A stretch of 44,701 nucleotides of DNA from an uncultured Verrucomicrobiota bacterium (lineage in GTDB: Bacteria; Verrucomicrobiota; Verrucomicrobiia; Opitutales; Opitutaceae). Position 1 is the stretch's first letter. Each line of letters opens with the position of its first letter. The notes below the pieces were generated by a model. The model was given only the letters and a program-made list of their open reading frames with translations. It ran no database searches and had not been told where the DNA came from. Made by a program: the position numbers and the translations under genes. The stretch is from assembly GCA_903904685.1 (NCBI GenBank), contig CAIVDS010000024.1, positions 1 to 44,701 of the forward strand, in the 5' to 3' direction. Below, piece after piece: positions 1-44,701 of this stretch.

Positions 1-1
1 A

Positions 2-874
2 CGCGTGATTTTCTACCCTGTGGCCAACCTCACCGTGGACGAAAATAACTTCCGCGCCGGCCAGGTTCATATCACCTACGACGTGCTGCCCGACCGTCTC
101 GACGCGTGGCGTCACGAAGCCCCGAACCAACTCCGCGTGGACCCGTTTCTTGAGACGTACTTTCTGCGCTTCAACGTCACCCGCCCGCCCTTCACCGACA
201 AACGCGTCCGCCAGGCCTTGGCGCGCGCCATCGACCGCGACGCTATCGCCAGCTCGGTGATGCGCGGCAGTCGCGTGCCCGCCACCAGCCTTATCCCGCC
301 CAACACCGCCGGCTACACCTCGACCACCCGCGTCCCGACCGACTTCGACGCTGCCCGCCGACTCCTCGCCGAGGCCGGTTATCCCGGAGGAAAAGGTTTT
401 CCCAAGGTTGAGGTCAAAATGAACACCGACCCGGTCAACACCAAGGTCTTCGAGGCCATCCAGCAGATGTGGCACAAGGAGCTTGGCATCGACATCGCCC
501 TCTCGAACGAAGAATACCGCGTTTATATCGACAGCATGCAGACGCTGGCTTTCAGTCTGCTGCGTTCCCGCTGGGTCGGCGACTACAACGATCCCTCGAC
601 GTTCACCGATATGTTCACCTCCGCCAGCGGCAACAATAACTGCGGCTGGAAAAATCCCGCCTACGACCAGCTCATCGCCGATGCCGCCAACGCCAGGGAC
701 ACCGCCCGCCGTTTCGCCCTGCTCCGGCAGGCTGAAACCTTGCTGCTCGACGAAGCCCCCATCACCCCCATCGTCTTCGGCGCGCGCACCTACCTCATCC
801 ATCCCGCCGTCAAAGGCTGGGTTCCCGCGTTGCTAGGCGTCCATCGCTACCAGACCGTGCGCCTCGAACCTTAA
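2..874 (+). CDS. Peptide ABC transporter substrate-binding protein (SBP_bac_5/OppA-like), 5' end outside window
   Basis: C-terminal part of a periplasmic or lipid-anchored solute-binding protein of the dipeptide/oligopeptide family, which captures peptides for an ABC importer. About 290 residues are present and the frame is open at the left edge, so the true start lies upstream. Visible family features are the stretch with 'RQALARAIDRDAI', the 'GYPGGKGFPK' turn, the later 'WVGDYNDPSTFTDMF' segment typical of OppA lobe II, and 'LLLDEAPITPIVF' near the C-terminus. It ends at TAA 872-874. The permease and ATPase genes are not in the window, so substrate and operon cannot be judged. The family call is firm; peptide specificity is inferred. 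Confidence 0.88.
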   Translation, partial: RVIFYPVANLTVDENNFRAGQVHITYDVLPDRLDAWRHEAPNQLRVDPFLETYFLRFNVTRPPFTDKRVRQALARAIDRDAIASSVMRGSRVPATSLIPPNTAGYTSTTRVPTDFDAARRLLAEAGYPGGKGFPKVEVKMNTDPVNTKVFEAIQQMWHKELGIDIALSNEEYRVYIDSMQTLAFSLLRSRWVGDYNDPSTFTDMFTSASGNNNCGWKNPAYDQLIADAANARDTARRFALLRQAETLLLDEAPITPIVFGARTYLIHPAVKGWVPALLGVHRYQTVRLEP

Positions 875-967
875 ACTTCCCGATTATCCCTCATGAATCA
901 AACTTACACCTTGGCACGTATGCGACTGTCCTTGTGCTGCTCGGGCCGGCCGCGTAAGACCTCTTGC

Positions 968-1459
968 ATGCGTCCCATCGCCTCCCTCCTCCTTGTCCTT
1001 ACCCTCGGTTTCTCCTCGGCTCTCGCCGGGGATCTTCAAGTCGTGCGCGTCATGCCCGACTACCAAACAGCTGACTCCTTTGTCCGCATCTCCGAATATT
1101 TTAACGGCAAAGAAAACACCGGCGGCGCCACCATCTTGCGTACCCAACCGGCCTCTCGCGCCGGCTTTTATTTCCTCGTTCGCGTCAAAACAGCCAAGCC
1201 CATCGAGGTGGCTTGGATTGAGATCCAAGTGATCACACCAACGGCCCCCGCTGCGCGCACGGACAGTTTTGCCATCTCCCTGCCGGCCGGCAGCCACGTC
1301 ATCAAACTCGGACTTACGGGCACCGACTGGTCGGACCCCAAGGCCAAGCCCGTAGCCTGGAAACTCCGCTTCATCTCCGCCGACGGCAAGGAACTCGCCA
1401 CCGAACCAAGTTTTCTCTGGTCCAAGCCGTCCGCCGCCCCGCCTATCGCGGCGCACTAG
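968..1459 (+). CDS. Small exported protein of unknown function
   Basis: A 163-residue protein when started at ATG 968. A start at ATG 893 in the same frame would add a 25-residue Arg/Cys-rich extension with no signal character. From ATG 968 the product begins with a clean signal peptide (short basic start, hydrophobic LLLVLTLGF, cleavage likely after SALA), which is why I chose it. The mature part looks beta-rich, with alternating short hydrophobic strands. I see no catalytic motif and do not recognise the family. It follows the substrate-binding protein by about 90 bases on the same strand and converges with the DUF6498-like gene. Confidence 0.6.
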   Translation: MRPIASLLLVLTLGFSSALAGDLQVVRVMPDYQTADSFVRISEYFNGKENTGGATILRTQPASRAGFYFLVRVKTAKPIEVAWIEIQVITPTAPAARTDSFAISLPAGSHVIKLGLTGTDWSDPKAKPVAWKLRFISADGKELATEPSFLWSKPSAAPPIAAH

Positions 1460-1469
1460 TATCAAGTAA

Positions 1470-1485
1470 CACGAATTATTTCGTG
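1470..1485. terminator. Weak hairpin between convergent genes
   Basis: Arms CACGAA (1470-1475) and TTCGTG (1480-1485) pair perfectly around a TTAT loop, in the 71-base gap between two convergent genes. There is no T-run on either side, so it is at best a weak or Rho-assisted end signal. Confidence 0.25.
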
Positions 1486-1530
1486 ATTCAGGTAGGGCTG
1501 GACCGCCGGGCCCTTCGTGAAGGTCTCCTG

Positions 1531-2259
1531 TTAGATGACGACACTTTCCTCGGTGCGCTTCAGCAGGCGCCACGGAAAGAAATACACGGCGTAAACGACC
1601 GCGTAGATCGCGAAGCTTTCCAACCGCATGAAGTGCGCGAACGCAAAAAAGAAGATCAGCAGATGCATGCGGACCACGTTCTTGTAAGGCCCTATCATTG
1701 CCGAAACCGGCTCCTGCGCTTTTCGGCGCGCGATCGCCTTGGCTGTTACCGACGTATCGAGTGAAGTCTCGTTCGGCAGGTGAAACGCGGCTCGCTCGGC
1801 CAGAAACGCCACCGGCAGAAAGAACCAATAGCGGCGCAACACCTCCAGATAAGTGGCGATGCCGGGTGAACCGTGGCCATGGGAGATCGGGAAAAATTCG
1901 TTTAAAAAAACCGAGTGGATAAAATGGAATCCGCCGAAATGCACCGTGAAAAACGCGAGCATGAAGAGACCGCCTCCCGCAAGCAGGGCCAGGCCGATGC
2001 CGCTTTTCAGCGGCTCGGACACCACCGCCCCGCGGTCTTTCCAGATTCCGCACAGGATCAATGAACCGGGGCCGAAGATGCTCCACAGGATCATCGCGTA
2101 GCCGACGACAAAACTCGACAACCATAGGCTCCAAACCAGGTCGGTCGTGTTCCATCCACCCCGCCACGCGACCGCCAGACCGGCGCCAAACGCCAGCGTA
2201 TCCGGCCAGGCGGTGATCCAGCGATTACTGGGCGTCGGGCTGCCGAGTGCACATTTCAC
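1531..2259 (-). CDS. Polytopic membrane protein, DUF6498-like
   Basis: A 242-residue integral membrane protein with about five or six hydrophobic segments: one near residues 22-35, one near 45-70, 'GIGLALLAGGGLFMLAFFTVHFGG' around 87-110, and a C-terminal 'LLIFFFAFAHFMRL...YAVVYAVYFFPW' pair. The aromatic and His-rich 'VHFGGFHFIHS' segment and overall layout recall the DUF6498 family, which has no known function; that match is from memory. Its ATG overlaps the stop of the upstream glyoxalase gene by four bases (2256-2259, ATGA), so the two are probably translationally coupled. Confidence 0.7.
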   Translation of the reverse strand: MKCALGSPTPSNRWITAWPDTLAFGAGLAVAWRGGWNTTDLVWSLWLSSFVVGYAMILWSIFGPGSLILCGIWKDRGAVVSEPLKSGIGLALLAGGGLFMLAFFTVHFGGFHFIHSVFLNEFFPISHGHGSPGIATYLEVLRRYWFFLPVAFLAERAAFHLPNETSLDTSVTAKAIARRKAQEPVSAMIGPYKNVVRMHLLIFFFAFAHFMRLESFAIYAVVYAVYFFPWRLLKRTEESVVI

Positions 2260-2648
2260 TTCGCGGAACGCTGGATAAGCTCCACCTCGTAACCCTCGGG
2301 AGCGTCGATAAAGGCGATCAGCGAGCCACTGCCGGTGCGTGTCGGCCCGTCACTGAGTTCGTAGCCCTTCTTCTTCAATTCTGTTACGAAGGTCGCAAGA
2401 TATTCCACCTCGAACGCCAGATGCATGAGATCGGGCTGCACCTGCACCGTAGGAGCGCTGGGCGGCATCTGACAGATTTCAATCTCTTCCTCGCTGTTGG
2501 GGGTGGCCAAAAACACCAACTGGGCCCCGCGCGGCGACGTGTGACGACGCGACACCGTGAGGCCGAGGGCCTCACGATAAAAAGTGGCCGTGCGCTCGAG
2601 GTCATTCACCCGCATGCGGGTGTGAAGAAGTTTACGGACAGCGGGCAT
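2256..2648 (-). CDS. gloA: VOC-superfamily glyoxalase I (lactoylglutathione lyase)
   Basis: A 130-residue cytosolic enzyme of the vicinal oxygen chelate fold. Glyoxalase I isomerises the hemithioacetal of methylglyoxal and glutathione, or another thiol, to the S-lactoyl thioester. The four metal ligands expected of the family are visible: His9 (in LLHTRM), Glu57 (in EEIEIC), His76 (in DLMHLAF) and Glu123 (in YEVELIQ), two per betaalphabetabetabeta module. Length matches bacterial GloA. It is the first gene of a two-gene unit with the overlapping membrane-protein gene. Other VOC enzymes share this fold, so the substrate is inferred, but the complete H/E/H/E ligand set favours glyoxalase I. Confidence 0.85.
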   Translation of the reverse strand: MPAVRKLLHTRMRVNDLERTATFYREALGLTVSRRHTSPRGAQLVFLATPNSEEEIEICQMPPSAPTVQVQPDLMHLAFEVEYLATFVTELKKKGYELSDGPTRTGSGSLIAFIDAPEGYEVELIQRSAK

Positions 2649-2731
2649 GGCAGGCGTTTGATTTTGAGTCTGAAGCGGATGATTCTCATTTGACCGGAAG
2701 CTTCGGCTTTGCAGGCCCTGCTCCGGCCGAT

Positions 2732-4240
2732 TTATTTTTTCGCTGCCTCGCGTGCTTCGGCGTCTTTTTGCATCTGCACCAATTTTTTGGTGTCGAGCAG
2801 GGAGAAACGTCCGTCGTTGGCGGTGACGATCAATTTGAGGTCCGCTTCAGCCCTGGTGGTGTTCTCATCGGGGCCGACGAAGAGGAAGAGATAAAGCCTG
2901 GCTTTTTGTTGCGGACAAAGCGCAGCCTGCAATTTCCAGAAATAATTACGGAGATCCTTGAGATCAGCACCAGCCCAGTCGGCCTCTTTCTGAGTGAGGT
3001 CAATGGGACCGACATTAGTCATCAAACGGCCATTCTTATCGGTCCACCCCTTGGTATCCACGACAATACTGTAGCCGGCCTTTTTTAAGGCTGCTTGGAA
3101 GTCTGCATCCAATATGCGGCCCGCACCTTGGATGATGAAGGGATCCTTTTTCTTGGCCAATTGCTTTTTGTTGATCACGTCCAATTCGTCACTGGCCTTC
3201 TTCATGGCTGCGCCTCGAGCGGCGGCAACAGCGGCGGGATCAATATTATTGCTTTTATAAAACTGATCGAGTGCGAGACGGCGTTTACGGCGATCAGCCA
3301 TCTCCTGGTCCGTCGCATCACGGATACCGTTGCTGGTGCGCCCAGTGATCAGAAACACAGTGTCGGGCTTCATTTCGAGCGCGGCACGGAACGCATCCGC
3401 CCAACAGGTGGCACGATATTGCGGATCAAGGCCGGCGTTATCGAGTTTGCGGGGCTCCCAGCGGAGGCCGTCTTTGACGGAACCAAAGCCCAAGACCGTC
3501 ATGTCGGTGTTGATGGGCGCCATCCACTGAAGGAACGCCGTTTTATTGGCGAGCGTGGCGGGCTTGAGATCACGGCTAAACGTCTCTATGCGAACATGTG
3601 TATTGATGTCGGCCTGGCTGCCGGGATCGAAAAGGACGACGTTGAATTCAGCTCCGGGCGTCATGTTGGCCACGAGCTTGCTAATCTGGTCCTTGATAAC
3701 AGTGAAGGCCTGAAAGCCCCCTTTGCGGATGTCGAGCAGCGCGGAGCTGATATCGACAACAAAAACGACCTTCTGGGCCCGCACGTCCATCATACCGAGA
3801 AAGCTCATGCTCATGAAACCACGGCCCAAACCGTTGCCGCCACCGAGAGCCGTATTATAGCCCGATCCCCCTCCCACTACGCCCGCGCCCGCTCCGAAAC
3901 CCGCCGAGCCCAACGCGCTCGCCCCGGATTTTGGGAGCTCCGTCATGGATGGCATTTGAAGGGCATTCTCCGCCGTGCTAAAAATACGCTGGACTGAAAG
4001 CGGCGAAGGCGATGAACCACCGCTCTTGCGAGCAACCTGGATGCGGTGGTCGAGCTGTTTTTTGGCGGAGCTTTCGGGCGGCGGCACCGGCTCGAACGAT
4101 TTCTTCCTGTTGATGATGGTTTCCGTGACCACGAAGTATCCGACCACCGCGATCAGGACCGCGTGCAGGAGCACGCTGACAAGAAGCGGCACGCTGTTGG
4201 TGATGCGACGGTATAACCTGATGCTGGGATTTTCGGACAT
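2732..4240 (-). CDS. Membrane-anchored VWA-like protein with TonB-type SxxxH anchor
   Basis: About 502 residues from ATG 4240; the frame could open further upstream but would then run into the exbD gene that ends at 4245. The cytoplasmic N-terminus is followed by one transmembrane segment at roughly 18-39 (LLVSVLLHAVLIAVVGYFVV). It contains Ser22-x3-His26, the same spacing as Ser16/His20 in the TonB anchor that contacts ExbB/ExbD. A Pro-rich linker and a Gly-rich stretch (about 105-140) follow, then a von Willebrand A-like domain starting 'KVVFVVDISSALLD'. The MIDAS motif DxSxS is degenerate (DISSA), so metal binding may be lost. It is the last gene of the TPR-ExbB-ExbD-ExbD operon. I infer a TonB/TolA-like effector energised by the Exb proteins; the target is unknown. 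Confidence 0.75.
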   Translation of the reverse strand: MSENPSIRLYRRITNSVPLLVSVLLHAVLIAVVGYFVVTETIINRKKSFEPVPPPESSAKKQLDHRIQVARKSGGSSPSPLSVQRIFSTAENALQMPSMTELPKSGASALGSAGFGAGAGVVGGGSGYNTALGGGNGLGRGFMSMSFLGMMDVRAQKVVFVVDISSALLDIRKGGFQAFTVIKDQISKLVANMTPGAEFNVVLFDPGSQADINTHVRIETFSRDLKPATLANKTAFLQWMAPINTDMTVLGFGSVKDGLRWEPRKLDNAGLDPQYRATCWADAFRAALEMKPDTVFLITGRTSNGIRDATDQEMADRRKRRLALDQFYKSNNIDPAAVAAARGAAMKKASDELDVINKKQLAKKKDPFIIQGAGRILDADFQAALKKAGYSIVVDTKGWTDKNGRLMTNVGPIDLTQKEADWAGADLKDLRNYFWKLQAALCPQQKARLYLFLFVGPDENTTRAEADLKLIVTANDGRFSLLDTKKLVQMQKDAEAREAAKK

Positions 4241-4244
4241 GGGT

Positions 4245-4688
4245 CTATAGATCCGAGTCGGAGGTGAAGGTGACGTTGGTGATCCCCGCCACCGCCAGCG
4301 CATTCAATACGTCGATCGTGCGATAGTAGGGCGATTCAGGGTGACTGATGAGCGTGATCACGACCTTGCTCTTGGCGGCATCGCTGGAGGCCTTGAGGCG
4401 CAGCAGGGTCGAAGTCAGCTGCGGCAGTTCGTGGCTCTGCGGGGAGTCGTAGGCATCGTCGTTAAGCGTGACCTCGCAATCATCCCCTATCTGGATGATC
4501 TGCTCGTCAATAAATTCGGTGGGCCCCGACGAGACCGATATGCCGGGAAGCTTCGATTGCAATATCATCTCGATGCGAATCTGCGCCGCCAGCGCCATGA
4601 AGAAAATGAGGATGACGAAAACGACATCGATCATCGGCGCGATCTGGAACCCTACGTCGGCGTTCGCTTGTTGCACGGGCATTTTCAT
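4245..4688 (-). CDS. exbD: ExbD/TolR-family proton-channel accessory protein (second copy)
   Basis: A 147-residue inner-membrane protein with a short cytoplasmic tail, one transmembrane helix (about 17-38) and a periplasmic domain. ExbD/TolR works with ExbB/TolQ to turn the proton gradient into mechanical work on a TonB/TolA partner. The helix carries the essential acid of the family, Asp21 in 'APMIDVVFVILIFFM'. It lies eight bases after the first exbD and four bases before the VWA gene, so the three are surely co-transcribed. Two different exbD genes in one operon are common for Exb systems outside proteobacteria, often interpreted as a hetero-oligomer. Confidence 0.9.
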   Translation of the reverse strand: MKMPVQQANADVGFQIAPMIDVVFVILIFFMALAAQIRIEMILQSKLPGISVSSGPTEFIDEQIIQIGDDCEVTLNDDAYDSPQSHELPQLTSTLLRLKASSDAAKSKVVITLISHPESPYYRTIDVLNALAVAGITNVTFTSDSDL

Positions 4689-4696
4689 GGTGCGGA

Positions 4697-5122
4697 TCAG
4701 CGGTTCATGGTGGCGAACGTGACATCGATGATACCCGCCTTGGCGGCGGCATCAACGACGGCGGAAACATAGCGAACCGGGGTCATGCCGTCGGAACGGA
4801 CGAGGACTCGGACCTTGGGCATCGCCTTCAGGCGCGCGGCCAGCACCGGAACGACCGCATCGAGATTCACTTCGCTTTCCTCAAACGTGGTGATGGCGCG
4901 GTTCTCCACCGGTCGCCAGGCAATGTTGAAAACCAGCTCGCCCACGGAGTCCTCTTTCTTGTTCGCATCAGGCGCGATGGGCAGCTGGATGGACGGGTCA
5001 TAGCGCGAGACCGCGGTCGTGGCGATGCTCATGAAGAAAATGAGCAGCACCAGGAGCACGTCGATCATCGGGGCGATTTGAAATTCGGGCTCGCCACCAC
5101 CACCTCCGCCACCACCAGCCAT
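4697..5122 (-). CDS. exbD: ExbD/TolR-family proton-channel accessory protein (first copy)
   Basis: A 141-residue protein with an unusual run of eight glycines at residues 3-10, then 'FQIAPMIDVLLVLLIFFMS' forming the single transmembrane helix, with the proton-relay Asp at residue 21 as in the second copy. The periplasmic part ends 'VDAAAKAGIIDVTFA', a typical ExbD C-terminus. It sits between exbB (42 bases upstream) and the second exbD. The poly-Gly cytoplasmic tail is odd and could be a flexible tether. Confidence 0.9.
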   Translation of the reverse strand: MAGGGGGGGGEPEFQIAPMIDVLLVLLIFFMSIATTAVSRYDPSIQLPIAPDANKKEDSVGELVFNIAWRPVENRAITTFEESEVNLDAVVPVLAARLKAMPKVRVLVRSDGMTPVRYVSAVVDAAAKAGIIDVTFATMNR

Positions 5123-5164
5123 GTTATGAGAGGGTTGAGTTTAAACTGTGCAAGGGTGGGCAGC

Positions 5165-5956
5165 TCAGGCTTGTTGTTCGGCTTTCGGGGCCGGATTCCA
5201 AGTCGGGGCCGCCGCGTAGGACTCGCCACCGGCAAACTCCACGTCGGTCAACTGGCTGTAGGGGAATTTGCGGAAGAGATCAGCCACCGCGACCGAGAGA
5301 TCGTGAATCCGGTGGGAAATATGATTGCGCAGAAGGTAATAGAAAATGAATGCCGGGATGGCGACGATCAAACCGCCTGCGGTCGCATTAAGCACGTGGC
5401 CGATGGCAGCCGAGAGTTTCGAGGGATCGGCCGCACCGGCCTGACCCATGACGGAAAACGCCGAGATCATGCCCAGCACGGTGCCGGTCAGGCCCACCAT
5501 CGGCGCGATGACGCCTATGACCGAAAGGTAGGCGATCTTGTTCTGGAATTTCGAGTTTTCCCGGAGAATGGCGTTGGACATGGCATCCTCGGCGGCTTGC
5601 AGGCCGCCTGGTGCGTATTTGATTCCAGCATGGACGATGTTCGTCACCGAGACGGGGTTTTCGACGCAATAGTTGAGCGCCCCCTGATAGTCGCCCTTAC
5701 GGAAAAAATCACGGAGGGCTTCCACCTTTTCCGTCGGGAGCAACAACTTCGTTGAGCTTCTCATGAACACGTCGAGGACGAACCAGACAATGAACATGCT
5801 GCACAAGAGGAGGAACCAGATGGCCGGCATGTTAAGATCGGCCAGCAGGGATTTTTTAACAACGACAGGGGCGGCGGCATCGGCGGCCCAGGTGATCGAG
5901 GGCAAAACAAACAAGGCTGCAGTGAACAACTGGCGGAGGGAGGGGATGGTCTTCAT
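5165..5956 (-). CDS. exbB: MotA/TolQ/ExbB-family proton channel
   Basis: A 263-residue inner-membrane protein, the pore partner of the two ExbD proteins. The N-terminus looks like a signal sequence (FTAALFVLPSITWAADA), common in ExbB proteins. TM1 is at about 45-65. A cytoplasmic loop follows, then TM2 (LSVIGVIAPMVGLTGTVLGMISAF, about 146-170) and TM3 (VLNATAGGLIVAIPAFIFYYLL, about 190-212), which carry the Thr residues lining the proton path in the family. A Pro/Ala/Gln-rich tail ends the protein. It is preceded by the 266-residue TPR-like gene at 20 bases and followed by exbD. Confidence 0.92.
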   Translation of the reverse strand: MKTIPSLRQLFTAALFVLPSITWAADAAAPVVVKKSLLADLNMPAIWFLLLCSMFIVWFVLDVFMRSSTKLLLPTEKVEALRDFFRKGDYQGALNYCVENPVSVTNIVHAGIKYAPGGLQAAEDAMSNAILRENSKFQNKIAYLSVIGVIAPMVGLTGTVLGMISAFSVMGQAGAADPSKLSAAIGHVLNATAGGLIVAIPAFIFYYLLRNHISHRIHDLSVAVADLFRKFPYSQLTDVEFAGGESYAAAPTWNPAPKAEQQA

Positions 5957-5976
5957 ATCAAAAATGGAGCAAGGGG

Positions 5977-6777
5977 TTAAAAGTTGGATTCTGTCTTGGC
6001 GAGAGCCGCTTCGGACGATGAGGGATAGGTCACGATAAGGTCGAGATAGGCGCGATCCGAACGGGAAGTGTCGCCATAGCCGCGGTAAGCCCTCGCGCTA
6101 CCCAGCAAGGCTGAAGGAAGGACGTCGTCGCACAAGCCGTAAAAGGCGGGAACCTGGAGATAAAACCCGAGGGCTTTTTCAAACTCCTTCCGCTGGTAGG
6201 CAATGTCTCCACGCAGCTTCACCGCACGGGCGGAGATTTCGGACGACACCGCATTGCGCGAGATTTCATCGAGCATGGCATCGGCAATATCAGGCTTTTC
6301 GAGTCGCAACTGGCCTTCCGCCAAGAGCAGTTGGGCCGCGCTCACATCTTCACGGTCGGTCGAAGTAGAGTTGATTTCCTTCGCGGCGCTTTCGGCCTCG
6401 CCGACTTTTTTTTGTGCAAACAGGGCGCGAGCGCGGATGACAGCGGCATCGCTCCACCAAGAACCGGGCAGCTTCGCAAAGAGGCTGAATTGGTTGTAAA
6501 CCGGCGTTACCTTTTGCTCCGCCTCTGAGGCTTTCCCTGCGGCCAGAAGATCGGCGGCCGCGGCAAGCTCGGCCGGTTCCGGCCAATCGAGACGCACGAC
6601 TTGGGATAATGGATAGGAAACTTCTGCGCCGCCGCCAACAACAACGCGGACCAGCTTGCCGTCTTTGACCTCCACGTCCGTCTGGTTAAGCGCCTTGCCA
6701 TCCTTAAGAATATATCGCTGGGCGCACAGCGGACCGACGGACACCGCCATCAACAGACAGAGGAAAAACTTTTTCAT
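5977..6777 (-). CDS. Exported TPR-like protein
   Basis: A 266-residue periplasmic protein. A signal peptide (MKKFFLCLLMAVSVGPLCA, cleavage before QRY) is followed by a small beta-rich segment (residues 20-65) and a helical region of degenerate tetratricopeptide-like repeats up to the C-terminus ('YGDTSRSDRAYLDLIVTYPSSSEA' is a typical TPR helix pair of the YbgF/CpoB type). The start ATG overlaps the stop of the upstream 976-residue TPR gene by four bases (6774-6777), pointing to coupled translation. In Tol systems such TPR proteins work beside the Tol/Exb motor; that role here is inferred from the operon. Confidence 0.8.
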   Translation of the reverse strand: MKKFFLCLLMAVSVGPLCAQRYILKDGKALNQTDVEVKDGKLVRVVVGGGAEVSYPLSQVVRLDWPEPAELAAAADLLAAGKASEAEQKVTPVYNQFSLFAKLPGSWWSDAAVIRARALFAQKKVGEAESAAKEINSTSTDREDVSAAQLLLAEGQLRLEKPDIADAMLDEISRNAVSSEISARAVKLRGDIAYQRKEFEKALGFYLQVPAFYGLCDDVLPSALLGSARAYRGYGDTSRSDRAYLDLIVTYPSSSEAALAKTESNF

Positions 6778-9704
6778 GAGGCACCTCCTGTGGCTGGAGC
6801 CGGAGAGGAAGGGGACAACTGTGACTCCAAAATGGATGCTCGGGATTGGGCCTTGTCAGCTTCAGGGTAGCCCGTGAAACGTTTGTCACGAAGCATCTCC
6901 TTATAAGTGGCGAGGGCTTCCTTGAGCTGGCCAAGCCGTTCAAAGGTTTCGCCGCTGCTAAGGTAAGCTTTGGCAACCCACGGGGTAAACTTGCGATAGG
7001 AGATGAACACCCTCTGGAAATGGGCCTGCGCCTGCGCAAGATTTTCGGAACCGCCGCGCTTGGTCAAAATCTCACCGAGCGAATAAACACTCTGGGCCGT
7101 GGCCTCGCCGCGCCACTGGCGGGTGCCGGCGACCTGTTCAAACAACTCCTTTGAGGCGTCATAATTGCCCTTGGACAGAAGGGTCTTCGCCCGTCCAAGA
7201 GTGGCCTCCAAAAGCTTGTTGCGTGCGCCAGCCCGGTCGATCGCATAGCCGAACTGGACGAGGGCCGTGTCATAATCGCCTTTCCTGTAGGCGATCTCGC
7301 CCAATCCCGCATATCCAAAATCGGCATAAAAGGAGCGTGGATAATGCAGCACGAGGTAATCGTAACAACCGCGCGCCTGATCGAGCTGCCCTTTCGCGAG
7401 GAAGCGGTCGCCCACACCGCCAAGAAGTCCGGGGGGCAGAGCCTCGGGCGCGATCTCCTGCCCGATGCGTTCGAGCAACTGATTGCGCAAGGCATTGTCT
7501 CTACGGAGGGAGGCCACCTCCGCCTCGGTGAAAAACACGCGGGCCTTCACCGTGGGTTGGTTGCGTGTCTCGGGAAGAGTGAGCTGTGATTCAACCTTCT
7601 GGGCGATCTGCTCAGGCGTGGGTGCGGGCGGACGCTTGCCATCCGGCCCGAGCTTGGGCGGACGCGCCATCAACGCAGCCATCTGGGTCAACAGGCGCTC
7701 GACGGCTTCACGGCTGGGATCGGCGATATAACGACGGGCAATGATGGCCATCTGCTCAATGGCGTCGTCGATGCGGCCTTCGCGCGACCGCAACTTGCCG
7801 ATCCAGTAAGCAGCGTTGATCACAAAGGGACTGTCCGGTTTTTCCCGGGCAAAATCCTCCCACATCACGGCGGCCGCATTATAATCCCGCTTGGTCTGAT
7901 AGTGCTTGGTGAGCTCATCCAACACATAACCCAGTTGTTCGTCGGAAAGTGACAGGGCCAGCGCGGCACGATAGCTGGCGATGGCATCATCGATTCGGCC
8001 CAACCCGACATACACATCTCCCTGCGTGGAAAAAACCTCGCCTCTCTGTGGGTGCTCTGGAGGGTAATCAGTCAGCCACGCGGCCAGTTGTTTGTCGGCT
8101 ACAGCGTAGTTTTCCAATGCGTAGTTGGCGGCAGCTATACGGTAACGGGCCTCTGCCCCAAACCGCCCCTGCGGGTATTGCGCAAGATAGATATCAAGCG
8201 CCTTAATGGACTCTTCGGGACGTCCCAGCACAAGCGTGGCCATCGCCTTCAGATAGGTCGCATCCTCGATAAACTTTCCCGTGGGATATGTTGTCACATA
8301 CGTATTGGCCGACTGGTAAGCCGCATCAAACTTCCCCGCGGTGAAATAAAAATTGGCCTGCATTAAAACCATGAACTCAGCCAAGGGAGATTGCGGAAAC
8401 CTGCGGACTCCCTCCTCCAGCAACTTGATTTGCATGCTGCCGTTGCCGGCCGTGATGGCCGCCTGTGCACCCGCATAAAACGCCTGGGCCAAAAGCGGAC
8501 TGTTGGGCATGGCTTGTATGAAGCGGTCGATCGCGCCCTTCATTTTGTCAAGACGCCCCGACTCGGCGTAGGCCTGCACCAAACCGACATAACTGCTTTC
8601 ACTTTCCGCTACGTCGGGATGGTCTTTCAGCAGTCTTTCAAAAAGGATGGCCGCCTCCCAAACTCCGCCACGGACCTGAAAAGTATGACCCAAACGGTAG
8701 TACAGAGTGGCGTCGTAATTCTCGTTCTTCTCGATTTCCGCCACTGCGACCTTCACGGCCTTGAGCCGATCTTCCAGACGACGAATGAAGTCGGAGTCGA
8801 CCGCAGAGCTGCGAAACATGGCTTTCTGGCGACCGAGTGTGTTTTCCATCCGGGTGATGCGCAGGCTTTGTAGCCTCAAGAGCTCATGACGGGACAAAAC
8901 CGTACGATAAGCCGCAAGTGCTCCCGACGCATTGTCCGTGGCAATCAAGGCGTCGCCCAGTTGGAGACTGAGGATATTGAGACCCGCAAGATTATCGAGG
9001 GCTGCGAAATTTTCACGCAACATCTTCAATCCACGACTGGCGGCATCGAGGTTTTTTTCCTGAAGTTGCAGTGAAACCAGCGTCAACGCCGCATCCGCCC
9101 ACTCGGAATCGTGAGAAGCATTTTCCAACAAATGGTTGAGCGCATCGATTGCAACCGGGATTTGGCCCGCCTGCTGGGCAGCCATGGAACGATACATCAA
9201 CGCCTTGTCCCGGTAGACGGTGGACTCCTCCAACTTGGCGAAAACCGGTACCGCCTCGGCAAACTTGTTTTGCAGGGCCAAGGCTAGGCCCTGCACGAAC
9301 CGGGCATCGTTCGCAATCTGCTGGCCGACGGTCGACCGCATAAGCAGTTTTTTTGAGACTTCTTCGGCCCGTGCGAAGTTTTTGAGCTGAAACTGGGTGT
9401 TTGCGATCTGCAACAGGAAGTTATCGAGCGAAACCCCGTCGGGCAAAGTCTCGCCCGCCTCCACGCGGGCCAAAACCATTTCCATCAAATCAATCGCTGC
9501 GGACATCTGGCGCGCCTTTATCCTAGTGTCGGCCTCGACCAATATTTGAGGCAATGGCACGCGCACCTCCGCAGCGTGCAGTGCCCCTTCCAGAATTAAG
9601 ACGGCACAAAATCCTCGGATGATAAGATACGGGGCAAGGCGGAGAAACAGTAACTTGCGCAGGGGAAAACGCATGAGATAAGAGGAGAAAAGAAAGGTTT
9701 TCAT
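6774..9704 (-). CDS. Large exported tetratricopeptide-repeat protein
   Basis: A 976-residue protein made almost wholly of TPR units, recognisable by repeated helix pairs such as 'AVPVFAKLEESTVYRDKALMYR', 'FYFTAGKFDAAYQSANTYVTTYP' and 'EIAYRKGDYDTALVQFGYAID'. The N-terminus holds a hydrophobic stretch (LAPYLIIRGFCAVLILEGALHA) consistent with a signal peptide, so it probably sits in the periplasm or at the outer membrane. Two starts are possible: ATG 9704, with a GGAAGGGG run directly before it, and ATG 9674, with no Shine-Dalgarno; I kept the longer. It heads the six-gene TPR-TPR-exbB-exbD-exbD-VWA operon and probably provides its protein-binding scaffold. Confidence 0.85.
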   Translation of the reverse strand: MKTFLFSSYLMRFPLRKLLFLRLAPYLIIRGFCAVLILEGALHAAEVRVPLPQILVEADTRIKARQMSAAIDLMEMVLARVEAGETLPDGVSLDNFLLQIANTQFQLKNFARAEEVSKKLLMRSTVGQQIANDARFVQGLALALQNKFAEAVPVFAKLEESTVYRDKALMYRSMAAQQAGQIPVAIDALNHLLENASHDSEWADAALTLVSLQLQEKNLDAASRGLKMLRENFAALDNLAGLNILSLQLGDALIATDNASGALAAYRTVLSRHELLRLQSLRITRMENTLGRQKAMFRSSAVDSDFIRRLEDRLKAVKVAVAEIEKNENYDATLYYRLGHTFQVRGGVWEAAILFERLLKDHPDVAESESSYVGLVQAYAESGRLDKMKGAIDRFIQAMPNSPLLAQAFYAGAQAAITAGNGSMQIKLLEEGVRRFPQSPLAEFMVLMQANFYFTAGKFDAAYQSANTYVTTYPTGKFIEDATYLKAMATLVLGRPEESIKALDIYLAQYPQGRFGAEARYRIAAANYALENYAVADKQLAAWLTDYPPEHPQRGEVFSTQGDVYVGLGRIDDAIASYRAALALSLSDEQLGYVLDELTKHYQTKRDYNAAAVMWEDFAREKPDSPFVINAAYWIGKLRSREGRIDDAIEQMAIIARRYIADPSREAVERLLTQMAALMARPPKLGPDGKRPPAPTPEQIAQKVESQLTLPETRNQPTVKARVFFTEAEVASLRRDNALRNQLLERIGQEIAPEALPPGLLGGVGDRFLAKGQLDQARGCYDYLVLHYPRSFYADFGYAGLGEIAYRKGDYDTALVQFGYAIDRAGARNKLLEATLGRAKTLLSKGNYDASKELFEQVAGTRQWRGEATAQSVYSLGEILTKRGGSENLAQAQAHFQRVFISYRKFTPWVAKAYLSSGETFERLGQLKEALATYKEMLRDKRFTGYPEADKAQSRASILESQLSPSSPAPATGGAS

Positions 9705-9899
9705 CCCCTTCCGTCAATGCATTCTGTGCAAATCGCCAAAATCTATTACTCCGTAGCGTGGTTGGATGAATGACATTTCAGACGAATATCAAGGACTGAG
9801 TCTCGGATTGGGACGTGCTGACCCGGAAGCCGTCCCGCGAGTGGTTGCTTGTGACGCAGTGAACGTTGCCCAGCCGTTGTTTCCCCGTGGGTGAACGCC

Positions 9900-9912
9900 C
9901 CATTGCCAATGG
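9900..9912. promoter_or_regulatory. Palindrome upstream of clpB
   Basis: CCATTGCCAATGG is a perfect 6-1-6 inverted repeat 25 bases before the clpB ATG, in the 233-base divergent gap between the TPR operon and clpB. The overlapping CCCCATTG resembles the -10 of heat-shock sigma factors, but no good CTTGAA-type -35 lies at the right distance. I see no CIRCE element. It could be an operator; nothing else in the gap stands out. Confidence 0.3.
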
Positions 9913-9937
9913 TCCAGCGCATGCATATGCTTAAACC

Positions 9938-12520
<2,583 letters not shown>

Positions 12521-12596
12521 GCAGACGATCCTATTGGTGGCATCACCTTTGGCTACGGTCTCGACGAATGACGAACTTCGCGCTTCGCTGACGCGC

Positions 12597-13496
12597 ATGG
12601 CCGAGCCTATCTGTTTTTTCAACCGTTACACGCAGACCTTGGAGACCGAGCGGATCTACGGTGAGAAGTGGCTGCGCTGGTCCTACGAAACTCCTTTGGG
12701 GCGGCTTGCGGTGGCGGCCTTGCTGAAGCGCGCCTGGTTCTCTCATTGGTATGGCTGGCGCATGAATAGGCCGATCAGCGCGCGAAAGGTGCTCCCGTTC
12801 ATCATCGATTACGGACTCGATACGGAGGAGTTCGCCCGCGACCCGCTCGGGTTTTCATCCTTCAACCAGTTTTTCTATCGTGCGCTCAAGAAGGAGGCGC
12901 GACCGATCGCACCGGGTGACGACGTGGCGGTATTCGCGGCTGACGGACGGCATCTGGCCTTCTCCGATGTGGATGCGGCTGACGGTTTCTACGTGAAAGG
13001 GATGAAGTTTACGCTGGCTGCGCTTTTGGGTGATGAGTCGTTGGCACAGACTTTTGCCGGCGGCGGGATGGTGATCTCGCGGCTGTGTCCGGTCGATTAT
13101 CACCGGTTTCATTTTCCCGTCGGCGGCACGCCGTCCGATCCGAGGTTGATCAATGGCTGCCTGTTTTCGGTGAACCCCATCGCATTGCGGCGCAATGCGG
13201 GGTATCTCGTGCAGAACAAACGGGCGGTGACGCTCATCGCTTCTTCGCGTTTTGGCCGCGTGGCCATGCTGGAGGTCGGGGCGACGTGCGTGGGCAGCAT
13301 CAAGAATCTGTTTCCGGCGGGCCGGTCGGTAGAGAAAGGGGCGGAGAAAGGATTTTTCACCTTTGGCGGCTCGTGTGTCATCACGATTTTCGAGAAAGGC
13401 CGGATTCGTTTTTCGGAGGATGTGGTCACGCAGAGTTCGAGGCACGTTGAAACCTACGCCCGCATGGGCGATGTCTTGGGCGTGGCGATTTCATGA
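12597..13496 (+). CDS. psd: Phosphatidylserine decarboxylase proenzyme
   Basis: A 299-residue membrane-associated, pyruvoyl-dependent enzyme that converts phosphatidylserine to phosphatidylethanolamine. The self-processing triad is visible: Asp116 (AADGRH), His169 (CPVDYHRFHFP) and the cleavage site Gly258-Ser259 in 'FGGSCVI', whose serine becomes the pyruvoyl group. The motif is GGSC rather than the LGST of the E. coli enzyme, a variant class. I start at ATG 12597 because 'MAEPICFFNRYT' opens the conserved region; an in-frame TTG at 12534 would add 21 residues of no clear character. No strong Shine-Dalgarno is present at either. It lies 76 bases after clpB and could be read through from it. 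Confidence 0.92.
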   Translation: MAEPICFFNRYTQTLETERIYGEKWLRWSYETPLGRLAVAALLKRAWFSHWYGWRMNRPISARKVLPFIIDYGLDTEEFARDPLGFSSFNQFFYRALKKEARPIAPGDDVAVFAADGRHLAFSDVDAADGFYVKGMKFTLAALLGDESLAQTFAGGGMVISRLCPVDYHRFHFPVGGTPSDPRLINGCLFSVNPIALRRNAGYLVQNKRAVTLIASSRFGRVAMLEVGATCVGSIKNLFPAGRSVEKGAEKGFFTFGGSCVITIFEKGRIRFSEDVVTQSSRHVETYARMGDVLGVAIS

Positions 13497-13572
13497 CGAA
13501 TCCTCGCAGGTTCACCATGCGCCTTCGGTCTTGCCAGAGGCTGCCGCGAATCCGCAGTCTTCGGTCATCGCC

Positions 13573-13656
13573 GCCCGGGTGGTGGAATGGCAGACACGAA
13601 GGTCTTAGAAGCCTTTGCTTAATAGCGTGCAGGTTCGAGTCCTGTCCCGGGCACCA
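13573..13656 (+). tRNA. tRNA-Leu (anticodon UAG)
   Basis: An 84-base tRNA including encoded CCA. The acceptor arms GCCCGGG (13573-13579) and CCCGGGC (13646-13652) pair fully, with discriminator A and CCA at 13654-13656. The anticodon stem AAGGT/GCCTT encloses the loop CTTAGAA, giving anticodon TAG. A class II variable arm (TGCTTAATAGCGTGC region) and the T-loop TTCGAGT are present. This reads CUN leucine codons. Confidence 0.95.
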
Positions 13657-13674
13657 GATTCTAGAGGTGAGCGG

Positions 13675-13699
13675 TTTGACTGGGGACAAATTGGGGATA
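13675..13699. repeat. Imperfect tandem repeat just 3' of tRNA-Leu
   Basis: Two adjacent 11-base copies, TGGGGACAAAT and TGGGGATAAAG, lie about 20 bases after the tRNA CCA. The 243-base gap up to the DUF3299-like gene also holds the inverted pair CTCGGTTT (13762-13769) and AAACCGAG (13817-13824). No integrase fragment is visible. It might be a leftover of an attachment region, but that is weak. Confidence 0.3.
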
Positions 13700-13899
13700 A
13701 AGTTTAAATCTATTCGATAAAACTAACAGGAGATAGCTTCAGGATCGTCCACAAACATTGCCTCGGTTTGCTTACGAAGGACGAAGGCAAGGCGTGGTTT
13801 TCAATCGTCCCTAGCTAAACCGAGAAGTCGTTAAGGTATCACAACACGGGTGAATCGGTGAAGGGGGGGAAGTGGCGGGAGAGGCAGGCTGGCAAGTCG

Positions 13900-14520
13900 T
13901 CAAGGGGTGGTGCTCTCGGGCGCTTTCACTTGTTCCATGCGTTCGCCGTCGAGCGAGTAGATACCCGTCAGGTAGCCGTTCTCATACTGACCGTGAACAT
14001 GCAAGGTTCCATAGATGGACACTGGGACATCCATGAGCGGCGGCATATCCGATCCGGGTTTCATCTTCACGACGATCCACTCGTTCAAGTTGGGCACGAT
14101 GCCGTAGCAGCACAGAGAAGGAGTGCGCACCAGCATACATTCGAGGACATAAGGGCCCCCGGTGCGCACCGGCAGCATGAAGCCCGTCACCACCGCCTTT
14201 CGGCCATCGAGCGCCTTGATGGCCTTGGGAATCTGCCCGTCAACCGACGGAGGCGGCTTGTTGGGCGTGGCCACCGGATCATAATCGGTCGGCGTGAAAG
14301 GGAAGGCCGCCAGCCGGTCGAAGCCCAGTTGCGCGTAGCCGTTCACCTCGACAGGCGGAGTCTCCAGGATGTCTCCCTTGGGAACGACCTTAGGCACGAT
14401 TCTCCGGGGCACGTTGGGATTGTCCACTCCTTGGGGCGTAAACAAATTGGCCCGCGTCGCCGGACCGACCACCAGCAGACCGGCGAACCAGAGTGCGACG
14501 AGATGAGGCAGGGGTTGCAT
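13900..14520 (-). CDS. Exported DUF3299-like protein
   Basis: A 206-residue protein with a signal peptide (hydrophobic LVALWFAGLLVVG, cleavage around TRA-N). The mature C-terminal half has the hallmarks of DUF3299: 'KAVVTGFMLPVRTGG...', a Cys-containing strand (here ECMLVRTPSLCCYG), 'VPVSIYGTLHVHG' and a final 'YLTGIYSLDGERME'. Function of the family is unknown; such genes often sit beside ABC exporters or importers linked to metals. It is the last gene of the six-gene operon running from 19547 down to 13900, 38 bases after the lipoprotein gene. Confidence 0.68.
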   Translation of the reverse strand: MQPLPHLVALWFAGLLVVGPATRANLFTPQGVDNPNVPRRIVPKVVPKGDILETPPVEVNGYAQLGFDRLAAFPFTPTDYDPVATPNKPPPSVDGQIPKAIKALDGRKAVVTGFMLPVRTGGPYVLECMLVRTPSLCCYGIVPNLNEWIVVKMKPGSDMPPLMDVPVSIYGTLHVHGQYENGYLTGIYSLDGERMEQVKAPESTTP

Positions 14521-14558
14521 GATAATAAGAGGAAGACGGACGTTTTATAGACAGGGTG

Positions 14559-15050
14559 TCAGTTCTTCTTGTTGCCCCTTGGAAAATTAAAAGGCACGTC
14601 GGCAACCCCCTGATCATGCACAGAAAGCCCCTTGAGCACCGCGTCAAACTCGGACGTCGTCTTTAGCCAGGGCGCGGAGGCTTCGTAAAGCGACGTGCTG
14701 GTCAAGGTTTCACCCGTGGCGGAATCGGCCACCGGCTTGAATTCCAGCACGCGCTCCCCGCCGCCGACTCTCGCCACGACCGTGAAGCCGGGCGAACCGC
14801 CGCGCACGAACTGCTCCATCTCGTCGTCGAGCACGTAGGCCGAAAGCTTGCCTGCTTCCATGTCGCGCACGAATTCCACGTGAAACGCGTCATCTCCCAG
14901 CGCCACCGTCGTGCCGCCATGCGGCGGCTGGTCCTTGTGCTGGTGCGCATTCGACTCCGACGGGCGTTGCGGTCTCCCACATCCGCCAAGGCTTAGTACG
15001 AGACCGGTCACCAGCAGGAATAATGTCCAAGGTGTTTTGCTTGCTTTCAT
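14559..15050 (-). CDS. Predicted lipoprotein, unknown function
   Basis: A 163-residue lipoprotein: hydrophobic signal, then lipobox LGGC with Cys24. The start of the mature part is His-rich (NAHQHKDQPPHGG), which could bind a transition metal, and is followed by a beta-rich domain ('VEFVRDMEAGKLSAYVLDDEMEQFVRG'). I do not recognise a named family. It starts eight bases after the permease gene ends. Its place beside an FtsX-type ABC pair and a TonB receptor suggests a periplasmic metal-handling or substrate-presenting role, which is inference. Confidence 0.7.
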   Translation of the reverse strand: MKASKTPWTLFLLVTGLVLSLGGCGRPQRPSESNAHQHKDQPPHGGTTVALGDDAFHVEFVRDMEAGKLSAYVLDDEMEQFVRGGSPGFTVVARVGGGERVLEFKPVADSATGETLTSTSLYEASAPWLKTTSEFDAVLKGLSVHDQGVADVPFNFPRGNKKN

Positions 15051-15057
15051 GGTGTTA

Positions 15058-16263
15058 TCACGACGAAGGAGTCAGGTTTTCGGCCACAGGCGTGCGATAG
15101 GCCTTCCACGCCGGCACGACCCCGCCGAGGGCCCCCAGTGCGATCATGCCGAGCGGGCAAAGCACCAGCACCGGATGCCAATGCGTCACGTCGAGCACGA
15201 CGCCGGTCTGCGCGCGGATCACGCCCGCCACGCCGCCAAACAGGCCCGCGTAGACCGCCACGCCCGCCACCGCGCCAAGCAGGCCGATCACCGCCGCCTC
15301 GGCGATGATGGTGCCAAACACCATGCGTCGGCGCGCTCCGAGCGAGCGCAGAATCGCGATGTCACGCCGGCGCGCGTCCATGGAGGCGTAGATGCTCGCC
15401 AACACCGAGGCTCCGGCCACTAGCGCCACGAGGTAGGCGACGAGCGCCAGCACCTGGTCGAGCCAGCCGATTTTGTTGAACAAGTCCGCGATGACCGTGC
15501 CGACCGGATAGGCGAACGTGAGGCGGTTGCCCTGCCGGTTGTAGCGGATGTCGAGCATCATGCCCGCCGTGGGCGCGCGCAACTGGACGAGCACGGCGCT
15601 CACGTCCGTGGCGGCGGCCGGATCATGGCCGGTCATGGTCTGCACGCCCTCGATGGGAATCCAGATCACGCGGTCCGCCGGGGTGTTGGTCGGCGCGAGG
15701 ATGCCGACGATGGTGTAGACATCCGGATGCTGCTCGTTGGGATTGAAGTTGAGTCCGTGGTACGGCTTGAAGGTGTCACCCACCTTGAGTGCCAGTTTCT
15801 GAGCGACAAACGAGCCAACCACCGCCTCGTGCTTTTCCGGGTCGAAGAGTCGCCCGCCTGGCTCGACAGCGTAGTTTCTGCCCCTGGTATATTCGACGTC
15901 GGTGAACAGCTCCGGGATCGTGCCGATGATGCGCCAGCCAAAATAATTGTCACCTACCGCGATGGGGATGGCGGTCTTGACCGCGGGATGGCGCTTGATC
16001 GCCTGGTAGTCGGCGTTCGACACGTTGCCCGGAGAGGCTTCCAGGTGGAAGATGGCGTTGAGGACGAGCTGGAGCTTGGAACCGCGCGCACCGAGCACCG
16101 CATCAAACGCCGTGGTGGTGTCCACAAAGGCGCGCTGTGTCTGCACCTTCACCATCCACACGGTGAGCAGCAGGCCGCAGGCGAGCGCGATGCTCGCCGC
16201 CGTCACAAGCGTGGACAGGGCATGCTGGCGAAGACTGCGGTAAACGATCAGGGGAAGGGTCAT
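15058..16263 (-). CDS. FtsX/MacB-type ABC transporter permease
   Basis: A 401-residue inner-membrane protein. TM1 (LVTAASIALACGLLLTVWMV, about 18-37) is followed by a large periplasmic MacB-like domain (about 45-265) and three C-terminal helices with the FtsX signature 'MDARRRDIAILRSLGARRRMVFGTIIAEA' between the second and third. I start at ATG 16263 because it overlaps the ATPase stop in an ATGA; an upstream in-frame start would lie inside the ATPase gene. Type VII ABC proteins of this class usually transmit force or extract lipoproteins rather than move small solutes across the membrane. Confidence 0.9.
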   Translation of the reverse strand: MTLPLIVYRSLRQHALSTLVTAASIALACGLLLTVWMVKVQTQRAFVDTTTAFDAVLGARGSKLQLVLNAIFHLEASPGNVSNADYQAIKRHPAVKTAIPIAVGDNYFGWRIIGTIPELFTDVEYTRGRNYAVEPGGRLFDPEKHEAVVGSFVAQKLALKVGDTFKPYHGLNFNPNEQHPDVYTIVGILAPTNTPADRVIWIPIEGVQTMTGHDPAAATDVSAVLVQLRAPTAGMMLDIRYNRQGNRLTFAYPVGTVIADLFNKIGWLDQVLALVAYLVALVAGASVLASIYASMDARRRDIAILRSLGARRRMVFGTIIAEAAVIGLLGAVAGVAVYAGLFGGVAGVIRAQTGVVLDVTHWHPVLVLCPLGMIALGALGGVVPAWKAYRTPVAENLTPSS

Positions 16264-16949
16264 GACGCACCTCCCGCTGCGGACAAACACCGGTTGATCG
16301 CGGCAAAGTCCCGCGTTTCCTCAAACTGCGCGAGCACCTCCTCGTCATGGCTGACAAGAAGCAGCGCCGCGCCGGCCTCGCGGCAGGTGTCACTGATAAG
16401 GGAGATCGCCTCGCAGGCGTGTTTGCGGTCGAGATTGCCCGTCGGCTCGTCGGCCAAGACGAGCCTTGGCTTGTTGGCCAGCGCACGGGCCACGGCCACG
16501 CGCTGCTGCTGCCCGGTGGAAAGCTGGCGAGGCCGGTGATGCAGTTTCGTGGAAAGCCCGACGTGGGCGAGGAGGCTGGAAGCCCGGGCGCGATCAATAC
16601 CGGAAGGGCCGAAAGCCATGCCCAGCTCGACATTCTCCAGCACGGTGAACCCCTGGAGCAGATTGAAGGTCTGAAAAATATAGCCGAGCGACGTGGCGCG
16701 CAGACGATCGCGCGCCGGTTCGGACAAGGCCGCCATGTTCCGCCCGTCGATCAGAATCCCCCCCGAGTCGGGCGCAAGAATGCCGGCGATGAGATTGAGA
16801 AACGTGGTCTTCCCCGAGCCGCTTTCACCGCGCAGGGCCACCTGCTGGCCGGCGGAGAGCGAAAACTCGGGAATATCCACGATGATGTGACGCGGTCCTT
16901 CGGGCGAAACGAAGGACTTGCGGAGGGATACTATTGATAGAATAGACAT
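16260..16949 (-). CDS. ABC transporter ATP-binding protein (LolD/MacB-type)
   Basis: A 229-residue ATPase with all nucleotide-binding motifs: Walker A 'GESGSGKTT' (about 42-50), Q-loop 'FQTFNLL', signature 'LSTGQQQR', Walker B 'LVLADEPTG' and the H-loop His in 'LLVSHD'. I start at ATG 16949 (MSILSIVSLRKSF), where homology to the family begins; an upstream in-frame start would overlap the TonB receptor gene. The stop overlaps the permease start by four bases, so the two subunits are coupled. Partner of the FtsX-type permease. Confidence 0.92.
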   Translation of the reverse strand: MSILSIVSLRKSFVSPEGPRHIIVDIPEFSLSAGQQVALRGESGSGKTTFLNLIAGILAPDSGGILIDGRNMAALSEPARDRLRATSLGYIFQTFNLLQGFTVLENVELGMAFGPSGIDRARASSLLAHVGLSTKLHHRPRQLSTGQQQRVAVARALANKPRLVLADEPTGNLDRKHACEAISLISDTCREAGAALLLVSHDEEVLAQFEETRDFAAINRCLSAAGGAS

Positions 16950-17001
16950 GAGAATGCTCGGTCGGTGCGGGGGCGTTAAAATGAAAAGGGGGATATTTTG
17001 C

Positions 17002-19104
17002 TTAGAATAGCCAGGTAACGCCGCCATAAATGCCGCGCCGGGAGCCGAACTGCGGAGCGCCCACGCCTATGCCGGAGCCATCGCGCAGTTCGTAAACCCT
17101 GTCGAAGAGGTTTACGACATCAACGCGCAGGTGCAGTTCCTGTTTGCCCTTCAACGGGATTTTCTGATCCACGCCCAGGTTGACCGTGGTGTATGAGGGC
17201 AATTGGCCGGTGTTGGCAAAACCGCTGCGCAGGCCGCTGCCGAAGAGCGCATCGGTGTAGAGCAGCGTATGGGAGATCTTATAGGATATTCCGGCCGAGG
17301 CGGTGAAGCGCTGGTCATGGTCGAGATAGACGTCATGTGTGGCGATGTAGGCGAGTTCGGCGGGGGCGAATTGGAATTCGCCGCTGGTGATCTCTTTGCC
17401 GAAGGCCCGACTGACCGCGAGATTGGCGTAGGCGGAGAACCCGCCTTGCGTGTAGTTTGTCGCCAACTCGGCGCCGTAGACGGTGCCGGTGCGGTAGTTG
17501 AAGGGCGAAAAGACCAGCGCCTGTCCGAACTGGCCTTCGTCGAGCTGGTTTCGGGCGATCTTGTAGTAACTGTCGAGACTCACCGACCAGGCGGAGGTCA
17601 GCTTTTGTGTGACGCCCAGATCGAAGTAGTGCGCACGCTCCGAACGCACCGGCGAACTGGTGGCGGTCGCGGACTGGTTGGTCGTGCCGTTGAAAGCCGC
17701 CACGCTGGTGGCCGAAACCAGCTCCAATGGGGGAGGCGTGAAATAACGGGCGTAGCCGGCGTGCAGCACGGTGCCGGAAACCGGGGTGTAGACGACGTTG
17801 ATGCGGGGGCTGAGCTGGCTTTCCTTGATGTAGGCGTCGGACACGTCGGCGCGCAGGCCGTAGTTTACCGTGAGCTGCCGGGCCAGTTGCCATTCGTCCT
17901 GAAGGTAGGCTCCGTAAAGATAGCCCGTTGCGCGCGAATTATCCACGATGGAGAAGGGCGTGGATGAGGTCTGATTGCCAAAGGCATCCACGGGGAAAAC
18001 GGCGGTGGTCGTGTCCGACCGCGACCGGCTGGTCGTGAAGGTCAGGCCCCCGCGCAAGGTGTGATTCTCGACGACATTCCAGTTGGTGTCCAACTGCACG
18101 CCGTTCGTAAAGATGTCGCACTTCACGTCGCTGGCCACACCGTTGAAGATAAGATCGCCTTTCGGGTCCGGGGTGAAGTGGATGCCGCTCTGGCGGGTGA
18201 ACGCGGAGAGCTGCAGGCCGCCTTCGGTGGTGGATTTCTGATAGGAGACGACGGCGTAGGCATTGTCCTCGTCTTGGTTCTCGTCGAGGTTGGCGGAGTC
18301 AAACACGGGCGTGCCCGCCAAGGTGAACGCCTGCGCCTGCCCGGGATTGTTGGGAACCTGAAAGGTCGCGTGCGAGCCGCTGACGATGAGGTTCAGCCGG
18401 CTGGTCGTGTCTATCAGGTAGGAGAAGTAGCCGAAGCCCTTGAACTGATCGGTATGATCGTGGATCGCGTTGCGGCTGCCAGTGGGATTTTCGATGCCGA
18501 GATCGCTGGTCAGGAAACTTCCGGTGATGTAGTAGTCCAATTTCCCCTCGGTGCCTCCGAGTTCAAACGAAGGGCGCAGCGTATCAAAGCTGCCGCCGTA
18601 GAGCGTGGCTTCTCCGCCTTGGGCGGAAGCGCCGCTCTTGGTATGGATGTCGATTACGCCGGCTGTGCGGTCCCCATATTGGGCGGGTAACGAACCGGTG
18701 AGAAGCGACATGGTGTCGATGAAACGCGTGTCGAGCTCCTGTCCAAATCCGCTGATGCCTTCGGGAAGCAGGACATCGTTGATGCGATACTGGAGGTTGG
18801 CGTGTTCGCCGCGCAGATGGAGCTGACCGTAGGAGTCCTGCGCCATGCCGGGAGTACGCAGCAGCACCTGGTTGAACGAGGCGTCGGAACCTTGCGATTG
18901 GCCGCTGATCTGGGCCTGACCGATCTGGTATTGAGAGGCACCAAGGCTGGGCACGATGGCCTCGCGGGCCCGGTCGAGTTCGGCGGTCACAACGAGGGGA
19001 TCGAGGGTGACCGGAGTTTTATCAGGCAAAGAAGACGGAACGGAGTCGGCGAAAGCGGTGGCTGCGCCGAGGAGAAGGGCGAATAATGGAAAACGAATGG
19101 ACAT
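17002..19104 (-). CDS. TonB-dependent outer-membrane receptor
   Basis: A 700-residue outer-membrane beta-barrel transporter. From ATG 19104 the protein has a signal peptide (FPLFALLLGAATAFA), a TonB-box-like stretch (LDPLVVTAE), a plug domain ('LLRTPGMAQDSYGQLHLRGEHANLQYRINDVLLP', then 'AQYGDRTAGVIDIHTKSG') and a barrel ending in the aromatic C-terminus 'GGVTWLF' needed for BAM insertion. The reading frame extends upstream of 19104 but without signal character. It is followed by the ABC ATPase after 52 bases and preceded by a His-rich membrane protein. The substrate is not evident from sequence; the neighbours suggest a metal or metal chelate. Confidence 0.92.
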   Translation of the reverse strand: MSIRFPLFALLLGAATAFADSVPSSLPDKTPVTLDPLVVTAELDRAREAIVPSLGASQYQIGQAQISGQSQGSDASFNQVLLRTPGMAQDSYGQLHLRGEHANLQYRINDVLLPEGISGFGQELDTRFIDTMSLLTGSLPAQYGDRTAGVIDIHTKSGASAQGGEATLYGGSFDTLRPSFELGGTEGKLDYYITGSFLTSDLGIENPTGSRNAIHDHTDQFKGFGYFSYLIDTTSRLNLIVSGSHATFQVPNNPGQAQAFTLAGTPVFDSANLDENQDEDNAYAVVSYQKSTTEGGLQLSAFTRQSGIHFTPDPKGDLIFNGVASDVKCDIFTNGVQLDTNWNVVENHTLRGGLTFTTSRSRSDTTTAVFPVDAFGNQTSSTPFSIVDNSRATGYLYGAYLQDEWQLARQLTVNYGLRADVSDAYIKESQLSPRINVVYTPVSGTVLHAGYARYFTPPPLELVSATSVAAFNGTTNQSATATSSPVRSERAHYFDLGVTQKLTSAWSVSLDSYYKIARNQLDEGQFGQALVFSPFNYRTGTVYGAELATNYTQGGFSAYANLAVSRAFGKEITSGEFQFAPAELAYIATHDVYLDHDQRFTASAGISYKISHTLLYTDALFGSGLRSGFANTGQLPSYTTVNLGVDQKIPLKGKQELHLRVDVVNLFDRVYELRDGSGIGVGAPQFGSRRGIYGGVTWLF

Positions 19105-19217
19105 GGTAAGACTGAGTTCGAGGGATGCGGACAGGCGCGACACAACGGACGCCATCAGGCGTCTTGCGTGCGCAACACGGCGATAGGGAAACCGCCGCGA
19201 CAGGGACAATCGAAGAC

Positions 19218-19547
19218 TCAGCCCACCGGGGGCGCCTGGGCTGGGGGCAACCGACAAGGTTGGGCCGGGAGTGAAAACTCCCGCGCCAAAGGAACCGTGA
19301 GCCCAATCAGACGCCAAGAAACCAAGACCAAAGCCACGGCTGCAAGCGAGGCCGTGACACCGTGGGCAAACAAGGTAACGACACACTCATGGTCCTCATG
19401 ATCGGCATCGTGGTGGAACCACTCATGCGCCGCCGGGCAAACCGCCAGCACCGCAAGCAGCACCACCAAGGCGGCCAGCAGCACCGCGCACCCCTTGACG
19501 AGGCGGTTTGGATGCGTTGGACGGGCGTTGAAAAACGGGAGGCTCAC
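19218..19547 (-). CDS. Small His-rich membrane protein
   Basis: A 109-residue protein with two hydrophobic segments (about 19-40 and 64-84) flanking a short exposed loop packed with histidines and acids, 'AHEWFHHDADHEDHEC', a plausible metal site. The C-terminus is Pro-rich. The start is GTG 19547. I know of no assigned function. It is the first gene of the operon, 113 bases before the TonB receptor, and its metal-binding look is one reason to suspect the operon handles a transition metal. Confidence 0.65.
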   Translation of the reverse strand: MSLPFFNARPTHPNRLVKGCAVLLAALVVLLAVLAVCPAAHEWFHHDADHEDHECVVTLFAHGVTASLAAVALVLVSWRLIGLTVPLAREFSLPAQPCRLPPAQAPPVG

Positions 19548-19551
19548 GGAT

Positions 19552-19591
19552 GATGCAGCATCTGCACCTTGGGTTATAGCAGAGTCGTCAA
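19552..19591 (-). promoter_or_regulatory. Possible promoter/operator of the TonB-receptor operon
   Basis: On the minus strand a TATAAC box (19578-19573) lies about 25 bases before the GTG of the first operon gene, and the perfect palindrome GATGCAGCATC (19552-19562) falls just downstream, where an operator would sit. A TTGACG (19591-19586) is present but only seven bases from the TATAAC, so it cannot be its -35. It does not match the Zur boxes I know. Confidence 0.3.
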
Positions 19592-19849
19592 GGGCTGATC
19601 ACGAAAGCGCCGGGGGGCGGCGGCTGCGCCGAGCTGGCGCATGTTTTTGGTGACCGCCTGGTCTTGGGAGGCGGTGCGAACCTTCTGGAACGCAGGGATG
19701 GCCATGGCGGCAAGGAGACCGATGATGACCACGACAATCATGATTTCGACGAGCGTGAAGCCCTTGCCTTGGATGAGTTGGCAGGGTTTATAGAAACAAT
19801 CCCTGATCACCGGACAAGCGCTGGTCAGATGGAGCCGGGCGTAGCGCAT
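19574..19849 (-). pseudogene. Truncated prepilin-type (type IV pilin/GspG-like) gene fragment
   Basis: The frame contains an unmistakable prepilin N-terminus: 'GKG^FTLVEIMIVVVIIGLLAAMA' with the +5 Glu, then 'IPAFQKVRTASQDQAVTKNMRQLGAAA'. In the many verrucomicrobial prepilins of this kind a globular domain beginning roughly 'DQYYLENG' follows; here homology stops at 'GAAA' (about 19619) and 14 unrelated residues lead to TAA at 19574. The only Met upstream (19849) gives an abnormal 30-residue leader with two Cys. Both ends are therefore non-canonical and I call it a remnant. It abuts the 21-bp array. Confidence 0.7.
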
Positions 19850-19915
19850 CGCCAGCGGTCGCGCCAAAACCAAGCCGGGTGATCGCAAACCCAGGCGGGG
19901 CTGTCTAAACGGCAG

Positions 19916-20258
19916 GTGCGGTGGGCAAAAAACCGCGTGCGGTGACAAGAAAGTCTAGTGCGGTCGGATAAAAAGCGAGTGCGGTAGAATAAAAACCTAG
20001 TGCGGTGATAATAAAAGTTAGTGCGGTGATAATAAAACCGATTGCGGTGATAATAAAAACTAGCGCGGTAGTCTTAAAAGGGATTGCGGCAATAGGAAAA
20101 ACTAGTTCGGCGATAAGAAAACCGATTGCGGCGATAATAAAAGTTAGCGCGGTAATAGTAAAAACTAGCGCGGAGATAATAAAACCTATCTCGGTAATAG
20201 TAAAACCTATCGTGGTAATATTAAAAAGTATCGCGGTAATCGTAAAACCGATTGCGGT
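19916..20258. repeat. Array of sixteen 21-bp units plus a partial seventeenth
   Basis: Units start every 21 bases from 19916 to 20231, with a last seven-base piece TTGCGGT at 20252. The consensus is G(T/C)GCGGTRATAATAAAA followed by four bases that mostly end in A. There is not one insertion or deletion. GG at positions 5-6, the A-run at 14-17 and A21 are nearly fixed; positions 1-3, 7-13 and 18-20 vary. The junction word takes few forms: CCGATT (three times), CCTATC (twice), ACTAGC/ACTAGT (three times), GTTAGT/GTTAGC. The period is seven codons, so both strands hold an open heptad frame (plus: x-x-A-V-I-I-K; minus: G/T-F-I-I-T-A-L/I). Another plus frame reads TGA-TAA-TAA in consensus units. 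Confidence 0.95.
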
Positions 20259-20275
20259 CGGGTCAATTTGACCCG
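20259..20275. repeat. Palindrome capping the array
   Basis: CGGGTCAATTTGACCCG is a perfect 17-base inverted repeat beginning right after the last array bases and breaking unit 17. As RNA it could form a six-pair stem (CGGGTC/GACCCG) with an AATTT loop. It may be a processing site, a protein site or a boundary mark. Confidence 0.7.
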
Positions 20276-20534
20276 AAAACACGCCAAAATCGGTCGAAAC
20301 CACGGGAAAACCCACGGTCAGCATGTAAAAATATACCACAAGACAATGGTTCGACAACGGGTTCTGGTGAAAAAATCGAGGGTTGCCCTGTTTCGCGTGC
20401 CCGGGCTCCCCCCCGTGTTATCCGGTGCGGAGCTGAACCGGCCAGGCACAATCTCGCGCCATGCCTTGACGATTTAAATTAAGCACACTTATTCGGCGCG
20501 CTCCGAAGATCAGGCAATCTAATAAAGAAAACAT
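20276..20534 (+). other. Leader region of the 238-aa gene
   Basis: This 259-base stretch separates the array from the unknown gene. It is locally AT-rich near the gene. A TTGACG at 20466-20471 could be a -35, but the best -10 candidates downstream (TTATTC, ACTTAT) are poor. No clear Shine-Dalgarno precedes ATG 20535 (context AATAAAGAAAACAT). I see no further 21-bp units and no tRNA or known riboswitch. Confidence 0.4.
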
Positions 20535-21251
20535 ATGGAAAACACCACACCAACCCCGCCCGGGGATACCCCCGAGCCCGCCACCCCGCACGGCAACGCC
20601 CCCATCAGCAAGGCCCAAACCGAAGAGCTCCAGCTCGCGCGGGACGTGGCCGACATCGCCTCGAAGATCGAATACGCCGCCGCGCTGGCGACCGAAGGCA
20701 TCGACGCCGCCTTCGTCACCGGCCTGCTCGACAAGATCAAGGAGGCCGACGCCCTCGCCGGCGGCGCGACCGGCTCGACCGTCGACAAGGAAACCGACAC
20801 CCGGAGCGAGGCGTCCTGCAAGCGGAAGCTCCTCGTGCTCGTCGGCAAGATCCAGTCGAGGGCCAAGCAGAAATACGAATCGCGCGACGACCCGGGCCGC
20901 AAACGCTACTACATCGGCGAGCGCATCGCGGACAACCGCGACCAGACGATGACCGCCGCCAAGGCGATCCTCGTCGCGCTCGCGACCGACACCCTGCCGG
21001 GCATGAAGCCCGAGGACGTGCCCGCCCTGCAAAAGGCGCTGGACGACTACCAGAAGTCGAAGATCTCGCAGGTGGGCGACCAATCCAAGGCGACGACGGG
21101 GCGCTCGCTGCTCGACGAGAAGGTGCACGCGGTGATGAGCGATCGCCGCAGGATCCAGTTCGCGGTGGATGGGCTCTGGTCCGCGCTGGTCCCGGGCAAC
21201 GCGGGCATCCGCGTCGAGTTCAAGCTCTCGCCCCACCACGCGTTGCACTGA
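20535..21251 (+). CDS. Unknown, mostly helical protein next to the 21-bp array
   Basis: A 238-residue soluble protein with no signal peptide or membrane helix. The first 25 residues are Pro/Thr-rich (TPTPPGDTPEPATP). The rest looks like long amphipathic helices: 'QTEELQLARDVADIASKIEYAAALATEGI', a Lys/Arg-rich segment around 95-120 ('CKRKLLVLVGKIQSRAKQKYESRD'), 'MTAAKAILVALATDTLPGM', and a C-terminal part with 'DRRRIQFAVDGLW' and 'NAGIRVEFKLSPHHAL'. Its composition would allow nucleic-acid binding but no catalytic motif is visible. I have an unverified impression that proteins with the 'NAGIR.EF.L' ending recur in Verrucomicrobiota. It is monocistronic with its own terminator. Confidence 0.8.
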   Translation: MENTTPTPPGDTPEPATPHGNAPISKAQTEELQLARDVADIASKIEYAAALATEGIDAAFVTGLLDKIKEADALAGGATGSTVDKETDTRSEASCKRKLLVLVGKIQSRAKQKYESRDDPGRKRYYIGERIADNRDQTMTAAKAILVALATDTLPGMKPEDVPALQKALDDYQKSKISQVGDQSKATTGRSLLDEKVHAVMSDRRRIQFAVDGLWSALVPGNAGIRVEFKLSPHHALH

Positions 21252-21278
21252 GCGGATGATCGGGTCGAACCCGACGCG

Positions 21279-21308
21279 AGGCCCGACCCGCAAGGCCGGG
21301 CCTTTTTT
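21279..21308 (+). terminator. Rho-independent terminator of the 238-aa gene
   Basis: Arms AGGCCCG (21279-21285) and CGGGCCT (21297-21303) pair perfectly and are followed by six T (21303-21308). It ends 57 bases after the stop codon. Confidence 0.9.
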
Positions 21309-21397
21309 GTGCGCAGCGGGAAGACCGCGTGCACGCAAAAGAACGAGAGAGGAGATGGGCTTTGCCACGCGAGCGGGGAGACTGGCGACGGCGGACA

Positions 21398-21432
21398 CAA
21401 AAAGCCCGTTCGCCGGGGAAGGGCGAACGGGC
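21398..21432 (-). terminator. Rho-independent terminator of the dinG-PP2C-TPR unit
   Basis: An 11-pair stem, GCCCGTTCGCC (21404-21414) with GGCGAACGGGC (21422-21432), around a seven-base loop. Read on the minus strand it is followed by TTTTTGTG, so it ends the leftward unit. It sits 51 bases past the TPR gene stop and faces the terminator at 21279-21308. Confidence 0.9.
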
Positions 21433-21483
21433 CGGGAGGATGACTTGCTTCTTAAACCCGTCGGGGGTTGCGCGGCGACGAAC

Positions 21484-21795
21484 CTACGATCCGGCCAGCA
21501 GTGCGCGCAGTTCGCTCTCGGGGTCTTCGTGCCGCTGGTCGATGGCGAGGCGCAGGGCCTCTTCGAGCCACGGACGGGCCTCGGCGCGGCGGCCGAGTTG
21601 CAAGAGGGTTTTTCCAAGAAGAATGCGGGGCATCATCCAGTCGGATTTCTTTTGTGCGCAGACGTTCAGGTGTTCGATGGCCTCGGCGCCGCGGGCTTCG
21701 TTGAGCAGGGCTTGGGCAAGGCTGAAGCGGAACAGCTCGTTGTCGGGTTGACGCTCGACCAAGGCGGAAAAATGGGCGGACCGGGACGGGGTCAT
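21484..21795 (-). CDS. Small TPR protein
   Basis: A 103-residue soluble protein with about two tetratricopeptide repeats: 'NELFRFSLAQALLNEARGAEAIEHLNVCAQ' and 'WMMPRILLGKTLLQLGRRAEARPWLEEALRLA'. No signal peptide. Its ATG overlaps the phosphatase stop by four bases (21792-21795), so it is probably a translationally coupled partner of the phosphatase. It is the last gene before the terminator. Confidence 0.85.
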   Translation of the reverse strand: MTPSRSAHFSALVERQPDNELFRFSLAQALLNEARGAEAIEHLNVCAQKKSDWMMPRILLGKTLLQLGRRAEARPWLEEALRLAIDQRHEDPESELRALLAGS

Positions 21796-22502
21796 GGCAC
21801 CTCGTCAACGAAAACCAGGACGCCGGTGGCGTTGTCATAGCCGCCGCGTTCCAGCGCCAAGGCTATGATCGTGCGCAGCAGCTCGTCAGGCGTTCCGTCG
21901 CGAAGGAGGATTTCCGCCAGCGCCGGTTCTGGAATCATGCGGGTCATGCCGTCGGTGGCGAAAAAATAGCGGTCGCCCGGGGTCAGGGGATATTCCTGCA
22001 CATCCACCTTGGGTAGGCCGGGCTGGCCGATACAGCGGGTGAGCGTGTTGCGATTGGATTCCGAGACGCGGACGTTCTGGCCCATCGCCCGCAGGTGGCG
22101 GGCCTCGTTTTCCAAGCTGTGATCTTCGGTGAGCTGCAGGATGCGGCCTTTTTTCACCGCATAACAACGGGAGTCCCCGACGTGGGCGAGGGCGAGGCGG
22201 CCGTCGTTGAAAAGACCGTAGGTGAGGGTGCTGCCGATACCAAACGCCGGATTGAGCCGCTGCCCCAGTTCCAGGACCGCCTCGTTGGCGGCTTGGGTGA
22301 GGGTGGTCAGGTTTGCGACGCCCTCCTTGATTCCGGCAGTGATGAAATCAACCGTGCAGGCGGCGGCTTCGGCTCCTCCCGGCAGTCCCCCGATGCCGTC
22401 GGCGACGCCAAACAGACCGAGCTTTTCGTTGCACAGGAAGCGATCTTCGTTTTCGGGACGGACCTTGCCGATGTCGGTTAAAGCAGCAAAACGAAGTTTC
22501 AT
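21792..22502 (-). CDS. PP2C-family serine/threonine protein phosphatase
   Basis: A 236-residue cytosolic phosphatase removing phosphate from Ser/Thr residues with two metal ions. Family motifs are in place: 'TDIGKVRPENEDRF' at the N-terminus, the metal-binding 'GVADGIGG' (Asp35), 'IGSTLTYGLF', 'HVGDSRCY', 'ATDGMTR' and the final 'GGYDNATGVLVFV' with its metal Asp. Length is that of the short bacterial PrpC/Stp type. It follows dinG by 36 bases and overlaps the TPR gene. No Ser/Thr kinase is in the window. Confidence 0.93.
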   Translation of the reverse strand: MKLRFAALTDIGKVRPENEDRFLCNEKLGLFGVADGIGGLPGGAEAAACTVDFITAGIKEGVANLTTLTQAANEAVLELGQRLNPAFGIGSTLTYGLFNDGRLALAHVGDSRCYAVKKGRILQLTEDHSLENEARHLRAMGQNVRVSESNRNTLTRCIGQPGLPKVDVQEYPLTPGDRYFFATDGMTRMIPEPALAEILLRDGTPDELLRTIIALALERGGYDNATGVLVFVDEVP

Positions 22503-22538
22503 GAGTGGAGTAAAAGGAGAACGTAGAAACGGCCCCGC

Positions 22539-24611
22539 TCAAACGAAAGGCTGAAATCGCTCGATCCGATTTTCGCGATTTATTCGCACGTTGTGCTTTT
22601 GCGGCAGGCATTCGAGGAACAGGCGTCCGTAGGGTTTCTGGACCACGCGGGAGTCGAGGATGGTGATCACGCCGCGGTCTTTCGCCGTGCGGATGAGACG
22701 GCCGACGCCTTGGCGGAACTGGATGAGCGCGTCGGGCAGGGTGAGTTCGTTGAAGGGATTGCCGCCGCGTTCGCGAATCCACTCGGTGCGCGCCTCCAGA
22801 ATCGGATGCGTGGGCACCTCGAAGGGCAGGCGGGTGATGATCACCTGCGAGAGCGCGTCACCAGGCACATCGATGCCCGTCCAAAAACTGTCGGTGCCGA
22901 AGAGGATGCCGTTGCCGACTTCGCGGAGCCGGCGGGCGAGTTCGGTGCGCGAGTAGTCGCGGCCCTGCATGAAAAACGGCCGGTGGGCGCCGTCGTAGAT
23001 CGGCTCCAGCGCCTCGGCGACTTGTTTCATGTCAAAGTAACTCGTGAACAAGACGAGCGAGCCGCCCTTCGTCCGCCGCGTGCAGAAGTCGATATAGTCG
23101 ATGAGCACGTCGAGCGCGAGGCGGGCTTCCTTCGGAGTGGGCAGGGGAACGTCGGCGGCGACGAAGACCCGCATATTTGTATCGAAGTTGAAGGGCGAGT
23201 GCTCCACCGCGGTCTTGACGTTTTCCGCGCCGATGCGGGCTTGGAACGGCTCGATCCGACCGCCCATCGCAAGGGTGGCGCTGGTGAACAGCACCGAGGT
23301 TTCGCGGCGCAGGAGTTCGTCGCGGATGAACGGCGCGATGTCGATGGGCGCGGTGCGCAGGGTGACGATGGTCTGGCGCTTGCCGGAGCGTTCGACCCAG
23401 TAGACGGTCTTGTCGGAGTCGGCGACGGCCAGGAACTGGCGCAGACTCGTCTGGCAGGTTTTGAGGCGGCCTGCTTGTTCGAGGAGTTCGTCGCGCTCGC
23501 GGCCGTCGTCCATGTGGTCGGCGCGTTGGCGGACGGATTTGTGGAGGGCGCCCAGCGGACCATCAAGCCACGGTTCGGCAAAGCCCTCGGAGCGCACGCG
23601 GACGATGGCTTGCTGAGAGAGCAGGCGTTCGTCGATGAAGGCGAAGAACTGGTGGGCGGCTTCGAGCGCATCGACGACGAGCTGGCGGTCGACCGGGTCG
23701 CCCAGTTTTTGCAGGAGGCCGCGCTTGGTCTTGGGATTGTAGAGATATTTGAGCATCCGGTCGGTGCCGTAACTGCTCAGGCGCAGGCCGCAGTGATCGG
23801 TGGCGACCTCGGGCACGGTGTGGGCCTCGTCGAGCACGACGAAGTCGTCCGGGAAGAGCACGCCGCGCGAGCCGCCTTTTTCCGCCGCGCCGCCGGCGTT
23901 GATGTGGGCGAAGAGCAGCGAGTGGTTGACGATGATGACGTGGGCCGAGCGGATGCGGGCGCGGGCGCGCTGGTAGAAGCATTTCTCGCAATCGCAGTAT
24001 TTGCGGGCGCAGCCGGAGGAGTCGGCGCTGACCATCTCCCAGACCTCGTGGAGCGGCGCGGGATTGAGTTCGTGGCGAAGGCCTTCCGAGGTGGTCTCGG
24101 CCCAGGCGGCGATGCGCTGAAGCTCGGCGTGCTCGGGCGTGGCGAAGAGTTCGTGCTTGTCGCGCAGGGCGGTCGCGAGCCGCGTCGTGCAGAGATAATT
24201 ACTCTTTCCGACGAGCACGGTGGATTTAAACGCGGCGTAGGATTTGGTTTCCTCGTTGGCGGATAAAATGCGGCGGCAAAGCGGCAGGTCTTTTTGGTCG
24301 AGCTGCTCCTGCAAGGCGATCGTGTGGGTGGAAACAATCATCTGCCGGCTCTGATCCATCGCGTGGATGATGCCGGGCAGCAGGTAGGCGAGCGATTTGC
24401 CGACTCCGGTGCCCGCCTCGAAGAGCAGGGATTCGTCGGCCTTCATCGCGGTGGCGGTAGCGCGGGCCATTTTTTCCTGCTGCGGGCGGTGTTCGAGCCC
24501 TAGGCTGGTCTGCAACCAGCCACCCTCGGCGAAGATCTTCGCGGCAAACTCGGGTGCGCGGGAAGGCGGCGGGAGCGGGGCTGCGTCAGGGTGTTCGTTG
24601 AGGCCGATCAT
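22539..24611 (-). CDS. dinG: DinG-family ATP-dependent DNA helicase (XPD-like, Fe-S)
   Basis: A 690-residue superfamily 2 helicase that unwinds DNA, R-loops and displaced strands during repair and replication conflicts. Motifs: Walker A 'AGTGVGKS' (66-73), 'STHTIALQEQL' (motif Ia), the Fe-S cluster cysteines in 'SSGCARKYCDCEKCFYQ', DEAH box 'VVLDEAHT', and the C-terminal 'FGTDSFWTGIDVPG' and 'QGVGRLIRTAKDRG' (motif VI). I start at ATG 24611; the frame extends upstream but that part has no helicase character and would overlap the divergent ATPase gene. First gene of a dinG-PP2C-TPR unit. Confidence 0.93.
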   Translation of the reverse strand: MIGLNEHPDAAPLPPPSRAPEFAAKIFAEGGWLQTSLGLEHRPQQEKMARATATAMKADESLLFEAGTGVGKSLAYLLPGIIHAMDQSRQMIVSTHTIALQEQLDQKDLPLCRRILSANEETKSYAAFKSTVLVGKSNYLCTTRLATALRDKHELFATPEHAELQRIAAWAETTSEGLRHELNPAPLHEVWEMVSADSSGCARKYCDCEKCFYQRARARIRSAHVIIVNHSLLFAHINAGGAAEKGGSRGVLFPDDFVVLDEAHTVPEVATDHCGLRLSSYGTDRMLKYLYNPKTKRGLLQKLGDPVDRQLVVDALEAAHQFFAFIDERLLSQQAIVRVRSEGFAEPWLDGPLGALHKSVRQRADHMDDGRERDELLEQAGRLKTCQTSLRQFLAVADSDKTVYWVERSGKRQTIVTLRTAPIDIAPFIRDELLRRETSVLFTSATLAMGGRIEPFQARIGAENVKTAVEHSPFNFDTNMRVFVAADVPLPTPKEARLALDVLIDYIDFCTRRTKGGSLVLFTSYFDMKQVAEALEPIYDGAHRPFFMQGRDYSRTELARRLREVGNGILFGTDSFWTGIDVPGDALSQVIITRLPFEVPTHPILEARTEWIRERGGNPFNELTLPDALIQFRQGVGRLIRTAKDRGVITILDSRVVQKPYGRLFLECLPQKHNVRINRENRIERFQPFV

Positions 24612-24652
24612 TTGAGACTGAATCCGCCAACCATTGGATAGAGATTTTGAGG

Positions 24653-24668
24653 CGCAAATGTATTTGCG
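24653..24668. promoter_or_regulatory. Perfect 16-bp palindrome between dinG and the metal ATPase
   Basis: CGCAAATGTATTTGCG (7-2-7) lies in the 89-base divergent gap, 32 bases before the ATPase ATG and 41 before the dinG ATG. Its symmetry and place suggest an operator for a dimeric regulator. I cannot assign it to a known regulator, and good -35/-10 pairs are not evident on either strand. Confidence 0.55.
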
Positions 24669-24700
24669 GATTCCGAGCGAATAAGAAGGGTTGGGGCGAC

Positions 24701-26935
24701 ATGCCAACCACCGTCGGTTCGAAAAACTGGACAGAAGAACTCGCTCAATTTTTGCGCTCTCAGCCGGGGGTTCAGGCCGTGCGCATTGATCCGTCTGCGC
24801 GCAAAGTCTCTGTCGCAACGCTGGGCGAGGTGAACGTAGGACAATTGGAGGCTGCCCTGGCGCAAACCCTGGCGGCGGTCGAGGAGTCGTTCGGCAAGCA
24901 GGCCCGAGCCCAAGCCGGGTTTACGCTGCGGCAGGACGGTTCGGTGACGGAGTTGGCGTCACCCAGTTGCACGACCGCGCCGTCGTTTTGGAAATGGCGC
25001 GACGTCAAGTGGCCGGAGTTGGCGCCGGCGGTGGATCCTCATGCCGAAGAACCGGAGTGGAAGGAGTTGACGTTGCTGGCCTCGCTCTGCGCGGTTTTCG
25101 GCATCGCGGGTTTTGCGACGGACAAGCTGGGCTTTGGGCCGGCGTGGTTGCACACGGCGCTCTATGCGGTGGCGTTGATCACCGGCGGATGGGATGCCGC
25201 GATCGATTCGTGGGCCAACATCCGTCAGCGCAAACTCGACATTCATTTTCTCATGCTGGCCGTCGCCATCGGCGCGGTTTGCGTCGGCGCGTGGGTCGAG
25301 GCGGTGCTGCTGCTGTTTTTGTTTTCCGCCTCGGGAGCGATGGAGGAGTTTGCGATGGATCGCACGCATCGCGAGGTGAACGCATTGTTAAAGTCTGCGC
25401 CGAAGGTGGCCACGCTGCTCTTGCCGACGGGCGGGGAACGCGAGGTGCCGGTCGAGGAAATCGGCATCGGCGACCGTTTGCTCGTGAAGCCGGGCGAGGC
25501 CTTCGCGGCCGACGGCACCGTGGACAAAGGCAAGAGCGCCAGCGATGAGTCGGCGCTCACCGGCGAAGCCGTGCCGGTGGAAAAAGGCATGGGCGACCCG
25601 GTGTTCAGCGGCACGATCAATCTGTGGGGCGCGGTGGAGTTCAAGGTCGAGCGCCTTCCCGGGGAGAGCACGCTTCAGAAGATTATTCGCCTGATTCAGA
25701 CCGCGCAAAAACTGCGCGCGCCGAGCGAGCGGTTCACCGACAAGTTCGGCGGCACTTATACGCTCGCGGTGCTCGGCGTGTGCGCGGTGATGTTTCTCGT
25801 GTGGTGGCTGGGCTTCGACCTGCCGCCGTTTCAGAACGTGGACGGGACCAGTTCCGCTTTCTATCGTGCGATGACGCTGCTGGTGGTCATGAGTCCGTGC
25901 GCGCTGGTGCTGTCGATTCCCTCGGCCATCCTCGCGGCCATCGCCTGGGGCGCGCGGCATGGCGTGCTGTTCCGCGGCGGTGCGGCGATCGAGAAGCTGG
26001 CCGACATCAACGTGGTCGCGATGGACAAGACGGGCACGCTCACGACGGGCGAACTCGCGGTCGTCGGCTACGAAAGTTTCCCTCCCGGGCGTGACAAGGA
26101 AATCATGGAGCTGGCTTACGCGCTCGAAGCCAATTCGCAGCATCCGTTGGCACGGGCCATCGTGCGTGATGCGAAGGCCCGCGGCGTCCGCGAGGTCGGA
26201 CTGGAGGAGTTTCAATCCATCACGGGACAGGGTGTGAGCGGACGTCTGGGCGGTGCACAGGTCTTGCTTGGACGTCGTGAAATGTTGGAAAAGGGGCCGC
26301 TCGCCGAATGGGCGCGCCAGTTGCCTGCAGCTCCCGCCGAATTGGCTGAGGTGTGGGTCGTGGGCAAGGACGTGATCGGCCGCGTGCTCCTGCGCGACCA
26401 GATTCGCGCCGAGTCGAAGGGCGTGCTCGTGGAGTTGAAGCGCATGGGTATCACCACGGTCATGCTCACGGGCGACCGCCGTCAGGCGGCCGAATCGGTC
26501 GCGCACGAGCTGGGTCTCGACGAAGTGAAAGCCGGCCTCACGCCGGAGCAGAAAGTGGACGCCATTCAGTCCTTCCGTAATCAGGGGCGTAAAATCGCCA
26601 TGGTGGGCGACGGGGTGAACGACGCGCCCAGTCTGGCGGCGGCGGATGTGAGCGTGGCGATGGGCGCACGGGGCAGCGACGCGGCGCTGGAGCAGGCGGA
26701 GGTTATCTTGATGCACGACCGCATCGAAAATTTCCTGGCGGCTTTCCGGTTGAGCCGCCGCGCCAAGTCGATCATCCGGCAGAATCTCGTCATCTCGCTC
26801 GGCGTGGTCGTGTTGATGGCGATTGCCGCGATCTTCGGAATCATCCCGCTGGCGGTCGGCGTGGCAGCCCACGAAGGCAGCACGGTGGTCGTGTGTCTGA
26901 ATTCACTGCGGCTGCTGTTTGGGAAGAATGCGTAG
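24701..26935 (+). CDS. P1B-4-type heavy-metal-translocating ATPase
   Basis: A 744-residue inner-membrane pump exporting a transition metal using ATP. Motifs: TGEA (287-290, actuator), SPC (398-400) in the membrane metal site instead of CPC, phosphorylation site DKTGT (442-446), 'MLTGDRRQAAESVA', 'MVGDGVNDAPSLAAADV', and HEGST (724-728) in the last helix. SPC plus HEG(G/S)(S/T) marks the P1B-4 subgroup (Co2+, Zn2+ or Fe2+ in studied cases). The N-terminal 60 residues resemble an HMA domain but lack the CxxC metal site. ATG 24701 was chosen over an upstream in-frame start because 'PTTVGSKNW' opens the domain and 'GGGGCG' precedes it. The metal is not decided by sequence. Confidence 0.93.
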   Translation: MPTTVGSKNWTEELAQFLRSQPGVQAVRIDPSARKVSVATLGEVNVGQLEAALAQTLAAVEESFGKQARAQAGFTLRQDGSVTELASPSCTTAPSFWKWRDVKWPELAPAVDPHAEEPEWKELTLLASLCAVFGIAGFATDKLGFGPAWLHTALYAVALITGGWDAAIDSWANIRQRKLDIHFLMLAVAIGAVCVGAWVEAVLLLFLFSASGAMEEFAMDRTHREVNALLKSAPKVATLLLPTGGEREVPVEEIGIGDRLLVKPGEAFAADGTVDKGKSASDESALTGEAVPVEKGMGDPVFSGTINLWGAVEFKVERLPGESTLQKIIRLIQTAQKLRAPSERFTDKFGGTYTLAVLGVCAVMFLVWWLGFDLPPFQNVDGTSSAFYRAMTLLVVMSPCALVLSIPSAILAAIAWGARHGVLFRGGAAIEKLADINVVAMDKTGTLTTGELAVVGYESFPPGRDKEIMELAYALEANSQHPLARAIVRDAKARGVREVGLEEFQSITGQGVSGRLGGAQVLLGRREMLEKGPLAEWARQLPAAPAELAEVWVVGKDVIGRVLLRDQIRAESKGVLVELKRMGITTVMLTGDRRQAAESVAHELGLDEVKAGLTPEQKVDAIQSFRNQGRKIAMVGDGVNDAPSLAAADVSVAMGARGSDAALEQAEVILMHDRIENFLAAFRLSRRAKSIIRQNLVISLGVVVLMAIAAIFGIIPLAVGVAAHEGSTVVVCLNSLRLLFGKNA

Positions 26936-27025
26936 AGATTCCTGATATCCTTTTCAGAGGCGGTTTTCAAAAAAATCTATGGCGGTTTGTTTTCTCTCTG
27001 TGGGAGAAGTCCGGGGATCGGCAAC

Positions 27026-27823
27026 TTAACGCTCGACCTGATTAGTGAGCGTGCCGATGCCTTCGATCTCGACGGCGATGGTGTCGCCGGGCCTGAGCCA
27101 CACTTGCGGCCTGCGGGCGAAGCCCACGCCTTCCGGCGTGCCGGTGAGGATGAGCGTGCCGGCGGGGAGCGTTTTATCGGCGCTGAGGAAGGCGATGATC
27201 GCGGGCACGTCGAAGATCATGTCGGCGGTGTTGGAGTCCTGCATGACCGTGCCGTTGAGAATCGAACGGATGCGGAGTGCGTTCGGGTTCGGCAGTTCGT
27301 CGGGCGTCACGAGCACGGGACCGAGCGGGCAGAAGGTGTCGAAGCTCTTGGCGTGGCACCACTGGCTGCCGCTCCAGTCGCGCTGCCAGTCGCGGGCGGA
27401 GACATCGTTGGCGCAGGTGTAACCAAGAACGTAGGACAATGCGTTCTCGTGGGTGGCGTTGCGGCATTCGCGTCCAAGGACGATGGCGAGCTCGGCCTCG
27501 TAATCGGCCTTTTCGGTGGGCTGGTTGCACGGAAGAATGATCGGGTCGCCGGGGTTTTGAATGCTGCCGGGGAGCTTCATGAACCACACGGGGCGCTCGG
27601 GCGGGCCCTTGCCACCCTCGGCGGCGTGTTTCGCGTAGTTGAGCCCGATGCAGATGATTGTGGCCGGAGCGACGGGCGCGAGTTGCTTGCCGGGTGTGAC
27701 GACGCGGCCGGTGACACGGTGCGTGCCGGCGATGGGATCGCCGGTGACTTCAAGGGCGGTGCCGTCCGGCTGGAGCGCGGCGTAGGCCGGGCCGGTGGGG
27801 GTGAGGTGGCGGAGTAGTTTCAC
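27026..27823 (-). CDS. Fumarylacetoacetate hydrolase family protein
   Basis: A 265-residue cytosolic enzyme of the FAH fold, which cleaves C-C bonds or hydrates/decarboxylates dicarbonyl acids with a divalent metal. The ligands Glu109 and Glu111 (DYEAELAIVLG) and Asp140 (CANDVSARDWQ) are present, as are 'GLNYAKHAAE', the 'SFDTFCPLGPVLV' stretch and the C-terminal 'LTGTPEGVGFARRP' and 'GDTIAVEIEGIGTLTNQV'. The family covers 2-keto-3-deoxy sugar acid, ureidoglycolate-like and aromatic ring-cleavage substrates; the exact one cannot be told. It lies 24 bases after gcvP on the same strand. Confidence 0.9.
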   Translation of the reverse strand: MKLLRHLTPTGPAYAALQPDGTALEVTGDPIAGTHRVTGRVVTPGKQLAPVAPATIICIGLNYAKHAAEGGKGPPERPVWFMKLPGSIQNPGDPIILPCNQPTEKADYEAELAIVLGRECRNATHENALSYVLGYTCANDVSARDWQRDWSGSQWCHAKSFDTFCPLGPVLVTPDELPNPNALRIRSILNGTVMQDSNTADMIFDVPAIIAFLSADKTLPAGTLILTGTPEGVGFARRPQVWLRPGDTIAVEIEGIGTLTNQVER

Positions 27824-27847
27824 GACGGGAGCGGGACGAACCCTCGC

Positions 27848-30766
<2,919 letters not shown>

Positions 30767-30795
30767 AAAAAGAGACGGTAGGCTAGGCCTGCCGT
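30767..30795 (-). promoter_or_regulatory. Terminator-like hairpin directly before gcvP
   Basis: On the minus strand the arms ACGGCAGGC (30795-30787) and GCCTACCGT (30783-30775) pair over nine positions (one G-U-type) around CTA, then CTC and TTTTT touch the gcvP ATG. It looks like an attenuator or a leader-RNA end. If the TTG at 30802 were the start it would lie inside the gene. Confidence 0.45.
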
Positions 30796-30811
30796 CCGGC
30801 AAATGGTTTTT

Positions 30812-30870
30812 CGTATCAAGTTGTCACCGGTGTTTGCGTCCTTGCGGAACGGGCGCCGGTGAGTTCGCTG
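30812..30870. repeat. Inverted repeat in the gcvP/nth divergent gap
   Basis: CACCGG and CCGGTG pair across about 25 bases (roughly 30825-30861), enclosing on the minus strand a possible small stem with GCAA tetraloop (TCC-GCAA-GGA). It could fold in either leader RNA. It does not match a riboswitch I know, including the glycine class. Confidence 0.3.
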
Positions 30871-30879
30871 AACGTGTTC

Positions 30880-31527
30880 ATGACTTACTCAGAGCGCGCC
30901 ATACTCATTGATCGCCGTCTGGCGGAGCTTTATCCCGAAACGCCCATTCCACTCGATCACAAGGACGCCTACACGCTGCTTATCGCCGTGCTGCTTTCCG
31001 CGCAGTGCACCGACAAGCGCGTCAATCTCCAGACGCCGGGGCTCTTTGCCAAGGCCGACAATCCTCGCGATATGGTGAAACTCTCCGTCGCCGAGATCGA
31101 CGCCAACGTGCGGCCTTGCGGACTCGCGCCGCGCAAGGCACGGGCGATCCACCGGCTTTCCGAGTTGTTGATCGAAAACCACGGCGGCGAAGTGCCGCGC
31201 ACGTTTGCCGAGTTGGAAGCGTTGCCTGGTGTTGGGCACAAGACCGCGTCGGTCGTGATGGCGCAGGCGTTTGGCGTGCCGACATTCCCCGTGGACACGC
31301 ACATCCACCGGCTCGCCCAGCGCTGGAAACTCACCAACGGACGCAGTGTGGAGCAGACGGAGCGCGACCTGAAAAAATTCTTCCCGAGCGAGCATTGGAA
31401 CGCATTGCACCTGCGGATCATTTTCTACGGACGGGAGCATTGCACGGCGTGCGGCTGCGACGGCACGGTGTGCGGGATCTGCCGCGAACTCTTTCCGAAG
31501 CGCAGGCAGGCGGTGCGGGTTAAGTAG
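30880..31527 (+). CDS. nth: Endonuclease III (DNA glycosylase/AP lyase)
   Basis: A 215-residue base-excision repair enzyme removing oxidised pyrimidines. The helix-hairpin-helix 'LEALPGVGHKTASVV' holds catalytic Lys121, and 'FPVDTHIHR' holds Asp139, at the family positions. The C-terminal Fe-S motif is unusual: Cys191-x6-Cys198-x2-Cys201 fits, but the fourth position (207) is Lys; Cys188 and Cys193 are extra and may supply the ligand. ATG 30880 is preferred over GTG 30859, as homology begins 'YSERAILIDRRL'. Divergent from gcvP. Confidence 0.95.
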   Translation: MTYSERAILIDRRLAELYPETPIPLDHKDAYTLLIAVLLSAQCTDKRVNLQTPGLFAKADNPRDMVKLSVAEIDANVRPCGLAPRKARAIHRLSELLIENHGGEVPRTFAELEALPGVGHKTASVVMAQAFGVPTFPVDTHIHRLAQRWKLTNGRSVEQTERDLKKFFPSEHWNALHLRIIFYGREHCTACGCDGTVCGICRELFPKRRQAVRVK

Positions 31528-31620
31528 TCGATCGATGTTTGCCGGTTTAACCGCAGGCGAAAAGGGCTGGAAAACAGTGTTGATTCGCGTAGGGGAGGTC
31601 TTCAGCTTGCCCGTCCTTTG

Positions 31621-31697
31621 GGACGCTTAGCTCAGTTGGTTAGAGCACCTGCTTCACACGCAGGGGGTCTGCGGTTCGAGTCCGCAAGCGTCCACCA
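31621..31697 (+). tRNA. tRNA-Val (anticodon CAC)
   Basis: A 77-base tRNA with encoded CCA. The acceptor GGACGCT pairs with AGCGTCC, discriminator A94 of the line is followed by CCA at 31695-31697. The anticodon stem CCTGC/GCAGG encloses TTCACAC, anticodon CAC; the D-loop AGTTGGTTA and T-loop TTCGAGT are standard. Its 3' end is repeated at 33706-33720. Confidence 0.96.
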
Positions 31698-31699
31698 TT
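31685..31699 (+). repeat. Left direct repeat (attachment-like) in tRNA-Val 3' end
   Basis: CAAGCGTCCACCATT covers the last 13 bases of the tRNA and two bases beyond. An identical 15-base copy occurs at 33706-33720. This is the pattern left by integration into a tRNA gene. Confidence 0.65.
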
Positions 31700-31920
31700 T
31701 TTATTATCAACATGTTGAATTTTAATATTTTGGAATAGGAATCGAGGTAAGAGCGAACTTGCATATCGAAACAGCTCAAGCGCTCTCGACCAGCATTACA
31801 AAAGACGGGTGACCGAGAACGACACGACACGGCGGGAAAGAAATCAAATAAGGGATTCCAATCAAAAAAGTTTCGACTGATCAGACATCCGAACATTCTG
31901 TAACGCACCCCGTGCATAAC

Positions 31921-33573
31921 ATGAACTTTTGCAATTCACCGACTTTCCTTCTGGCTACACTGTTTGCCGCATGGTCTGTCTTGGACTCGGCACATGCTGA
32001 AACCATCGTTCATGAAAACGACAGGATAGTTTTTTGCGGCGACAGTATTACCGGTCAGGGTGGCAGAGGTGGATCAACCGGCTGGGTTGGGCTGATTAAG
32101 GAGGGACTGGCAATTTCGCGCCCGACAGGTGGCCAAACGTTAATCGCTTTGGGCGGAAGCGGCGCTACGGTTGGCGCTTGGCAGATTTTTGAAAAAAAGA
32201 GCCGGGATAATCCGGCGATCCTAGATGTGCCTGGAGTCGATGTGAAGGCGACGCTGGATGGCGGCGCTGACATTATCGTCATCATGCTGGGCATGAATGA
32301 CCTCACCTCGCCGGGCGTCAAGGATGCTCCGGCCGATTTCGATGCCTGGGCGGTGCGTTATCATGATCTCATCGAAGCGCTAAAAGCGCGGGTACATCCG
32401 CGAGTAGTCGCCTTGGCGACGATCACGCCTTACACGGAAGATAATCATTCGCCCAAAAACCGGGTCGAAGGGGAGCTCAACAACCGGCTGATGGAACTGG
32501 CCAAGAAAGAGCATGCCGTTATCCTGCCGACCCACGAGGCGATGATGGAGTTGCTCGAAGCGGGACGCGGGTTTCGACCCGATTTTCATGTCACTGCCGA
32601 CTTCGTCCATCCCAATAATGTCGGACATCTGGCGATTGCAGTAGGGATGCTTAGGGGCATGGGAGAATCCGTGGCTGCCGAGCGACTGCTCGATAAATAC
32701 AGCAAGATTTTTCGCCCTGCCACTGCGGACCTGCCGGCGCTTTCGTATGAGCTAAGCGTGCAAGAGGCGTCACCGGATGAATCCTGCCGCCGCTTCACGA
32801 TTCACTACCAATGGACGCCTCCCGTTTCATCGGCTGCAACCCCTGTTACTGTCATCGCCAGTGTCCCCGAGGGATGGAAGGCCGCCCCTTCACGTCTTAC
32901 GGGATCCACAGGTGATTTCCAAGTGTCAGGCCCGCTCGACCGTTTGGTAAACAACGTGACACTCATCGCTACAGCGGGTGATCTGAAGCAACAGGCCGAG
33001 ATACACATTCCAGCCGGCTGGCGCGTCGCGGTGGGCAAGGGCTTGGGCTTGGGATGGACTAAAGGCGACTATGATCCGAACAAGGACCATCTCCCTCTTG
33101 ATCAGGAGCTTTCCCAGGATGAAGCACTTGTAAAGCCTGTCATTTTTCCGGCTAGTGGCACACGTCCGTGGCAACACTATATTGCCAGCCTCAACTTCAC
33201 CGGTCATGAGAAACCGGGCAGTGTCGATATGGCGGCTATCACCTTTTATACATACAACGATCTCGCTTATGGAGTTCGATGGATTTACAGCGACAAGGAG
33301 CGTCCGGTGGATGTCATTCTTGGATCACAGGCCATGGCTGGGAAAATGTTTGCCGAATCCATTCGCTTGAATGACGATGTCCTTTATGAAGGCAGAATTG
33401 GTGCGGAACCGGGTCACAAAAAAACGGTGGATGGCAAACTTCATCACGGCTGGAATCGGCTCCTTTTTAAGAGCACTTTTATCCAATGGCAGTGGCAATT
33501 TTCGATAGACCTCGCCGGTAAACCCGGCGACGACCTGGCGGATATCCGATATGCGACGGTTAATCCACCCTAA
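31921..33573 (+). CDS. Exported SGNH/GDSL-family hydrolase with extra C-terminal domain
   Basis: A 550-residue secreted esterase-like protein. Signal peptide to about 26 (FLLATLFAAWSV...AHA-E), then an SGNH domain: block I 'FCGDSITGQG' (nucleophile Ser42), the Gly of block II, block III 'GMNDLT', and block V with Asp227 and His230 in 'DFVHPNNVGH'. The N-terminal 240 residues fit the fold; the other 300 form an unassigned, beta-rich region with Trp/Tyr-rich strands, perhaps carbohydrate binding. Related enzymes deacetylate plant or microbial polysaccharides; the substrate here is unknown. ATG 31921 follows a GTG at 31912; neither has a Shine-Dalgarno. Lower GC than its neighbours suggests transfer. 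Confidence 0.82.
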   Translation: MNFCNSPTFLLATLFAAWSVLDSAHAETIVHENDRIVFCGDSITGQGGRGGSTGWVGLIKEGLAISRPTGGQTLIALGGSGATVGAWQIFEKKSRDNPAILDVPGVDVKATLDGGADIIVIMLGMNDLTSPGVKDAPADFDAWAVRYHDLIEALKARVHPRVVALATITPYTEDNHSPKNRVEGELNNRLMELAKKEHAVILPTHEAMMELLEAGRGFRPDFHVTADFVHPNNVGHLAIAVGMLRGMGESVAAERLLDKYSKIFRPATADLPALSYELSVQEASPDESCRRFTIHYQWTPPVSSAATPVTVIASVPEGWKAAPSRLTGSTGDFQVSGPLDRLVNNVTLIATAGDLKQQAEIHIPAGWRVAVGKGLGLGWTKGDYDPNKDHLPLDQELSQDEALVKPVIFPASGTRPWQHYIASLNFTGHEKPGSVDMAAITFYTYNDLAYGVRWIYSDKERPVDVILGSQAMAGKMFAESIRLNDDVLYEGRIGAEPGHKKTVDGKLHHGWNRLLFKSTFIQWQWQFSIDLAGKPGDDLADIRYATVNPP

Positions 33574-33705
33574 AAAGGACGCTTTGGGTGAAGGTGTAAC
33601 CAAAGAAATCCGATTTCTTCAACTTCCCTGACTCGGCCAGGAAACTTGACGGCACCAGAGCTGATGCAACCGTTGACTCTTTTCCCTCTGGTGCGTGAAA
33701 CTCTT

Positions 33706-33720
33706 CAAGCGTCCACCATT
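33706..33720 (+). repeat. Right direct repeat of tRNA-Val 3' end
   Basis: CAAGCGTCCACCATT, identical to 31685-31699 and standing without the rest of a tRNA. The flanks differ (CTCTT before, CCCC after), so identity is limited to these 15 bases. Confidence 0.65.
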
Positions 33721-33771
33721 CCCCTTCGTGAGGTCGGTTAAGACGGCAATTGATTGCTTTTTGTTTACGAT

Positions 33772-33800
33772 TTGTATCAGCTATAAACTATTGATATAAG
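33772..33800 (+). promoter_or_regulatory. Candidate promoter of the giant PATR gene
   Basis: TTGTAT (33772-33777) and TATAAG (33795-33800) are spaced by 17 bases in the AT-rich region, about 155 bases before ATG 33955. The -10 matches five of six consensus bases, the -35 only the first three. A TATAAA at 33782 is an alternative. Confidence 0.35.
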
Positions 33801-33954
33801 CTTTTTTATTAACTTAAATCAGTGGTAGTGATTGCTCGGATTATTTTAATGCATTTTACTTCCAATGTTCACATTTTCGTATCATTAATACTTTATATCC
33901 CCAGTTGTTGTGTTCCGATGGTTCAACCAATATACCCCTCTTGATAATTTCCCC

Positions 33955-36900
33955 ATGAATACCCCCGCCTGCCAGCGTCTGAATGTTTTACTGTCGGGCT
34001 TTGCCGCGATCGCCGCGATTTTCATGGTGAGTCCCGCCGCGCGGGCGGCGACCATCGTATGGAACAACGCCGGCACCGTCTGGGCGACGGGCACCGATTG
34101 GACCGGCGGCTCCGCTCCGACCAGCGATCTCACCTCGGACATTGCGCTATTCAACTCGACGCTTTTCAGCAGTCAGCCGAACTACGGCACCACGAGTGTG
34201 GCCGGCATTCAGGTGGGTGACGGGACGACCCTCACCGGTCCGCTTACTCTGACCGGCACCGCGCTCAGCCTTGGCTCCGGCGGCATCGTGATCGCGGCCA
34301 ACGCCGGCACGGTCAGCCTTAGCAATTCGGTCAAGATCGGCGCGAACCAGAGTTGGGCCAACAACTCCTCCAGCCTGTTCACCGTCGGCGCTACGATCAC
34401 GAATGCGGGCAACGCCGCTCCCTTTACTCTCACGCTGAACGGCTCCGGCTCGGGTGGTACGACGATCACCGGCATCATCAGCAATGGCGGCACCACCGGC
34501 ACCACGGCCGTGACCGTGAACACGACCGGCGGTGGCGTCACCACGCTCTCCGGGAATAACTCGTTTACCGGTGGCATGACACTGACGTCGGGCGTCCTCC
34601 GGGCCACCACCAGCACGGGGGCTCTCGGACTCGGCACGCTTTCTCTGGGCGGCGGCGAACTGCAACTGGCCAATGCCTCGGGGCTGAATTTTGCCCGTGC
34701 CACCACGGTAACCGGCAACACCCAAATCACCTCGGACCTGCTGGCCGGCGGGGCTGGCGTCACCCATACGCTCGGCACGCTTTCGATCGGCACGCAGACG
34801 CTGACGGTTGCCGGCGGCACCAACGTGGCCAGCGGCACCGCCGGTCTGACGTTTGGCGCCACCACCCTTACCGGAAACGCCACCTTCAACGTCACCAATC
34901 CCGCGGCCGGCGGCACGACGACGCTCCTGACGCTGGCCGCCTTGAACGACGGCGGCACGGCCCGCACCATCACCAAGAGCGGCGGCGGCACGCTGACCCT
35001 GGCCACGGCGGCCACCAGTATGGTCAACGGCACCCAGATCAACATCGCCGGCGGCACTTTGAATGCCAACATCGGAACCGCGATCGGGGGCACGAATACC
35101 ACGGTGGACGTGGCCGACGGGGCGGCCTTTGGCGTCGGCATCGCCCAGACCATCGGAGCGCTGACCAATGTCACCACCGTGTCCAACACGGGCAGCGTCA
35201 GCATCGGGGGGGCCTACACGCTGACCATCGGCAGCGTGACCAACAATCTCAACTCCAGCTTCTCCGGCGTCATCAGCGGCGCCACCGGCGCGCTCACCAA
35301 GGCCGGCACCGGCACCCTCACGCTCTCCGGCGCGAACAGCTACGGCGGCCTGACGACCGTGAGCGCGGGCGTGTTGAACATCCGCAACGCCACCGCCCTG
35401 GGCGCCACGGCCGCGGGCACGACGGTGGCTTCCGGCGCCGCCTTGGAGATCCAGGGGAACATCACCGTGGGTGCGGAAGCCCTTACGCTGAATGGCACCG
35501 GCAACAACACCGGTACACTCGCCAGCTACGGCATCGGCGGAGCCCTGCGCAATGTTTCCGGCGCCAACACCTTTGGCGGGGTGATCACGCTGGGCTCCAC
35601 CGGCGTCCGTATCAATTCGGACTCCGGCAGCCTGACGCTGAACAACGGAACGATCACGGGCGCGACCTTCGCCCTTACCGTGGGCGGCGCGGGCGCCACG
35701 ACCATTTCCAGTGTCATCGGCACGACCACCGGCACCTTCACCAAGGACGGCGCCGGCACCCTCACTCTGTCCAACGCCAATACCTATTCCGGCGCCACGA
35801 CCCTCAGCGCCGGCACCGTGAATGCCGCGAACACGCAGGCCTTCGGCACGGGCGGGCTCACGCTCGGCAACGTCACCGTCGATCTCGCGACGGACTCCTC
35901 GATCACCGCCTATAACACGACGGCGACAGCGGGGCCGGTCACGACGATCATCTCGGATCGCGCCACCAGCGGGGCGGGCATCACGCATACCTTCGGCACC
36001 TTTGCCCCCGGCGCGCTTCAGTTCAATATCCGGGCCGGCGCCAATGTCACCGGCGGCACCGCCGGGGTGACCTTTGGCGGCACCACCACATTCCAATCGT
36101 CCAGCGGAACGGTTTTCGACACGGGGGCCACTACGAATCTCACCATCGGCACCATCGCCCTTCCCGCTTCCGGCGTAAGCGCGACGTTCAACCTTTTCAA
36201 GCAGGGCGCCGGCACGCTTACCCTCAACGGCGCCACCAACGCCCGCACCGGCGGCATCATGTTTGTGACTGCGGGCAAGCTCGTGCAAGGCAGCGTGGTC
36301 GGCATCGGCGGCGGCGTGCTCGCCCTCGGCGGCGGCTCAACCGTGGATCTGGCGACGGACACCACCTCCACGACCGCCTATGCCACCACCCTCCTCGGCA
36401 ACGCCACGATTTTGACCGACAAGGCGACCGCGACCAGCGCCGGCATCACCCAGACGCTGGGCGCGCTGACCGTCCTCGGACCGAACACGCTGACGATCGG
36501 CAACGGCTCCAACGTGAGCGGCGGCGCGCCCGTCGTGGCCTTTGGCGCATCAACGATCAACGCCGGGACCACGTTCTCGGCGAACACCGGCGCGGCCCTG
36601 ACGCTGAACACCACCCTGACTGAAACCGGCAACGGTACGATGACCTTCTCCGGAGCGGGCAACAGCACGGTCACGGGCGCGATCAACGGCGGCGGCGGCG
36701 TGACGATGAACGGCACCGGCGTCCTGACGCTCACCGCAGCCAACGGCTACACCGGAGCCAACGCCATCGGTTCGGGCAAGGTGACGCTGGGCAACGTCGC
36801 GGGTCTCGGCCCCGTGGGCACGGCGGTGTTGAACATGACGGGCGGCACGCTCGATCTCGCCGCCGTCGGCTCCACGCTTCTGGCCTTGACGGGCAATTCG

Positions 36901-39900
36901 AGCGGCGCGATCAGCAGCACGGGCACGGCCACCCTGACGGTGACCCCGGTGGCCAACACGACCTCCAGCTTCGCGGGCGCGATCGGCGGTGGCGGCGGCA
37001 CCTTGGGCGTGACGGTCAACAGCACCTCGGGCGGCGCCTTGAGCCTGGGCGGCAACAACACCTACACGGGCATCACCACTTTGACGGCGGGCCAGTTGAA
37101 CATCAACGCGTCGGGCACCGGTTCGACGAATTCGGCGATCGGCACGGGGGCGTTCACGCTGACGACGGGCGTCATCGACAACACCGGCGCCGGCGATGTC
37201 AGCCTTGCGACGACCAACGCGATCACGCTGGGCGGCAACTTTGGCTTCGGGGGCAGTGGGAACCTGAACCTCGGGGCGGGAACGCTGTCGGAGGCGGCGA
37301 GCCGCACCCTCGACCTGATGGGGACCGGCGGCAAGAAGCTGACGGTTCAAAACTGGTCGAACACCGCGGCCAACGTGGTCAGCACGTTCCTCACGATGCC
37401 GGGATCGAACTCGACGGTTTCGATCGGCGCGTTCAACACGCAGACGACGGGCACGGCGGGCACGACGGGCGGCGTCGGCGGCAATTCCACCATCGCGGTC
37501 ACGGGGGGCATCGTCCCGACCATCACGGCGAACGCCTTCGTCTATTCGAACGCGGGGACGCTGACGCTTTCGGGGGCGAGCACGTACACGGGAGCGACGA
37601 CGTTGAACGCGGGCACGCTGATCCTGGACGCGACGGGGGGAACGGCGACGCTGGCGGCGACGGCGCCTACGTTCGCGGGCGGCACGTTCATCTACAAGGG
37701 CAACGCCACGGGCACGGGCCAGACGCTGGGCGCCGTGACGCTGAACGCGGGAGCCTCGTCGATCCAGGTTGTCGGCGGCGCCGCCGGGACCACGCTGGCC
37801 CTGGGCGCGACGCCTGACGCGACGAACAACGCGATGCTGAACGTAAACCTGAGCGGCACCGCGCCGGCGGTGACCACGACGACGGGCAATACCGCCAGCA
37901 TCTTCGGAACGCGCGGAGCCGTGACGGTCACGACGGGCGGGACGACGGAGTTCGCCACGGTGAGCGGCAGCAGCCTGATACAATACACCGGGCAGACCCC
38001 CTTCACGGGCACGACGACGGGCACCACTACGAATTACTCCGTGGCGGACTCGCAGACGCTGACCACGGCGGCCTCGACGCCGAACTCGATCAAAATCACG
38101 ACGACCGCGAACAACGGGTCGCTGGACCTTGGCGCCAACACGATGAAGATCACCAGCGGCGGCATTTTGTTCACCGGAGCCAACACGGGCTACCAGATCA
38201 AAGGCACCAACGCGGCGGCCCTGAGCAGCGGCACGGCGACAGCTTCGGATCTGATCATCCACAACTTCGGCACCGGAGGCCTGACTATCAGTGCGGTGAT
38301 CGCCAACGGCACGGGCACCTCGGTCGTATCGCTGGACGGCACGGGCGTGACGACGCTCTCGGGAGTCAACACCTACACGGGCGTGACGCTGGCCGGCGGC
38401 GGAGCGGTGGTGAACATCGGAGCCGATTCCGGTCTGGGCGCGGTCGCCACGGGCGCGGCTTTGACCCTGAACAACGCGACGCTGCAGGCGGGCGCGAGCT
38501 TCGCCCTGGACAACAGCAGCGGCAGCGGCACCAACGCCCGCGCGATCACGCTCGGGGCCGGCGGCGGCACGTTCGACACGCAGGGGAACACGCTGACGGT
38601 TTCCGGGGTGATCAGCGGAGCCGGCAGCCTGACGAAGACCGGCACCGGCACCCTGAATCTCGTCGGCGTGAACACCTACACGGGCGGCTTCACGAACATC
38701 CAGAACGGCTCCCTGGTGCTCGGCACCAAGTCCGGCGTGAGCGTGGGAGCCCTGACGGCCTCGACCATGGTGACCCTGGGCAGCGGCGCCAACTCCGGCG
38801 TCCTCCAGCTCGGCGACAGCCTCAACGCGGCGCCGCAGACGGTCGCGGGCCTGTTCACCTTGGGCTCCGGCACGGGCAACGCGATCGTGGGCGGCAACGC
38901 CTCCAACTCCACGCTGACGTTTACGGGCAGCCTGCTGACGCCCTCGACCTTCGGCGGGAGCATCGGCGGCGCGGGCCTCAACAACAACAAACTGGCCCTG
39001 GCGATCACCTCGGGCGCATTGACTCTCAGCGGGAACAGCACCTACACCGGCGGGACGACCGTCAGCGGCGGCGCCGTGCTGAACATCAACAGCGCGGCCG
39101 CGCTCGGCACCGGCACCCTGGCCGTCACCAATGCCGCGGCGGTGATCGACAACACCAGCGGGAGCGCGAAGACCCTCTCGAACAACGTCACCACGTCCAC
39201 CGGCTTCGTCTTCGCGGGCTCGAACAACCTGAGCTTCGGCTCCGGTACGCTGGGGGTGTCTTTGGGCAGCGTGATCGCGGTGGATGGGAACAGCACGCTC
39301 ACGTTCGGCTCGTTGGTGAACACCAAGACCGCGGGTGGCACGCTGTCCTTGGCCGTCAACGGCAGCACGGGCACGCTCAGCCTGGGCGGCTTTGACATGC
39401 AGGGTATCGCGGGCGGCGGAGCGATCACCAACACCCTGAACGGTTCGGGCAACATCACCCTCACCGGGGCCGTCACGAACGGCTCGCAGGCTGGGGCCAA
39501 CGCCAACGCCCTGAGCTACACCGGCACCGGGGTGCTGACGCTCTCGGGAGCCAATCCCACCTACACCGGCCTGACGACGGTGGGCAACGCGGGCGGCACG
39601 CTGAAGTTCGGCACCGGGGTGACCAGTCTGCCGGGCGCGCTGACGCTGACGGCCGGCGTGGTGGACGTCGGCGGCCAGAACGTGACGGTGGGCGGCACCT
39701 TCACCGGCACGGCCGGCCTTGTGACCAGTTCGGCGGCGGGCGGCGTCTTCACCGCCAACATCGTCGCGTCGTCCGCCAATAACTGGGCCGGCGCCCTGTC
39801 CCCCAGCATTACCTTGGCGAGCGGCGGAGCGGGATCCAATGTCTCCGGAAACTTTTACAACACCGGAAACACCACATTGACCAACGCCAGCGTGAGCACC

Positions 39901-42900
39901 CTGAATTTCAACGGGACTTCACTCGCGCCGGTCGGCAACATCACGTTGAACGCCAACGGCACCGGCGCCTTTAATGTCACCGCCGGACTCGTCAATCCCA
40001 CCGGCACGATCACGAACAGCGGCACCGGCGGCGGCATCACGACCATCAGCGCCGTGATCGGCGGCAATGTGACCGGCATCGTCCAGAACAGCGCGACCAG
40101 CATGCTGGTCTTGAGCGGCGCCAACAGCCCCTTAACCGGCGGCCTGACCATCAAGGCCGGCACGGCGCAGGCCACGACCAATACGAACGCGCTGGGAAGC
40201 GGCACGGTATTGCTGGGCGACATCTCCGGCTCGGCCAACGCCAGGCTCCAGATCGGCTCCGCCGGAAACAGCGCGTTGACGATCGCCAACAATATCACGG
40301 TGCAGGCGGGGAGCACCGGCACCGCCACGATCACCAATCTTTCCGACACCACCTCGCAGAACGCGGCCGCCACGGCCAGCGGGACCATCACCCTCAACAA
40401 GACCGTCACCCTCAACGCCGGCAATGCCATCGTGTCGGGTCAGTTCAACGTCGGAACATTGAGTATCGCCAGCCTCACCGGCAGCGGCGGGATCAACACC
40501 ACCACCTCGAGCATCGGCGTGAGCAGTTCCGGCCAGGGCTTCGGCATCGGCGCCGGCTTTGTCATCTTGACCGGCCCCAACACCTATTCGGGCGACACCC
40601 GCGTGCTGTCGGGCAGCCTTATCTTGAACAGCCTCACCGCCACCGCCATGGACGCGTGGACCGGCACCGGTTCCAATCCCGTTTACATCGGCGACACCAG
40701 CGGCACCCAGTCGGCCCGGCTCATGATGCAGATGACCGCCGTCGCCGCGGGCCAGGTCTTCAACAAGAACATCGAGGTGCTGGCCGGCAATTCGGGCATT
40801 TCCGGCTTCGGCAGCAATAACAACAACGCCTCCGCCGCCATCTCCGACTATCACGGCACCATCACCCTGGACAAGTCCGCCTACATCCTCGGCTACAGCT
40901 CGGCCAGCGGCAACATCGTCAAGGGGTCCTCCGCCATCGGCGCGGTGTCCCTCACCAGCAACGGCACCTTTGTCTACAGCTCCGCCGCGCTCAGCGGCGC
41001 CAAGACCTACGACGGCGGCACGACCGTCGGCATGGGCATTCTCGCCGGTTCCAGCACCGCCGGGTCCACCACCCAGAATTTCGGCACCGGCAACATCGTC
41101 GTTGAAACCGGCACGCTGCGCCTTGGCGCCTTCGACAATGTCGCCACGGGCAAGACCATTCATGTCAACACCGGGGGCATGGTCACCATCAACAACAACG
41201 CCATCACCCAGGCGAACATGGTGTCGCTCATCGACGCCACGTCCTCGGGAGCCATCGGCATAGGAAGCACCTATACCTACACCGGCAACCTCAACCTTGC
41301 GACCATCGGCAACGGCCTGATGTATTTTGGCGTTGAGAATGGCGCCAACGCCGTCTACTCGGGCACCACTCTTGGCGCCAACAGCGACAACAATTACCGT
41401 CTCGGCTATGGCGGCACAGCCAGCATTGGTCTGACGATCAGCAACGGCGTACTCGTTGACGTCGGCGGCCCCTCCCAGTTGATCGTCGGCGGCGCGGGGG
41501 GCCTGCTCGGCTTTGCCCAACCGAGAACGGGCATCCACACCGAGGGATCCGTCACCCTCTCCGGGGCCAACACCTACACCGGCGGCACCATCGTCAACAG
41601 CAACAGTTTTCTCTTAGGCAACGCCCTGGCCAGCGGCAGCCCCTTCGGCAGCGCCACGGGAACCGTGAGCATACGCGACGGCACCTTCAAGCTGCTCACC
41701 GACGCCGTCACCGCCACGGCCACCCGTTCCACCACGGTCGGCGCGGTCGATTACTCCGGCTCGGCCAACCTTCTCATCGCGGGTGTCACCGCAGGTAACA
41801 ACACCCTCAACGTCGGCCAGATCGCGGCCCGCACCAACAACGGCACGCTCATGATCGGCACGACGGGCACCGGAGCCGTGCTCGGCACCGCCAGCGGCAC
41901 CGCCTTCATCAAGACCACCGGCACCGCTCCCGCGACCTTCGCGACGGTGGCGACCAACGGCGGCGGCGGCACCGCCGCGATGCTCGCCCCCTACCTCTAC
42001 GATACCCTCGGCAATTACCTGACGTATGACGCCACCTACGGCTTCACGCCCATCGCGACGACCGTGGTCACGCCCGCCGGCGCGCCCGCCACCGCCTATG
42101 TGAAAACCGTCACGAGCGGCAATACCACGCTGACCACGGGCGGAACCATCCAAATTGCGGCCCTCAACCTGGGGGGATCTCTGCTCAGCACCGCCGGCGC
42201 CACCGATGTCATCCTCCAGATCACCACCGGCGGGCTCAATGACTATGGATACTCCGCAAATGCGGGTTCCAACAGCGGCCTGAACGTCGGCGCGGCGGGA
42301 GCGACCAACCGCATTCTCCTGGATTTCCAGGGCCAGGAAGCGGTCATCGGCGCGCTCAACAATCAGAACGGCGGCATGATCATCAACAATACGATCAGCA
42401 ACACGGGCGGCAACGGTCTCACCAAATGGGGAAACGGCAACCTCAACCTGGGTGACGCCACCAATTCCTTCACCGGACTGATCACCATCAACCAAGGGTT
42501 TCTCCAGGTGGCCGTCGACGGCGCGCTGGGTGCCGCGACCAACGGCCTCTACATCAACGGCGGCACCCTTTACACCACCGCATCGGGCACGTTTACGCTC
42601 AATGCCAGCCGCACCGTCACCATCGGCCAGTTCGGCGCCTCGCTGGGCACCGGCACCCAGAACGGCGGGTCGAGCAACCAGAGCAACCTGACCGTCGCCG
42701 GCCTGATCACCGGCACGGGCGCCTTCCTGGCCCTTGGCAACGGCAATGCCCTGGCATCCAGCTACCTCCCCAATACCTTCACCTTTGGCAACGCCTCGAA
42801 TGATTTCACCGCCCCCATCTACCTGGGGAACAACATGGTGAGCCGCGTGACGCTCGCCTTTAGCGACAACGGCCAGTTGGGCAACGCGGCCAACGCCATC

Positions 42901-44701
42901 AACATCTCGGGCGGCAACGCCAGCCTGCAATACACCGGGGCATCCTCCACCTCGATGAATCGCAGCCTGGTCTTCGCCGACCTCGGCGGCGCGATCGACA
43001 TCGTGACCGGCGGCGTTGTCCTCACGGAAAACGGCGTTGTCTCCGGGAGCGGCGTGTTCGAAAAGGCGGGTCTCGGCACCCTGGCCCTCACGGCCTCCGC
43101 CGCCACCTTCAGCGGCACGATCAACATCGATGCCGGCGTGCTGAACGTCTCGCACGCCGACGCGCTCGGCGCCACCACGGCGGTCGTCTCCGGCAACTCC
43201 GGGGTGAGCGGCGGGGCGGCCTACGTGCAAAGCGGCGCGGCGCTGGAAGTGCAGAACAACATCGCGCTGGGCAACGCGGGCGGGAAGACCCTTTACCTGA
43301 ACGGCAGCGGCATCGGCGGGAACGGCGCCCTGCGCAACGTGAGCGGCAACAACTCCGATACCGGCGCGGTCATCCTGCAGACGAACGCGACGATCGGAAC
43401 GGACGCGAACTCGCTGACGCTCTCGGGCCCGGTGAGCGGCGCGGGATCCGCCGCCCTGACGAAGGTCGGCGCGGGCACCCTGATCCTCTCCGGGACCAAC
43501 ACCTTTACCGGCGGCACGACGATCAGCGCGGGCGCGCTGCAGCTGGGCGCCGGAGGCGCGACGGGCAGCCTGTCGACGACGGGGGCGGTCGTGAACAACG
43601 GGAGCCTGATCATCAACCGGAGCAACGCGGTGGCGCAGGGGACGGACTTCAGCTCGGCGGCCATCACGGGTACGGGTTCCCTGACCCTGAGCGGGGCGGG
43701 CACCGTGACGCTCACCGCGGCGAACGGCTACATCGGAGGGACGACGATCAGCGCGGGCGCGTTGCAGCTGGGCGCCGGAGGCGCGACGGGCAGCCTGTCG
43801 ACGACGGGTGCGGTCGTGGACAACGGGAGCCTGATCATCAACCGGAGCAACGCGGTGGCGCAGGGTACGGATTTCAACGGCGGTGCGCTCAACGGGACGG
43901 GATCGTTCACGCAGGCCGGTTCGGGCACGACGACCCTGAACGCTGCGAACGGCTACAACGGTGTGACGGCGGTGAACGCGGGGACGCTCTCGTTCAACAG
44001 CGTGGCTGCGGGGGCGGCGGCGCAGGCGCTGGGCACGAACAGCGCGGTGACCCTCGGGGTGGCGGGCACCTCGTCGGGGATCCTGCAATACACCGGCGGG
44101 GCCGGTACGCTGGACAAGAACGTGACGGCGCTGGGCAACGGGCTGAACACGATCTGGAACAGCGGCCCGGGGCTGCTGACGCTGTCGGGCTCGCTGGTGA
44201 AGAACGGGACGATCCTGGCGCTGAACGGCAGCCTGAACGTGACCGGGGTGATCAGCGGGAGCGCGGCGAACTCGGATTTGGACATCACCGGTGGAACGAC
44301 GACCCTCTCCACGCTTGCGACCTACAACGGCCCGACGGCGGTGTATGGCGGCGGCACGCTGGTGAACAATGTGAGCGGCGGGGCGTTGCCGACCGGCACG
44401 ACGCTGACGTTGGGCGAGGCCGCGACCAACACGGCCGGCACCTTCGATCTGAACGGCAACGCGCAGACGGTCTCCGGTTTGAACACCGCGGGCACGGCGG
44501 GAGCCTCGAATATCGTCACGAACTCCGGAGGCGGAAGCGCCACCCTGACGGTGAACAACGGCGGGGCCTTCGCCGGCACCATCCAGAATGGAACGGGCGG
44601 CACGGCGCTGGCGCTTGGCGGAGGCACGCTGTTTCTCTCCGGAGCGAACACCTACACCGGCGGCACAACGGTGAGCGGCGGAACGCTGCTGGTGAACAAC
44701 A
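33955..44701 (+). CDS. Giant autotransporter-associated beta-strand (PATR) repeat protein, 3' end outside window
   Basis: One reading frame open from ATG 33955 to the window edge, more than 3,580 codons without a stop. Residues 1-31 are a signal peptide (hydrophobic VLLSGFAAIAAIFMV, cleavage after ARA). The rest is Gly/Thr/Ser/Ala/Asn-rich parallel-beta-helix sequence with many PATR motifs of the form 'GTLTLSGANTYTGGTT..AG.L', for example near 35305, 35750, 38340, 38640, 39010, 39535, 43480 and 44635. Such proteins are exported to the cell surface, often ending in an autotransporter barrel or a PEP-CTERM sorting signal; the end is not visible. No enzymatic domain is seen. No Shine-Dalgarno precedes the start. 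Function (adhesion, surface layer, cell contact) is inference. Confidence 0.92.
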   Translation, partial: MNTPACQRLNVLLSGFAAIAAIFMVSPAARAATIVWNNAGTVWATGTDWTGGSAPTSDLTSDIALFNSTLFSSQPNYGTTSVAGIQVGDGTTLTGPLTLTGTALSLGSGGIVIAANAGTVSLSNSVKIGANQSWANNSSSLFTVGATITNAGNAAPFTLTLNGSGSGGTTITGIISNGGTTGTTAVTVNTTGGGVTTLSGNNSFTGGMTLTSGVLRATTSTGALGLGTLSLGGGELQLANASGLNFARATTVTGNTQITSDLLAGGAGVTHTLGTLSIGTQTLTVAGGTNVASGTAGLTFGATTLTGNATFNVTNPAAGGTTTLLTLAALNDGGTARTITKSGGGTLTLATAATSMVNGTQINIAGGTLNANIGTAIGGTNTTVDVADGAAFGVGIAQTIGALTNVTTVSNTGSVSIGGAYTLTIGSVTNNLNSSFSGVISGATGALTKAGTGTLTLSGANSYGGLTTVSAGVLNIRNATALGATAAGTTVASGAALEIQGNITVGAEALTLNGTGNNTGTLASYGIGGALRNVSGANTFGGVITLGSTGVRINSDSGSLTLNNGTITGATFALTVGGAGATTISSVIGTTTGTFTKDGAGTLTLSNANTYSGATTLSAGTVNAANTQAFGTGGLTLGNVTVDLATDSSITAYNTTATAGPVTTIISDRATSGAGITHTFGTFAPGALQFNIRAGANVTGGTAGVTFGGTTTFQSSSGTVFDTGATTNLTIGTIALPASGVSATFNLFKQGAGTLTLNGATNARTGGIMFVTAGKLVQGSVVGIGGGVLALGGGSTVDLATDTTSTTAYATTLLGNATILTDKATATSAGITQTLGALTVLGPNTLTIGNGSNVSGGAPVVAFGASTINAGTTFSANTGAALTLNTTLTETGNGTMTFSGAGNSTVTGAINGGGGVTMNGTGVLTLTAANGYTGANAIGSGKVTLGNVAGLGPVGTAVLNMTGGTLDLAAVGSTLLALTGNSSGAISSTGTATLTVTPVANTTSSFAGAIGGGGGTLGVTVNSTSGGALSLGGNNTYTGITTLTAGQLNINASGTGSTNSAIGTGAFTLTTGVIDNTGAGDVSLATTNAITLGGNFGFGGSGNLNLGAGTLSEAASRTLDLMGTGGKKLTVQNWSNTAANVVSTFLTMPGSNSTVSIGAFNTQTTGTAGTTGGVGGNSTIAVTGGIVPTITANAFVYSNAGTLTLSGASTYTGATTLNAGTLILDATGGTATLAATAPTFAGGTFIYKGNATGTGQTLGAVTLNAGASSIQVVGGAAGTTLALGATPDATNNAMLNVNLSGTAPAVTTTTGNTASIFGTRGAVTVTTGGTTEFATVSGSSLIQYTGQTPFTGTTTGTTTNYSVADSQTLTTAASTPNSIKITTTANNGSLDLGANTMKITSGGILFTGANTGYQIKGTNAAALSSGTATASDLIIHNFGTGGLTISAVIANGTGTSVVSLDGTGVTTLSGVNTYTGVTLAGGGAVVNIGADSGLGAVATGAALTLNNATLQAGASFALDNSSGSGTNARAITLGAGGGTFDTQGNTLTVSGVISGAGSLTKTGTGTLNLVGVNTYTGGFTNIQNGSLVLGTKSGVSVGALTASTMVTLGSGANSGVLQLGDSLNAAPQTVAGLFTLGSGTGNAIVGGNASNSTLTFTGSLLTPSTFGGSIGGAGLNNNKLALAITSGALTLSGNSTYTGGTTVSGGAVLNINSAAALGTGTLAVTNAAAVIDNTSGSAKTLSNNVTTSTGFVFAGSNNLSFGSGTLGVSLGSVIAVDGNSTLTFGSLVNTKTAGGTLSLAVNGSTGTLSLGGFDMQGIAGGGAITNTLNGSGNITLTGAVTNGSQAGANANALSYTGTGVLTLSGANPTYTGLTTVGNAGGTLKFGTGVTSLPGALTLTAGVVDVGGQNVTVGGTFTGTAGLVTSSAAGGVFTANIVASSANNWAGALSPSITLASGGAGSNVSGNFYNTGNTTLTNASVSTLNFNGTSLAPVGNITLNANGTGAFNVTAGLVNPTGTITNSGTGGGITTISAVIGGNVTGIVQNSATSMLVLSGANSPLTGGLTIKAGTAQATTNTNALGSGTVLLGDISGSANARLQIGSAGNSALTIANNITVQAGSTGTATITNLSDTTSQNAAATASGTITLNKTVTLNAGNAIVSGQFNVGTLSIASLTGSGGINTTTSSIGVSSSGQGFGIGAGFVILTGPNTYSGDTRVLSGSLILNSLTATAMDAWTGTGSNPVYIGDTSGTQSARLMMQMTAVAAGQVFNKNIEVLAGNSGISGFGSNNNNASAAISDYHGTITLDKSAYILGYSSASGNIVKGSSAIGAVSLTSNGTFVYSSAALSGAKTYDGGTTVGMGILAGSSTAGSTTQNFGTGNIVVETGTLRLGAFDNVATGKTIHVNTGGMVTINNNAITQANMVSLIDATSSGAIGIGSTYTYTGNLNLATIGNGLMYFGVENGANAVYSGTTLGANSDNNYRLGYGGTASIGLTISNGVLVDVGGPSQLIVGGAGGLLGFAQPRTGIHTEGSVTLSGANTYTGGTIVNSNSFLLGNALASGSPFGSATGTVSIRDGTFKLLTDAVTATATRSTTVGAVDYSGSANLLIAGVTAGNNTLNVGQIAARTNNGTLMIGTTGTGAVLGTASGTAFIKTTGTAPATFATVATNGGGGTAAMLAPYLYDTLGNYLTYDATYGFTPIATTVVTPAGAPATAYVKTVTSGNTTLTTGGTIQIAALNLGGSLLSTAGATDVILQITTGGLNDYGYSANAGSNSGLNVGAAGATNRILLDFQGQEAVIGALNNQNGGMIINNTISNTGGNGLTKWGNGNLNLGDATNSFTGLITINQGFLQVAVDGALGAATNGLYINGGTLYTTASGTFTLNASRTVTIGQFGASLGTGTQNGGSSNQSNLTVAGLITGTGAFLALGNGNALASSYLPNTFTFGNASNDFTAPIYLGNNMVSRVTLAFSDNGQLGNAANAINISGGNASLQYTGASSTSMNRSLVFADLGGAIDIVTGGVVLTENGVVSGSGVFEKAGLGTLALTASAATFSGTINIDAGVLNVSHADALGATTAVVSGNSGVSGGAAYVQSGAALEVQNNIALGNAGGKTLYLNGSGIGGNGALRNVSGNNSDTGAVILQTNATIGTDANSLTLSGPVSGAGSAALTKVGAGTLILSGTNTFTGGTTISAGALQLGAGGATGSLSTTGAVVNNGSLIINRSNAVAQGTDFSSAAITGTGSLTLSGAGTVTLTAANGYIGGTTISAGALQLGAGGATGSLSTTGAVVDNGSLIINRSNAVAQGTDFNGGALNGTGSFTQAGSGTTTLNAANGYNGVTAVNAGTLSFNSVAAGAAAQALGTNSAVTLGVAGTSSGILQYTGGAGTLDKNVTALGNGLNTIWNSGPGLLTLSGSLVKNGTILALNGSLNVTGVISGSAANSDLDITGGTTTLSTLATYNGPTAVYGGGTLVNNVSGGALPTGTTLTLGEAATNTAGTFDLNGNAQTVSGLNTAGTAGASNIVTNSGGGSATLTVNNGGAFAGTIQNGTGGTALALGGGTLFLSGANTYTGGTTVSGGTLLVNN
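43516..43875 (+). repeat. Recent internal duplication in the giant gene
   Basis: Bases 43516-43650 and 43741-43875 are the same 135-base segment offset by 225 bases (75 codons), differing at only five positions, four of them silent. This is far closer than other repeats in the gene and indicates recent duplication or gene conversion of one beta-helix module. Confidence 0.9.

Follow-up and report, generated by a model that had tools for sequence, protein, structure and literature searches.

A probable tRNA-Val-associated islet of 2.0 kb, with one SGNH hydrolase gene and no integrase, in a genome of the Opitutaceae

The window (the whole stretch of DNA that was analysed, 44,701 nt) is an entire contig, C24, without N, of a 3.2 Mb genome in 114 contigs; the fragmented genome may be a metagenome bin. 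An intact tRNA-Val(CAC) gene, the target gene, lies on the forward strand at 31621-31697 (ARAGORN; Rfam RF00005, 69 bits), and all of its 77 nt are identical (100%) in three same-genus genomes (G004, G005 and G006). Its conserved left neighbour is nth (30859-31527, forward), which was assigned by Pfam to the endonuclease III family (HhH-GPD). The last 13 nt of the tRNA and the TT that follows form the 15-mer CAAGCGTCCACCATT, the left, attL-like core copy (31685-31699, forward). An exact second, attR-like copy is found at 33706-33720 (forward), with a start-to-start distance of 2021 bp. Between the two copies are an AT-rich leader (31700-31911, forward, 42% GC) and only one sizeable ORF, which encodes an SGNH/GDSL hydrolase (31912-33573, forward). 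The right copy is followed by an AT-rich spacer (33721-33954, forward, 34.6% GC) and by a giant gene of the PATR surface or autotransporter type (33955-44701, forward; 3582 aa or more, with no stop before the contig ends), which starts 236 bp past the position in the right copy that corresponds to the tRNA end. The clpB gene (at 9938) with its upstream region occupies 9705-12520 (forward). An exact 15-base repeat of the tRNA 3' end around a one-gene segment, as described in the sequence-only reading, is thus present. In the Rfam search of 31000-34500 the tRNA was matched alone and no other known family was found; promoter and terminator scans gave no signal better than shuffled sequences, and a terminator-like hairpin is absent after either 15-nt copy in the window.

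Exact copies of CAAGCGTCCACCATT occur at two sites only in the 3.2 Mb genome, both in this locus. Allowing up to 2 mismatches adds one further site, C58:83287, within a Rep-like ORF of an element at tRNA-Pro(GGG). In order-1 Markov shuffles of 31700-33960 (n = 3000), a 15-mer of the tRNA 3'-end region appeared in 0, a 14-mer in 1 and a 12-mer in 16. The DNA downstream of 43 ARAGORN tRNA calls was also scanned (up to 10 kb each where the contig allows, 281 kb in total); these calls include one doubtful Gly call on C20, and 42 tRNAs are matched by Rfam. The tRNA 3' end recurred over at least 12 nt downstream of 2/43 calls, tRNA-Pro(GGG) with 33 nt and tRNA-Val(CAC) with 15 nt, and the longest recurrence among the other 41 was 11 nt. 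The absence of a repeat carries little weight at 11 of the 43 calls, because less than 1.3 kb of contig remains after the tRNA there. These counts bear out the earlier statement that a chance recurrence is very unlikely.

The hydrolase has 553 aa from a GTG start, or 550 aa from the ATG at 31921. It is an SGNH/GDSL hydrolase by both its domain match (PF13472, 3.5e-17, 63.9 bits against a cut-off of 32.9) and its catalytic blocks, which in the 550-aa form are GDSI at residue 40, GMND at 124 and HPN at 230. The protein is apparently secreted, judging by a signal peptide recognised by eye. The nearest solved structures in the PDB are mostly acetyl xylan esterases, at a weak match (E about 2e-4), and NCBIfam gives no family name. 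We infer that the cargo is an exported carbohydrate esterase, its substrate being a prediction.

The base composition of the gene is unusual for the window. Its GC content is 0.544, compared with 0.561-0.670 for the 11 other window genes, two of which come near it in plain GC (0.561 and 0.567). The GC3 value of 0.572 is the lowest of the 12 genes (0.657-0.892 in the other 11), and the two paralogues in the same genome have 0.874 and 0.781 (the 57% and 43% identical copies, respectively). The GC and codon-usage comparison proposed earlier sets the hydrolase gene apart clearly in GC3 and only slightly in plain GC. The lower GC claimed for the segment as a whole was upheld for the gene, but not as a boundary, because the low GC continues past 33720 into the spacer; the right repeat is not a composition boundary. 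The PATR gene has a native composition (GC3 0.892).

A phylogenetic tree was reconstructed from 13 proteins (12 different; row L260 was left out). The hydrolase clustered with its 57% identical paralogue on C35 (support 100/99), and this pair adjoins proteins from Akkermansiaceae and Verrucomicrobiaceae genomes. The nearest homologues outside the genome are also from Verrucomicrobiota (53-54% identical). The gene could stem from within the lineage, since its closest homologue is the own-genome paralogue. No full-length homologue was found in 55 relatives, including 12 same-genus genomes; the matches are partial and confined to the SGNH domain. Their best E value is 2.5e-11, the top match per genome (17 genomes) is 25-33% identical, and one second-ranked match reaches 44% over 59 residues. 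The family is patchy: three candidates were scored in each of 383 further genomes of the class, and 5/383 reached E<=1e-40, with identities no higher than 44%. In its unusual composition and scattered distribution, the cargo is like that of a tRNA-targeted genomic island.

ARAGORN found no tRNA beside the homologues at 9 outside loci (L121-L129, of 15), nor around the two own-genome paralogues, and no occurrence of the hydrolase in viral contigs was confirmed. Short frames of tandem peptide repeats (NYSQH-like and TLKSLGF-like) lie beside both paralogues near contig ends (L110, 12606-13001; L111, 10670-10951). Both tRNA-Thr(CGT) and tRNA-Gln(TTG) have the start or end of another SGNH hydrolase gene less than 1 kb downstream (L200, 596-1780; L216, 1246-2550), the tRNA-Gln(TTG) one on the opposite strand. 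SGNH domain hits within 1.5 kb downstream of a tRNA number 3/34 compared with 0.66 expected (P about 0.03), which is a weak, post hoc signal.

The absence of an integrase was confirmed. The tyrosine integrase domain PF00589 was not detected on the contig, and elsewhere in the genome it gave 7 hits, 6 of them over the cut-off; the resolvase domain PF00239 of serine recombinases gave no hit anywhere in the genome. The suggested search for an integrase with the same attachment core was unsuccessful: none was found, and the sole near-match to the 15-mer (up to 2 mismatches) is the one in the Rep-like ORF. The genome does contain an integrase-bearing element at tRNA-Pro(GGG), C58:80424-84116, with 33-nt copies at 80424-80456 and 84084-84116, a length of 3.6 kb and a GC content of 0.547. 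It encodes a DUF2726 protein, a tyrosine integrase in which PF00589 and a SAM-like domain were matched, and a Rep_ORF2/G2P-like protein. Because this element combines the 33-nt repeat with an integrase, integration by a tyrosine recombinase at a tRNA 3' end has very probably happened in this genome.

Integrase-like frames on the same strand also follow closely behind up to six tRNAs (loci L226, L221, L219, L225, L198 and L206): Leu(GAG), Leu(CAA), Glu(TTC) and Ser(TGA), with a weaker case at His(GTG) and a decayed one at Gly(TCC). The Leu(GAG) piece (401 aa, 86 bp behind the tRNA) has an integrase N-terminal SAM-like domain below the Pfam cut-off, and its C-terminal half resembles a tyrosine recombinase by eye only. 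The Leu(CAA) piece matches a domain of this kind just over the cut-off. The Glu(TTC) piece is 41% identical to the Leu(GAG) one, and the DNA behind Ser(TGA) matches the Glu piece at 49%. The His(GTG) piece resembles the Leu(GAG) piece over 46 residues only (E 3e-4), and the decayed Gly(TCC) piece resembles the His one over 36 residues. PF00589 was found in 0/6 of these pieces, of which 5/6 have a contig end less than 1.3 kb from the tRNA, and Pfam matched nothing in the His and Glu pieces themselves. Contig ends behind tRNAs were considered as a sign of variability in the population and rejected: they lie within 1.3 kb downstream of 11/42 tRNAs, compared with 1.9 expected, yet also upstream of 7/42, so the excess is not specific to the downstream side.

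The tRNA-Val site was compared in 12 same-genus genomes (G001-G012). Upstream of tRNA-Val, nth is found at a distance of no more than 1.3 kb in 7/12 (G001, G004, G005, G006, G008, G009 and G010), and clpB follows the tRNA in 6 of those 7; in G006 the contig ends 590 bp past the tRNA and clpB was not seen. The distance from tRNA-Val to clpB is about 170 bp in G005 and G009, with no insert, and 2.0-3.7 kb in G001, G004, G008 and G010, with other genes and no tRNA repeat of at least 12 nt. In G002, G007, G011 and G012 the tRNA is in other surroundings, apart from nth and clpB, and the stretches examined there contain no 12-nt repeat of its 3' end. The best match in G003 was a different tRNA. A 12-nt recurrence of the tRNA 3' end was found at 0/20 loci of the relatives, some of the stretches being short or ended by contig ends. 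The hydrolase gene conserved at this place without the repeat, the finding that would have refuted the sequence-only reading, was looked for in the 12 genomes and did not appear.

In the proposed comparison with empty sites, plain arrangements of tRNA-Val, hairpin and clpB were found in G005 and G009, but the right flank differs from that of the window. A terminator-like hairpin, recognised by eye, lies directly behind tRNA-Val in seven relatives and is missing in the window. Local alignment against shuffles showed that the post-tRNA sequence of the 7 relatives follows neither repeat copy in the window; the islet-free flank is therefore not reconstructed, since the sequence past the right repeat matches none of them. 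A worn ancestral hairpin behind the right repeat was suspected by eye and rejected, as 66-161/200 shuffles scored as well against the 7 relatives; on the tRNA side, at best 12/200 shuffles were as good (G009). The region upstream of the window clpB aligns to G005 from 9806, which is 38 bp past the G005 tRNA end (score 48, 0/300 shuffles). If the ancestor resembled G005 or G009, tRNA-Val would have been severed from clpB right behind its 3' end. This is not certain: G004 gives the same homology (score 47, 0/300) although its clpB is 2.9 kb from the tRNA, so that the break can be placed directly at the tRNA end only by assuming a G005-like ancestor.

At 1-13656 the window departs from the order tRNA-Val, clpB, psd, tRNA-Leu and TPR gene seen in G004 (comparison with L090, L120 and L091): the TPR gene and clpB stand head to head, and tRNA-Leu(TAG) is followed by other genes. 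Between gcvP and nth, G004 and G005 carry low-GC (0.49), secreted-looking genes (L090 and L091) that differ from each other by eye; the gcvP-nth interval of the window has no ORF as large.

Seven PATR-type genes with an observed start were counted in the genome by PATR or the shared N-terminal part (C20, C24, C34, C59, C67, C74 and C82; a match on C89 was left out). The copies on C20, C34, C67 and C82 begin much as the window gene does; that on C74 is related but begins differently. All five end at contig edges, and together with the window copy 6/7 of the genes are cut. The C82 copy begins 293 bp past tRNA-Met(CAT). On C59, a distinct PATR gene, which encodes a PEP-CTERM motif, begins 268 bp past tRNA-Pro(CGG). 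On C34, two ORFs separate the copy from an integrase gene upstream of it. Thus 2/7 of these genes begin within 300 bp behind a tRNA 3' end as found, and 3/7 when the islet is removed from the window, which suggests that tRNA-Val might already have had a PATR gene behind it before the hydrolase unit arrived. Among 17 loci of PATR copies, a tRNA lies within the short locus in 2/17, L149 (the own-genome C20 copy) and L153 (G003), both on the opposite strand. A chimeric assembly at the islet seems unlikely, because the PATR copies and the sister gene of the hydrolase belong to the same genome.

Taken together, the region is probably an integrase-less islet of 2.0 kb that was targeted to a tRNA, arising by site-specific insertion, with the integrase either lost afterwards or supplied in trans. 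A DNA circle bearing the hydrolase gene together with a duplicate of the tRNA-Val(CAC) 3' end would have inserted at the 3' end of tRNA-Val, presumably through a site-specific recombinase of the tyrosine type. The 15 nt brought in by the circle would then restore the tRNA at 31685-31699, and the original 3' end would be displaced to become the right repeat at 33706-33720. Most likely the unit would be what is left of a small element with its own integrase, similar to the 3.6 kb one at tRNA-Pro(GGG); the integrase and further genes would have disappeared while the two att-like ends stayed. Insertion by a recombinase supplied in trans is less likely. When the islet arrived, tRNA-Val would probably have been parted already from clpB, with the PATR gene about 236 bp downstream, by analogy with the related copy behind tRNA-Met(CAT) on C82. 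The islet was probably stacked onto such an altered site, because the low GC passes the right repeat, no flank of a relative is found there and the PATR gene starts 236 bp on. The predicted islet-free site is the tRNA-Val body followed directly by CCATTCCCCTTCGTGAGG.

The evidence for the islet consists of the unique, non-chance repeat, the tRNA-Pro(GGG) element, the integrase-like genes behind other tRNAs, the GC3 value, the patchy family, the plain sites of G005 and G009 and the alignment of the clpB upstream region to G005. The sequence-only reading of a minimal, tRNA-borne one-gene unit is supported by the same repeat, element and integrase-like genes, by the plain relatives, and by the missing full-length homologues in the 12 same-genus genomes. 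Several observations point the other way. The 15-nt repeat is short next to the 33 nt at tRNA-Pro(GGG), the right flank is unlike that of 7 relatives, no integrase with the same core was found in the genome, the closest homologue of the gene is a paralogue in the same genome, and the low GC extends beyond the unit. Moreover, none of the integrase-like pieces adjacent to tRNAs has PF00589, low-GC secreted-looking genes occur elsewhere in the genus, and tRNA-Val in G002, G007, G011 and G012 stands apart from nth and clpB without a repeat.

Two other explanations are serious rivals. The hydrolase unit and the PATR gene might both be cargo stacked in tandem at tRNA-Val, which we regard as unlikely; the right repeat would then be a shared inner att site, and the far end of the array would lie beyond the contig. 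The starts of PATR-type genes 293 bp behind tRNA-Met (C82) and 268 bp behind tRNA-Pro(CGG) (C59), the copy downstream of an integrase gene (C34) and the loss of clpB from behind tRNA-Val are consistent with such accretion, whereas a third 15-mer is absent from the genome at up to 2 mismatches, except for the one inside a coding gene. It is also opposed by the native composition of the PATR gene and by the lack of tRNA 3'-end repeats downstream at C82 and C59, although the C82 contig ends 466 bp past the tRNA. Alternatively, the 15-mer could be the by-product of a rearrangement in which the tRNA end was copied during illegitimate repair, the hydrolase being an ordinary native gene of low GC. 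The repeat coincides exactly with the tRNA 3' end, where att sites usually lie, the only other repeat among the 43 tRNA calls goes with an integrase, and the codon composition is far from that of the sister copy; all three make a repair origin rather improbable, even though the order around tRNA-Val and tRNA-Leu is unlike that of G004 and G005, the right flank is found in no relative, and a sister paralogue exists in the same genome. Chance recurrence of a 15-mer, for which a crude scaling of the shuffles (14-mer in 1/3000 and 15-mer in 0/3000, per 2.3 kb) to 281 kb gives about 0.01-0.04 cases per genome, is extremely improbable, given that the repeat sits precisely on the end of the tRNA, that none of the 3000 shuffles held one and that the cargo has an unusual composition.

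The tRNA-Val islet would show how far down in size tRNA-borne insertion reaches with both ends kept. The idea of a recombinase supplied in trans can be put to the test here, because an integrase-less islet, an integrase-bearing element and integrase-like genes adjacent to tRNAs share one genome. A wider reading, which we hold to be doubtful, is that tRNA 3' ends serve as a general docking platform for single-gene cassettes of exported or surface proteins (PATR, SGNH), served in trans by tyrosine recombinases addressed to tRNAs. These recombinases would be the ones directly behind other tRNAs, and the cassettes would be loaded and exchanged. If surface-protein genes generally load at tRNAs, the tRNA flanks would be where to search for the variable outer-surface repertoire of these bacteria.

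The islet can be compared with several known systems. Cis-mobilizable elements (CIMEs), by definition, have lost the integration and transfer genes and kept attL and attR, and stacked tandems at one site are described (PMC5704250). Like a CIME, the islet has att-like repeats at both ends beside an intact target gene and lacks integrase and transfer genes. The 15-nt direct repeat provides candidate att sites, and the unit holds one hydrolase ORF, with no PF00589 on the contig and no PF00239 in the genome. Unlike a CIME, it is only 2.0 kb with one gene; no remnants of ICE or IME genes, such as descent from a conjugative or mobilizable element might leave, were seen within the unit. As in a tRNA-targeted island, the tRNA is intact, identical to that of G004-G006, and the insertion itself is deduced. 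Tycheposons, as summarised in PMC10872708, have a tRNA border, a tyrosine recombinase inside and a size of 4-200 kb, whereas the islet is 2.0 kb with no recombinase in the unit.

In the additive flexible genomic islands of Methylopumilus (fGI-2), the repeats are the last 20 nt of tRNA-Lys, and the islands range from 330 bp to 42 kb with 1 to 63 CDS (PMC10872708). Both cases show a tRNA 3'-end repeat bordering a cargo island. In fGI-2, however, every genome of two species has the repeats, with differing copy numbers (PMC10872708); here there is one 15-nt repeat in one genome of another phylum, the Verrucomicrobiota. Of the ssrA islands of Dehalococcoides, 16/31 have an integration module; the RNA gene, or a 20-bp direct repeat of it, forms the boundaries, and the islands are stacked in tandem (PMC3146451). 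The boundary by RNA gene or repeat and the missing integration module in some islands are shared with the islet. The ssrA islands use a serine recombinase and tmRNA (PMC3146451), whereas here the targets are tRNAs, the unit is single and no resolvase-type recombinase was found in the genome. The titles and abstract openings among the matches listed for Verrucomicrobiota islands or single-gene islets do not report this site. A further comparison lies within the genome: the islet and the tRNA-Pro(GGG) element are both of kilobase scale, low in GC and bounded by direct repeats of a tRNA 3' end, and the latter differs in its 33-nt repeat, tyrosine integrase, and Rep_ORF2/G2P-like and DUF2726 genes. 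The kind of element is thus already known, and the tRNA-Val islet would be a further case of an ordinary type of event.
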